Notes under the pieces: model-generated
Database searches by the model: none
What the model saw: the letters and a program-made list of their open reading frames with translations, nothing else
What the model was told of the DNA's origin: nothing
Made by a program: the position numbers and the translations under genes
NCBI GenBank assembly: GCA_013696965.1
Contig: JACCXN010000021.1
Coordinates: 1-46,224, forward strand
Length of the DNA: 46,224 nucleotides
Source: Bacteroidota bacterium
GTDB lineage: Bacteria; Bacteroidota; Bacteroidia; JACCXN01
Reading direction: 5' to 3'
Shown: in pieces, positions 1 through 46,224 of the stretch
How the letters are laid out: every line of letters begins with the position of its first letter
Position numbering within the stretch: the stretch's first letter is position 1

Positions 1-162
1 AAAATTCCAAGATCCCTTCTGGCAAAATCAAGTTTGCCAAGCTGTGGTTTTCATCTCTTTGCACGTAGAATATTTTTTGCAAAGAAATGATTTTTGTTCA
101 TTCCCCCCAACTTTTCCGCTTGATCCCCGACTTCTTGTTATCCAAGCAATTGTAATTAAATA

Positions 163-194
163 AAAAAAGCCTGAATTTTATTCAGGCTTTTTTT
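163..194. terminator. Bidirectional hairpin terminator
   Basis: A 14-bp perfect stem reads AAAAAAAGCCTGAA (163-176), then a short loop, then TTCAGGCTTTTTTT (181-194). It has an A-run on one side and a T-run on the other, so it can act in both directions. It lies just downstream of the minus-strand tRNA-His and most likely ends its transcript. It could also end a plus-strand gene to the left of the window. Confidence 0.8.
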
Positions 195-198
195 GAAG

Positions 199-273
199 GG
201 TGGAAGACCGGGCTCGAACCGGCGACCTCTGGTACCACAAACCAGCGCTCTAACCAACTGAGCTACAACCACC
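199..273 (-). tRNA. tRNA-His (anticodon GTG)
   Basis: Read on the minus strand, the sequence folds as a full cloverleaf. The D-stem is GCTC/GAGC, the anticodon stem is CTGGT/ACCAG with loop TTGTGGT (anticodon GTG), and the T-arm is GCCGG-TTCGAGC-CCGGT. The histidine hallmark is present: an extra G at position -1 (273) opposite discriminator C73 (199). The CCA end is not encoded. The acceptor stem GTGGTTG/CTTCCAC carries two adjacent U-U mismatches at pairs 5-68 and 6-67, which is unusual. Identity rests on the anticodon and the G-1:C73 pair. Confidence 0.93.
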
Positions 274-351
274 ATAAATTTTGGAGTGCAAATATATTAT
301 TAAAACCAGATTATACCAAATCTAAGCTAAAATAAAACGTTATAATATTAT

Positions 352-359
352 TATATTTG
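352..359 (+). promoter_or_regulatory. Putative Bacteroidota -7 box (TAnnTTTG) for the copper ATPase
   Basis: TATATTTG matches the TAnnTTTG -7 consensus of Bacteroidota and lies about 100 nt before the preferred start of the copper ATPase. No clear TTTG -33 box is seen at the right distance. The long leader leaves room for regulation, but no recognisable motif was found in it. Confidence 0.4.
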
Positions 360-464
360 ACGATCAGTTGAAAATGACTAAAAACAAAGGACATATTACA
401 AGTTCAACAGGCATAAATTGCCTGCCTTTTAAAAATTCCAATGCTTTTTGAGTTACAAAATAAA

Positions 465-2603
465 ATGGCAGATAAAAACGAACATATAACACTCAACGTG
501 GAGGGCATGACCTGCTCTAATTGTGCTTTATCAATTACGCGTACCCTTGCAAAACACGGTTTATCAAATGTAGATACAAATTTTAGCACGGGTGAAGTTA
601 CATTTGACATTATTGAAGGAAAAGACAAATTAGATGAGGCGGTTAATACAATTAACAAACTGGGTTACAAAGTAATTGAGAAGAAAGAAACGGATAAAAA
701 AGGCCTTTCTTTGATAGAGAAAAAACTTTATTTCAGTTTGATTTTTACTGTTCCCTTGTTTTTTTCACACATGATTCTTTCCCATAATCATTTTTTAAAT
801 GATCCCTGGGTTCAGCTTGTACTTTGTATTCCTGTTTTTATTTTGGGTGTTTTACATTTTGGAAAAAGTGCTTGGGGTTCTCTTAAAGCAGGAATTCCAA
901 ATATGGATGTATTAATAGTTATTGGAACTTCAGCTGCCTTTTTATATAGCCTTGCCGGAACCATTATGTATTTTGGCACCCACCAGGTTCATGATTATAT
1001 TTTTTACGAAACAGCTGGAATGATTATTTCCCTTGTTCTTCTTGGAAGCGTAATGGAATACAAATCGGTAAAACAAACAACAACGGCTATTAATGAACTT
1101 AGCAAAATGCAGGTTTTAACAGCAAAGAAAATAACAAGAAAAAACGAAAAGGAACAAATAAATGAAATAGCATACCATGAAATAAACAGGGATGATGTGT
1201 TAATGGTTAATACTGGTGATAAAATTCCAGTTGACGGTCAAGTAATATCAGGAACAGCCTCTGTTGATGAATCCATGATAACAGGAGAGAGTTTTCCAGT
1301 AGACAAGCAAAAGGATTCCCTGGTTATTGGTGGAACAATTTTGGTTAATGGAAATATCCGGATGGTAGCACAAAAAGTTGGTCGTGAAACAATGTTATCG
1401 CAAATTATAGAATTGGTGAAAAATGCCCAATTAAAACGTCCTGCCATTCAAAAGTTAGGGGATAAGATTAGTGCTGTATTTGTTCCAATTGTCGTATTAA
1501 TTGCCCTTGCAACATTCTTTATATGGTTTTTCATTGTAGGGGTTACACTCTCCACTGCTCTAATGACAAGCATAGCCGTTTTGGTTATTTCCTGCCCATG
1601 TGCTATGGGGCTTGCAACTCCCACTGCCGTAATGGTAGGAATAGGAAGAGCTGCAAAAAATGGAATATTGATAAAAGGAGGAAGCACACTTGAAGAAATT
1701 TCAAAAATAAAAACTGTAGTTTTTGATAAAACCGGAACGCTTACAACAGGCAATTTTAGTATAAAAAAAATAATTCCAATTGAGGACGCTAATGAAAATG
1801 AAATACTAAATTTATTGTATAGCCTTGAAATCCATTCCTCTCACCCTATTGCCCGATCAGTTGTGGAAAGTTTAAAAAGCAAGGCGAATGTTATCGATTT
1901 TAAAGAGGTGTCCGAATTAAAGGGAATGGGAATAAAAGCAACAGATTTTACCGGAAATAATTATTTTTTAGGAGGAGCTCATGCAATCCCTCATTTGGGG
2001 GAGGATGAAAATTACAACCTTTACCTTACTAAAAATGACAAGCTAATTGCCGCGGTTGACATTGAGGATGAAATAAAACAAAATGCGGCTCTACTAATTC
2101 AAACATTAAAAGAAAAAAATATTCAAACAGTATTGTTAAGTGGTGATAAGAAAGAAAAATGTGAATCCTTGGCAAAAACATTGGGTATTGAGAAAGTATA
2201 CAGTGAACAATTGCCCCAACAAAAACTTGATATTATTGATGAATTAATGAAAACAGGATATGTTGCCATGGTTGGCGATGGAGTAAATGATGCTCCCGCT
2301 TTGGCAAAGGCAACTGTTGGTATTTCTCTTGGCAATGCTACCCAGGTTGCAATACAATCAGCACAAGTTATATTGCTAAAAGGTAATGATTTAATGTTGG
2401 TGGATAAAGCATTAAATGTTGGGAAACATTCTGTAATAACTATCAAGCAAAATTTATTCTGGGCTTTTTTCTATAATATACTAGCTATTCCTATAGCCGC
2501 AATGGGCTTTTTAAGCCCTGTTATTGCAGCACTGGCAATGGCTTTTTCCGATGTTATTGTTGTTGGAAATTCCATAAGACTAAAATCCAAAAAGATCTTT
2601 TAA
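465..2603 (+). CDS. copA: Copper-translocating P1B-type ATPase
   Basis: This is an inner-membrane cation pump that probably exports Cu(I). One N-terminal heavy-metal-associated domain carries the metal-binding motif MTCSNC. Hydrophobic segments follow, then the actuator motif TGES (near residue 272 from this start), the transmembrane metal site SCPCAMG (near 377), the phosphorylation loop DKTGT (near 421), the P1B signature SSHPIA, the hinge GDGVNDAPAL, and two C-terminal membrane helices. The length (about 712 aa) is normal for the family. ATG 465 is preferred because it follows an A-rich stretch and leaves a short lead before the metal-binding domain; ATG 441 adds 8 residues. The stop overlaps the next start by one base (TAATG), although the next gene is a glycosyltransferase, so the two may be co-transcribed without a shared function. 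Copper, rather than silver or another ion, is inferred from the CPC motif. Confidence 0.95.
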   Translation: MADKNEHITLNVEGMTCSNCALSITRTLAKHGLSNVDTNFSTGEVTFDIIEGKDKLDEAVNTINKLGYKVIEKKETDKKGLSLIEKKLYFSLIFTVPLFFSHMILSHNHFLNDPWVQLVLCIPVFILGVLHFGKSAWGSLKAGIPNMDVLIVIGTSAAFLYSLAGTIMYFGTHQVHDYIFYETAGMIISLVLLGSVMEYKSVKQTTTAINELSKMQVLTAKKITRKNEKEQINEIAYHEINRDDVLMVNTGDKIPVDGQVISGTASVDESMITGESFPVDKQKDSLVIGGTILVNGNIRMVAQKVGRETMLSQIIELVKNAQLKRPAIQKLGDKISAVFVPIVVLIALATFFIWFFIVGVTLSTALMTSIAVLVISCPCAMGLATPTAVMVGIGRAAKNGILIKGGSTLEEISKIKTVVFDKTGTLTTGNFSIKKIIPIEDANENEILNLLYSLEIHSSHPIARSVVESLKSKANVIDFKEVSELKGMGIKATDFTGNNYFLGGAHAIPHLGEDENYNLYLTKNDKLIAAVDIEDEIKQNAALLIQTLKEKNIQTVLLSGDKKEKCESLAKTLGIEKVYSEQLPQQKLDIIDELMKTGYVAMVGDGVNDAPALAKATVGISLGNATQVAIQSAQVILLKGNDLMLVDKALNVGKHSVITIKQNLFWAFFYNILAIPIAAMGFLSPVIAALAMAFSDVIVVGNSIRLKSKKIF

Positions 2604-4393
2604 TGAAGAATTACTCCATTTTTAAATCTTACAAAATCCTTTTCCTTTGCAAATGGTATCCAAACAGAGGGAATTTGTGTAACGGAATTTTTATTAAAAA
2701 ACATGCCGAAGCAATTGCAAAACATGCAAAGGTTAGTGTAATATACATTGGGGCTGATGATCAAATGAGGAACCCTATGTATGAAATTGAGAATACTATT
2801 GAGGGAAATTTAAATGTTATTCGAGTTTATTATAAAAATTCAGATTTTGGTAATGGTATAATTGGCAAATCTGTAAAGGCTTTCAGATATTTTAAAGCAT
2901 TTTATACTGCATTAAAAATTTATTCCAAAGAAAACGGAAGGCCACATGTGATACATGTAAATGTTTTAACTCGCCCTGCTATTGCTGCTTTGATCCTAAA
3001 AAAACTTAAAAATATCCCTTACATTATTACAGAGCATTGGACTGGTTATATGGCTGAACATGCAGAATATTCAGGTCTTTTAAAAAGAATAAGTACTCAG
3101 TTAACAGTTAAAAATGCAGCTGCTGTTACTACGGTTTCAGAAGTACTGTCAAAATCAATGCAAACTTGCGGTTTAAAAGGAAATTACATAACCATTCCCA
3201 ATATAGTAGAAGTACAAAAAATTCCTTTTGGCAAAAACTCAATTCCTACGGCAATTAATGTTTCAGACATGGTAGATGAAATGAAAAACATTTCAGGAAT
3301 TATTAAAGCAATGCCAGAGGTAATAAAAGAATTTCCTGAATTGAGACTGGAATTAATCGGTGAAGGTCCAGACAGGCAGGCTTTAGAACAACTTGCTCTA
3401 AATTTAAACCTGTTGAATAAAAATGTTTTCTTTTTTAATCAATTGGCCCACGAGCAAGTATTGAAAAGAATAGCCGTTGCATCCTTCCTAATAGTTAACA
3501 GCCATTACGAAAGTTTTTCTGTAGTTGCTGCCGAAGCTTTGGCTTGCGGAACACCAGTTTTATCAACCCAATGCGGAGGACCCGAAGAATTTATAAATGA
3601 GGACTGCGGGATTTTAATTAAGCCCGGGGATTTAAATGAATTAATCTGGGGAATTAAAACCATGGTTTTGACTTGTAAGAATTACACCTTAGAAAATCTA
3701 CAAAAAAAAGCCGGGGAAAAATTTAGTCCATCTATTGTATCAAGCCAGTTTCTTGAGCTTTATCAAAAATATGCCGTAGTTTGGAAGGTAGGTAATTCAG
3801 AAAAAAAATTAATCATTGATCCTTTATGGACGGTACTTGATGTTGGAAGTGGAAACCGTCCTAATGAAAGGGCAAATGTACTACTGGAAAAGGAACTTGG
3901 TGAAACGATCCATAGATCAGGTGAAGTTGCATTAATTCCTGAGGGTAAAAAATTGGTTCAAGGTGATGCATTGGCAATGCCTTTTGAGAAAGATGAATTT
4001 GATTTTGTTATAGCCTCCCATATTGCAGAGCACATTGAGGATCCTGAAAAATTTTGCAAGGAATTATCCAGGGTAGGCAGAATGGGCTATGTTGAAACTC
4101 CCGGAAAATTATCGGAGTTGTTTTTCAATGAGCCTTTTCATAAATGGATTGTTTATAAAAAAGGAGATGTACTTGTATTTAAAGAAAAGACTGGTTTTAA
4201 ATGCTTCAGTGAATTTTTCTACAGGTTTTATTATTTGAATGAAACCCGTGTGGGCCATAAACCTTTATATTCAAAATCATTTTTTATGATCCTGATTGTA
4301 AATCTCCTTCGAAAATCCTGGAAACACCTTCCAGCAACTTATACTAAATATGCATGGAAGGGAAATATTCAATACAGGATCATTCTTAAATAA
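2603..4393 (+). CDS. Fusion: GT4 glycosyltransferase + SAM methyltransferase
   Basis: Two enzymes occur in one 596-residue chain. Residues 1 to about 395 are a family-4 glycosyltransferase (GT-B fold). They have the N-terminal start KILFLCKWYPNRG, the donor-site region LELIGEGPDRQALE, and the E-x7-E type motif ESFSVVAAEALACGTPV. Residues from about 405 to 596 are a class I methyltransferase: motif I is VLDVGSGNRPN (near 411), followed by DALAMPFEKDEFDFV and HIAEHIEDPEKF, the usual type-11 layout. The first half would add a sugar to a lipid-linked glycan and the second could methylate the sugar or the acceptor; the substrates are unknown. It is translationally coupled to the upstream ATPase (TAATG) and lies 4 nt before a flippase gene, which supports a role in exported polysaccharide. 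No frameshift is needed to join the halves, so the fusion is genuine in this sequence. Confidence 0.88.
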   Translation: MKNYSIFKSYKILFLCKWYPNRGNLCNGIFIKKHAEAIAKHAKVSVIYIGADDQMRNPMYEIENTIEGNLNVIRVYYKNSDFGNGIIGKSVKAFRYFKAFYTALKIYSKENGRPHVIHVNVLTRPAIAALILKKLKNIPYIITEHWTGYMAEHAEYSGLLKRISTQLTVKNAAAVTTVSEVLSKSMQTCGLKGNYITIPNIVEVQKIPFGKNSIPTAINVSDMVDEMKNISGIIKAMPEVIKEFPELRLELIGEGPDRQALEQLALNLNLLNKNVFFFNQLAHEQVLKRIAVASFLIVNSHYESFSVVAAEALACGTPVLSTQCGGPEEFINEDCGILIKPGDLNELIWGIKTMVLTCKNYTLENLQKKAGEKFSPSIVSSQFLELYQKYAVVWKVGNSEKKLIIDPLWTVLDVGSGNRPNERANVLLEKELGETIHRSGEVALIPEGKKLVQGDALAMPFEKDEFDFVIASHIAEHIEDPEKFCKELSRVGRMGYVETPGKLSELFFNEPFHKWIVYKKGDVLVFKEKTGFKCFSEFFYRFYYLNETRVGHKPLYSKSFFMILIVNLLRKSWKHLPATYTKYAWKGNIQYRIILK

Positions 4394-4397
4394 AGCA

Positions 4398-5681
4398 ATG
4401 TTAAAAAAGATTTCATCCACAATTGGGGTAAAAGCAATTACGGCAATATTCGCTTTTTTAACTCTAATTATAACGGCCAGAATTTTAGGTACGGAAGGCA
4501 GGGGTATTATAGGATTATTCATGGCAACAGTTTCTTTTGCTATCATGTTCAATTATTTGATTGGCGGATCCACCTTGGTTTATCTTTCATCCCGGCATCC
4601 AAACAATACGCTTATATGGTCTTCTTATATATGGGCTGTCTTTTCCAATGCACTTGCATTTGTTATTATTTCTCTTTCAAACTCCTCAATTGCTGAATAT
4701 GCCAACCACATTTTTGTAATATCACTTCTTACCTCTCTTTTTCAAATAAATTTAAACATGCTTCTAGGTAGGGAAAATGTATTGAAATATAATTTATATA
4801 GCCTTTTAATGGTTTCTCTTAATTTTCTTTTGATATGCCTGTTATTTCTGATTTTGGAGTGGCATTCGATTGAATCTTTTATTTATTCTCTTTATGTGTC
4901 TTTGGCTGTATGTTTTATCCTAAGTTTGTTTGCATTAAAGGGATCTTTGGATTTGAAATTTGATAAAAACTTATGGATTACAGGAGTAACTGCAATGAGT
5001 TTTGGATTTATTTCTCAATTAGCAAACATCAGCCAGCTTTTAAATTTAAGGCTTAGTTTCTACCTAATTGAATATTATACTTTTACTGAGAACGTTGGAG
5101 TTTATTCAACCGGCACCACCCTAACCGAATCAATTTGGATGATTGCAGGTTCAATGGCACTGGTTCAGTATGCTATTGTTTCAAATTCAAGAGATAGAAG
5201 AGAATCCATGGAAATGTCAGCTAAAATGGCAAGAGTGAGTCTTATATTAACCCTTATGGCCTTAATACCATTGCTAATCCTGCCTGAAAGTTTTTATACT
5301 TACATCTTTGGAGAGGGTTTTAGGGGGATAAAAAATGTAATATATGCCCTTTCACCTGGTGTATTAAGCATTGGCTTTAGCATGGCTTTCAGTCATTATT
5401 TTGCAGGTGTAGGGAATTATAAAATCAATGCAATTTGTTCTGGCTCCGGTCTCCTTGTAACGCTTGTTTGTTCATTGTTAATGATTCCACTTTGGGGAAT
5501 TGTGGGTGCTGGAATTGCCTCAAGTATTGCTTATCTTTTCATAAGCTTTTTACTGATTGTGTTTTTTATAAAGGATACAAAGATCAGTATTGGATTATTA
5601 ATCCCTTCAACAAGAGATTTTGAAGCTTTAAGTGTATTAAAAAACAAGCTTTTGAGTTTTACCCGACCACCCCATCATTAA
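4398..5681 (+). CDS. Wzx-like oligosaccharide flippase (copy 1)
   Basis: A polytopic membrane protein of about 427 residues with 12 or so hydrophobic segments. The N-terminus IITARILGTEGRGIIGL is typical of the polysaccharide transporter/MOP superfamily (Wzx, O-antigen flippase). These proteins move undecaprenyl-linked oligosaccharides across the inner membrane. ATG 4398, 4 nt after the upstream stop, is chosen over ATG 4350, which would overlap the methyltransferase by 44 nt and add a polar lead unlike the family. The C-terminal half contains the block FSHYFAGVGNYKINA, almost repeated in the second flippase at 5938. The two genes are therefore paralogues, probably from tandem duplication. 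The glycan carried is unknown. Confidence 0.87.
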   Translation: MLKKISSTIGVKAITAIFAFLTLIITARILGTEGRGIIGLFMATVSFAIMFNYLIGGSTLVYLSSRHPNNTLIWSSYIWAVFSNALAFVIISLSNSSIAEYANHIFVISLLTSLFQINLNMLLGRENVLKYNLYSLLMVSLNFLLICLLFLILEWHSIESFIYSLYVSLAVCFILSLFALKGSLDLKFDKNLWITGVTAMSFGFISQLANISQLLNLRLSFYLIEYYTFTENVGVYSTGTTLTESIWMIAGSMALVQYAIVSNSRDRRESMEMSAKMARVSLILTLMALIPLLILPESFYTYIFGEGFRGIKNVIYALSPGVLSIGFSMAFSHYFAGVGNYKINAICSGSGLLVTLVCSLLMIPLWGIVGAGIASSIAYLFISFLLIVFFIKDTKISIGLLIPSTRDFEALSVLKNKLLSFTRPPHH

Positions 5682-5840
5682 GGAAAATACTTTTTAAAAT
5701 TCAGCATTTAGTTAGTTAAAATGCCGTTTGGATTAAAGGAAATAAAAAATTAGTTTCAATGTTAAGGATTGTAAAGCTTAATCTTTGGGATTAGTTATAT
5801 AACTGTTTAATAATTTTCACTTTAGGAGTTGAAAATAGAG

Positions 5841-5897
5841 ATGGGTTTGTTAGAAGAAAAAATTGACGATCTTTATTCTAAGCAACTTTTACATTAG
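5841..5897 (+). CDS. Possible 18-residue small ORF between the two flippases
   Basis: The 256-nt gap between the flippase genes holds one short frame, ATG to TAG, encoding MGLLEEKIDDLYSKQLLH, which could form an amphipathic helix. A GGAG-like run lies upstream but too far (about 13 nt) to be convincing. There is no other support for translation. The rest of the gap shows no hairpin or clear promoter. This may be chance. Confidence 0.12.
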   Translation: MGLLEEKIDDLYSKQLLH

Positions 5898-5937
5898 CTA
5901 AACTTTTAGTTTACATAAAAGAAAACAGATCAGATAA

Positions 5938-7212
5938 GTGTTTAATAAAATTGCAAGTACGTTTATAACTCGTGGAATTTCGGCTCTGATTAGCTTTGCA
6001 GTGCTTATTATTACTGCAAAGGTACTGGGAGCAGAAATCAGGGGAAACATAAGTTTATTAATCCTAGGTATTTCATTCATCACAATGATAAGCCAGGTTG
6101 CAGGAGGACCTGCACTTATATATCTTATTCCAAAATCAAACATCTCCTCTCTGGTAGGTGTTTCCTATATATGGGCTGCTATAAGTTGTCTGGTTTTTTC
6201 ATTTATTTTAAGCGCGACCAACTTTATCCCTGAATTTTTTTTCTATCATTTACTTTTCATTTCCTTACTTCAATGCTTAAGCCATCTGCATTTAGTTATA
6301 TTACTAGGTAAAGAAAAAATAAACATACATAACCTGATTGTGTTGGCCCAGGTTTTTACACATATTATTTTTATGGCCTTTTTTGTTTTTATTTGGGATC
6401 AAAAAACCATAGAATCATTTATCTGGTCTATTTATATCAGCAACATTTTAACTTATATTTTAAGTCTCATTGCAATACAAAAATATTTTGTCAAGTTTAA
6501 TTTATTTGAATTACCAGGGCTTTTAAAAACAATGTTTAAAAATGGCACTTATACATTAGTGGCTAACATTACTCTTTTGTTATCAGTTAGAATGAGTTAT
6601 TATTATTTAAATTTATTTACAGGAACAGCTGCAGTGGGTATATTTTCAGCGGGAGTTTCGGTTACGGAATCTGTTTTATTATTAAGTTCAAGTGTTTCAC
6701 TCATTATATTCATGCGAATTGCAAATTCCAGCGATACATTATTTGCACAGAATCTTACAATACGCTTATCCAAAATCTGTTTTATTTTAACACTGCCTTG
6801 CTTATTTCTCTTATTATTGTTGCCAAAAGATTTTTATAATTTCTTATTTGGTGAAGAATTCGCAACTATAAAAGATGTTATCATGGCACTGTCTGTTGGA
6901 ATTGCTGCAATAAGTTTTTCCATGATTTACAGTCATTATTTTGCAGGTATGGGTAAATATCATATTAATGCCATAGCAAGTTCAATCTCCTTTAGTATTA
7001 CCCTGGTAGCTGGTTATTTTATTATTCCAATATGGGGAATTACCGGAGCTGGGTGGGTTGCATCAATGGCATACCTTGCTTCTTCGGGTTTTCATTTTGT
7101 GGTGTTTTTAAAACATACGGGGGCTAATCCTTTGTATCTTGCCCCTACTTTGCGTGATATTTCTTTTTTCAATAAATATTTATTAAATTTCAACAGGAAA
7201 ACTAATAGTTAA
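5938..7212 (+). CDS. Wzx-like oligosaccharide flippase (copy 2)
   Basis: A 424-residue multi-span membrane protein of the same family as the gene at 4398. The N-terminal block VLIITAKVLGAEIRGNISL and the late block YSHYFAGMGKYHINA align with the first copy. It should flip a lipid-linked glycan from cytoplasm to periplasm. The start is a GTG at 5938, since no ATG lies nearby in frame ahead of the conserved N-terminus. Its stop overlaps the asparagine-synthase start by one base (TAATG). Having two flippases side by side suggests two distinct repeat units, or a duplication followed by divergence. Confidence 0.86.
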   Translation: MFNKIASTFITRGISALISFAVLIITAKVLGAEIRGNISLLILGISFITMISQVAGGPALIYLIPKSNISSLVGVSYIWAAISCLVFSFILSATNFIPEFFFYHLLFISLLQCLSHLHLVILLGKEKINIHNLIVLAQVFTHIIFMAFFVFIWDQKTIESFIWSIYISNILTYILSLIAIQKYFVKFNLFELPGLLKTMFKNGTYTLVANITLLLSVRMSYYYLNLFTGTAAVGIFSAGVSVTESVLLLSSSVSLIIFMRIANSSDTLFAQNLTIRLSKICFILTLPCLFLLLLLPKDFYNFLFGEEFATIKDVIMALSVGIAAISFSMIYSHYFAGMGKYHINAIASSISFSITLVAGYFIIPIWGITGAGWVASMAYLASSGFHFVVFLKHTGANPLYLAPTLRDISFFNKYLLNFNRKTNS

Positions 7213-9212
7213 TGTGCGGAATTGCAGGAATTGTAAATTTAAATAGAAGTGTAAATGTATCGAAGTCATTAAAACAAATGACCTCGACTATTGCCCACAG
7301 AGGACCAGATGACGAGGGGTTTGTGTTTTTTTCATCAAATGAAACATCCAAGGCAGGCAGTAAAAACACCCCTGAAAATATTTGGGCCACCAACCTGGAT
7401 TATAAACCAATTGAACATATTGACAATGTAACCCGTGAATTTTCTATGGGCTTAGGTCACCGCAGGCTATCCATTTTAGACCTCTCACCTGCAGGCCATC
7501 AACCCATGTGCATCAACAACGAAAGCATTTGGATTACCTACAATGGTGAAATATATAATTTTATTGAATTAAGAACATCACTTGAAGAAAATGGTTATAC
7601 ATTCCATACCAATACAGACACTGAAGTAATATTAAATGCTTATAAACATTGGGGCTACAATTGCGTGGACCATTTCAACGGAATGTGGGCTTTTGTGATT
7701 TACGATAAGGCAAAGGACTGTCTTTTTGGATCAAGAGACAGATTAGGAGTAAAACCACTATATTATTACCTTGACCAAAATGCTTTTGTTTTTGCATCAG
7801 AACAAAAAGCCCTTGTTTCCTTGCCTTTTGTTAAAACAGGTATTAACCCAGCTGCTGTATTCGATTATTTTGTTTTGGATGAAATTGAATATGAAGAAGA
7901 AGGATTTTTTAAAAATATAATTGAACTTTCAGCTTCCAACTCTTTTACATTTGATTTAAAAACAGCAGAAATAAAAAAATGGTCCTATTATAATTTACCC
8001 TCAAATACGCAGCATGAATCCTATGGGGAGGAAAAAATGAAGGTATATTCCGAAAAATTATCCCAACTTTTGGATCAGGCAATTTCCTTGCGTTTACGCT
8101 CTGATGTTCCTGTAGGAACATGCCTTAGTGGTGGGCTGGATAGTTCTGCAATAACAGCCATTGCAACAAAGCATTTAAATGGAAAACCACTGGAAGTTTT
8201 CACAGCATCATTTAATGAAAAAAACATTGATGAAAGCCCTTGGGCACAAATGGTCGTAAACAGTACAGGAGCAATATGGAACAGGGTTTTTCCAAGCTCT
8301 GAAGAGTTAATGAATGACCTTGAAAATTTAACCTATTGCCAGGATATTCCCATTTGGTCAACAAGTACTTATGCACAATACCGGGTAATGCAACTTGTAA
8401 AAGAAAAAAACATTAAAGTTGTACTTGACGGACAAGGGGGTGATGAATTATTTGCAGGATATCCATCCCATTTGCCTTCTTTTTGGTGCGAATTATTAAA
8501 CAATAAAAAGTACACACTTTTTTCAAAGGAATTATGCGCTCACAATGGTTTTTCAAAATCAGCAATTTACTTTATCAAGCAATATTTAAAGCAGTATGGA
8601 ATTTACAAATTCCCCCCTTCCATTCAATCCTTTATCTTTAATAATTATTTTGATGAATTGAAATACTTAAAAAAAGATTTCAAGGAAAAAAATATTAACA
8701 GATTGAAAAAAAAGAATTCCAGGGAAAAAGTAAGTTTAAATGGCAGGCTGTTTTATGAGCTGAACAATAGTTTGTTAAAAAGTTATTTAAAATGTGAAGA
8801 CCGCTGTTCAATGTATCATTCAGTTGAATCTCGGACCCCGTTTGCTGATGATCCAGCGCTCATTGAATTTTCTATGAATCTTTCGGGCTCATATAAAATT
8901 AAAAATGCAGTTCAAAAAGTTATTTTAAGAAATGCTGTTTCTTCCCTTTTACCTGAAAAAATAGTAAACAGGAGAGATAAAATGGGTTATGTGACCCCAA
9001 ACAACAATTGGATTTCTGATTTAAAACCAAAAATTGCAACCATTTTTGACAATCCCCTGCTTTTGGATTTTCTTGATGTAGAAAAAATTAAAAAAGATTT
9101 TGACAAAATGTTTGACTCAAGAGACAAAAAGGAAAACGGTAAACTGTTTAAATTCATAAGTTTTGCAATGTGGGTAAATGTTTTTGAGGAAAACCTTAAA
9201 AAAACCTATTGA
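7212..9212 (+). CDS. asnB: Asparagine synthase (glutamine-hydrolysing) family protein
   Basis: A class II glutamine amidotransferase domain starts at the catalytic Cys2 (MCGIAGIVNLN) and includes RGPDDEG, LGHRRLSI, YNGEIYNF and SRDRLGVKPLYY. It is followed by an ATP-pyrophosphatase synthetase domain with the P-loop LSGGLDSSAITA near residue 307 and the GQGGDELFAGY motif. The enzyme would move glutamine amide nitrogen to an acyl-AMP carboxylate, classically aspartate. At 666 residues it is longer than plain AsnB. An extra segment of about 35 residues sits between RGPDDEG and LGHRRLS. Homologues of this type are common in surface-polysaccharide loci, where they may amidate uronic acids, and the flippases and glycosyltransferase upstream fit that. 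Whether it makes asparagine or amidates a sugar cannot be decided here. Confidence 0.9.
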   Translation: MCGIAGIVNLNRSVNVSKSLKQMTSTIAHRGPDDEGFVFFSSNETSKAGSKNTPENIWATNLDYKPIEHIDNVTREFSMGLGHRRLSILDLSPAGHQPMCINNESIWITYNGEIYNFIELRTSLEENGYTFHTNTDTEVILNAYKHWGYNCVDHFNGMWAFVIYDKAKDCLFGSRDRLGVKPLYYYLDQNAFVFASEQKALVSLPFVKTGINPAAVFDYFVLDEIEYEEEGFFKNIIELSASNSFTFDLKTAEIKKWSYYNLPSNTQHESYGEEKMKVYSEKLSQLLDQAISLRLRSDVPVGTCLSGGLDSSAITAIATKHLNGKPLEVFTASFNEKNIDESPWAQMVVNSTGAIWNRVFPSSEELMNDLENLTYCQDIPIWSTSTYAQYRVMQLVKEKNIKVVLDGQGGDELFAGYPSHLPSFWCELLNNKKYTLFSKELCAHNGFSKSAIYFIKQYLKQYGIYKFPPSIQSFIFNNYFDELKYLKKDFKEKNINRLKKKNSREKVSLNGRLFYELNNSLLKSYLKCEDRCSMYHSVESRTPFADDPALIEFSMNLSGSYKIKNAVQKVILRNAVSSLLPEKIVNRRDKMGYVTPNNNWISDLKPKIATIFDNPLLLDFLDVEKIKKDFDKMFDSRDKKENGKLFKFISFAMWVNVFEENLKKTY

Positions 9213-9270
9213 AATAAATTACCCTTTTTTTAGTTAACATACCCGGGAAACTCCAAGTGTTTGTTTTTTC

Positions 9271-9278
9271 TAAATTTG
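9271..9278 (+). promoter_or_regulatory. Putative -7 box before the lipoprotein pair
   Basis: TAAATTTG fits TAnnTTTG and lies 18 nt before ATG 9297. A matching TTTG -33 box is not evident, so only half of the promoter is supported. Confidence 0.4.
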
Positions 9279-9296
9279 CATATTTATATTTATACA

Positions 9297-10403
9297 ATGA
9301 AAAGACTAGCGCTTTTTTATATTCTTATACTTACAGTTAGTTTTTCCTGCAAAAAAGAAGATCCGATTCTTTCAAACAAAAACACCGCAATAACTATATC
9401 TTCCCCCGTTATTCGTTCACAATTGGAAAAAGGAAAAAAATATGATATTTCCTGGCATACTACCAAATCTGAAAAATTGAAAATTGAGCTGTTTAAGGGA
9501 CAGCATTTTGTTCAGAATATATCCGTTTCTGAACCCAATACAGGTAATTTTCAATGGTTGATTACGCATGATTTAAAGCCGGATTCTTTATATAGGTTAA
9601 AAATAACCTGTTTGGAAAACAAAGAAATTACAGCATACAGCCATTTTTTTACCATTATTGGTGATAGTACTACAAAAAACATTATACCAGGAATAATTTA
9701 TAACAACAATTGGATTAAAGGCAGCGATTGTTTAATTAACTGGGATGATAATATCAATGAAAATGTAAGGATAGATTTATTTTTAAATGGCATTTTATAC
9801 ATGAACATTGTTGAAGAAACCCTCAGTAATGGAACTTATGCCTGGTCAATCCCCACCAATTTACCTACTTCATCAAATTATCGTTTTAAGGTTAGCAGCA
9901 TAATTCATACTGATTTATATGGGTTGAGTGATGTTATAAGAATATCCATGGAAAATGAGGTAAACCTTGTAAAAAATGGAAATTTTTCTAGCGATTCATT
10001 ATGGTACTATTCTAATGCCCAGGTACCGGGGAGCAAAAGGTGGAATATACGTATTGAAAACAATTCAGGCGTTGCCCAGGTTGAATCTCTTCAATCATAT
10101 GGGAGCATTTTGCAGGATTTGAATTTAATTCCTGGCAAGCAATACATAGTTAACTATACCTTAACTCCATTCAATGGTTTTATTGGAGGAGCAATCGTTA
10201 GTTCAAATAATATAAACAGGGCAGCAATTATCTGCATGATGGGTAGTAACACCGGAACAAGACGATATGCAACAGGTTCCTACAGTGATACAATAACTGC
10301 CAATGGAAGCTCTGTTAGTTTTAATATTATTGATCATCCTGCATCCTCACCAAATTCAGGGTTTTTATGCAAATTGGATAATGTTGAAGTCTTTGAAAAT
10401 TAA
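9297..10403 (+). CDS. Lipoprotein with two Kre9/KNH-like repeats and a C-terminal binding-type domain (copy 1)
   Basis: ATG 9297 gives a short signal peptide with lipobox ending SFSC, so the protein should be lipid-anchored; the upstream start at 9261 would spoil the signal. Two similar segments follow the anchor, roughly residues 25-120 and 125-220. Each has a pattern like KGKKYDISW or KGSDCLINWDDN, then GNFQW or GTYAWSIP, then YRLKIT or YRFKVSS. This resembles the Ser/Thr-rich cell-wall (Kre9/KNH) beta domain. The last 140 residues start NLVKNGNFSSDSLWYYS, as in carbohydrate-binding-like beta-sandwich modules. Its paralogue follows 23 nt downstream. It is probably an outer-membrane surface protein; the ligand is unknown. 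Confidence 0.78.
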   Translation: MKRLALFYILILTVSFSCKKEDPILSNKNTAITISSPVIRSQLEKGKKYDISWHTTKSEKLKIELFKGQHFVQNISVSEPNTGNFQWLITHDLKPDSLYRLKITCLENKEITAYSHFFTIIGDSTTKNIIPGIIYNNNWIKGSDCLINWDDNINENVRIDLFLNGILYMNIVEETLSNGTYAWSIPTNLPTSSNYRFKVSSIIHTDLYGLSDVIRISMENEVNLVKNGNFSSDSLWYYSNAQVPGSKRWNIRIENNSGVAQVESLQSYGSILQDLNLIPGKQYIVNYTLTPFNGFIGGAIVSSNNINRAAIICMMGSNTGTRRYATGSYSDTITANGSSVSFNIIDHPASSPNSGFLCKLDNVEVFEN

Positions 10404-10426
10404 TCAGTTTATTAAAAACTACTAAA

Positions 10427-11602
10427 ATGATAGAAGGAATAAAGCCAGATTTTAGTAAATTTAAAAAACAACATATAAAAATGGGTTTTAATCAAGCCGG
10501 AAACATTATTGCGAATATTCTTTTACTACTTGTTTTTATGACTTTAATTAATTCCTGTAAAAGGGATGAAATGATTTATGAAAACAATCATGATATAATT
10601 ATTTCAACTCCCAAAGCACAATCAGTGCTTGAAAAAGGGGAATTTTACCAAATTAAATGGCAAACAGAAAAAGCTGAAAAATTAAGAATTGAACTTTATT
10701 TACAAAATACTCCGGTTCGGTTAATTTCTGTGTCTGAAAATAATTCAGGAAGTTATTCATGGCAAGTTCCTGATGACATAAAACCAGATACCAATTACCG
10801 GATAAGAATTACAGGAATTGACAACAATCAGCTTTCCGGATTCAGTCATTTTTTCATTATTTCAGGTGATTTTGGGACTAAATTTATTAATTGCTCTGAT
10901 TTTATTTTCAACAATTGGGTAAAAGGAAGTGATAGCCTTATTTCCTGGACTGATAACATTGAAGAGGATGTTAAAATTGATTTGTTTTTAGATGGCGTTT
11001 TTCATTCAACCATTGCTCAGGCAACACCAAGCAATGGAAACTTTCTATGGTCTATTCCCCTTGCACTTGCTACCTCATCAAACTACAGCTTTAAAATAAG
11101 CAGCACAGTAAACCCTGGCATTTACAATTTAAGTGATGTATTTAGAATTTCATTAAACAGCGAAATTAACCTGGTTAAAAACGGCAATTTTATTAATGAA
11201 AACTTCTGGAATTATTCAAACCCGTTAACTAACCTTAAAAATCGCTGGAGCATTAACAGTGAATTAAAAACAGCAGAAATAATTTCTTTACAATCCAGTG
11301 GAAGTATTTTTCAGGAACTGGGATTAATTAATGGCCAAAAATATATCATTACTTATGCCTTAAGTAAATACAATGGTTATATAGGAGGGGCAAAAATAAA
11401 TCCATCAGATACTTTCCGGGCTGCAATTGTTTGTTCCATTGGCACTAATTCCGGAGAAAATCGTTATTACGAAGGAATTTATACAGATACAATAATTGCT
11501 GCAGGATCTGCAATTAAATTTATGATATTTGAGCAGGCTTCCTCCTTTCCTAATTCAGGATTTTCATGCAAATTAGATAACATAGAGGTTTTTGCTGAAT
11601 AA
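10427..11602 (+). CDS. Lipoprotein paralogue of the preceding gene (copy 2)
   Basis: This has the same architecture as the gene at 9297: lipobox LINSC, two repeats (EKGEFYQIKWQTEKAEKL and KGSDSLISWTDNIEEDV mark their starts), and a C-terminal module starting NLVKNGNFINENFWNYS. It ends SGFSCKLDNIEVF against SGFLCKLDNVEVF in copy 1. ATG 10427 gives a lysine-rich start before the hydrophobic core; ATG 10481 is possible but leaves no positive charge. The pair are tandem duplicates, probably co-transcribed, and have diverged well past recent duplication. Confidence 0.76.
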   Translation: MIEGIKPDFSKFKKQHIKMGFNQAGNIIANILLLLVFMTLINSCKRDEMIYENNHDIIISTPKAQSVLEKGEFYQIKWQTEKAEKLRIELYLQNTPVRLISVSENNSGSYSWQVPDDIKPDTNYRIRITGIDNNQLSGFSHFFIISGDFGTKFINCSDFIFNNWVKGSDSLISWTDNIEEDVKIDLFLDGVFHSTIAQATPSNGNFLWSIPLALATSSNYSFKISSTVNPGIYNLSDVFRISLNSEINLVKNGNFINENFWNYSNPLTNLKNRWSINSELKTAEIISLQSSGSIFQELGLINGQKYIITYALSKYNGYIGGAKINPSDTFRAAIVCSIGTNSGENRYYEGIYTDTIIAAGSAIKFMIFEQASSFPNSGFSCKLDNIEVFAE

Positions 11603-11654
11603 TCTCAACATGATTTCTTTTTGACTGGAATTTGTTTCCTTCAAAATTCCTCAT

Positions 11655-12141
11655 TTATGTTTTTGTAACTTTTTTTATGCCAATAATGCCTGATTCATCT
11701 GATACTTTGATAAAATAAATACCAATTGGAAATTCAACAATATTGACAATCATTTTTTCAGAAATTGAATATTTTTGATGGAAAACAACCTGGCCTAAAT
11801 TATTAAGAATTTCTATTTCTTTTCCAACTATAAATTCTGACTCATAGACAATTACAATTTCGTTTTGTGAAGGGTTCGGAAAAACATGAATTTTATTCTC
11901 ATTTAAATAGTATTTGGAAATATTTGTCTGTAAATCTTTGTTTGTAACAATATATCCACTGTCACCAACCGCAAACACTATTGAATCAGAATATGAGCTT
12001 ATTGAATTTATAGGGTAATCAACATTTTGGAAAGTCCAAATTGAATTTCCGCTTGTTTCAAAAATCAATCCAGCCATTCCATTTGAAAAATTATCATAGG
12101 CAGCCCCTGAATAAAAAATGTAAAATTCATCCTTAATCTTG
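11655..12141 (-). pseudogene. C-terminal remnant of a T9SS-secreted protein (type A sorting domain)
   Basis: The open frame encodes a beta-rich segment (SGAAYDNFSNG, FAVGDSGYIVTNKD) and then a typical type IX secretion type-A sorting domain: IHVFPNPSQNEIVI, EILNNLGQVV, FPIGIYFIKVSDESG. It lacks a signal peptide and the large N-terminal region such proteins need. The frame can be extended to an ATG at 12215, but there it overlaps, in another frame, the end of an AraC-type HTH (12133-12324), so that lead is unlikely to be native. The piece looks like the 3' end of a larger gene left by deletion or recombination. It is probably not functional. Confidence 0.7.
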
Positions 12142-12324
12142 TATTTTTTGAAATTCAGAAGGAGTAATTCCGGTTTGATTTTTGAAAAATTTACTAAAAT
12201 GGGCGGGGTCTTCAAATTTTAACTCGTAGGCCGATTCTTTAGCAGTTAAGCCTGAATTCAGAAGGCGTTTGGCTTCAAGGATTATTTGTTTATAAATCAG
12301 AAGACTTGCTGATTGATAGTTTTT
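12133..12324 (-). pseudogene. Remnant of an AraC/XylS-family regulator (last helix-turn-helix)
   Basis: Reading the minus strand down to a TAA at 12133-12135 gives about 63 residues. These include LIYKQIILEAKRLLNSG, LTAKESAYELKFEDPAHF and SKFFKNQTGITPSEFQ, the second HTH and tail of the AraC family. A TAG at 12325-12327 closes the frame upstream, and no start codon or first HTH is present, so only the C-terminus survives. Its last codons overlap, in a different frame, the open frame of the T9SS remnant. The junction therefore marks where two unrelated broken genes meet. Confidence 0.75.
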
Positions 12325-12490
12325 CTAATACAAAACTACAGGGTTGTTTTTCCAACTTAATTTGATGAAATTAATTTATCTTTTGTTTAAATAAAATAGA
12401 AAAAAAGCAAAATTTGAAATTCTTTTTAAAGTTTTGTTAAGCAAATTAAGCCAGGCAGAAACATAATGGCCCAACCAGTTTATGTAAATA

Positions 12491-12528
12491 AAAAGAGAGG
12501 AAAAATCCTTTGATCTTCCCTCTCTTTT
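12491..12528 (-). terminator. Hairpin terminator after ornithine aminotransferase
   Basis: The stem AAAAGAGAGG (12491-12500) pairs perfectly with CCTCTCTTTT (12519-12528). On the minus strand it ends in a T-run. It lies about 20 nt beyond the aminotransferase stop. Confidence 0.7.
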
Positions 12529-12548
12529 CTTTTGTAATCCTTTAAATA

Positions 12549-13796
12549 TTACTCTTCAAAAGCAGCTAAAGTATTCTTAATAATGCTAATGCATTCCTGG
12601 ATTTGCTCTTCCGTAATTACAAGTGGAGGTGCAAAACGAATTATATCTCCTTGAGTTTGTTTTGCAAGCAGCCCATTGTCTTTTAAAGCATAGCAAACAT
12701 CTGCTGCATTTTTTCCACTTTTTGTAGGCTTTATAACAATTGCGTTCAACAAGCCCTTTCCTCTCACAGTAGTTATTAGTGGAGACTTTATTTCCAAAAG
12801 TCCTTTTCTTAATTGAGCACCAAGTTTTTCAGATTTGGCAGCAAGGTTTTCCTCAAGCACAACTTCAAGAGCTGCAATTGCCACAGCACCTGCAAGTGGA
12901 TTTCCACCAAAAGTAGAACCATGATCACCTGGGCGGATGCAATTCATAATTTCATCATTGGCAAGAACTGCGGAAACAGGCAAAACTCCACCTGATAATG
13001 CTTTTCCTAAAATAAGTACATCCGGTTTCAAATTCTCATGGTCGCAGGCAAGCATTTTTCCAGTACGTGCAATACCAGTTTGAATTTCATCGGCAATAAA
13101 CAACACATTATTGTCTTTGCATATTTTGGCACAGGCAGTTAAATATCCTTCATCGGGAACTACAACTCCTGCCTCACCTTGAATTGGTTCAACAAGAAAT
13201 CCAGCCACATTTTTATCTTTTATTGCTTCCCTTAAAGCTTCAATATTGTTGTAAGGAATAACAACAAAACCTGGTGTAAAAGGACCAAAATCCTTTCTGG
13301 CACTTTTATCAGTAGAAGCAGAAATAATGGAAATAGTTCTTCCATGAAAATTCTTTTCACAAACTAAAATTATTGCTTGATTTTCAGGAATTCCTTTCTT
13401 TTCATAAGACCACCTTCTGCAAATCTTAATAGCAGTTTCAACAGCTTCAGCCCCGGTATTCATTGGTAAAACTTTATCAAAGCCAAAAAGTTCAGTTACA
13501 TATTTCTCATATTGGCCAAGCACATCATTGTGAAAGGCCCTGGAAGTAAGTGTAAGTTTATCCGCCTGCTCCTTTAAAGCACTTATTATTTTTGGGTGGC
13601 AATGACCTTGGTTAACTGCTGAATATGCGGAAAGAAAATCAAAATATCTTTTGCCATCTACATCCCATAAAAAAACTCCTTCCCCCCTTTCAAGCACCAC
13701 GGGTAATGGATGGTAATTGTGTGCTCCATGCTTTTCTTCAAGTTCAATAGCTTCTTTACTTGAAATGTTATGATTTATCATTGTTTCTCTGCTCAT
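12549..13796 (-). CDS. rocD: Ornithine--oxo-acid aminotransferase
   Basis: A PLP-dependent class III aminotransferase of 415 residues, the usual RocD length. It converts ornithine and 2-oxoglutarate to glutamate-5-semialdehyde and glutamate, linking arginine breakdown with proline. Visible markers are [19 protein letters not shown] near the N-terminus (typical of ornithine rather than acetylornithine enzymes), [30 protein letters not shown]-type text ([14 protein letters not shown]), the lysine region [16 protein letters not shown], and [17 protein letters not shown]. The start ATG 13796 is followed by a short lead before the conserved block. The gene shares a strand with the TraB-like gene 55 nt upstream and is followed by a hairpin terminator. 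Confidence 0.95.
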
Positions 13797-13826
13797 AAAA
13801 ATAAATTTAAAAAATTATATTTGTTT

Positions 13827-13842
13827 CCTGCTTTTTTGCAGG
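13827..13842 (-). terminator. Small hairpin between TraB-like gene and rocD
   Basis: CCTGC-TTTTTT-GCAGG on the plus strand folds as a 5-bp stem with a 6-nt loop in the 55-nt gap. It is too short for a confident terminator and may only attenuate read-through from the TraB-like gene into rocD. Confidence 0.25.
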
Positions 13843-13851
13843 GCTTTGTTC

Positions 13852-14712
13852 TTATTTTGGATTCACCTTATATCCCTTTTTTTCAAATTGACTTATTAAG
13901 CCATCTTCTCCTGCCAGGTGTGCAGCCCCCACCGCAATAAAAACAGATTTTTCTTTCATAATAACCTCTGCCCTTTCAGCCATGTTTATATTCCTTTTTG
14001 TAAGAAAAATTTCAACAAAATCATCCGACAATTCTTGATTTCTGGTCATTTCAAGCAATTTATCCAGGTCTGCGGCAATATAATCGGCCAACATTTTTTC
14101 CATTTCAAGTTCGCTCTGAACACTGTTTTTAACTGCATCAACAAGTCCTTCTGCCTGATCTTTGTATGAAATAGATCTAAAAGCATTAATTTGCTCCTCC
14201 ATTGTTTCAAGACCTACAACAGGTTTATTTTGCTTTTTTGCCAGGGAATAAAAAAATAAATCAAGTGCTTCATTTTTGTCTTGCCTTAAATTGCGCTGTG
14301 ATATCAAGCCAGCTAAAAACAAGGGCTGCATTTTATTGTATATTGCTAAATTCTGATTTAAAGAATCCTTGAAAAACCTACTTACTAATTTGTAATCGCC
14401 CTCAGATAAAAGTGATTGAATAGTAAAGCCGGAATCCATAACAAGTTTTTCCATCACATTTGAATGAATTACCTCTCCCATATCAAGTTCCATTGCAAAA
14501 GTCTGGCACTCATTAAAAGCTTCAATTACATTGTTTTTGAAATTAAACACGCGTTCATCGGCAGTATGCATAGTTCCATACAAAAAAGAAGAATATTTTA
14601 ATCCATTTCCACTAATTTCCCATAACAATGATTTTTGGCTCTGTTGAGAAAAAACAGCAGGACCCAAAAGCATGAGTATCGGAAAAAACAACTGTTTTAA
14701 ATTGCTATTCAT
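13852..14712 (-). CDS. TraB/GumN family protein
   Basis: A secreted or envelope-anchored protein of about 286 residues. The N-terminal signal ends near PAVFSQQSQ, and the mature protein opens with LLWEISGNGLKYSSFLYGTMH. The GTMH block near the start and the closing block FIAVGAAHLAGEDGLISQF are the two conserved regions of the TraB/PrgY/GumN family, which has a Tiki-like fold with proposed metalloprotease activity in some members. The function here is not known. ATG 14712 is chosen; a GTG one codon earlier is also possible. A TAnnTTTG box lies about 54 nt upstream on the same strand. Confidence 0.85.
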   Translation of the reverse strand: MNSNLKQLFFPILMLLGPAVFSQQSQKSLLWEISGNGLKYSSFLYGTMHTADERVFNFKNNVIEAFNECQTFAMELDMGEVIHSNVMEKLVMDSGFTIQSLLSEGDYKLVSRFFKDSLNQNLAIYNKMQPLFLAGLISQRNLRQDKNEALDLFFYSLAKKQNKPVVGLETMEEQINAFRSISYKDQAEGLVDAVKNSVQSELEMEKMLADYIAADLDKLLEMTRNQELSDDFVEIFLTKRNINMAERAEVIMKEKSVFIAVGAAHLAGEDGLISQFEKKGYKVNPK

Positions 14713-14765
14713 CACTGTTAAATTTATCCTTTTTAAAGAAAATTGATTGTTTTTCTTTTACACTT

Positions 14766-14773
14766 CAAATTTA
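14766..14773 (-). promoter_or_regulatory. Putative -7 box for the TraB/GumN gene
   Basis: On the minus strand the sequence reads TAAATTTG, matching TAnnTTTG, about 54 nt before the TraB/GumN start. It lies back to back with the rlmD promoter in a 125-nt divergent gap. No good -33 box is seen. Confidence 0.4.
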
Positions 14774-14824
14774 AGAAATAAACGTCAAAATAAAGTGTTT
14801 TTAATCTAATGAAAAGAAATAAGT

Positions 14825-14832
14825 TAAATTTG
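14825..14832 (+). promoter_or_regulatory. Putative -7 box for rlmD
   Basis: TAAATTTG matches the Bacteroidota -7 consensus and ends only 8 nt before ATG 14841, so the transcript would have almost no leader. No exact TTTG -33 box was found; T-rich sequence at 14796-14803 is the nearest candidate. Confidence 0.45.
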
Positions 14833-14840
14833 CCTCCATT

Positions 14841-16253
14841 ATGAGAAGAAAAAGAGATAAAAAAGTACAAATACTGGAAAACATTACCATAACAGATGCT
14901 GGAAGCGAAGGTAAAACAGTAGCAAAGGTTGATGATTTAGTGATTTTTGTTGAGAATGCCGTTCCAGGAGATATAGTTGATTTACAAATAACCCGTAAAA
15001 AAAGCAGTTACAGGGAAGCCAGGGCAATTAAATTCCACCATCTGTCTGAAAAGAGAATTAAACCCGTTTGTTCTCACTTTGGTGTTTGCGGGGGCTGTAA
15101 ATGGCAGAACATGAATTATGCAGATCAACTTTTTTACAAGCAAAAGCAGGTTTACGATAATCTAGAAAGGCTGGGAAGAGTAGAATTGCCTGCTATAATG
15201 CCAATTATTGCTTCAGAAGAAAGCCTTTTTTACCGTAATAAGCTGGAATTTACCTTTTCAAACAAAAGATGGATTACTGTGGAAGAAATGAAAACCGGTG
15301 CTGATTTAAAAAAGGATGCATTAGGATTTCATATCCCTAAAATGTTTGATAAAATCATTGATATCGACAAATGTTATTTACAAGCTTCGCCTTCCAATGA
15401 AATACGGGATGAGGTAAAAAAATATGCAATTGAAAACAATTATCCCTTTTTTGATATAAGAAAAAAAGAAGGCTTATTGAGAAATCTTATTATCCGAACC
15501 GCATCAACAGGTGAAATAATGGTTTTGGTTTCCTTTTTTTATGATGATATTGAAAAAAGGCAATCATTAATGGATCATCTGGCAGAGAAATTTCCAACTG
15601 TAACTTCTCTGCTCTACGTGATAAATCCAAAAGGAAACGATACAATTCATGATCTGGACATAATAACGCATAAGGGTGAAGGCTTTATTTTCGAGAAAAT
15701 GGAGGATTTAAAGTTCAAAATAAGTGCTAAATCTTTTTATCAAACCAATTCCCAACAGGCATATAATTTATATAAAGTTGCCAGGGAATTTGCTGCCATT
15801 GAAAGCGATCAGATTGTTTACGATTTATACACAGGTACTGGTACCATTGCCAATTTTGTTGCATCCAAAGCAAAAAAAGTGGTAGGTATTGAATATGTTC
15901 CTGAAGCAATAGAAGATGCAAAAGAAAATTCAGAAATAAATAACATTAAAAACACCTCATTTTTTGCAGGTGATATGAAAGATATATTAAATGATGAATT
16001 TTTGGCAAAAAACGGAACACCTGATGTGGTAATAACTGATCCGCCACGGGCAGGAATGCATATTAATGTGATTGAAAAATTACTGGAAATAAATCCAAAA
16101 CGCATTGTTTACGTAAGCTGTAACCCCGCCACACAAGCAAGGGATATTGCCTATCTCGATGCTAAATACCGGGTTGAAAAAATACAACCAGTAGATATGT
16201 TCCCTCATACCCACCATGTGGAGAATGTAGTGTTACTCACAAGCAGAAATTAA
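14841..16253 (+). CDS. rlmD: 23S rRNA (uracil-C5)-methyltransferase, RlmD/RumA type
   Basis: A class I tRNA/rRNA m5U methyltransferase of 470 residues. An N-terminal TRAM RNA-binding domain (EGKTVAKVDDLVIFVENAVPGD) is followed by an iron-sulfur cluster motif spread over PVCSHFGVCGGCKWQ, with a fourth Cys expected near CYLQAS. The catalytic domain follows, with YDLYTGTGTIANF (SAM binding), TDPPRAGMH and the catalytic-cysteine block IVYVSCNPATQARD near the C-terminus. It should methylate a uridine in 23S rRNA, classically U1939. The gene ends with a TAATG overlap into the next methyltransferase gene, so the two are probably coupled. Confidence 0.93.
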   Translation: MRRKRDKKVQILENITITDAGSEGKTVAKVDDLVIFVENAVPGDIVDLQITRKKSSYREARAIKFHHLSEKRIKPVCSHFGVCGGCKWQNMNYADQLFYKQKQVYDNLERLGRVELPAIMPIIASEESLFYRNKLEFTFSNKRWITVEEMKTGADLKKDALGFHIPKMFDKIIDIDKCYLQASPSNEIRDEVKKYAIENNYPFFDIRKKEGLLRNLIIRTASTGEIMVLVSFFYDDIEKRQSLMDHLAEKFPTVTSLLYVINPKGNDTIHDLDIITHKGEGFIFEKMEDLKFKISAKSFYQTNSQQAYNLYKVAREFAAIESDQIVYDLYTGTGTIANFVASKAKKVVGIEYVPEAIEDAKENSEINNIKNTSFFAGDMKDILNDEFLAKNGTPDVVITDPPRAGMHINVIEKLLEINPKRIVYVSCNPATQARDIAYLDAKYRVEKIQPVDMFPHTHHVENVVLLTSRN

Positions 16254-16837
16254 TGGAATTAAACAACGAATTTTGGAATAACAGGTATATAAACAAAGAT
16301 ACAGGATGGGATTTAGGTTCTGTATCTACTCCATTGCAATATTATTTTGATCAGCTAAGCGATAAAAATTTGCGTATATTGATTCCCGGAGGGGGAAATG
16401 CTTACGAAGCTGAATATCTTTTTAACCATGGATTTAAAAATATTTTCCTGCTGGATTATTCAACCCTTGCTTTAGAAAATTTCCAAAAAAGAGTTCCTGA
16501 TTTTCCAACAAATCATCTTATTTGTCAGGATTTTTTTGAACACAAAGGCCGCTATGATTTGATTGTTGAACAAACTTTTTTCTGCGCCATTGATCCTAGT
16601 TTAAGAAAGAATTATGTAAAGAAAGTTTGTGAATTATTATCTTCTTCGGGCAAAATTGCGGGTGTTTTGTTTAATGCTGTTTTGAACCAGGATAAGCCTC
16701 CTTTTGGAGGCAACAAAGAGGAATATGAAAAATTATTTCAAAACAACTTTGAAATAACAACACTTGAAATTGCTTACAATTCAATTAAGCCAAGAGCAGG
16801 GAGAGAACTGTTTTTTAATTTCAAAAGAAAAAGCTAA
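16253..16837 (+). CDS. TPMT-family SAM-dependent methyltransferase
   Basis: A 194-residue small-molecule methyltransferase. It begins NNEFWNNRYINKDTGWDLG, the opening of the thiopurine methyltransferase (TPMT/PF05724) family. Motif I is ILIPGGGNAYEAEYL, and FLLDYSTLALENF gives the acidic ribose-binding position, followed by YDLIVEQTFFCAIDP. The natural substrate is unknown; relatives methylate thiols, halides or selenium compounds. It is translationally coupled to rlmD by a one-base overlap. Confidence 0.85.
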   Translation: MELNNEFWNNRYINKDTGWDLGSVSTPLQYYFDQLSDKNLRILIPGGGNAYEAEYLFNHGFKNIFLLDYSTLALENFQKRVPDFPTNHLICQDFFEHKGRYDLIVEQTFFCAIDPSLRKNYVKKVCELLSSSGKIAGVLFNAVLNQDKPPFGGNKEEYEKLFQNNFEITTLEIAYNSIKPRAGRELFFNFKRKS

Positions 16838-16862
16838 ATCTTTAAGAATCATTGTTTTTATT

Positions 16863-16870
16863 TACATTTG
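16863..16870 (+). promoter_or_regulatory. Putative -7 box for the phosphoribosyltransferase gene
   Basis: TACATTTG matches TAnnTTTG and lies 15 nt before ATG 16886. This also argues against the TTG at 16868, which lies inside the box, as the true start. Confidence 0.42.
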
Positions 16871-16885
16871 AAAAAAATAAGGTTT

Positions 16886-17395
16886 ATGTCAGTAACCCGA
16901 ACACTTATACTTGATTCACATAAAATCAGTCAGAAAATTAACAGGATAGCCTGGCAGATATATGAGCATTATTACAAGGAAGATGAAATAATATTATCAG
17001 GCATTGTAGATAATGGATATATCCTTGCACAGCGTATTGCTAAGGTTTTAGAAGAAATATCTCCTATAAAGGTAAGTACAGTAAAAATTTCTTTGAATAA
17101 AACTTCTCCTTTAAGTGAAGCTGTTATTACAGAATTGAAAAGCGAGGATGTTGAAAACAAAGTTGTAATAGTGGTTGATGATGTACTTGACTCGGGCAAA
17201 ACATTAATTTACGGAGTAAAACATTTTTTAAATTTTCCTATAAAGCATTTAAAAACAGTAGTTTTAGTTGACCGTAGCCATAGGATTTTCCCTGTACGTG
17301 CCGATTATGTTGGTCTCACACTGGCTACAACATTGCAGGAGCAGATAAGGGTTGAATTTCACGGTAACGGTGAAGATGGTGTTTACTTACAATAA
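16886..17395 (+). CDS. PyrR-like phosphoribosyltransferase
   Basis: A type I phosphoribosyltransferase of about 169 residues. The PRPP-binding loop is VVIVVDDVLDSGKTLIYG. The N-terminal region SHKISQKINRIAWQIYEHY and the late segment VVLVDRSHRIFPVRADYVG match the PyrR/uracil phosphoribosyltransferase type rather than hypoxanthine enzymes. It may act in pyrimidine salvage; there is no nearby pyr operon to suggest an attenuator role. ATG 16886 is chosen because the further TTG start lies within a promoter box. A lipoprotein gene follows 5 nt downstream. Confidence 0.82.
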   Translation: MSVTRTLILDSHKISQKINRIAWQIYEHYYKEDEIILSGIVDNGYILAQRIAKVLEEISPIKVSTVKISLNKTSPLSEAVITELKSEDVENKVVIVVDDVLDSGKTLIYGVKHFLNFPIKHLKTVVLVDRSHRIFPVRADYVGLTLATTLQEQIRVEFHGNGEDGVYLQ

Positions 17396-17400
17396 TTGAA

Positions 17401-17934
17401 ATGAAAATAAAAGAAATCACATTGTTTCTAATTTTTCCCTTGTTATGTTTGACAGGCTGCAAGAATAATGAAACCGAAAAGGAAGTACTTGATTATACAT
17501 GGAAAAGCGAACAAAAACTAGCTTATACAGATATTAACAATCCATTGCAAGGATATAGCCTGGGTGATAAAGAAGCACTGGATACAGCTTTTGCCGCATT
17601 TATATTACAATCAACCGGAAAAACTACTATCAATTATTCAGATGCAGAAGGAAATAAGATATCTCCTGAACAGGCTAAAGAACTACTTACACAAAGGTAT
17701 GTTTTATTGGTTCCTGACCCTGAACAGCCGGAATTGAAAATTGAAGAAATGCAGGAAATACATTTAGCCCCAAATGATATAGTGCAGGTTTTATGCAGGG
17801 AAAACTGGTATTTGAATGAACCCGATTTCAAACTATCTAAAAAAATTACTCATATTGCTCCGGTGGTTTACGTTTATGATCACGATGGAGATGTAAGAGG
17901 AAAAAAAGTATTGTTTTGGATGGAGATGAAATAA
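17401..17934 (+). CDS. Hypothetical lipoprotein
   Basis: A signal peptide with lipobox CLTGC near residue 20 is followed by a soluble domain of about 155 residues. No recognised family. The middle holds SDAEGNKISPEQAKELL, and the end VYVYDHDGDVRGKKVLFWMEMK is strongly patterned beta. The 5-nt gap to the phosphoribosyltransferase suggests co-transcription but gives no functional hint. Function unknown. Confidence 0.7.
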   Translation: MKIKEITLFLIFPLLCLTGCKNNETEKEVLDYTWKSEQKLAYTDINNPLQGYSLGDKEALDTAFAAFILQSTGKTTINYSDAEGNKISPEQAKELLTQRYVLLVPDPEQPELKIEEMQEIHLAPNDIVQVLCRENWYLNEPDFKLSKKITHIAPVVYVYDHDGDVRGKKVLFWMEMK

Positions 17935-18409
17935 AGTTGGAAAACTAAAAAATTTGCTTTGAATTTATGTTTCAAGCCATTTTATAGTCCTCTTTTTTTA
18001 CTAAAACCTAGCCATTAAATAATAATTCTCAAATTAGCTAGTATCCTTGAAACCCTATATCAGGCTATTCGCATATCATTGGGTTTAAGAATTTGTTTAT
18101 TATTCCTGCAGCCACAGCCAGGACTTTTTGGGCTATAGGTTCAATTGCTTCTTGAATTTTTAACCACAGCATTCCTTGTTAATTAAAATGAATGATGTTT
18201 TCTGTAAAAAAAATCATTAAAGAAAATTTTTATCAACATTAAAATTAAAAAAAGGGGCTCTTATGCTGTTAAAAGGAATGACACGTCCATTTAAAATAAC
18301 TTTTAATAGCTAAAATGCGAATAAAAATGTACTTTTGATAGCTATACTATAAAGTTTTAAGCATTTAAAACTAGCGGAACATTTTCCCCTATTTTATTTG
18401 AAACATAAT
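17935..18409. other. 475-nt non-coding gap before the giant gene
   Basis: No full gene is seen. On the minus strand, about 18080-18190 encodes a 35-residue frame (IQEAIEPIAQKVLAVAAGI in its core, then a stop) that looks more protein-like than random. It could be the tail of a lost gene, perhaps a transposase, but I cannot place it. The rest is AT-rich. A TTATTTG just before 18401 resembles a -7 box lacking the two spacer bases. No terminator hairpin was found after the lipoprotein gene. Confidence 0.4.
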
Positions 18410-21400
18410 ATGATGAGAGTGATGCTTAGGTGTTTTATTATCTCAGTATTTTTACTGTTGCTTTCATCCATTGTTAAATCCCAAACCTTTACTTCAGAAG
18501 CCGACATGAAAAAACATGTCAGAAAACTCTTTGATAATAAGGAATATGTTAATGCAGCTCCTTACTTTTCTCAATTATTAAGTCTTTACCCAAAGGATCC
18601 TGAGTACAATTTCAAATATGGCACTTGTCTTTTATTTTCTGATCATGATAAAGAAAAAGCTATAAAATTTCTTGAATTTGCTTCCACAAAAGAAGGTGTA
18701 GACCCAGAAGTGTTTTTTTATCTTGGAAAAGCATTTCATTTGGATTATAGATTTGAAAAGGCAATAACCGCATATAAAACATTTATTGAAAAGGGAACTT
18801 CTAAATCAAAGGCTGATCTTCAACCAGAAAGACAGATTGAAATGTGCAAGAATGGAAAAACATTAATTCGGAACATAACCGAATTAATTGTAATGGATAA
18901 AAAGGAGATTAAACAAATGGATTTTTTTAGAAGTTATGATTTGGATGACTTCGGTGGAAAAATAATTGTAAAGCCCGATGACTTTAAAACTCCTTTCGAT
19001 ATCAAGCAAGGAGAGAAATCTGTAATGTTTCTTCCAAATAATCCTGATAAAATATTTTTTGCTAGTTATGGTGAAAACAATAAAAATGGAAAAGATATTT
19101 ATAATGTAATAAAGCTTGATAACGGTGAATGGAGCAAACCTAAAGCATTAGGACTAAAAATAAATACTCCCTTTGATGAGGATTATCCTTTTATGCACCC
19201 CAACGGCAAAACACTTTATTTTTGTTCTAAAGGCCATAATTCAATGGGTGGATACGATATTTTTAAATCGGAATATGATAAAGACAATGATTCATGGAGT
19301 ACACCGGTAAACCTTGATTTTGCTATTAGTTCACCTGATGATGACATGCTTTTTATTACTGATAAAGAGGAGAAATTAGCTTATTTTTCCTCTTCCAGGG
19401 CGAGTATTGAAGGTTATATTACTGTTTATAAAATCAACATTGAAAGCAAGCCAGAGGAATATATTCTTGTGAACGGAAAGTTTTTCACAGAAATAAAGGA
19501 TGTTTCAAAATCAGTTACTATTAAGGTGTACAGGATTTCTGACAATAAGTTAATTGGAAATTTTAGTTCGCAATCAGATGGTTCTTATGTTTTAAAAATT
19601 CCCAATGGAGGAAGGTTTAAATTTTTAGTTGAAGCAGCAAGGCATCCGGTACAAAGTGGAATTGTTGAAGTTCCATTTCAAAAAGATCCAAAAATGCTTA
19701 AGCAGGAAATGGAATTGGTGAGAAATGAAACTGGGGTTAAATTAACCATCCGGAATTTATTTGATGAAGAGATAAAAGAATCTGAGCAACTTCTTGCACT
19801 TGATATTATAAAACTCCAGGCAAAACTTGAAGTAAATTACAATCCTGATTTGGCAATAAGGTATGAAGAAAAAGAAGCGCATAAGGTTAATGAGATTAAG
19901 AAAAGTCAAGGGAATACCACCAACCAGGTAAAAGAAAATAATCCTTCGGTTTCTAATTCAGATATTACAAAAATAGCTTTTCAGGATGCAGAAGTTTTGA
20001 AAAATGAAGCAGAAGAATTCAGAAAAGAAGCTGACTTTGCTTTTGCTTTTGCAGAGAAGAAAAGCATTCAGGCTGATGAAAAACAAAAAGAATCTGAAAA
20101 AGCAAAAAAGGAAGCGCTTGCAAATCAGGATATGGCCCAAAGAAAAACAGGCCTGGATAAGGCTGAGGAACTTAAAAAAGCTTCAGTAAGCCTTACCAAT
20201 CAGGCATCTGTAGCTCTAAAAATAGCTGAAAAATCAGACAATGATGCCAAAAGAAAAAAAGAAGAATCGGAAATTGCCTTGCAATATGCAAAGGAATTAG
20301 ATTCTGCTGTTAATTCAACCTCCTCCAAAGAGGCGCTTGATAAACTAAAAACCCAAAAAACAAATCTCGAAAACTCTGCAAATGGTAATGGAGCCAAGGA
20401 TATTTTAAGTCAAACACGTAATGAGCAAAAAGAAAAAAATAAGCAAGCTGAAAGAGCAAGGAAGGAAGCAACTGAAAGTAAAACTGAAGCTGATGAAATT
20501 AAAACTGAAATTCAGAATTTAGAGAAAGTAATTGAAAAAACAAAAGATAAAAAAGGCAAAGCCTCTCTTTCAGAACAACTCTCAACATTAAAGGAGGATC
20601 ACCAAGAGGCTGAAACAAAAGCCAATGCAAATAATGAAAAAGCACTAATGCTTGAAAAGGAAGTAACGAGCTTAAACAACGAGGCAGGTTTAATAGAAAA
20701 AATGATAACAGAAATCAGTTTAAAAGGAAATCAAACTCTTTCCATGGATAAAAACCAGATTAAACAAATCAAGGAAAGAATTGATGAACAAAAGATTTCC
20801 GCTGCTAATGAACCCAACAAAAATTCTTTTTCTGAAAACAATACATTAACGGAAAATAATAAATCTAAAGAAGTACAGCAAAGCAAGCTAACAATAGAAG
20901 AAACGCCAGGAATTAATTCTGAAAAACAAAACAAGTTCAATGGTATTGTAAATAATAAGGGAGAAATAGTTGATTATGGAGCAGATTTCAAAAAACAATT
21001 GGAAGAAAACACAAATAAACCAAACGGAGTAGAAAAAGCCAAAACAAATGCAAGAATTACTAATCAGTGGGCAGAATCAATAAATGATGAAATAAATTTA
21101 AGAACCGAAAAAATTAAAAGCCTCAATGCAAGTGAACAAAAGCAAGAAGAAAAACGAATTGCTGAACTTGAAAAAGAATTGATTGTAAAAAAGAGTGAAG
21201 CTAAAAAACTCCAGGAAGCTTCAACAGCACTTGAAAAAATAGAATCTGAACAAGTGATTGCCAATAAAAAAGAACAAACAGAGAATGTTGAACCAACTTC
21301 GGAGGCTAGCAAAAAACATTTTGAAGGGGTTGCTCCGTTTGCAGAAAGAGTTGAAATTCCGAATCAACAAGGGGAAATTTCCGATTATAGCAACACCTAC

Positions 21401-24400
21401 ATTGATCAACTAGACAAGACTGAAACATTAGGAGATGATTTTAATAAGGAAAGAACGAAAGCCGAAATTTATAGTAACTGGTCCTCCACAATGCGTCAGG
21501 AGATGCTTATTCGAGAAGAAAACATCAAGAATTTGAAAGGCAAAGAAAAAAAGGCCGAACAAATAAAAATTGACCAACTGGCAAATTCAGCAATTTCCAA
21601 ACAAATTGAAGCTGATGAATTTCTTGCAAAAGCTGAATTACTTCAAAAAAACAGGGAACAGGAAAAGGCACTTTCTTCCAGTAAAAAGATTGTGAACAGC
21701 AACGATAATCCTGAAAAAGAGGAAAAGAACACTAAAATTGAAAATCCTGAGGTTAATGAAATTTTTGAGGAAGAAATTAATTATAGCAATGAGGATGAAC
21801 AGGCAGAAGTGAAAAAGGAAAATAATCCTAAAAAAAAGGAATTGCCAAGTGAAAACCTTAGTGCCGATAATCAAAACAAGGAAAAAACTAACATAGAAGA
21901 AAATCAGGATGCCAGGATAAAAGCAAACAATTCTGTTTTAAAGAATAATTATTCATCCACTTCTGCAAAAGAATCATTGAAAAAGGCTACATCGGTTATG
22001 GATGAAGCAAATAACCTAAGTGTTCAGGCTGATGCAATTAGATCTGGTGTTGCTTCTATTAGTGATCCTGATGAAAAAACAGCCCAACTCAAAAGGGCCA
22101 GTGAGCTTGATAAGCAGGCACAAATGAAAAAAAGTGAAGCTGCACTTGCTTTATCAGATGCAGGCAAAACAGAATTCAATGTGAATAAAATCAATATCGA
22201 AAAGAATTTTAACCCAAGCAAAGAAGGCCAGGAAACAGCAGTGGCTACAATGCTTTTAGAGGAGGCTGATTATTATATAAAGCAAGCTGAACAAACAAGA
22301 CAAAAAGCATTAAGCAATGAAAATCCTGCTTCCCGGTTTAATTTTTTAACCCAGGCGATTGAAATGGAGAAAACGGCCATTGAAAAACAAGTAAAGGCAA
22401 TGGAAATATTAAATATAAAACCTGATGCCTCATTGGCTGCGCTTGCATTAACAGAAAAAAACAATCCAATACAAACTGAGGAAGATGCCAATAAAATAAA
22501 GGTATTAAATGCAGAATCGGAAAGTGAATTTCAAAAAGCAGAGGAATTAGAACAAGAGGCAAAAGAACTTGAAAAAGATGCTCAATATTTATCTGAAAAG
22601 GCTGAAAACACAAAGAAAAAGAAAGAGAAGGAAGTTCTTGTGGAACAAGCCACTGAAAAATCAAAAGAGGCAAAGGTATTAAAAGATGAAGCCAGATTTA
22701 CTTTTGAAAAGGCAGAGAAATTAAAAGAGCAGGCCGCAAGTATAAATCTTTCAAACAGCAAAACTAATTCATTAAATAATGAAAATACTTTTAAGGAAAA
22801 GGAAAATGCCTTAAACAATGAATTAGCAGCAAGTACTAAAAAAGAGAATTTGCGGGAAGAAAAATCACTTCAGCAAGAAAATGAAATTGAACTTAAGAAA
22901 GAGGAAATCAAAAAAGAAAATGAAGCTAAAAATGAATCTTCTAATGCAGTAAAAAAAGAAACCCAACAAATAAATCAAGAGCCGGTAAGGGAAAACCTCA
23001 ATGCTATAAAATCTAAAATTGAGGAACAAAATCAAAAGGGAATACAATTTACTGAACAGGCTCAAATATTGGAAAAAGAGGCACAAGTATTGGCATTAGA
23101 AGCAGAACAGAGTAAAAAGAAAAAGGAAAAAGCTGAATTGTTGCAAAAATCGAATGAAAAGACAGAACAGGCAAACATAAAAAAAGCAAATGCTGGACGT
23201 GCTTTTGAGAATGTTAGAAATCTGGAAAAAGATGCAGCACTTGTAAAGGAATATAATGAACAGACGAATAATACTTCAAACAAGGAGAAGGAAACCCCTC
23301 AATCATCCATTCAGAAAAAAGAAGAATACAGGCAGCAAACAAATTCCTTGAAGAAAAAAACAGAGGAAGAAAGCAACAATGCAAAACAATATTCAGAGCA
23401 GGCCCAAGAGTTGGAAAAAGAGGCCGAGGCACTGGAATTAAATGCCCAAAAAAGTAAAAAGAAAAAAGAAAAAGAGGAGTTTAAACAAAAATCCATTGAT
23501 AAAACAGAGCAAGCAAATTCGAAAAAGGAACTAGCTGAAAACGCCATGGATAATGTAAGGGAATTAGAAAAAGAAATGGCGCTTTTGAAAAAGAACAATC
23601 CGGAAGAAAATGGAACAGCTAATAGAGTAAACTCCAAATCTTTGGTTCAAAATCAAGAAGAATACAATAAAAACACAAGAATATTGGAGGGCAAAATAGC
23701 AGAAGAAAATAAAAAAGCAACACTATTTACAGAGAAGGCCCAAGAGTTGAAAAAAGAGGCCGAGGCATTGGCATTAAATGCCCAACAAAGTAAAAAGAAA
23801 AAAGAAAAAGAGGAGTTTCAACAAAAATCCATTGATAAAACAGAGCAAGCAAATTCGAAAACGGAACTAGCTGAAAACGCCATGGATAATGTAAGGGAAT
23901 TAGAAAATGAAATGGTTCTTTTGAAAAAGAACACTCCGGAAGAAAATGGAACAGCTAATAGAGCCAACTCCAAATCTTTGGTTCAAAATCAAGAAGAATA
24001 CAATGAAAATACAAGGGTATTGGAGGGCAAAATAGCAGAAGAAAATAAAAAGGCAACACTATTTACAGAACAGGCTCAAGAGTTGGAAAAAGAAGCGCAA
24101 GCAATGGCCTTAAATGCCGAACAAAGTAAAAAGAAAAAGGAAAAAGAGGAATTGACGCAAAAATCCATTGAGAAAGCAGAACAGGCAAATTCAAAAAAAG
24201 TACAGGCTGAAAACGCTTTTGATAAGGTAAGAGCATTAGAAAAAGATTTGGTGCTATTAAAAACAAATAAAACTAAAGAAAATGCTTCTATTAAAAATGG
24301 AAATGAGCATTCTAATTCTCCCATTCAGCAGCAAGAAGAATACAAGCAAAGAACAATTGTTTTGAAAAACCAAATTGTTGAGGAAAATAAAAAGGCAAGC

Positions 24401-26158
24401 CAACTAACAGAACAAGCTCAGGAGCTGGAAAAAGAGGCGGAAGTACTGGCATTAAATGCACAAGAAATTAAAAAGAAAAAGGAGAAACTGGAATTACAGC
24501 AAAAATCAAGTGAGAAAACAGAACAAGCAAATTCAAAAAAAGAACAGGCCAAAAATGTACTGACTCATGTGAAAATATTGGAAAATGAGGCTGCTGAAAT
24601 AGTGGTTCTTTCGGAAAAAATAAATCAGGATGAAAAGGAAAAGGAAGAAAAGAAAATTGCCACGGAAGCATTAATTGCAAAATCAAGTATGCCTTCTGAC
24701 ATAAATAAATATGAGGTCCCAAAAATACTTACCGAAGAAATATTTGATAAAGCAGCCCCTACTGTTTATAATGCAAAAAATCCAATACCGGTTGATGCGG
24801 GATTTCCAGAGGGCTTAGTTTTTAAGGTTCAGGTAGGAGCTTTCAGAAATCCTATTCCTTACGATTTATTTAAAGGATTTGCCCCCATTATGGGTGAAAC
24901 CACACCACAAGGTTTTACCAGGTATACTGCCGGAATGTTTAAAGCCCTTGCAACTGCTAATTTGGCAAAAGATGTTATTCGTGGAAATGGATATCCTGAT
25001 GCATTTGTAGTGGTGTTTTACAATGGCAAAAGAATTTCAATGAATGAAGCACAGGCTTTAATTAACAGTGGGAAAATTAATGATAACAATGCATTGGCTG
25101 CCGGGAATTCTAAAACTAATTCCGAAACAACCTTAAATAAAAATGAAAGTTTGAATAATTCTCCACTTAACCAGCAGGAAAAAAACGAAATTAGTAAAAC
25201 GGATGTGTTTGCAAAACAGGAAAAAACCTTTCCTCAGGACGTTGCACCTTATCATGAACTGAATGCTGTAAAAGGATTACTTTATACTGTTCAGGTTGGT
25301 GTTTATACCCGGCCAGTTCCTCCTGGACAGCTTTTTAATATTCAGCCACTTTATGTTGAAAAAACCTCAAATGGAATGTTAAGATACACTTCCGGAATTT
25401 TCAATAATACCACAAGGGCCAACGAAGCTAAAAATACAGTAGTTTCAATTGGAGTAAAAGATGCTTTTGTTTCTGCCTATTACAACGGGGCTAGAATATC
25501 TGTTGCAGAGGCAAGGAAAATTGAAGAATTAAATGGCAGTTCAGTTTTTATTCAATCAAATACAATGAATGTATTACCCGGTGTTTCAAACGATAATGCT
25601 GTTTTTGTTGGACCCATAGTTAATAAAACTGTTCAGGACGAAAGGCCATCAAAGATAACTAAAGCTAAGGATCAGGAAAGTTTAGTGGAACCTAAAGTGT
25701 ACAATCAGGTTATAAACAATCAAGAAGAATTACCAAAGGAACAAAAGGAACAAATTTCCAACCCAATTAAAGAAAATAATCCAGTAAGTGATAGTAATGA
25801 AATAAAACCGAAAAACAATGCTTCATTACCTGAAAACAATGAATTCGAAAAACTACAATTGGATAAAAAAACTTTACCTGGCCTGGAATACAAGGTTCAG
25901 ATAGGTGCATTTAAAGATGAAGTTCCACTTGAAATAGCTACGGTATTCTTTAAACTTTCATATCTGGGGATTAGCCATTATATAAATGATCAAGGTTTAA
26001 CAGTTTACTCCATTGGAAATTATTTTGATTATTCTACGGCAAGCTCATTGAAAAGAAAAATTGCTCAGGACTACAATTTAAAAGATGCTTTTATTGTTCC
26101 ATATTTGAATAAAGAAAAGATCAGTACAAACCAGGCTTTGGAATTGTTGAAAAAATAG
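18410..26158 (+). CDS. Giant TPR-PD40-coiled-coil-triple-SPOR envelope protein
   Basis: A secreted protein of about 2582 residues. Counting from ATG 18410: a signal peptide (cleavage near IVKSQTF); TPR-like helices about 25-150; PD40 beta-propeller repeats about 180-345 (FASYGENNKNGKDIY, YFCSKGHNSMGGYDIF, LAYFSSSRASIEGYI); a carboxypeptidase-regulatory-like beta domain about 355-435 (VTIKVYRISDNKLIG, SDGSYVLKIPNGG). Then comes a Lys/Glu/Ala-rich helical region of about 1650 residues. It includes a pair of about 110-residue repeats near 845-1085 and five tandem 112-114-residue repeats at 1537-2085. Three SPOR-like modules close the protein at about 2136-2221, 2290-2374 and 2492-2577 (KVQVGAF, TVQVGVY, KVQIGAF). 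SPOR domains bind denuded peptidoglycan, so a periplasm-spanning structural or scaffold role is inferred. TTG 18398 would add four residues. There is no OmpA domain. Confidence 0.85.
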   Translation: MMRVMLRCFIISVFLLLLSSIVKSQTFTSEADMKKHVRKLFDNKEYVNAAPYFSQLLSLYPKDPEYNFKYGTCLLFSDHDKEKAIKFLEFASTKEGVDPEVFFYLGKAFHLDYRFEKAITAYKTFIEKGTSKSKADLQPERQIEMCKNGKTLIRNITELIVMDKKEIKQMDFFRSYDLDDFGGKIIVKPDDFKTPFDIKQGEKSVMFLPNNPDKIFFASYGENNKNGKDIYNVIKLDNGEWSKPKALGLKINTPFDEDYPFMHPNGKTLYFCSKGHNSMGGYDIFKSEYDKDNDSWSTPVNLDFAISSPDDDMLFITDKEEKLAYFSSSRASIEGYITVYKINIESKPEEYILVNGKFFTEIKDVSKSVTIKVYRISDNKLIGNFSSQSDGSYVLKIPNGGRFKFLVEAARHPVQSGIVEVPFQKDPKMLKQEMELVRNETGVKLTIRNLFDEEIKESEQLLALDIIKLQAKLEVNYNPDLAIRYEEKEAHKVNEIKKSQGNTTNQVKENNPSVSNSDITKIAFQDAEVLKNEAEEFRKEADFAFAFAEKKSIQADEKQKESEKAKKEALANQDMAQRKTGLDKAEELKKASVSLTNQASVALKIAEKSDNDAKRKKEESEIALQYAKELDSAVNSTSSKEALDKLKTQKTNLENSANGNGAKDILSQTRNEQKEKNKQAERARKEATESKTEADEIKTEIQNLEKVIEKTKDKKGKASLSEQLSTLKEDHQEAETKANANNEKALMLEKEVTSLNNEAGLIEKMITEISLKGNQTLSMDKNQIKQIKERIDEQKISAANEPNKNSFSENNTLTENNKSKEVQQSKLTIEETPGINSEKQNKFNGIVNNKGEIVDYGADFKKQLEENTNKPNGVEKAKTNARITNQWAESINDEINLRTEKIKSLNASEQKQEEKRIAELEKELIVKKSEAKKLQEASTALEKIESEQVIANKKEQTENVEPTSEASKKHFEGVAPFAERVEIPNQQGEISDYSNTYIDQLDKTETLGDDFNKERTKAEIYSNWSSTMRQEMLIREENIKNLKGKEKKAEQIKIDQLANSAISKQIEADEFLAKAELLQKNREQEKALSSSKKIVNSNDNPEKEEKNTKIENPEVNEIFEEEINYSNEDEQAEVKKENNPKKKELPSENLSADNQNKEKTNIEENQDARIKANNSVLKNNYSSTSAKESLKKATSVMDEANNLSVQADAIRSGVASISDPDEKTAQLKRASELDKQAQMKKSEAALALSDAGKTEFNVNKINIEKNFNPSKEGQETAVATMLLEEADYYIKQAEQTRQKALSNENPASRFNFLTQAIEMEKTAIEKQVKAMEILNIKPDASLAALALTEKNNPIQTEEDANKIKVLNAESESEFQKAEELEQEAKELEKDAQYLSEKAENTKKKKEKEVLVEQATEKSKEAKVLKDEARFTFEKAEKLKEQAASINLSNSKTNSLNNENTFKEKENALNNELAASTKKENLREEKSLQQENEIELKKEEIKKENEAKNESSNAVKKETQQINQEPVRENLNAIKSKIEEQNQKGIQFTEQAQILEKEAQVLALEAEQSKKKKEKAELLQKSNEKTEQANIKKANAGRAFENVRNLEKDAALVKEYNEQTNNTSNKEKETPQSSIQKKEEYRQQTNSLKKKTEEESNNAKQYSEQAQELEKEAEALELNAQKSKKKKEKEEFKQKSIDKTEQANSKKELAENAMDNVRELEKEMALLKKNNPEENGTANRVNSKSLVQNQEEYNKNTRILEGKIAEENKKATLFTEKAQELKKEAEALALNAQQSKKKKEKEEFQQKSIDKTEQANSKTELAENAMDNVRELENEMVLLKKNTPEENGTANRANSKSLVQNQEEYNENTRVLEGKIAEENKKATLFTEQAQELEKEAQAMALNAEQSKKKKEKEELTQKSIEKAEQANSKKVQAENAFDKVRALEKDLVLLKTNKTKENASIKNGNEHSNSPIQQQEEYKQRTIVLKNQIVEENKKASQLTEQAQELEKEAEVLALNAQEIKKKKEKLELQQKSSEKTEQANSKKEQAKNVLTHVKILENEAAEIVVLSEKINQDEKEKEEKKIATEALIAKSSMPSDINKYEVPKILTEEIFDKAAPTVYNAKNPIPVDAGFPEGLVFKVQVGAFRNPIPYDLFKGFAPIMGETTPQGFTRYTAGMFKALATANLAKDVIRGNGYPDAFVVVFYNGKRISMNEAQALINSGKINDNNALAAGNSKTNSETTLNKNESLNNSPLNQQEKNEISKTDVFAKQEKTFPQDVAPYHELNAVKGLLYTVQVGVYTRPVPPGQLFNIQPLYVEKTSNGMLRYTSGIFNNTTRANEAKNTVVSIGVKDAFVSAYYNGARISVAEARKIEELNGSSVFIQSNTMNVLPGVSNDNAVFVGPIVNKTVQDERPSKITKAKDQESLVEPKVYNQVINNQEELPKEQKEQISNPIKENNPVSDSNEIKPKNNASLPENNEFEKLQLDKKTLPGLEYKVQIGAFKDEVPLEIATVFFKLSYLGISHYINDQGLTVYSIGNYFDYSTASSLKRKIAQDYNLKDAFIVPYLNKEKISTNQALELLKK
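23018..24664 (+). repeat. Five tandem 112-114-codon repeats inside the giant gene
   Basis: Unit starts are 23018, 23360, 23696, 24032 and 24374, a period of 336-342 nt with the last unit shortened. Each unit carries EQAQELEKEAE, then ALNAQQSKKKKEKEE, then KSIDKTEQANSK and a variable LEK-rich tail. Units 2 and 3 are nearly identical at the DNA level over long stretches. The period is a whole number of codons, so units can be gained or lost without breaking the frame. Confidence 0.85.
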
Positions 26159-26181
26159 TTAAATTTAAAGAAGTTAATTTT

Positions 26182-26475
26182 ATGGTATCAGGTATTTTTA
26201 GTAGTAGCCAAATTTGTACAGAAGAACAAACCAGTATTGCCCAAAAAGTAACACTGAATAAAAATGTGGTATTGTACAATGATGATGTAAATACATTTGA
26301 ATATGTTATAGAAGCTCTTATAGAGGTATGTAACCACAATAGCCTACAGGCTGAGCAGTGTACTTATCTTGTTCATTACAAGGGAAAATGTGCTGTAAAA
26401 ACAGGAAAGATGATTGATTTAAGGCCAGTACAAATTGCATTGCTTGACAGAGGACTTACAGCATCAATTGAATAG
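26182..26475 (+). CDS. clpS: ATP-dependent Clp protease adaptor ClpS
   Basis: A 97-residue ClpS. The core VVLYNDDVNTFEYVIEAL is the N-degron-binding region, and the closing YLVHYKGKCAVKTG fits the family (the Met or His contact positions are less clear). ClpS delivers proteins with destabilising N-terminal residues to the ClpA/ClpC unfoldase in the cytoplasm. The N-terminal tail of about 30 residues is typical. It follows the giant gene by 23 nt without a terminator, so it may be read through from it. No clpA or clpC is in the window. Confidence 0.92.
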   Translation: MVSGIFSSSQICTEEQTSIAQKVTLNKNVVLYNDDVNTFEYVIEALIEVCNHNSLQAEQCTYLVHYKGKCAVKTGKMIDLRPVQIALLDRGLTASIE

Positions 26476-26506
26476 CTAATTTATTAAAATCTATACGGAT
26501 TATTAG

Positions 26507-27307
26507 ATGAAAAAAAAAGCAATTGTTGCTACACTTTTTGTGTTTATTTTAATTGCTTGTTCAAAGGTGCCTATCTCCAACAGAAGACAGGTAAACATGC
26601 TTCCAGAGAGTACCTTGATGAGTATGAGTTTGACAAGCTACCGTGACTTTTTAAAACAAAAGGTAATTGTGCCTAAGTCAGATCCACAAGCACAAATGAT
26701 AGAAAGAGTTGGAACCAATATTGCAAAATCTGTAACTACCTTTTTAAAAAGAAAAAAGAACACCAAACGGATAAAAAATTTCAAATGGGAATTTAATCTT
26801 GTAAATGATCCAACTGTAAATGCCTGGTGCATGCCAGGGGGAAAAGTTGTTTTTTATACAGGAATTTTGCCAATTACAAATGATGAAGCTGGTATTGCAG
26901 TTGTAATGGGACATGAAATTGCCCATGCTGTTGCACGCCATGGAAATGAACGCATGAGCCAGCAACTTTTGGTAGCAGCTGGTGGCATTAGCCTCGCAAT
27001 TGCCCTTAACGAAAAACCAAAGGAAGCACGTGATATATTTTTATCCTCTTATGGTATAGGTACAACCCTTGGTGTTTTAAAATACTCACGTACACATGAA
27101 TCTGAAGCCGATAAAATGGGATTGGTTTTTATGGCTATGGCAGGTTATAATCCTGAAGTTGCTGTTGGCTTTTGGGAGAGAATGGCAAACCAGGCTAAGG
27201 GAGCAAAACCACCTGAATTTATTTCAACTCACCCCAGTGATGAAAGAAGAATTAAAGACATAAAAGAGTTTTTACCCCAGGCGAAAAAATATTATAAGGT
27301 TTCCTGA
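26507..27307 (+). CDS. M48-family metalloprotease lipoprotein
   Basis: A lipobox IACS near residue 18 predicts membrane anchoring. The zinc motif HEIAH is at residues 136-140 and the third ligand is in HESEADKMG about 65 residues later, the standard M48 pattern (HExxH...ExxxD). The catalytic domain includes NAWCMPGGKVVFYTG and the late STHPSDERRIKDI. At 266 residues it is the short periplasmic type, as in LoiP/YcaL and related proteins, thought to act in outer-membrane protein quality control. It follows clpS by 31 nt on the same strand; the function of the pairing is unknown. Confidence 0.92.
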   Translation: MKKKAIVATLFVFILIACSKVPISNRRQVNMLPESTLMSMSLTSYRDFLKQKVIVPKSDPQAQMIERVGTNIAKSVTTFLKRKKNTKRIKNFKWEFNLVNDPTVNAWCMPGGKVVFYTGILPITNDEAGIAVVMGHEIAHAVARHGNERMSQQLLVAAGGISLAIALNEKPKEARDIFLSSYGIGTTLGVLKYSRTHESEADKMGLVFMAMAGYNPEVAVGFWERMANQAKGAKPPEFISTHPSDERRIKDIKEFLPQAKKYYKVS

Positions 27308-27440
27308 ACAATGCTAAGACAAATTGTATTGGACCTCCATTTTAATATTGGTTAAAATCCCTCCTAAGAAAAAAAATTAATTTCCGGATTGAAAAAATTA
27401 AAATTCATCCCTTAAATATTTATTACCATCGGTATTCTCC

Positions 27441-27448
27441 TATCTTTG
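27441..27448 (+). promoter_or_regulatory. Putative -7 box for nfeD-floA
   Basis: TATCTTTG matches TAnnTTTG and ends 15 nt before ATG 27464, in the 156-nt gap after the protease gene. The -33 region is AT-rich with no clear TTTG. Confidence 0.45.
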
Positions 27449-27463
27449 TGCTTTTAAAAAGAT

Positions 27464-27931
27464 ATGACACTTACATTTATTGTTATACTCATTATAGCAG
27501 GTTTAATTCTTGTAATGCTCGAAATTTTAGTACTTCCGGGTATTGCCGTTGTTGGTATTTTAGGTGCAGCAATGATACTATTTGCAATTGTAAGTGCATA
27601 TTCCATTAGTCCAACTCACGGGCATATTGCACTTGCTTCAAGCTTTTTAGTTTCTCTTATTCTAATTTATATAGCCATTAAAAATAAAACCTGGAAAAAA
27701 TTAAGTTTAAATAAAGAAATAAGTGGAAGGGTGAACATTCGTGAAAACCTGGTGAAAGAGGGAGATTTCGGAATTACTGTTTCCAGGCTTAATCCTATGG
27801 GTACGGCTGTGATCAACGATAGTCTTTATGAAGTTGAATCAAAAGAAGGCTACATTGACGAAAACAAGGAAATCATAATAGTAAAAACAACTTCAAATAA
27901 AATCCTGGTTAAATTAAAACAGTTAAATTAA
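27464..27931 (+). CDS. NfeD family membrane protein (short form)
   Basis: A 155-residue protein with two or three membrane helices (MLEILVLPGIAVVGILGAA is the typical NfeD opening). After residue about 95 it has a soluble OB-fold (GDFGITVSRLNPMGTAVIND, VESKEGYID). The short form lacks the ClpP-like N-terminal protease domain of long NfeD. NfeD proteins pair with flotillin-like SPFH proteins, and floA follows after 21 nt, so the two form an operon. Confidence 0.9.
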   Translation: MTLTFIVILIIAGLILVMLEILVLPGIAVVGILGAAMILFAIVSAYSISPTHGHIALASSFLVSLILIYIAIKNKTWKKLSLNKEISGRVNIRENLVKEGDFGITVSRLNPMGTAVINDSLYEVESKEGYIDENKEIIIVKTTSNKILVKLKQLN

Positions 27932-27952
27932 TAATTAAATAAAATCAAAATT

Positions 27953-28936
27953 ATGAATGAAGGAATTGGTATAATTATTTTAATAGCTTTTGCGGCTTTA
28001 ATAGGTCTTTGGATGTTATTTTATTTCATCCCTGTTGGTTTGTGGTTCCAGGCAACATTGTCAGGAGTAAAAACATCTTTGCTACAGTTAATATTTATGA
28101 GATGGAGAAAAGTTCCACCTTCAGTTATAGTAAATGCAATGATTAACTCACGCAAGGCAGGATTAATATTAAACAGTGATGAACTTGAAGCGCATTATCT
28201 TGCCGGTGGAAGGGTGCAAGCAGTTGTTAATGCACTTATATCTGCTGATAAAGCAAATATTCCACTTGATTTTAAATCAGCCACGGCAATTGATCTTGCA
28301 GGAAGAGATGTTTTGGAAGCAGTTCAAATGTCTGTAAATCCTAAAGTAATTACTACACCTCCTGTTGCTGCAGTTGCAAAAGATGGTATCCAGCTTATAG
28401 CTAAAGCAAGAGTAACACTTAGGGCGAATATCCGTCAATTGGTTGGAGGAGCGGGAGAAGAGACTATTTTGGCAAGAGTAGGTGAAGGTATTGTTTCATC
28501 AATTGGTTCTGCAGTTTCACATAAACAGGTTCTTGAAAATCCTGATTCAATTTCCAAAGTAGTACTTGCAAAAGGACTTGATGCGGGAACTGCTTTTGAA
28601 ATTCTTTCCATTGACATTGCGGATATTGATGTTGGAAAAAACATTGGAGCTGAACTTCAAATGGACCAGGCAAATGCAGATAAAAATATTGCCCAGGCAA
28701 GAGCAGAGGAAAGAAGAGCAATGGCTGTTGCTGTTGAACAAGAAATGAAAGCAAAAGCACAGGAAGCAAGAGCCAAGGTTATTGAGGCTGAAGCGCAAAT
28801 CCCAATGGCAATTGCAGAAGCTTTCAGAAGTGGTAATCTGGGAATTATGGACTATTACAAAATGCAAAATATTCAAGCAGATACCGAAATGAGGGATTCT
28901 ATTGCCAAACCAAGAAATGGTCCTAAAAAAGAGTAA
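27953..28936 (+). CDS. floA: Flotillin-like protein FloA
   Basis: A 327-residue SPFH-type membrane scaffold protein. A single N-terminal hydrophobic segment ([16 protein letters not shown]) is followed by the flotillin-like core ([58 protein letters not shown]) and an Ala/Glu/Arg coiled-coil tail ([21 protein letters not shown] in part). FloA organises membrane microdomains. The NfeD gene immediately upstream is the expected partner. A strong hairpin terminator follows at 28975. Confidence 0.95.
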
Positions 28937-28974
28937 TTGTTTTTGAAATTAATTTCAATTGTTACTGGAATGTT

Positions 28975-29010
28975 AAAGAGGCTGACTGTAAAAAGTCAGT
29001 CTCTTTTTTT
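28975..29010 (+). terminator. Terminator after floA
   Basis: AAAGAGGCTGACT pairs with AGTCAGTCTCTTT (one G-T pair) around a short A-rich loop, followed by a run of T. Its distal part also forms the start of the first copy of the 28980-29477 repeat family. Confidence 0.78.
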
Positions 29011-29477
29011 TATTAACCTGAATTCGATTTAAAAAACCCTGCAAGAGTAGCTGAAAGCTACCCAAATTTTCAGTCGTAGTTGAAAACTACGACCAGCAGT
29101 GGCTGACTAAAAAATTAACTCTTTTTTTTATTAACCTGAATTCGATTTAAAAAACCCTGCAAGAGTAGCTGAAAGCTACCCAAATTTTCGGTCGTAGTTG
29201 AAAGCTACGACTTAGCGGAGAAAAAAATAAATTTTGATTTTCTGCCAGCGGCTAGGTTAGTACTAGCGCTGGGCGTAGTTTCCAACCATAACTGTTCGAA
29301 ATACTTTCATAAAATAAAAGTAAAGCCTTATCGAAAGTGGCTGTCAGAGTCTTTTAGATAGTTTTTAACTTTTGGATGTTAAATGTTTCGAACAGTTATG
29401 GTTTTCAACTACGTCCAATTTACCGGGTAGCTTTCAACTACTCTTGCAGCCTTTAATTTAATAATCGAATCAGGTTA
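28980..29477. repeat. Cluster of palindromic repeats: two direct copies and one inverted copy
   Basis: Two direct copies, about 29001-29093 and 29119-29211, share nearly identical sequence over about 93 nt at an offset of 118. They contain small hairpins such as GTAGCT-GAA-AGCTAC and GTCGTAGTT-GAA-AACTACGAC. A third diverged copy lies in opposite orientation at about 29401-29477. Between them, 29284-29301 and 29386-29403 are an 18-bp perfect inverted repeat. A further hairpin lies at 29244-29273. No gene lies in the 591-nt gap. The layout resembles a REP/BIME-like or MITE-derived element. Confidence 0.75.
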
Positions 29478-29527
29478 GTATTAAAATTCAAATAACCTGA
29501 GAAGAAAAAAGTACGAATAAAGCTCTA

Positions 29528-30400
29528 TTACCTCTGAATGAAGAAAATCTTACTGTTTTTAGAGGCAAATACACCCAGGCCATTTTGTACATTTGTATAA
29601 ACAGGAGCGGGTTCGGCAAAGGGGTTCCCAGAGGTTTGCATATGTTTGGAAAGCGTTGTTTTATATTGAAAATACTCTTTACTAACAGATGAAAAATTAA
29701 GAAAAAGTTCATATTCTCCTTCCTCTTCCATATAACCTAACTCCGATGATCCAAACAAGATTTCAAATCTATATTCCTTTCCGCTAAAGTGATCATCGCC
29801 AAAAAGGATTTCTGTTGAACCATAACTATCTGATTCAATAGCCGGATCGTTGGTATGAATATAAACAGGGCTTACTCCCATATAGAGCAAAGTATCCATA
29901 AAAAAAACATTTGTAGCATAATAGTTTTTAATTCCTATCGGATCATGAATGCTAAAGGATATACTTGAAAGAATTCCAAAATTTGGATCGGTATAAGCAG
30001 ATTTAGTATAAACAATATTGCTCACCTGAACGGATTGTGGAATCAGAATGCTTGCCTCTATTGGATCGTAAGGCACAGCATTAACAATAATTTTATAGTT
30101 GTTTCCAGAAATTGGTTTTTTATCATTTGAAATATATGTTCCCTCTCCTATAAATTCGAGCTTTTCAAGAAAAACATCATTTTCATAAACTTCAACCGAG
30201 GCAACATCTACATTTTTTATACTTGCCCTGTCTAGCACCCCAAGACTATTGCTAATATGGGCAATAAAAGTTTCGGAAGGATCAATTATAGAATTTACCA
30301 CAAGTGTTGGTTTGTGTTCAGGAATATCCACAGTAACAATCATCTGGCAAGAACTGCTAAGAGAAACTACAATAAGGGTGATTAATGATTTTTTCAGCAT
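29528..30400 (-). CDS. DUF4249 lipoprotein, partner of the TonB-dependent receptor
   Basis: A 290-residue lipoprotein with lipobox LSSSC. The early blocks EHKPTLVVNSIIDPSETF, EVYENDVFLEKLEFIGEG and YKIIVNAVPYDPIEAS match DUF4249, a family found almost only in Bacteroidota beside TonB-dependent receptors. It probably sits on the outer membrane and acts as a lid or ligand-binding partner, by analogy with SusD. It lies 6 nt after the receptor on the same strand. The substrate is unknown. Confidence 0.87.
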   Translation of the reverse strand: MLKKSLITLIVVSLSSSCQMIVTVDIPEHKPTLVVNSIIDPSETFIAHISNSLGVLDRASIKNVDVASVEVYENDVFLEKLEFIGEGTYISNDKKPISGNNYKIIVNAVPYDPIEASILIPQSVQVSNIVYTKSAYTDPNFGILSSISFSIHDPIGIKNYYATNVFFMDTLLYMGVSPVYIHTNDPAIESDSYGSTEILFGDDHFSGKEYRFEILFGSSELGYMEEEGEYELFLNFSSVSKEYFQYKTTLSKHMQTSGNPFAEPAPVYTNVQNGLGVFASKNSKIFFIQR

Positions 30401-30406
30401 AGCATA

Positions 30407-32785
30407 TTAAAATTTAAAGTTGTAACTAATAGATGGCAATATGGGGAACAGGCTATATTGCTTTATTACCCGATTGCCCCCTTCATCATTACTAAAGGCG
30501 TAGAAATAGGGGTTCTTTCGGTTGTAGGCATTGTATACACTCACATTAATTGTTCTTTCTCCCCATTTTTTCACTTTTCTAAAATTCACACCCAGGTCCA
30601 TACGGTGGTATGCTCTCATTCTAAATCCATTTCGGGATTCATAATGTTCAATTTCACTGCTATAATAATACGATGAATATTCAGGCATTGCTATATACCT
30701 GGCAATTGGTAATGTAATGGCATTTCCTGTCCCATAAACCCAAGTACCGGAAACATCGATATTATCCGTTATTTTATAATTTAACACAAAAGAAATATCG
30801 TGTCTCCTGTCGTATTTGTAAGGAAATTTTTCACCAAAGTTAATTTCAGGAAATTGCCTTTCTGTCCAGGATAAAGTATATCCAATCCATCCTGTAGTAC
30901 GTCCTGTTTTTTTCTGAACAAAGAATTCAGTTCCGTAAGACCAGCCTTTTCCTGCTTCAACTTGTGATTCCCAATTTTGTGATTGATTGAAAAAATTTGC
31001 ACCTCCTTTATAATCAATAATATTTTCCATTATCTTGTAATAGCCTTCAATACTCACTTCATAATCATTGTCCTTATGCCTTAATGTTCGTGCAAATCCA
31101 GCCGCAACTTGATCAGACACCTGGGGTTTAATTTTATCCGTTGAAGGAACCCATAAATCCGTAGGTAAACCAATTCCTGCATTTGCAAGCAAGTGGATAA
31201 ACTGCATCATTTTAGCATAAGATGCCTTAAATGCAAGGTTTTCAGTAATAAAATACCTGCCCGAGAACCTCGGCTGGAAGGATTGGTAATAATTGTTTTT
31301 TACCGAAAACCCTGAATAATGCATACCAAAATTAGCTTTTAAACGGGCTGATATTCTATAATCATCCTCAATGTAGGCAGAAAGTTCATTTGCATATATT
31401 TTAGAAGTACCCAAAGTAGTATCAACTCCCGTAGACCCTGTACTTGCTGATTTATATTGAATGGCACCTGTATTAAAAGCATGATTAATATTACCAACAC
31501 CAAACTTTATGTAATGGTTTGTGGATGGAATATAATCAAAATCAATTTTGCCGCTTATGTCTTCAATTCCGGTTAAAAATTTCAATGCGAAATCATTTGT
31601 ATAGGTTTTATTAGGAGTAATTTCAGTGCTTTTGCTTAAAATTTCAGTATAAAAATTAAACCTGCTATAAATTAAGGAGGTGTTGCTGAATAATTTTGGT
31701 GTAATAATATGGTTCCAGCGAAGTGTGGAAGTAGAATTACCCCATCCAATTTTAAATTCATCGCTATAAATATTTTTATTTCCATCATAAGTATATTCAC
31801 CTTTGTTTTTAGCATAAAACCTGTCATCACCGCTGTAAAAACTAAGGAATACATGGTCTTTTTCGGAAATTTTGTGGTTTATTTTGGCATTCAGATCATA
31901 AAAGTAATACCCTCCTGTGCCATTACCATCGGAGGCCTGATTAATAATTGGTCTTGCAAGTATATCAATATATGTTCTTCTTGCTGAAATTATAAAGGAA
32001 GTCTTGTCCTTAATTATTGGTCCTTCTAAGGTTAGCCGTGATGCAATAATGCCAACGGAACCTTCTCCTGAAAATTTTTGAGTGTTTCCTTCTTTAAGAT
32101 TTATTTCAATAACCGAAGATAATCTACCTCCATATCTTGCAGGGAATCCACCTTTTGTCAATTGTACGTTTTTTATAGCATCTGCATTAAAAACAGAGAA
32201 AAAACCAAACAAATGTGAGGCATTGTATACAGGAGCCCCATCAAGTAGTATAAGGTTTTGATCTGGTCCTCCTCCCCTAACATATAGGCCACTAGCCCCT
32301 TCTCCTCCGGATTGAACACCCGGAAGAAGTTGTAAACTTTTTAGGACATCAACCTCTCCTAAAAATGCAGGAATAGACTTTATTTGTGAGATAGGTATTT
32401 CTATTACACTCATTTGAGATTTTTCCTCAATTTTTACTTCCCGCACCTCAACTATTTCAAATGTTTTTAATTCAATAGAAGGTGATAGTTTGAAATTTAA
32501 TTGCACGTCTTTGGAAGACTGCATTGTAATTGCCTGGCTTTTATATCCTATATACCTTATGAGTATGGTTACAGAATCAGCTGATTGAACAGTAAAACTA
32601 AAAAAACCATAAAGATTTGTTGTAGTACCTGTTTTTAAATTAGGTTCATAAATGCTCGCCCCAATCAATTTTTCGCCAGTAGCTTCATCCGAAATATATC
32701 CACTAATGGTATATTTTTGAGCTTGGACCGAAAAAGAAAAAATAAGAGAAACTGCAATAAATACAAGGGAAACTTTATTTAGCAT
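30407..32785 (-). CDS. TonB-dependent outer-membrane receptor with carboxypeptidase-like N-domain
   Basis: A 792-residue outer-membrane transporter. A signal peptide (cleaved near SVQAQKY) precedes a carboxypeptidase regulatory-like domain (ISGYISDEATGEKLIGASI, residues about 25-110). Next comes the plug (VDVLKSLQLLPGVQSGGEG, LYVRGGGPDQNLILLDG, GGFPARYGGRLSSVIEI) and a beta-barrel with aromatic-rich strands ending YSLFPILPSISYNFKF, a C-terminal Phe as usual. It imports an unknown substrate using TonB energy. It is the first gene of a two-gene operon with DUF4249. A TAnnTTTG box lies at 32808-32815 on the minus strand. Confidence 0.93.
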   Translation of the reverse strand: MLNKVSLVFIAVSLIFSFSVQAQKYTISGYISDEATGEKLIGASIYEPNLKTGTTTNLYGFFSFTVQSADSVTILIRYIGYKSQAITMQSSKDVQLNFKLSPSIELKTFEIVEVREVKIEEKSQMSVIEIPISQIKSIPAFLGEVDVLKSLQLLPGVQSGGEGASGLYVRGGGPDQNLILLDGAPVYNASHLFGFFSVFNADAIKNVQLTKGGFPARYGGRLSSVIEINLKEGNTQKFSGEGSVGIIASRLTLEGPIIKDKTSFIISARRTYIDILARPIINQASDGNGTGGYYFYDLNAKINHKISEKDHVFLSFYSGDDRFYAKNKGEYTYDGNKNIYSDEFKIGWGNSTSTLRWNHIITPKLFSNTSLIYSRFNFYTEILSKSTEITPNKTYTNDFALKFLTGIEDISGKIDFDYIPSTNHYIKFGVGNINHAFNTGAIQYKSASTGSTGVDTTLGTSKIYANELSAYIEDDYRISARLKANFGMHYSGFSVKNNYYQSFQPRFSGRYFITENLAFKASYAKMMQFIHLLANAGIGLPTDLWVPSTDKIKPQVSDQVAAGFARTLRHKDNDYEVSIEGYYKIMENIIDYKGGANFFNQSQNWESQVEAGKGWSYGTEFFVQKKTGRTTGWIGYTLSWTERQFPEINFGEKFPYKYDRRHDISFVLNYKITDNIDVSGTWVYGTGNAITLPIARYIAMPEYSSYYYSSEIEHYESRNGFRMRAYHRMDLGVNFRKVKKWGERTINVSVYNAYNRKNPYFYAFSNDEGGNRVIKQYSLFPILPSISYNFKF

Positions 32786-32807
32786 AGAATAACAAATAAA
32801 TATATGT

Positions 32808-32815
32808 CAAATATA
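32808..32815 (-). promoter_or_regulatory. Putative -7 box for the TonB receptor operon
   Basis: On the minus strand it reads TATATTTG, a TAnnTTTG match, 22 nt before the receptor start. It lies back to back with the tRNA-Arg -7 box at 32836. No clear -33 element. Confidence 0.45.
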
Positions 32816-32835
32816 GTTATTTAATAGAAATGCTA

Positions 32836-32843
32836 TATCTTTG
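32836..32843 (+). promoter_or_regulatory. Putative -7 box for tRNA-Arg
   Basis: TATCTTTG matches TAnnTTTG, about 50 nt before the tRNA. It is followed directly by a perfect 7-bp hairpin (CCAACTA-ATTT-TAGTTGG, 32844-32861) in the presumed leader. Confidence 0.42.
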
Positions 32844-32894
32844 CCAACTAATTTTAGTTGGGAAAGTTAAAATTCCCTGGTTAAGAAAAAAAAT

Positions 32895-32968
32895 GCATTT
32901 GTAGCTCAATTGGATAGAGCACCTGACTACGGATCAGGAGGTTTGGGGTTCGAATCCCTACAAGTGCA
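32895..32968 (+). tRNA. tRNA-Arg (anticodon ACG)
   Basis: A full cloverleaf: acceptor GCATTTG/CAAGTGC, D-stem GCTC/GAGC, anticodon stem CCTGA/TCAGG with loop CTACGGA (anticodon ACG), and a T-arm with TTCGAAT. Discriminator A is at 32968 and CCA is not encoded. A hairpin terminator follows within 5 nt. Confidence 0.95.
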
Positions 32969-32972
32969 CTCT

Positions 32973-33003
32973 AAGGGAAAGCTCAGCAGCTTTCCCTTTT
33001 TTG
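32973..33003 (+). terminator. Terminator after tRNA-Arg
   Basis: The perfect 11-bp stem AAGGGAAAGCT/AGCTTTCCCTT (32973-32983, 32988-32998) has a 4-nt loop CAGC and a following T-run. Confidence 0.88.
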
Positions 33004-33027
33004 TTGCACTTAAGTTGCTTGTTATCC

Positions 33028-33216
33028 AGGCAATCTGTTACTACTGAAGATGAATATATTGGTAAAGTTGTAGAAATTCCAGATGGTAATTTTTATATGG
33101 CTGGAGGTACTGGAAAATATGGTAATGGAAAATATAGTTACGATATAAAACATGATGGCAACCCTTATAATTTTTGGTCAATAATATCAATGGCATTTTC
33201 ATTCCTGTTCCCCTAA
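33028..33216 (+). pseudogene. Possible remnant of a beta-rich secreted protein
   Basis: An open stretch with the segment VVEIPDGNFYMAGGTGKYG, which resembles one blade of the repeat-rich secreted proteins common in Bacteroidota. There is no credible start; the frame begins in tRNA terminator sequence and ends at a stop about 60 nt before the FAD enzyme. The codon pattern suggests former coding. Treat as a weak call. Confidence 0.22.
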
Positions 33217-33222
33217 ATAGTA

Positions 33223-33253
33223 TTGTATTTCCAGATTTTAATATATATGTTTG
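33223..33253 (+). promoter_or_regulatory. Full -33/-7 promoter for the FAD enzyme
   Basis: TTG at 33223-33225 is followed, after 20 nt, by TATGTTTG at 33246-33253. This fits the two-part Bacteroidota pattern (TTTG, about 19-20 nt, TAnnTTTG) with one base off in the -33. It lies 25 nt before ATG 33279 and supports that start over the longer frame beginning at 33174. Confidence 0.55.
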
Positions 33254-33278
33254 CCCGAACAATAAAAATCAAAAATAT

Positions 33279-34829
33279 ATGAATATTGCTATTATTGGAG
33301 CCGGAGTTTCTGGTTTAACAACTGCCTATTATTTAAGGCAAAATCCATTGTTAAAGGATGCTACAATTACCATTTATGAAAAAGCAGGCCAGGTTGGAGG
33401 TAATGCTGATACTTTCCAGGTTGAATTACCTGATGGTTCTGGTGGCAGTATACAAAGGTGGGTTGATATGGGAGTGAATGATTTTAATCTTGGAACTTAT
33501 AAAGTTTTAACCCAGCTATGGCAGGAGTTTGGCATTATGAATAATAACATTCCCTGCCCAGGAAGTCCTTATTGCAGTCCATTAATTGATACAGAATCTT
33601 TTTCTTTGCCCGATAACAATTACACCTATCGATACTCTGTTGGTGCAGATGGTTGTGTAACTGTTCCTTATGGAAGCTCAGCGAATCAGTCAATTTTACA
33701 ACAAGATATTGACAACTTTAAACAAGCCCTGGCAGATTGGTATAATAATAATTCTCAGGAAGGTGTAAACCCAATTACTGTAGGGGATTGGCTACTTACC
33801 CAAAAATTTTCGGAAGAATTTATTTTTTGTAATCTATATCCCCGCATCAACGGAATGTATTTTACATTGGAATCAAACCTTTCCCAATCCTCCACTCCTC
33901 CCCCATCAACTATGCCTTTATGGATGGTAGCTCATTATTATATTTTGCAAGAAGCATATGGCCAGGTAATCCAGCCATCCTTAGCTTGTTCAAGACAATA
34001 CTTTGTGGATGGAAGTTCCCAATGGTTAAAGTTTCTGGCTAATAAGTTAACAACTGAATTGAATGTTACAATTAATTTTAATTGCCCTGAACTTACTGTT
34101 TCAAGAGTTGAATATTCAGAGAAAATAACTAAAATGGTGTTATCTAACAATGGCACAGGGCTTGGAATTTATGATAAAGTGATTTTTGCCACACATGCTG
34201 ATGATACTTTCAATATGATTGACAACAGTTTTAAATCAGATGAAATGGTAGAAGCCTTGCAATCTTTTGAATTTTCATCCAGCAATATTATTGTCCACCA
34301 GGATCATTCCTTTTTAGCTCCTCAGGCCGATTGTAACAATACATACAATATTCATATTTACGATTATCAACCCACTACTGCTGAATATCCTTATACTATT
34401 TCCTATATAGCAAATTACCATCAGAACGATGTTGCCAAAGGAATTAATGACCCTCTATTTTTTATTACCCTTAATCCATATTGGGAACTTGATGCAAGTA
34501 AAATTCTTAAACAACCCGATGGATCTTTAGCTCAAACAACCCTCAGACATTGTAAATTAAATACAGCGGCAATGAACGCACAAGTTTTAATTGATGAAAT
34601 ACAATTAGAAGCCCAAACTGAAAGAAGTTATTATTTTGCAGGCAGTTTTGCCAGGGGTGCAGGATTGCATATGGAATGCATTATTCATGCCCAGGAATTA
34701 GCAAAAAAGATTGCAAATCCTTCTTATATTTCAAATCAAACGTATAAATTTAAGGGCGGGCAAAGGCATTTTGCACCTAAATATGTATTAGACGCACTTA
34801 CCCGAATTAAAAAAGAGGAGATGATTTAA
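33279..34829 (+). CDS. FAD-dependent amine-oxidase-like oxidoreductase
   Basis: A 516-residue flavoenzyme. It opens with the Rossmann dinucleotide-binding motif IAIIGAGVSGLTTAYYL, then IYEKAGQVGGNAD. This is the layout of the NAD(P)/FAD amine-oxidase family (also phytoene-desaturase-like). The C-terminal block SYYFAGSFARGAGLHMECI fits the second FAD contact. The end is unusual: a short segment with GGQRHFAPKYVLDALTRIK. The substrate is unknown and there is no partner gene. ATG 33279 is chosen since it starts right at the Rossmann fold and sits 25 nt from a good promoter. A terminator follows. Confidence 0.82.
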   Translation: MNIAIIGAGVSGLTTAYYLRQNPLLKDATITIYEKAGQVGGNADTFQVELPDGSGGSIQRWVDMGVNDFNLGTYKVLTQLWQEFGIMNNNIPCPGSPYCSPLIDTESFSLPDNNYTYRYSVGADGCVTVPYGSSANQSILQQDIDNFKQALADWYNNNSQEGVNPITVGDWLLTQKFSEEFIFCNLYPRINGMYFTLESNLSQSSTPPPSTMPLWMVAHYYILQEAYGQVIQPSLACSRQYFVDGSSQWLKFLANKLTTELNVTINFNCPELTVSRVEYSEKITKMVLSNNGTGLGIYDKVIFATHADDTFNMIDNSFKSDEMVEALQSFEFSSSNIIVHQDHSFLAPQADCNNTYNIHIYDYQPTTAEYPYTISYIANYHQNDVAKGINDPLFFITLNPYWELDASKILKQPDGSLAQTTLRHCKLNTAAMNAQVLIDEIQLEAQTERSYYFAGSFARGAGLHMECIIHAQELAKKIANPSYISNQTYKFKGGQRHFAPKYVLDALTRIKKEEMI

Positions 34830-34871
34830 TTTTTTTTAAAGTTAGAAAATATCCAATTTCTCATTACATCA

Positions 34872-34909
34872 AAAAGAAAGCCCACTAATGTAATGGGCTT
34901 TCTTTTTTT
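34872..34909 (+). terminator. Terminator after the FAD enzyme
   Basis: AAAAGAAAGCCCA (34872-34884) pairs with TGGGCTTTCTTTT (34894-34906), with T-run and A-run flanks. It could end transcription in both directions. Confidence 0.8.
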
Positions 34910-34987
34910 ATCTTTATATAAGTTCTTAATTCACTATCGGAAGATAAACCCCACTCATTTTTTGAATATAGCCAGAGTATTTAATTT

Positions 34988-35094
34988 CTCAAGGAAATAG
35001 TTTCCATACAATTTAAAAAAGCATAAGGAAAAGTATTGTCTGGATCACCCGAATAAAAAGGTACAATTCCAAATTTATCCCATGGCTTATTCCT
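34988..35094 (-). pseudogene. Short protein-like fragment, possibly gene debris
   Basis: A minus-strand frame of about 36 residues contains KPWDKFGIVPFYSGDPDN and then TFPYAFLNCMETISLRN before a stop. Its composition is much more protein-like than the AT-rich surroundings, but there is no start codon and a stop closes it upstream. It may be the end of a lost gene. I do not recognise the family. Confidence 0.22.
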
Positions 35095-35097
35095 AAG

Positions 35098-35331
35098 TTA
35101 GAGGGCTATAATCCCACTTCGAATTCCAAACATAATTATTCCAACGCTGCACCTCTTACCCGTTTTTTTTAATATTGTTTGTTTGTGCCCTTCCACAGTT
35201 CTTGGGCTGATATTCAATTGCGTGGCCACTTCATGACTAGTAAACTCATGGGATAAAAGAGTAATGATTTCAACTTCTCTTTTTGAGAGTTTTACCTTGA
35301 TTGTTTCATTTGGAGCTAATAATTCAAGCAT
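35098..35331 (-). CDS. Stand-alone LuxR-type (GerE) helix-turn-helix protein
   Basis: A 77-residue protein with a nearly complete LuxR/GerE DNA-binding domain: LSKREVEIITLLSHEFTSHE, then VATQLNISPRTVEGHKQTIL. No receiver or sensor domain precedes it; an in-frame stop lies upstream of ATG 35331. It could be a small regulator or the surviving end of a response regulator. A 30-bp long-range inverted repeat lies in the gap to the right (35500-35698), which is a possible but unproven target. Confidence 0.7.
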   Translation of the reverse strand: MLELLAPNETIKVKLSKREVEIITLLSHEFTSHEVATQLNISPRTVEGHKQTILKKTGKRCSVGIIMFGIRSGIIAL

Positions 35332-35752
35332 AGTATTGAGTTTAATTTATGTTAATTGGCCCATACTATACATTTTTTACAGTCAACTGGTTATCCCAAA
35401 AAATATAATAATTCAAAGGTTTACAGCTTGATCTATTATAAGTATATCAAGGCTTTACAATTTATGATTACAAATTAAACGCATTCAAATTTATATTGCA
35501 TGGACTAATTCCTGCATTTTGGGACATTGACTTTTGAAGGCTATATTCAAAACAGAGAACAATTTTCTTAAATAAAAAGGTTATTGGGCTATTTAATTAC
35601 AAAAAGAAGGAATAAGTCAAAAAAACAATACACCGTATCTTGTACTATTTACGGGCATTTAAGCAAAGCAATGTCCCAAAGACAAAGTTTTAGTCCATAA
35701 AAAAAAGATGGCAATACTCTTATTTTGTCAAACACTTTAAAACCATATAAAC
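35332..35752. other. 421-nt non-coding gap with a long-range inverted repeat
   Basis: No gene is seen. 35500-35529 and 35669-35698 are inverted copies, 23 of 30 positions matching. The conserved ends are ATGGACTAA and TTTGGGACATTG, separated by 139 nt. A near -7 box (TATTTTG) lies about 30 nt before the next lipoprotein gene. Confidence 0.6.
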
Positions 35753-36229
35753 ATGAAAACTAGAGCCCTAATTTATTTGCTTTCATCAGCAGTATTGTTT
35801 TTTACTTTATCCGGATGTAAAAAAAATGATGACCTGTTTTTAAAACAGGAAAAACAAAGTATAAATGGACATGCAGTAATCACCTGTTTTGAAGAAGAAG
35901 AAGTTAAAGATTACCTTCTTACAAATAATTATTCTGATATCCATTTGGCTTTCAATAATACTTGTGATACCGCAATTGCTACAACATCTTTCCACTATAA
36001 CACAAAAGTTTTTCTATCTGATGAAGTAATAACAGGACATGAAGATTTTTTTGATCCGGAAATCGTTTTACTAGTAACAGAATATTTAATTAATCGGGAA
36101 TACGATGTTGTAGAAGTTAATTTTCCCACATCCATTGATACTGCTATTGTAAAAACGCAAAAACCCTATACTACATCTGTTTTTTTAGTAGGTGGTGGTA
36201 TTGTTGGATCTGAAGATTCTTCCCAATAA
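35753..36229 (+). CDS. Hypothetical lipoprotein
   Basis: A 158-residue protein with signal peptide and lipobox LSGC near residue 22. After the anchor there is a duplicated feel: FNNTCDTAIATTSFHYNTKV and, later, FPTSIDTAIVKTQKPYTTSV, each with a DTAI-x(2)-T pattern followed by a valine-rich strand. No known family. It is convergent with the next gene, 6 nt between stops. Confidence 0.62.
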   Translation: MKTRALIYLLSSAVLFFTLSGCKKNDDLFLKQEKQSINGHAVITCFEEEEVKDYLLTNNYSDIHLAFNNTCDTAIATTSFHYNTKVFLSDEVITGHEDFFDPEIVLLVTEYLINREYDVVEVNFPTSIDTAIVKTQKPYTTSVFLVGGGIVGSEDSSQ

Positions 36230-36235
36230 TCTTAA

Positions 36236-37741
36236 TTATGCAACTTCTTCCATTGAAGAACTAAAGTGAGGATACTTTAATTTAAGCAAATTTTCAAAAG
36301 GAATCAGTTCTGCGGTTAAAGGTTCCCAAATTAAATCATCATTTCCTTTATGTAAATGATGATTTAATTTGTGTTTTTCATGCTCGTAATTAAATCCATT
36401 TTTATTTAATAAAAGAAGGAACCTGAATATTTGCAAATCACGTTTCCTGAAATCCTTATGTTTAGAAATACGTAAAATTTGCCTTTGTAAATTTTCAATA
36501 CTTACAATTGCATCATCCTGCTTATTTAAAATAAGGCTTGTAATGATATAAAGAATTCTACTCCAAAAGTCCCAACCAATAGAGTCTTTTGAAACTTCTT
36601 CTTTAAACAGTATAGATTTTCTTGCTAACAAATAATCACCTTCAGCAAGGGCCATGTAAACCTTATAAATTCGAAACCTTGCAAGCTCAAATTCATTAAA
36701 AAGCAAGATATTGGTGTCATTAATTAGCTCGTTGATAATTTCTCGAGCTACTTTGTAATTTTCTGAATAGAAATAACATAAAAATTCATGTTCTAAAGCC
36801 AAATAAAAGTTACGAGTACCTGGATTCAAATACAATTTAGCATAATTTAAACATTTTAATGCTTCAGGATAGTTGTAAAGATGCATTTCTGATAATGTTA
36901 AATTAACATAAACAATTCCTAGCCTTTCTTTCCTTTTTAAAGATTTGTTTTCATTGATTAAACTTAGAATCTTATATCCTGTTTTCTTCGCATTTTCGAA
37001 TTCTGAAGTTAAATTATATAAAGTAAATTCATGATAAAACTTATAATATTCTATTAATGCAGATTTTGTATAAATAACCTCTTTTCTGAGTAACTCTATT
37101 TCATATTGCAAATTATCTATTTTAGATTTTATTGCAGTCTTCCCATCCAAATGTTTCAAATAGTGATTCATTTGATCGGCCTTATTTAATGCATTATAAC
37201 AATGCATGTAAAACTGAATTTTTTTGTCAATTTCTATAAAAACCTTTTCTCCTCCCTTTAGCCCTAATGTGGTTTTTTTTAATAATAAATACTCCAATAG
37301 GATTGGGTAAAATTCGAATTGAATGGAAGTGTTAATTATTTCATCGAGCAGCGTTTCAAGAAGTTTTATTTTTTTACCCTTAAAACGAAGTATTTGAAAA
37401 GCCAAAGCCTTTTTAAGTACATTCTTTTTTGCATTATCTACTGCATCAATGTGGGAATTACTTTCTTCTGAATAGGTATTGGTAAGAAAATCAATAATTT
37501 TATTCCTGGTACGGTAAACCAATTTCCTGTATTTTTCCTCTACGGCAACTGCTTTGTATAGTTTTTTCAGAACCTGTATTTTTTCCGGTTCATTTTCACT
37601 TACAGAAAAAATATCAAATAAGTTTTCAGTAAGTGAAAATTCTTTTGCAGATGATTCCGATTTGCTAATAGTGGCCTTAAACTCTACTTTTTCTTTTTCG
37701 GAAAGCAACTGTATTAGCTCATACAATTCTGTATAATACAT
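36236..37741 (-). CDS. Hypothetical all-helical (TPR-like) protein
   Basis: A 501-residue cytoplasmic protein with no signal or membrane segment. It is helical throughout, with Leu/Ile/Tyr-rich repeats and Lys/Glu linkers; the central part (LAEGDYLLARKSILF, YPEALKCLNYAKLYL) resembles degenerate TPR helices. No enzyme motif. It could be a protein-interaction scaffold or regulator. Function unknown. Confidence 0.6.
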   Translation of the reverse strand: MYYTELYELIQLLSEKEKVEFKATISKSESSAKEFSLTENLFDIFSVSENEPEKIQVLKKLYKAVAVEEKYRKLVYRTRNKIIDFLTNTYSEESNSHIDAVDNAKKNVLKKALAFQILRFKGKKIKLLETLLDEIINTSIQFEFYPILLEYLLLKKTTLGLKGGEKVFIEIDKKIQFYMHCYNALNKADQMNHYLKHLDGKTAIKSKIDNLQYEIELLRKEVIYTKSALIEYYKFYHEFTLYNLTSEFENAKKTGYKILSLINENKSLKRKERLGIVYVNLTLSEMHLYNYPEALKCLNYAKLYLNPGTRNFYLALEHEFLCYFYSENYKVAREIINELINDTNILLFNEFELARFRIYKVYMALAEGDYLLARKSILFKEEVSKDSIGWDFWSRILYIITSLILNKQDDAIVSIENLQRQILRISKHKDFRKRDLQIFRFLLLLNKNGFNYEHEKHKLNHHLHKGNDDLIWEPLTAELIPFENLLKLKYPHFSSSMEEVA

Positions 37742-38301
37742 CTTGGATAAATTTTAATTGATTTGAAGTAAAGTTTAAAAAAGCAGATAAAACTATTACA
37801 AAACAATCCAATTGTTTATATCAACAAGTAAAATTACATGTTTCTTTTTAAAAAACAACAGTAATAATAGTGAAAAGTCAATGGTAATGAGAAAAAAAGC
37901 AGCTAAAAAACAAAATAAAAGATAAACAGGATGCGGCATTTTTAAGTAAAAATGAACATGGCTTTGCTTTTATAACACAAATGCACTTTCAGTTTAAAAA
38001 ATCAAAATATATGATTATTCTATTGGTTTTAAATAATTTACTGCAGAAAACAATCCCGTATTCTTAATAATTTCAGCATTAAAAAACAGGTAATTTTACC
38101 TATTTTTTAATTGAATTTATTGTTCCAATTTTGTCTAGTTTAAATCAGTTAAAATAACTGTGGTTATTAAGATAACAAACTAAAGGATGATTTAATTTAT
38201 ACGATGAAATAGCCAAGCACAAACATTCTACAAAAAGGAATGAATATTTCATGGCTATCCCCATAAATCGGGATGACAGTTAAAAAACAAATTATATACT
38301 T
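37742..38301. promoter_or_regulatory. 560-nt gap with several inverted repeats upstream of the ubiquitin-like gene
   Basis: No gene is seen. Small inverted repeats cluster towards the right: AGGTAA-TT-TTACCT (about 38088-38101), CAGTTA-AAA-TAACTG (38146-38160), GTTAT-TAAG-ATAAC (38163-38176), ATGAAATA/TATTTCAT (38204-38211 with 38245-38252), overlapping ATAGCCA/TGGCTAT (38209-38215 with 38252-38258), and ATCCC/GGGAT (38257-38274). The last three can compete for pairing in a leader RNA. Operator or attenuator roles are inference. Confidence 0.35.
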
Positions 38302-38631
38302 ATGAAAGGTAAAGAAATCTATAATAGTACAGTTTCAATAACTTTTAGTATTAATAAAACCCAAACAATAGTTGAAAATATTGACAAAACTCATGCTTTG
38401 CAAATTTTCATTCAAAAAGCATTGGAACAAACTGGAAATACAGGAAGGCCGATAGATGATTGGCTGGTAACGTATAATGATTTAAATATAGATGCTAATA
38501 AAAAGGTAGAGGAATATAAATTCCCGGAAAATGCAGTGGTTTTTTTACGATTGAAATGTGGGCCAAGCTGGCCTGAAAATCCTCAGTACAAGATATTTTC
38601 ATTGCGTCAGAAACAGAAACTTAAGCATTAA
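38302..38631 (+). CDS. Ubiquitin-like (DUF2604-type) protein
   Basis: A 109-residue protein. The core VSITFSINKTQTIVENIDKT, then QIFIQKALEQTGNTGRPIDD, then WLVTYNDLNI, then KKVEEYKFPENAVVFLRLKCG follows the pattern I recall for DUF2604, a beta-grasp (ubiquitin-like) family: two strands, the helix with QKALxQTGNxG, the W, and the closing strand VxFLxLK. Typical homologues end shortly after this strand in a glycine. Here the glycine of KCG is followed by an 18-residue basic tail, so it could not be activated by an E1 enzyme without processing. No E1, E2 or JAB protease gene is in the window. Its neighbour is a possible nuclease-fold protein. Family assignment is from memory of the pattern, not a search. 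Confidence 0.55.
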   Translation: MKGKEIYNSTVSITFSINKTQTIVENIDKTHALQIFIQKALEQTGNTGRPIDDWLVTYNDLNIDANKKVEEYKFPENAVVFLRLKCGPSWPENPQYKIFSLRQKQKLKH

Positions 38632-38747
38632 ATATATTTATAAATTCAAATTTAAAAATCACCTCACATTGTGTTTAAATCCACCAAAAAAATTCCTTTT
38701 ATCACTAACATGCTTGAATTTTTCCACACAATGTTGATGTGGAAATT

Positions 38748-39197
38748 ATGATTTTATTTATTAATCTCTCTAATAGTGAGGCAAATTCAAATAACAGCAA
38801 GATGCCAAAGTACGATTCAACCATTTTGTATGATTTATTGGTAGCAAAAATCAAGACAATTTTAGTAAACTCGAAACACAATGAAGTGAATACTTTTAAT
38901 CCTCCGGGAATCCCTGTATTGACAAATTACAGTTTAATTTATCCTGCAATAGAGTTTATTGTTTCAAATTTGAAAATTATAATTGATATTGAAGTTAGCA
39001 ATACTCTAAGTGAGGCAATGAAAGAAAAATGGATAAGGCATGCTTCAAATTGCGATAATTTTATATTAATTGTACCCAAAGAAATGGAGAAAGAAGTTCA
39101 AAATTTTTGTGTTCATAATATTCCTAATTCTGAAGTAAGAACCTATACTTTTGAAATAAAAGACAATGAAATTGAGAATTTATTTATCAATTTTTAA
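38748..39197 (+). CDS. Possible PD-(D/E)XK-fold nuclease-like protein
   Basis: About 149 residues. The core IYPAIEFIVSNLKIIIDIEV, then KEKWIRHASNCDNFILIVPK, then EMEKEVQNFC resembles small restriction-endonuclease-fold proteins: an acidic strand followed by DxEV and a later beta strand with IVPKE. The usual catalytic Lys two residues after the Glu is not clear, so it may be inactive. ATG 38748 is used; ATG 38802 (starting MPKYDST) is the more natural domain start. It follows the ubiquitin-like gene by 116 nt on the same strand. Weak functional call. Confidence 0.4.
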   Translation: MILFINLSNSEANSNNSKMPKYDSTILYDLLVAKIKTILVNSKHNEVNTFNPPGIPVLTNYSLIYPAIEFIVSNLKIIIDIEVSNTLSEAMKEKWIRHASNCDNFILIVPKEMEKEVQNFCVHNIPNSEVRTYTFEIKDNEIENLFINF

Positions 39198-39726
39198 AAA
39201 TGATAAGCGGTGTTTTTCTCGAAAATCATTTGATTTAATTCAAATTATAAGAACTATAATAGAGTCATTCAAGGGAATCTCACCTTTTGTTAGAGTACTG
39301 CCAAGTTCTAGATTTTGCAAGCAAGGCATTTTCAATTCTTGCCCAATATTCCATGCTTCTATATACTTCGTGATTTTTAAACACTCTTTTTTTCAATCCA
39401 CGAGCAGCCTATAAATCTGATTTTTTCAACTTTTGCATTTTTGCATTTAATGATTTGTTTCATGCTACTAGTTTTCTTTTTTACTTAGGCCACAAAAAAT
39501 CAATAAAAAGCTTTAATTAAAAATAAGGAATGTGAAAATGGTTTGTCCAAATGTAATATTATTCGTTTTTTTGATGTCTGTATGCACAATGGTGCAGGAA
39601 TTAAATAATAGAAGTGGCTTTTTTAATAAAACTTACTTCTTAAAAACTTAATTATAATTATTTCTCCTTTAGTCAGTTTATCCCATATCTTGTCACACCA
39701 TTTCAAGCAGATAGTCATAAAAACCA
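39198..39726. other. 529-nt gap before the glycan-modification cassette
   Basis: No convincing gene. A minus-strand stretch (about 39280-39400) can be read as KKRVFKNHEVYRSMEYWARI and onward to a stop; the RSxEYWARI text is a little like ParD-type antitoxins, but the usual motif has extra residues and no start codon fits. The remainder is AT-rich. A weak TATCTTG lies about 40 nt before the next start. Confidence 0.3.
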
Positions 39727-40938
39727 ATGTTAAAAAGCCTTCTTACTTATTCTGAAAATTTTGTTAAATCCTTTGCATCAGCAAATACACGGAATTTACT
39801 CCTAAATGAGATTGGCAGATATTATCAAAATTCGCTTAGCGATAAAACAGTTTCAAGTCAGGAAAAAGAAGAAGCTGTTGTAAAGGCTGTAAATTGGCTC
39901 TTAGAATCCCAGGAAAACATGAAAGATGCAGGATTTGGTTCTTATCATCTGGTAAAAGAATATTCTTCCTCTTATCCGGAAACCTCCGGCTACATTATTC
40001 CTTCCTTAATGGAGTATGCATTACTTCAAAAGAATGAACAAATAATTAAAAAAGTACTTCTTACAGCAGATTGGTTAATTTCCATTCAAAAGAAAAGTGG
40101 CGGATGGCAAGGTATGCGAATTGAGGATAACCGTCCTGAAACAGTTTTTAATACAGCTCAGGTAATTCGTGGGCTCATTACAGCTTATGAGTATACAAAA
40201 AAAGATGCGTATTTATCCTCAATTGTAAAATCATGTGATTGGCTTTGCAGTGTTCAATCTGAAAAGGGCTACTGGGAAAAATTTGCTTTTATGAATGTTC
40301 CAAGGGTTTACGACAGCTATGTTGATTTTCCTTTATTAATGGCAAGTAAGATTTGCGCAAACGAAAAATACAAACAGTGCGCCATTAATAACCTGTATTG
40401 GATCATTGAAAAAATGCAACTGCCGAACGGTTGGTTTTTAAATTGCGATAATACGATCAAACACAATGACAAGCCCATTCTACACACCATTTCCTATACA
40501 ATTGATGGCTTACTTGATTCAGGTTTATTCCTAAGAGATGAAAATTTAATAAAAGCAGCAAGGATTCCCGCGGATGAGTTATTGGCCATATTTGAAAAAA
40601 AAGGGTATTTAAACGGACGGTTTAACAAAAACTGGGATGGCTCGGAATACATGATTTGCACAGGATCGGCTCAAATATCCATCGTTTGGTTAAAATTGTT
40701 TAAAGCCTTTAAAGATGAAAGATATCTAAAGGCTGCTCAAAAAATGAATAATTTATTGGTTGGCATTCAAAACCGGCAAGTAAAGGAATCATCCGCCACT
40801 TATGGAGCAATTCCCGGATCTTTTCCTTTATGGGGGAAATATGAACCATTTGCATTTCCAAATTGGGCAACAAAATATTTTATTGACGCCTTAATGCTTG
40901 AAGCAGATGTACAGGCAAAAGAAATTCTTCTGAAATAA
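39727..40938 (+). CDS. Alpha/alpha-barrel (toroid) protein of a glycan cassette
   Basis: A 403-residue cytoplasmic protein with no signal peptide. Helix pairs repeat with tryptophan-containing turns: VNWLLESQENMKDAGFGSY, ADWLISIQKKSGGWQGM, CDWLCSVQSEKGYWEKF, YWIIEKMQLPNGWF. This WL-x2-Q-x4-GGW pattern is typical of alpha/alpha toroid enzymes such as terpene cyclases, polysaccharide lyases or glycosidases. I cannot place it in a particular family. It starts the same-strand run 39727-45784 and is 230 nt from the adenylation enzyme, so it may belong to the same pathway. Confidence 0.6.
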   Translation: MLKSLLTYSENFVKSFASANTRNLLLNEIGRYYQNSLSDKTVSSQEKEEAVVKAVNWLLESQENMKDAGFGSYHLVKEYSSSYPETSGYIIPSLMEYALLQKNEQIIKKVLLTADWLISIQKKSGGWQGMRIEDNRPETVFNTAQVIRGLITAYEYTKKDAYLSSIVKSCDWLCSVQSEKGYWEKFAFMNVPRVYDSYVDFPLLMASKICANEKYKQCAINNLYWIIEKMQLPNGWFLNCDNTIKHNDKPILHTISYTIDGLLDSGLFLRDENLIKAARIPADELLAIFEKKGYLNGRFNKNWDGSEYMICTGSAQISIVWLKLFKAFKDERYLKAAQKMNNLLVGIQNRQVKESSATYGAIPGSFPLWGKYEPFAFPNWATKYFIDALMLEADVQAKEILLK

Positions 40939-41168
40939 ATTCAATTTACAGCAACATTTTTAGTGGAATCTCAATTAAATAATCAATTATTATTCAGCGG
41001 TTTTTAAGAGAATAAAAGCACTTTAGTCTTTAAATAAAAAGGCAACAAAATATTTCAATGCAACGTTGATGCCTGATAGAGAAAATCAAACAGCATATTT
41101 TGAACAGGGATATGGCTTCAATGCTGTAAATATAATTATATTCGTGTTTTAATTCAAGGAACAAAGGA

Positions 41169-42767
41169 GTGGAAAATCTTCAAAATAACCAGATATTAAT
41201 AAACGGGTTTCTGAATTCTGTTAATCAGCGCCCTGGATCCATTGCCCTGGATGTAAATAACTGTTTGTACACCTATGCAGAAATGCATGAAGCATCAGTT
41301 AATATTGCCAATGCAATTGTAAAACATCAACATAGTGCTAATAATTATACGGCCATATTGGCCTCCAATAGCTTAAGTGCCTATACCGGTATCCTTGGTG
41401 CATTACTTATTGGAAAGACATACGTTCCATTAAACAAAAAAAATCCAGTGTTAAGAACTTGGGATATGCTCAATCGATCTGGTGCAAACACATTGGTAGT
41501 TGGTAAAGAATGCCTGGAATATTTTATTGAATTATTACCGCTTCTAAAATCCGCCCTAACTGTGGTGCTTCCCGATACTGCAAACACCGATGATTTACAA
41601 TTAAAATACCCACAGCACAAGTTTTGTTTTTCCAATGAACAAGACTTACAAAAAGAAGAATATAGTGAGTTAACACAGAATACCAATCCCATTGCTTATC
41701 TTTTATTCACCTCTGGAAGCACAGGAATACCAAAAGGAGTGCAGGTTACAAATGAGAATGTATGCGCTTATCTGAATTATATTTCCGATCGTTTTGATTT
41801 TAGTGCAACTGACAAATTTTCTCAAACATTTCCGCTTGCTTTTGATTTGAGTGTTCATGATATGTTTCTTTGCTGGAAAGTTGGCGCATGCCTGTGCGTT
41901 CCAAGTGAGGATGCCTCCCCTGCTCTATTATCCTCCTTTATTAAGGAAAAAAATATTACTGTATGGTTTTCAGTTCCATCCCTTGCATTGCTATTAATGA
42001 AAATGCGGTTGCTTAAAAACAATGTTTTTCCAAGCTTGCGCTTTAGCCTTTTTTGTGGTGAAGCCTTAACCGAAAAAGTTACTTTTCAATGGCAACAGGC
42101 AGCTTTAAATTCAAGAATTCTAAATCTCTATGGCCCTACTGAAGCAACTATTGCAATAGCCTGTTATGAGTGGAAAAAATCACAGGAATTGAATTTTTGC
42201 ATCAATGGAATTGTGCCAATTGGTAAAGTATTTAACACACAAAATTTCTGCATTGTAGATGAAAATAAAAAACAGGTAAATTTTGGTGAAAATGGAGAAC
42301 TTTTATTAAGTGGAACACAAATTAGCCCTGGATATTTAGACGACCAGGAGAACATTAAAAAACAATACATGAAATTACCCGGATTTGGAGATAACGTTTG
42401 GTATAAAACCGGGGATTTGGTAAGGGAAGATGAACAAAACAATTTGCATTTTTCAGGAAGAATAGACAGCCAGGTTAAAATCAGGGGATTTAGAGTGGAG
42501 TTATTGGAGATAGATAATGCAATAAGAAAAATAGTAAACAATGATTGGGTGGCAACAGTGGTTGAGGAGCATAATGATACATTATATTCGTTTATTTGCA
42601 AAAATCCATCTGAAACAGAAATAAGTGAAAGTGAAATTCTGGCATATTGCCGTACTGTTTTACCCTGGTATATGATTCCTGGCAAATTAGTATTTATTGA
42701 AAAAATGCCGTTGAATAACAATGGAAAAATTGACAGAAATAAGCTTAAAGATTTGATCAAATGCTAG
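41169..42767 (+). CDS. DltA-like amino-acid adenylation enzyme
   Basis: A 532-residue stand-alone adenylation domain with the core motifs in order: A3 LLFTSGSTGIPKG, A4 FPLAFDLSVHD, A5 LYGPTEAT, A7 WYKTGD, A8 QVKIRGFRVELLEID and A10 NNNGKIDRNKL with the catalytic lysine. The Asp in FDLS is the residue that normally contacts the alpha-amino group, so an amino acid substrate is likely. It should activate it with ATP and load the carrier protein at 42870. The start is a GTG at 41169 with AAGGAG directly before it; a TATATTCG, one base off the -7 consensus, lies at 41137. The amino acid cannot be told from sequence alone. Confidence 0.9.
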   Translation: MENLQNNQILINGFLNSVNQRPGSIALDVNNCLYTYAEMHEASVNIANAIVKHQHSANNYTAILASNSLSAYTGILGALLIGKTYVPLNKKNPVLRTWDMLNRSGANTLVVGKECLEYFIELLPLLKSALTVVLPDTANTDDLQLKYPQHKFCFSNEQDLQKEEYSELTQNTNPIAYLLFTSGSTGIPKGVQVTNENVCAYLNYISDRFDFSATDKFSQTFPLAFDLSVHDMFLCWKVGACLCVPSEDASPALLSSFIKEKNITVWFSVPSLALLLMKMRLLKNNVFPSLRFSLFCGEALTEKVTFQWQQAALNSRILNLYGPTEATIAIACYEWKKSQELNFCINGIVPIGKVFNTQNFCIVDENKKQVNFGENGELLLSGTQISPGYLDDQENIKKQYMKLPGFGDNVWYKTGDLVREDEQNNLHFSGRIDSQVKIRGFRVELLEIDNAIRKIVNNDWVATVVEEHNDTLYSFICKNPSETEISESEILAYCRTVLPWYMIPGKLVFIEKMPLNNNGKIDRNKLKDLIKC

Positions 42768-42869
42768 ATCATTGCTTTAATTTTAACAGAATATAAATAG
42801 TTCCTTTGTAATGAATATCCAAAGGAAACATAATACAGAGCGCAAATTTGTTCAGAACATAATGCAATC

Positions 42870-43136
42870 ATGAATAAAATGGAAAAAGAAATAACAACAT
42901 TTATTTTAGAACAATTGGATAAGAGATTAATACGCATAGGCATGCAGAGAAAGGAAATAACTCCAAATTTCGATCTTGTAAAATCCGGCTTGTTAGATTC
43001 CATGTCTTTTGTTGATTTGGTGGTGGAAATTGAAAAAAAATTCAATACAGAAATTGATTTCGAATTAGCCTTCCAAAATGCTGATTTTACAACAATATCA
43101 GGCCTTATTCAAACTATTGAAAAGCAATTAAAATGA
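42870..43136 (+). CDS. Acyl/peptidyl carrier protein
   Basis: An 88-residue four-helix carrier protein. GLLDSMSFVDLVVEIE holds the Ser that takes the phosphopantetheine arm, as in DltC and other carriers. It should accept the aminoacyl group from the adenylation enzyme upstream and present it to an acyltransferase. It overlaps the next gene by 4 nt (ATGA), a clear sign of coupling. No phosphopantetheinyl transferase is in the window. Confidence 0.88.
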   Translation: MNKMEKEITTFILEQLDKRLIRIGMQRKEITPNFDLVKSGLLDSMSFVDLVVEIEKKFNTEIDFELAFQNADFTTISGLIQTIEKQLK

Positions 43137-43618
43137 GCATTAAAATAATAGATGATTCAAATGATCCATTGTTAATCCAGGTTAAACACTTGTTTCAGCA
43201 AATGTACGACCAACTAAACGATCAGATGCCTGAAAAGCAATTGAAAATTCCTTTGGTTGATAATGGCGCTGAATTGTGGTTAGAGGGAGTAAAAAAAATG
43301 CTTGGGCGACTGGGAAGAATTGTTGTAGCTATTAAAGATGATAAAGTAATTGCTTTTGCAAATGGGGTAATTTATTTTACTCCTGATTATTTAGGTGATT
43401 TAAAAGTAGGTTCAATTGCCAATGTTTTTGTTCTTCCACAAGCCAGGGAGCTAGGCTTAGGGCTGCGTTTAGTAACAGAATTAGAACAATGGTTTAAAAG
43501 CAAAAACGTACATTCAGTTAATCTTCAGGTTATTTTCGAAAATAACCAAGCATCTGATTTTTGGAAACACTGTAAATACCTGGAGGAAATTATTCAGTTT
43601 AGAAAAATATTTGCTTAG
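43133..43618 (+). CDS. GNAT-family acyltransferase
   Basis: A 161-residue Gcn5-related N-acyltransferase. The cofactor loop is VFVLPQARELGLGLRLV, and the last strand is VNLQVIFENNQASDFWKHC with the usual position for the acyl exit. It could transfer an acyl or aminoacyl group from the carrier protein or CoA to an amino sugar. It is coupled at both ends (ATGA, then TAGTG). Confidence 0.82.
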   Translation: MSIKIIDDSNDPLLIQVKHLFQQMYDQLNDQMPEKQLKIPLVDNGAELWLEGVKKMLGRLGRIVVAIKDDKVIAFANGVIYFTPDYLGDLKVGSIANVFVLPQARELGLGLRLVTELEQWFKSKNVHSVNLQVIFENNQASDFWKHCKYLEEIIQFRKIFA

Positions 43619-44478
43619 TGGAAATAAATAATATACCTTCTTCAAGCATTGCAGATATTCTGGATATTCATCCTGGAGATGTGGTAATGGTTTCTGCCGA
43701 TGTTTCAAAACTTGCATTTTATGCTAAGAAAAAGGAAGGTGTTTTTGATCCCCAAAAATTCATTGAAAGTTTATCCAAAAAAATTAATCCCGGAGGAACT
43801 TTAGTTATTCCTACATATACACACCTTCTTGAATCAGGTGATAAATTTGATTTAAATTCTACCAGGCCTCTTACAGGAACACTGGCAATTGAAGCACTTA
43901 AAAACCCTGATTTTAAGCGGACGGCTCACCCCTTACATTCCTTTGCAGTTTCAGGAAAATACAGGGAAGAAATGTGTAACCTGACAAATAAAAGTTCGTT
44001 TGGCCCAGATTCTCCTTTCTCATTTTTACATCAAAAAAATGCGAAGCTGTTATTGGTTGACCTGGATTTACACAATTCATTAACCTTTACCCATTATGTG
44101 GAGGAAAATGAAAAAGTAAGATACAGGTATATGAAGAAAATGCATTTTCTATACACTGATATTTCTGGCATTACCGCAAAAAGGAATTACTTATTGTATA
44201 AAAAATTTCCCTGGATTACCATGGACTTTAATCCCTTGGAAAAAGTAATCAATCCGGCAGTTATTCAACAACAAATTATAAATGGAATTAATTTCAGAAT
44301 ACTTCAGCTTACAGAGGTATATGAAATAATTAAAGCAGATATTCATAAAAACCATGCAAAGCGTATTGCAAAATACAACTGGTCAATTTTTTTAAAGTTT
44401 ATTGTAAAAAGCATTTTAAAGAAATTGAATTTATATTCCTCCTCCTCAGATAAAATTCGCAATGCTGATATATTGTAA
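43618..44478 (+). CDS. AAC(3)-family (Antibiotic_NAT) acyltransferase
   Basis: A 286-residue protein like aminoglycoside 3-N-acetyltransferases. It opens LDIHPGDVVMVSADVSKLAF, has GGTLVIPTYTH and the catalytic-type histidine block RTAHPLHSFAVSG, then FGPDSPFSFLHQKNAKLLLVD and TFTHYVEE. Chromosomal members in polysaccharide loci are thought to N-acylate amino sugars; resistance is not implied. The start is GTG at 43618, overlapping the GNAT stop by one base. The 3' end overlaps the deacetylase gene by 17 nt. The carrier protein two genes upstream could supply the acyl group. Confidence 0.82.
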   Translation: MEINNIPSSSIADILDIHPGDVVMVSADVSKLAFYAKKKEGVFDPQKFIESLSKKINPGGTLVIPTYTHLLESGDKFDLNSTRPLTGTLAIEALKNPDFKRTAHPLHSFAVSGKYREEMCNLTNKSSFGPDSPFSFLHQKNAKLLLVDLDLHNSLTFTHYVEENEKVRYRYMKKMHFLYTDISGITAKRNYLLYKKFPWITMDFNPLEKVINPAVIQQQIINGINFRILQLTEVYEIIKADIHKNHAKRIAKYNWSIFLKFIVKSILKKLNLYSSSSDKIRNADIL

Positions 44479-45784
44479 ACAAACAACCCCTCGCATTGAG
44501 TATATTTTCAGGTTTTTATTAACTGAAATGTCAGGAATCAGCCTTGATTTCACAAGTGATTTTGACTATTTTAATGCCTGCGATGGAGCAAAAATAAATT
44601 ATTCTTCCCAGGCTTCAAAAACTGCTTACTCCATACATCCAGTAGGATTATTATTTGAATCAACAATTGAAAAACAACAAATTCAGGTATTTGAACACAA
44701 TGGAGTAAAAGCTTTTTTCGAAACAGATAAAAGCGCTGAAATTCCTTTTGATTTATTTGCCGCTTCTTTTTATTTGATTTCCAGGTATGAAGAATATCTT
44801 CCTTTTAGAGCAGATAACCATCAAAGGTTTCCAGCCACTGAAAGCCTTGCTTTTAAAAACAATTTTTTAACTCAGCCTGTGGTAAATATCTGGCTTGAAA
44901 ATTTAAAAAAAGTTTTATTAAGGCATTTTCCTGATTTGCAAATTCGTACCTCTGCTTATCAATTTATCTCCAGTATTGATGTGGACAATGGATATGCCTA
45001 CATGGGAAAAAGTTGGTGGAAAACCTTTGGTGCATTTTCAAAACATTTTTTAAAATTCGATTTCAAAAAAATCAGGGAAAGAACTTTGGTTTTATGTGGA
45101 TTTAAAAAGGATCCCTTTGATGAATATAATTTTCAACACGCCCTGCAGTTAAAATATAAATTTTCTTCCCTATACTTTTTGCTTTGCGGTAAATCCTCAA
45201 AAAATGACCATAACATTTTGCCTCAGGGAAAAGCCTTCAATAAACTTGTAAACAAGCTTGCCGGTTTTGCCGAAATTGGAATTCATCCTTCCTATACATC
45301 CAATAAATATCCTGAAAGGGTAAAAAATGAAAAGCAAGTATTGGAGAAAATTTCCAACAAAAAAATTACCAGGAGCAGACAGCACTTCTTAAAATTGAAA
45401 TTGCCTAATACTTATTCTGTTCTAATTAATTCAGGCATTCAGGAAGACTACACAATGGGCTATGCCTCGCACCCCGGATTCAGGGCAGGCATTTGTACTG
45501 CTTTTAATTTTTATAATTTGGAACGGGAGCAAAGAACAGAATTGAAGGTTTTTCCCTTTGCAATTATGGATGTTACTTTTTCAGATTACATGAATTTAAA
45601 TGCTTCTGAAGCCATTAACTTAATTATTCCAATTGTTGAAGAAATAAAAAAAGTAAATGGTCTTTTTATAAGCGTCTGGCACGACAGAAATTTTGAAAAC
45701 AAAAACAAAATAAAAGGTTGGAATGAGGTTTATGAGGAAATGGTAACTGTTGCAAGAAGCAACCAATGTTGTCATTCCGAATGA
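44462..45784 (+). CDS. Polysaccharide deacetylase family protein
   Basis: A 440-residue protein. The N-terminal part (EYIFRFLLTEMSGISLDF, residues to about 150, with PFDLFAASFYLISRYEEYL) is the domain often found before Bacteroidota polysaccharide deacetylases. The NodB-like part includes FISSIDVDNGYAYMGK (metal-binding Asp pair), EIGIHPSYTSNKYPERV and MGYASHPGFRAGICTAFNFY. It should remove acetyl groups from an amino sugar, freeing amines for the acyltransferases upstream. The last four codons before the stop come from the palindromic element at 45770, so the true ancestral C-terminus was different. Only the distal part is altered; the core is intact. Confidence 0.82.
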   Translation: MLIYCKQTTPRIEYIFRFLLTEMSGISLDFTSDFDYFNACDGAKINYSSQASKTAYSIHPVGLLFESTIEKQQIQVFEHNGVKAFFETDKSAEIPFDLFAASFYLISRYEEYLPFRADNHQRFPATESLAFKNNFLTQPVVNIWLENLKKVLLRHFPDLQIRTSAYQFISSIDVDNGYAYMGKSWWKTFGAFSKHFLKFDFKKIRERTLVLCGFKKDPFDEYNFQHALQLKYKFSSLYFLLCGKSSKNDHNILPQGKAFNKLVNKLAGFAEIGIHPSYTSNKYPERVKNEKQVLEKISNKKITRSRQHFLKLKLPNTYSVLINSGIQEDYTMGYASHPGFRAGICTAFNFYNLEREQRTELKVFPFAIMDVTFSDYMNLNASEAINLIIPIVEEIKKVNGLFISVWHDRNFENKNKIKGWNEVYEEMVTVARSNQCCHSE

Positions 45785-45870
45785 ATCGAAGCGCAATGGA
45801 GGAATCTCTTTCTGATTGCAGTGTTTGTTTCATGTACTATTTGCAAGAGATTCCTATGGTCTGAATGACA
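45770..45870. repeat. Palindromic MITE/REP-like element with TGTCATTC ends
   Basis: Ends TGTCATTC (45770-45777) and GAATGACA (45863-45870) are inverted copies. An inner inverted pair, AGGAATCTCTT (45800-45810) and AAGAGATTCCT (45845-45855), lets the whole fold as a long hairpin. Sequences of this TGTCATTCCGAA type recur in many Bacteroidota genomes. It overlaps the 3' end of the deacetylase gene and supplies its TGA at 45782. Confidence 0.78.
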
Positions 45871-45871
45871 G

Positions 45872-45899
45872 TTTCTTTTTTTTAGAAAAAAAAAAGAAA
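45872..45899. terminator. A/T hairpin between convergent genes
   Basis: TTTCTTTTTTTT (45872-45883) is mirrored by a complementary A-run ending AAAAGAAA (to 45899), with an AG turn. It lies between the plus-strand deacetylase gene and the minus-strand T9SS gene and could end both. It is almost only A-T pairs, so its strength is uncertain. Confidence 0.4.
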
Positions 45900-45912
45900 T
45901 TTTCCTCTAACA

Positions 45913-46224
45913 TCATCTCATTAAATGCAGGGAACCTTGTTTAAAGGCTTCTCCATTTTCCAGAACTCCGGTTATGGTATAATAATAAACCCCCTGGCTG
46001 CATTCCTGGCCTGTAACTGTGTGGCCATCCCAGTGCATATCGTTTCCTTTTTCCCAAGCGTGAATTTGTATGCCCCAGCGGTTGACAATACTTACCTGGA
46101 ATGTTTTTGCCCCTTTTACAACCAGAGTGAATGTATCGTTTTTGCCGTCACCATTGGGGGTGAATACATTGGGGGCAAGCACCAGTAAAGTGGAGGCTAT
46201 GTTTATGGTATGCATTACTGTATC
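45913..46224 (-). CDS. T9SS type B (gliding-associated) sorting domain, 3' part of a large secreted protein
   Basis: The frame is open to the window edge, so the gene continues beyond 46224 and the ATG at 46215 is not its start. The encoded 104 residues hold the type B sorting domain (CHU_C-like): VFTPNGDGKNDTFTLVVKG, VSIVNRWGIQIHAWEKG, WDGHTVTGQECSQGVYYYTI, ending GSLHLMR. Such domains guide proteins through the type IX secretion system. The upstream part is unseen, so the protein's role is unknown. Confidence 0.9.
   Translation of the reverse strand, partial: DTVMHTINIASTLLVLAPNVFTPNGDGKNDTFTLVVKGAKTFQVSIVNRWGIQIHAWEKGNDMHWDGHTVTGQECSQGVYYYTITGVLENGEAFKQGSLHLMR

Follow-up and report, generated by a model that had tools for sequence, protein, structure and literature searches.

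The closest described system is PorE (PG1058), a periplasmic scaffold associated with the outer membrane, in which a TPR domain, a five-bladed propeller, a CRD and an OmpA domain are joined in a lipoprotein at the inner face of that membrane (PMC5053529, PMC7192894). Its OmpA domain has been crystallised with a peptidoglycan fragment (PMC7192894, PMC5053529), and for its propeller TolB in complex with Pal served as the modelling template (PMC5053529). A Pal-like protein of Cytophaga hutchinsonii, CHU_0125, also combines TPR, PD40 and a wall-binding domain, and its deletion breaks outer-membrane integrity (PMC5891637). In TolB-Pal, a PD40 propeller with six blades is coupled beneath the outer membrane to a wall-binding module, the OmpA-type Pal, and the two parts are separate proteins. 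A different wall-binding fold, SPOR, occurs in CwlC, RlpA, DedD, DamX and FtsN; in these the head is enzymatic or membrane-anchored and a single SPOR domain is usual, CwlC having two. SPOR domains bind denuded glycan, which is enriched at the septum, and in the RlpA SPOR complex the glutamine that contacts NAM and NAG is Q270 (PMC6895207).

We analysed a stretch of 46,224 nucleotides (the window) from a Bacteroidota bacterium. It contains an uninterrupted open reading frame at 18398/18410-26158 on the plus strand, which encodes 2582 aa when counted from the ATG. The domain order is signal peptide, TPR, PD40 blades, CRD-like beta domain, about 1650 helical residues and three SPOR modules (Table 1). 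The same architecture is kept in dozens of independent genomes, which rules out a frameshift, an assembly artefact or chance: the single giant chain of about 2582 residues described in the original prediction is real. AT skew is strongly positive across 20-26 kb because the codons of the helical region are rich in Lys, Glu and Asn.

Table 1. Features of the giant gene and its downstream neighbours (positions in the window).
Feature	Residues	Position	Strand	Evidence
Signal peptide, type I-like, without lipobox	1-25	18410..18484	+	sequence; '...AQ/SQ' ends kept among relatives
TPR domain	30-152	18497..18865	+	Pfam TPR_2 E=2.5e-4; AlphaFold; Foldseek
Three PD40 (WD40-like) blades	195-245, 250-300, 305-352	18992..19465	+	Pfam PD40 E=1.1e-8
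Carboxypeptidase-regulatory-like (CRD) beta domain	~351-449	19460..19756	+	crossed by NCBIfam PorE and CHU_0125 partial matches; beta strands in model
Helical region, E/K/N/A-rich	~457-2128	19778..24793	+	predicted helix pairs and disordered linkers
In-frame tandem repeat, 336 bp (112 aa), 3.5 copies, 83% matches		23366..24546	+	Tandem Repeats Finder
SPOR module 1, motif VQVGAF	2129-2221	24794..25072	+	family profile 7e-36; Pfam SPOR 17 bits; predicted fold
SPOR module 2, motif VQVGVY	2283-2375	25256..25534	+	family profile 3e-35; predicted fold
SPOR module 3, motif VQIGAF	2485-2582	25862..26155	+	family profile 6e-25; Pfam SPOR 16.5 bits; predicted fold
ClpS-like gene, 23 bp downstream of giant		26182..26475	+	named by eye; conserved neighbour
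M48-type metalloprotease lipoprotein gene		26507..27307	+	named by eye; conserved neighbour
NfeD-like and FloA/flotillin-like genes		27464..28936	+	named by eye; conserved neighbours

The signal peptide ends in the '..SQ/AQ' usual in Bacteroidota and common to the relatives, and a lipobox, judged by pattern only, is absent from the 2582-aa protein. Together with homology to the periplasmic proteins PorE and CHU_0125, the signal peptide supports an exported, predicted periplasmic protein and not a cytoplasmic one. Identity as a T9SS cargo was rejected: no C-terminal sorting domain was seen, and SPOR occupies the C-terminus.

The N-terminal head has the TPR-PD40-CRD architecture of PorE and CHU_0125, as judged by profile matches. 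The CHU_0125 family of NCBIfam gives the best match for the head (residues 144-455, 99 bits; cut-off 620, not reached), and T9SS_PorE (NF052230) matches residues 213-428 with 88-91 bits, below its full-length cut-off of 600. Both partial matches cross the beta domain that had been called regulatory-like from the letters alone, which identifies it as a PorE-type CRD. In the AlphaFold model of the N-terminal 450 residues (mean pLDDT 88), the TPR domain forms eight helices, most with pLDDT above 90, and Foldseek aligns it with TPR structures at TM 0.7-0.8. With whole models, Foldseek returned lists dominated by TPR matches or nothing at E below 0.001, and phmmer with the whole protein found no match in the PDB. 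A blade profile recognises the three PD40 blades at E=1e-17, 5e-27 and 1e-13. The same profile counts three, no more and no fewer, in 79 of 81 relatives, against four or five in PorE and PorE-like proteins. 'Three' here means three recognisable blades, as strands ahead of blade 1 in the model could conceal a divergent one.

The likeness to PorE thus extends over export, the TPR-PD40-CRD order and a C-terminal domain of peptidoglycan-binding type. In contrast to PorE, the giant protein has SPOR in place of OmpA (no OmpA domain was matched anywhere in the 2582 aa), lacks a lipobox, shows three recognisable blades where PorE has five, is longer by about 1650 helical residues and has other neighbour genes. 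CHU_0125 differs in having only 656 aa and an OmpA domain, and the giant lies far below its family cut-off. With the CwlC-to-FtsN group the giant shares the SPOR fold and the VQ(I/V)G motif with its glycan-contacting Gln, but a PorE head and a spacer of this kind are absent from all of them. The resemblance to TolB-Pal is one of principle, and we claim no sequence membership for the giant.

In the 2582-aa protein alone, Pfam SPOR (PF05036) finds modules 1 and 3 below threshold (about 16.5-18.5 bits versus 21) and does not match module 2. At the level of the family the signal is much clearer. Pfam SPOR individually matches 23 of 35 family modules (best 1.7e-7), and a module profile built from the three window modules and their relatives finds the SPOR structure of CwlC, 1x60, at E=1.6e-5. 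The same profile finds two or three copies in every complete giant within the set of 20 nearest orthologues. AlphaFold predicts three SPOR-like alpha/beta folds (pLDDT above 90) with disordered linkers between them, and the order of strands and helices agrees with SPOR; the DedD SPOR structure 6ztg ranks third in Foldseek (probability 0.89, E=0.36), a match that is weak when taken alone. The Gln of the VQ(V/I)G motif is conserved in 52 of 52 relatives in module 1, in most in module 2 and in a majority in module 3, the family's most divergent module. Family profile, predicted fold and conserved Gln together secure the SPOR identity of the three C-terminal modules, as originally proposed, and on this identity binding of the C-terminus to peptidoglycan is likely. 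In some relatives Lys or Asn replaces the Gln of module 3, which may then fail to bind glycan.

The original prediction also saw the long helix as a possible strut or ruler: one extended rod that keeps outer membrane and wall a set distance apart. All giant forms have a long helical region, and its apolar periodicity of 3.38-3.44 residues, which is that of left-handed coiled coils, would suit such a rod. The AlphaFold check proposed at the time gave a different picture, with paired helices of similar length (50-65 residues) joined by three-residue turns, e.g. 516-571/575-639, and not one extended helix. In the repeats the turns fall at a KKKKEK motif and disordered linkers separate the pairs, so that the predicted geometry is that of antiparallel hairpins. 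A hairpin profile finds six related units (1373-1446, 1539-1613, 1653-1727, 1765-1839, 1877-1951 and 1991-2064), part of which is formed by the 336-bp tandem repeat. Were 1590 of these residues a single helix, its contour would reach about 240 nm, several periplasm widths. Among 81 relatives the helix ranges from 626 to 2258 residues (3.6-fold) and drifts by about 20-160 aa within genera; on this range we rejected a fixed-length ruler. When 40 relatives are aligned over their full length, only two stretches of the helical region near the head, about 511-780 and 871-930, are near-universal, and the remainder is variable. Unconserved length, growth by tandem repeat, predicted hairpins with disordered linkers, and a short relative described below make a rigid strut or ruler very improbable. 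Of the earlier interpretation as a whole, export, the three SPOR modules, a likely wall binding and, by analogy with PorE, a contact through the head are therefore supported, and the strut or ruler is not.

When 60 genomes of the class were searched, more than half gave strong head matches with long frames. Scanning the collection with the head alignment added many further relatives, from records labelled as Flavobacteriales, Crocinitomicaceae, Cryomorphaceae and unclassified Bacteroidia; among the carriers are the cultured Salibacter halophilus and Brumimicrobium salinarum. We collected 81 complete SPOR-bearing relatives of 1160-3129 aa, mostly from deep Flavobacteriales; they were chosen by head similarity, so that the sample leans to close relatives, and include a few duplicates between collections. 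Three SPOR modules are present in 52 of them, two in 21, one in 5 and four in 3. Among 148 evenly sampled genomes of the phylum only two have a head match at E<=1e-50, with the window's genome among the matching rows, and the giant is therefore lineage-restricted. Open-literature searches for SPOR combined with PorE or PD40, or with giant or coiled-coil proteins, in Bacteroidota returned no description of the family, which is no proof of absence. These very large exported proteins thus form a family that is apparently undescribed, is widespread in deep-branching, mostly uncultured Bacteroidota and is predicted to be periplasmic and wall-binding. One relative is broken into two overlapping frames (L057:8881-10407 and 10316-15241), by a gene break or a sequencing error.

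A compact protein of 604 aa from another family of the class (L167:3791-5605) shares with the giants the TPR-PD40-CRD head, the SPOR type and a clpS gene directly downstream, but it has one SPOR module and no long helix. The long helix is therefore not the core of the function. A search for relatives of this compact protein in 20 other genomes of the class returned PorE-like matches only. In a tree of the heads the giants group with 0.94 support, together with the compact protein and a set of two-unit paralogues. The simplest history is that of a compact ancestor which grew as the helix was inserted and the SPOR modules multiplied; reduction from a giant form is also conceivable, since the 604-aa protein nests in the giant clade. 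Two paralogues of 965 and 975 aa (L069:8180-11077 and L070:8129-11056) consist of two tandem units of TPR and three-blade PD40, without SPOR, and a 475-aa TPR-PD40 protein, also without SPOR, sits ahead of NfeD-FloA.

The neighbourhood of the giant gene is conserved in part. A same-strand clpS-like gene lies downstream in 43 of the 67 relatives with sufficient flank, often within 50 bp, with an M48 gene nearby in 30 and NfeD-FloA in 10 of the 67. Among 62 relatives, 29 have plsY upstream and 31 have an exported protein of about 1500 aa there; in the window genome these two are together on another contig, the ~1500-aa protein being encoded at L164:1471-5955 (G000:C32). The orthologue in L043 has no Pfam or NCBIfam match. 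This conserved protein is a candidate partner of the giant.

Could the giant belong to the T9SS or to surface anchoring, tying to the wall either the secretion machine itself or PorP-like barrels together with their type B CTD cargo? The head is of PorE-like descent, the SprA translocon is present, a PorP-like ORF of the same genome bears its own SPOR match, and PorP-PorE-like complexes are the suggested anchors of nonmobile type B CTD proteins (PMC9143113). However, the genome already contains elsewhere a separate PorE with OmpA (681 aa, 530 bits), for which reason we also rejected the identification of the giant as PorE itself. The conserved neighbours are PlsY, ClpS, M48, NfeD and FloA, with no adjacent porP-like gene and no cargo cluster at the locus, and the giant is missing from most of the phylum sample. 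A T9SS role is thus unlikely.

On balance, we favour the view, from sequence and by analogy, that the giant protein is a secreted, soluble tether or scaffold of the periplasm, with a PorE-like design. The head and the SPOR modules are conserved while SPOR count and helix length vary. The tether is supported by the phenotype of the CHU_0125 deletion (PMC5891637) and by the wall anchoring proposed for PorP-PorE-like complexes (PMC9143113). The head would dock on a protein or complex of the outer membrane, a mode of contact that is known for the TolB propeller and has been proposed for PorE; the partner near the outer membrane that was suggested for it earlier is consistent with this analogy with PorE. 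Because the giant has no lipid anchor, its association with the outer membrane is argued by analogy only. At the other end, the SPOR modules would bind glycan strands stripped of peptides, several weak modules giving avidity, and the chain of helical hairpins would serve as a flexible spacer that provides reach. The mode of action would resemble that of PorE, or of a fused TolB-Pal, with a far longer lead and another wall-binding domain. The family shows that the scaffold design of PorE and CHU_0125 can exchange OmpA for SPOR as its wall-binding domain and can reduce its propeller, and it makes the way in which outer membrane is tied to wall testable in the two cultured carriers.

Where along the envelope this tether would work is a more tentative matter. 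It might act at or near division sites, fixing to the wall either the outer membrane itself or a machine of that membrane; the septum is favoured because SPOR ligands are enriched there, and the septal targeting of SPOR is known from phyla other than that of these bacteria. We regard a septal location as possible, again by analogy. More specific still, and overlapping with the tether, is a role as a cell-division factor: the SPOR triplet would carry the head to the septum, where it would coordinate outer-membrane constriction or local wall remodelling as a single-chain analogue of TolB-Pal. The septum-enriched ligand of SPOR (PMC6895207) fits this role, as does PD40 being also the fold of TolB, on which, with Pal, the PorE propeller was modelled (PMC5053529); but division genes are absent nearby, and we consider the role rather doubtful. 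A further elaboration, which we judge quite improbable, takes the three-bladed head as half a propeller. Two heads would pair into a six-bladed TolB-like ring. The resulting dimer would have two long flexible arms and six SPOR anchors; gathering at the septum, it would link new wall to the outer membrane and, as a single protein, take the place of TolB-Pal in these lineages. If this were so, the 965- and 975-aa two-unit paralogues would be covalent versions of the pair.

SPOR-based wall anchoring may recur in the window genome beyond the tether proposed here. The PorP/SprF-like ORF (L075:7676-9058, G000:C91) has its SPOR match in frame and lies beside an ORF of 1799 aa. The genome's strongest SPOR match is in a protein of 350 aa (L073:7908-8960, G000:C20), and a 968-aa protein (L071:4445-7351, G000:C5) carries TPR, PD40, CRD, OmpA and SPOR on a single chain. 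In the window itself, an ORF end on the minus strand (45913-46215), cut near the contig end, resembles by eye a gliding-motility-associated (type B) C-terminal domain.

Follow-up and report, generated by a model that had tools for sequence, protein, structure and literature searches.

The Wbp/Vim pathway, to which VimE and VimA of Porphyromonas gingivalis belong, produces a 2-N-seryl or 2-N-glycyl 3-N-acetyl uronate, and PorU joins this sugar to type IX cargo. The linking sugar governs how the cargo attaches to the cell surface, and its glycylation step was earlier thought to need one dedicated transferase only. Two further systems deliver amino acids to the cell surface: AlmEFG of Vibrio cholerae places glycine on lipid A, and DltABCD places D-Ala on teichoic acid. 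Linking sugars vary between species and several biosynthetic routes may exist, and the route to an N-alanyl linking sugar is described as unknown (PMC11969387, 2025).

Here, we describe a run of six genes in a 46,224-nucleotide contig of a Bacteroidota bacterium, hereafter the window. On balance, the run is probably an accessory module of the Wbp/Vim linking-sugar pathway that carries out N-acylation from a glycyl carrier. It is a concrete, conserved and testable candidate for another linking-sugar route, for which a substrate (glycine), a carrier protein and a transferase can each be predicted. The cassette was not found described in the open-licence literature on carrier/adenylation linking-sugar routes, FkbH/AAC(3) sugar acylation and N-alanyl O-antigen routes, and none of its adenylation enzyme, carrier, GNAT, AAC(3)-like and toroid proteins was met in the available parts of PMC7468200, PMC11969387 and PMC13086638.

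Gene content and the predicted substrate

Six open reading frames lie on the same strand between 39727 and 45784, and a type IX cargo gene follows at the contig end (46224):

39727–45784 contains, in order:
39727–40938, +, toroid protein, (alpha/alpha)6, with a GH88/2-epimerase superfamily-like fold (AF2 and structural neighbours)
41169–42767, +, stand-alone amino-acid adenylation enzyme (A), predicted glycine:carrier ligase (AMP-binding, TIGR01733, AlmE-like pocket)
42870–43136, +, acyl/peptidyl carrier protein with phosphopantetheine site Ser44 in GLLDSM (PF00550; site read from the sequence)
43133–43618, +, GNAT acetyltransferase (PF00583, E 1.6e-12)
43618–44478, +, AAC(3)-like acyltransferase (AAC3; PF02522, E 3.5e-24)
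44462–45784, +, VimE-family deacetylase, the second VimE of this genome (DUF7033, NF053580)
and, as context only:
45913–46224, −, C-terminal portion of a type IX cargo protein that bears a type B sorting domain (TIGR04131, E 7e-13)

All five genes named in an earlier sequence-only reading are present, and the toroid gene is a sixth member of the interval that this reading had left out. The coupled starts it reported for the last four genes are borne out by overlaps of 4 nt (carrier/GNAT), 1 nt (GNAT/AAC3) and 17 nt (AAC3/deacetylase). Gaps of 230 nt and 102 nt separate the toroid gene from A and A from the carrier, respectively. The Bacteroidetes-type promoter pattern gave 2 matches against a mean of 6.3 in shuffles, none of them on the strand of the run, and is thus uninformative here.

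A belongs to the AMP-binding family (E 6.8e-62) and exceeds the cut-off of the amino-acid adenylation model TIGR01733 (323.6 bits against 317.4). Its pocket is formed by D226, L227, H230, F267, L294, C296, L320, I328, A329 and K520. The best PDB match of the pocket region is AlmE (4oxi, E 5.6e-24), and structural comparison of A with AlmE gave Z 45.9 over 499 aligned residues (2.2 A, 32% identity). In AlmE, PMC11253843 connects glycine binding with D247, L248 and C316, and these residues align with D226, L227 and C296 of A. The alpha-amino-acid residues Asp226 and Lys520 and this AlmE-like glycine pocket support, at the sequence level, the earlier assignment of A to amino-acid rather than fatty or aryl adenylation. 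A is thus predicted to load glycine.

The run shares with AlmEFG a stand-alone glycine-type adenylation enzyme with a near-identical pocket and a discrete carrier. However, its transferase is AAC(3)-like whereas AlmG is of the LPLAT type, for which no Pfam match was found among the six open reading frames; it also has a deacetylase and a GNAT, and its predicted acceptor is a sugar amine. With the Dlt system it shares an adenylation enzyme that loads an amino acid onto a carrier for a surface polymer. The sequence-only reading had cast the run in this form, with a polysaccharide first deacetylated and then aminoacylated (D-alanylated) in the manner of Dlt, which we consider very unlikely. DltA is indeed a distant relative of A and the carrier is weakly DltC-like, but the scores lie far below the equivalog cut-offs (263 bits against 559.85 for DltA; 24.1 against 52.35 and 31.3 against 68 for DltC). 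The pocket is of the AlmE kind, with Leu320 and His230 as in AlmE where DltA has Thr and Met. This comparison disfavours a DltA-like D-Ala specificity and places A nearer to AlmE. DltB and DltD, already noted as missing, have no counterpart among the six open reading frames. DltA was also sought in two Firmicutes genomes as a comparison, and none scored above the cut-off.

The carrier matches PP-binding (PF00550) with E 2.6e-7. AAC3 scores 86 bits against Antibiotic_NAT (PF02522; cut-off 25), and its His159 and Glu162 are invariant in a 16-row alignment; His159 aligns with the His of AAC(3)-IVa that is Ala in chain 6mn4. Such data agree with the earlier suggestion of carrier-based acyl transfer, as far as sequence-level evidence on the cassette goes. 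The families of A and AAC3 are known from non-ribosomal peptide and resistance settings, and a large NRPS-like locus (L038) lies elsewhere in the genome. Nevertheless, it is hardly credible that the run is an NRPS-like small-molecule cluster, or that AAC3 serves aminoglycoside resistance and has its neighbours by chance: the run has no condensation or thioesterase family, AAC3 reaches only 36 bits against the 270-bit cut-off of the AAC_3 resistance equivalog, and the conserved neighbours are sugar-nucleotide enzymes.

Linkage of the cassette to vim genes

The deacetylase matches DUF7033 (E 2.7e-36) and scores 171 bits against NF053580 (VimE), below the equivalog cut-off of 440. It is 44% identical to the canonical VimE of the same genome (G000:C45:2089-3399), which itself scores 158 bits, also below 440; NF053580 is the sole NCBIfam match of each copy. 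D173, D175 and H275 are invariant, and a tree also underlies the assignment as a second VimE. The earlier designation as a polysaccharide deacetylase is right in that the enzyme would expose a sugar amine, but the family is that of VimE, which acts on a UDP-diacetamido-uronate. The likely target is thus a nucleotide-linked or linker sugar of the type IX anchor and not a bulk glycan.

The genome carries other parts, or candidate parts, of the Wbp/Vim pathway, including a WecB-type epimerase. A VimA-like FemAB gene (G000:C45:3396-4307) directly follows the canonical VimE; it weakly matches TIGR03019, the family given for VimA in PMC7468200, and FemX leads the PDB matches of its profile (E 0.007). 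A dehydrogenase–GFO/IDH–hexapeptide run on contig C23 is WbpB/WbpD-like, although its dehydrogenase and WbpD were recognised by eye, and for WbpE there is only a DegT candidate, on C30. PorU is present (NF033707, 1420 bits against a cut-off of 420), as is the type IX cargo domain TIGR04131 at 45913–46224 of the window. Against the linking-sugar reading, the cassette lies on C21 and the canonical vim locus on C45, so that the two are unlinked in the window genome.

The A–carrier–GNAT–AAC3 set was found in 19 other distinct Bacteroidota loci, so the run is more than a chance assembly, and the conserved linkage on which the earlier reading made its proposal depend is present. Sixteen of these loci contain VimE and the VimA-like FemAB gene; of the other three, two are truncated where their contigs end and one is unlinked. 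The pocket DLHF[FL]CLIAK occurs in 17 of the 20 Bacteroidota A enzymes, with a partial match in one more; the deviant pockets are DPHYFSLVNK in G048, where the cassette is unlinked, and DLQFMCFISK in L021. A class-wide search with AAC3 alone covered 395 genomes, of which 18 were positive. AAC3 adjoins VimE and/or the VimA-like gene in 16 of the 17 positive genomes other than that of the window. VimA-like genes occur in 227 of the 395 genomes, including all 18 with AAC3 (chance 3.5e-5, kinship ignored). In L021, L025–L027 and L033 the cassette sits inside a conserved rpsT-radC-wecB-[VimE]-VimA-upp locus, and G001 and G002 have this locus without the cassette. Among named MAGs, 12 further full cassettes were found, 10 of them with VimE and VimA and 3 of those with two VimE genes; in L093, L099 and L103 the cassette lies between two copies of VimE. 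The cassette of G367 is seemingly split by contig ends (L213, L023).

Such linkage also bears on the possibility that the cassette adds its glycine-derived group to another surface glycan, such as a sugar of the O-antigen or capsule. Its use of a VimE-type deacetylase would then be coincidental, and the vim linkage would reflect a shared diamino-uronate and not the protein anchor. The separation of the window copy from the vim locus fits this, as do AAC3 homologues outside Bacteroidota that lie among other sugar genes with a carrier/AMP-ligase or FkbH (L105, L110, L145; roles assigned by eye). Two Solidesulfovibrio plasmids carry A–carrier–AAC3 with the same pocket as the cassette, and neither GNAT nor a vim gene was found in the stretch examined, so the chemistry itself does not depend on type IX secretion. 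The isolate Solidesulfovibrio magneticus RS-1 has A–carrier–AAC3 on a plasmid. However, the adjacency of AAC3 to VimE or VimA in 16 of 17 class relatives and the pairs of VimE copies around the cassette argue against a different glycan as the target, which we regard as improbable.

Of 109 relatives, 80 were kept, and 73 remained after 7 duplicates of earlier loci were dropped. In 50 of the 73, neither A nor a strong FkbH nor a vim gene lies within 9 kb on the same strand as AAC3; these are mostly from Firmicutes and other phyla, with Bacteroidota also represented (L153, L155, L158, L162, L168, L170). AAC3 relatives sought in viral contigs gave none. A homologue of A on a Vibrio tubiashii plasmid has unrelated neighbours.

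A proposed glycyl-carrier route and its exchangeable parts

In the linking-sugar module that we favour, A would form glycyl-AMP and load glycine onto Ser44 of the carrier, as predicted from its pocket. The VimE-family deacetylase, judged by its family, would strip an N-acetyl group from the Wbp-made UDP-linked 2,3-diacetamido-uronate to leave a free amine, to which AAC3 may pass the carrier-borne acyl group. The amine of the glycyl group is probably acetylated by GNAT, which is the weakest step of the scheme. Capped in this way, the glycyl group would not compete as PorU sortase nucleophile with the amino acid added by VimA. As in P. gingivalis, VimA, encoded at the canonical vim locus on the other contig, would add the amino acid through which PorU couples the sugar to the cargo. 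Most relatives have one strong VimE, which counts against the scheme on the point of which free amine AAC3 would use.

If the carrier-borne glycine stayed uncapped, it could itself be the sortase nucleophile, and the cassette would provide, alongside VimA, a second way to an N-glycyl linking sugar, one independent of tRNA. GNAT would then act on something else, such as the sugar or a side product. The linking sugar of T. forsythia is 2-N-glycyl according to PMC7468200, and the AlmE-like glycine pocket and the second VimE that comes with the cassette in the window genome point the same way. However, none of the 20 Bacteroidota cassettes, that of the window among them, has A without GNAT, and the presence of a VimA-like gene in every AAC3-positive genome indicates addition and not replacement. 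We consider a parallel route unlikely.

The assignment of AAC3 draws on its family and on the swapping of the loading enzyme. FkbH enzymes use glycerate as substrate. AAC3 occurs with FkbH and a carrier-like open reading frame in L024, L130 and L140; FkbH is also found in L144, L146 and L169. In these modules the same AAC3 family lies beside VimA and/or VimE (L024, L140, L144, L146, L169), whereas FkbH replaces A, no GNAT was found at the FkbH loci, and a VOC protein is often nearby. Because the loading module is exchangeable while AAC3 is kept, AAC3 is proposed to be a carrier-to-sugar-amine N-acyltransferase. By extension, 'resistance' enzymes of the AAC(3) type may be general carrier-to-sugar N-acyltransferases. 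Replacement of WbpD by AAC3 was rejected, as a WbpD homologue persists in 18 of 20 genomes and is missing from G053 (72% complete) and G197. Nor is it safe to take AAC3 without a loader as an acetyl-CoA enzyme, since G316 and G197 have FkbH near a wecB–toroid pair on another contig and the G367 cassette is seemingly divided between contigs.

More tentatively, the anchor sugar of type IX bacteria may be doubly N-acylated, the vim locus being constant and its acyl-donor module exchangeable. The donor could be a glycyl-carrier together with GNAT, a glyceryl-type carrier together with FkbH, or a formyl-transfer enzyme. The window would then hold the glycyl version, in which N-acylation is of the AAC(3) type and not tRNA-dependent, and the GNAT cap would leave only the VimA amino acid for the sortase.

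The toroid protein is conserved in a 21-row alignment, and its AF2 model (pLDDT 92) is nearest to the unsaturated glucuronyl hydrolase 3wiw (Z 32.4, 332 aligned, 2.9 A) and the cellobiose 2-epimerase 5zig (Z 32.0). From this fold our guess is that its substrate would be the sugar, with epimerisation as one conceivable activity. At a threshold of at least 500 bits, it occurs in 15 of 18 AAC3-positive and 6 of 377 other genomes (Fisher p 8e-20, a value that ignores kinship, with the AAC3-positive genomes spanning only 8 families and the 8 weaker of 29 toroid-positive genomes counted as negative). It is not tied only to the carrier module, being found also with AAC3 alone (L100, L117), with wecB in other genomes (L207–L211) and, in six genomes, without AAC3. 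At the toroid loci of G054, G010 and G237, neither AAC3 nor a formyltransferase was recognised. In G046 and G325, the neighbour of the toroid gene at its AAC3-less locus encodes a formyltransferase-domain protein.

A conserved gene run beside VimE and VimA-like genes

The own genome comprises 3.86 Mb in 106 contigs, and the window is contig C21, which ends exactly at position 46224. ORF calling places six successive ORFs, each backed by family scans, in one cassette:

Window 39727-45784, + strand: alpha/alpha-toroid protein (toroid), stand-alone amino-acid adenylation enzyme (A), carrier, GNAT, AAC(3)-like acyltransferase (AAC3) and VimE-family deacetylase, in this order

The coupled starts described for the last four ORFs in the sequence-only reading are borne out by overlaps of 4, 1 and 17 nt, and the carrier has the attachment site GLLDSM with Ser44, as read from its sequence. 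Just 5' of the cassette, window 38302-38631 and 38739-39197 hold a DUF2604 small protein (PF10790, 47 bits), presumably of ubiquitin-like look, and an ORF without a Pfam match.

A class-wide search of 395 genomes with the AAC3 protein as query found AAC3 in 18, own genome included. In 16 of the 17 other genomes, G048 being the exception, AAC3 lies beside VimE and/or a VimA-like (FemAB-like aminoacyltransferase) gene, and eight of the 18, again including the own genome, carry the full A-carrier-GNAT-AAC3 set. When named genomes were scanned using the AAC3 alignment, 80 of 109 loci were retained, or 73 after removal of 7 duplicates. The full set is present in 12 of these, all Bacteroidota MAGs; ten have VimE and VimA, and two are cut by contig ends. 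Not counting the window, the conserved co-occurrence that had been proposed as a check is thus found in 19 distinct full cassettes, 16 of them with VimE and VimA. In L021 and L025-L027, the cassette sits inside an rpsT-radC-wecB-VimE-VimA-upp locus (housekeeping genes by eye), and G001 and G002 have this locus without the cassette.

The module is real and conserved, and it most likely serves the linking-sugar pathway as a branch for N-acylation that depends on a glycyl carrier. All of its enzyme families are already known; the combination and its vim-locus placement were not found in the literature searched.

Linking-sugar pathway and a probable second VimE

According to PMC7468200, type IX cargo of P. 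gingivalis and T. forsythia is attached through its C-terminus to a linking sugar, either 2-N-seryl,3-N-acetylglucuronamide or 2-N-glycyl,3-N-acetylmannuronic acid. Wbp enzymes produce a di-N-acetylated uronic acid; the proposed role of VimE is to take an acetyl group off this sugar, and that of VimA to add the amino acid. According to the passages on Prevotella intermedia in PMC11969387, this species has an N-alanyl deoxyhexose instead and is without VimA and VimE; the authors suggest that the phylum may have several biosynthetic routes.

The own genome is predicted to have the linking-sugar pathway: PorU matches at 1420 bits, contig C45 carries the canonical locus radC-wecB-VimE-VimA-like-upp (radC and upp by eye), and contig C23 carries a dehydrogenase-WbpB-like-WbpD-like run (dehydrogenase and WbpD by eye), with WbpE as a candidate only. 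WbpD homologues occur in 18 of 20 genomes. The window cassette is unlinked from the vim locus and is adjoined by the end of a type IX type B cargo gene. Elsewhere in the window, a 2586-aa ORF (18398-26158) partially matches the model for the PorE family of type IX secretion (88 bits, cut-off 600).

The last ORF of the cassette had been taken for a polysaccharide deacetylase. It remains a deacetylase, but not of the generic polysaccharide type, its sole NCBIfam match being VimE, "UDP-2,3-diacetamido-2,3-dideoxy-alpha-D-glucuronate deacetylase", at 171 bits, below the 440-bit equivalog cut-off. By sequence, it would be the second VimE of the own genome and shares 44% identity with the C45 copy. 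A 34-row tree places it with the VimE from an FkbH-type locus (91/81, not starred) and the C45 copy with the VimE of the two family members without AAC3. Two VimE genes lie on either side of the cassette in L093, L099 and L103; the own genome also has two in all, and only it and three MAG loci show two clearly. L146 and L030 each have one more gene that looks like a deacetylase but differs from VimE (assigned by eye; without NCBIfam match). A different deacetylase-looking protein of about 330 aa adjoins AAC3 and a VimA-like gene in three loci, without NCBIfam match in the two scanned; L031 and L037 are without VimE at the locus:

L030:10125-11111
L031:7222-8229
L037:7306-8307

Predicted substrate of the adenylation enzyme

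Ten pocket positions of A were located via core motifs, in what we take to be GrsA numbering. Of 20 A enzymes, 17 share the pocket DLHF[FL]CLIAK and one cut protein agrees over the part present; DLQFMCFISK (L021) and DPHYFSLVNK (L022) deviate. The pocket is near-constant despite overall identities down to 35%. Outside Bacteroidota, plasmids of Solidesulfovibrio carbinolicus (L218:8084-12593) and S. magneticus (L219:8048-12592) encode A-carrier-AAC3 with a Cys-rich 241-aa protein without Pfam match before AAC3; their A pocket is identical to the window's, and neither GNAT nor a vim gene was found within the stretch viewed.

The best solved relative for the pocket region is 4oxi, V. cholerae AlmE with glycyl-AMP, whose D247, L248 and C316 align with D226, L227 and C296 of A. 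A Thr of DltA is Leu in AlmE, and the window enzyme has Leu320 there, as AlmE does. The pertinent part of a review (PMC11253843) ties AlmE L248 and C316 to glycine by mutagenesis. The structure model of A (pLDDT 89) gives Z scores of 49.5 for VinM, 47.9 for IdnL7, 45.9 for AlmE (499 aligned, 2.2 A) and 45.6 for DltA; because it is close to all four alike, fold alone does not discriminate among them. Glycine is probably the substrate, with other small amino acids as the next candidates. Apart from the cassette, contig C22 of the own genome (L038, 5000-24999) has two very large NRPS-like ORFs, of 4556 and 1881 aa, that contain A domains.

Variable loaders and accessory proteins

AAC3 is the constant piece and the loader the variable one. 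Next to AAC3 stands either A-carrier-GNAT or an FkbH loader. In L024, L130 and L140, FkbH comes with a small carrier-like ORF, and a VOC protein is often present too; FkbH also occurs beside AAC3 in L144, L146 and L169, and in G316 and G197, classed as having AAC3 alone, it is found on another contig, close to a wecB-toroid pair. Together with the formyltransferase-domain protein that adjoins the toroid in G046 and G325, such swapping is consistent with interchangeable N-acyl donors to a sugar amine, AAC3 being the putative carrier-to-amine transferase. His159 and Glu162 of AAC3 are invariant in 16 rows. In the alignment with AAC(3)-IVa, His159 falls on a His that reads Ala in the 6mn4 chain and that we take to be the catalytic residue. 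Because WbpD is retained alongside AAC3, the latter would need an amine other than the one acetylated by WbpD or act after a second deacetylation.

GNAT is present in all 19 distinct full cassettes other than the window's; at the threshold used, the remaining 61 distinct named loci all lack it. Because it accompanies the amino-acid loader, except in Solidesulfovibrio, and not FkbH loaders, it may act on the glycyl amine. Among its relatives in the PDB are AAC(6') and N-alpha-acetyltransferases.

The toroid model (pLDDT 92) is nearest in fold to unsaturated glucuronyl hydrolases (Z 32.4) and 2-epimerases (Z 32.0), and a role on a uronate sugar is plausible. Matches passing E 1e-40 occur in 29 of 395 genomes and those of at least 500 bits in 21, comprising 15 of the 18 with AAC3 and 6 of the 377 others. 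The toroid often adjoins wecB, and its fusion with A in a single 937-aa ORF containing both domains (L094:5369-8182) hints at functional coupling. In G046 and G325 the toroid has a formyltransferase-domain protein next to it, and its neighbour in G122 resembles one by eye only; these three proteins are located as follows:

L201:8591-9364
L202:8343-9110
L204:14606-15403
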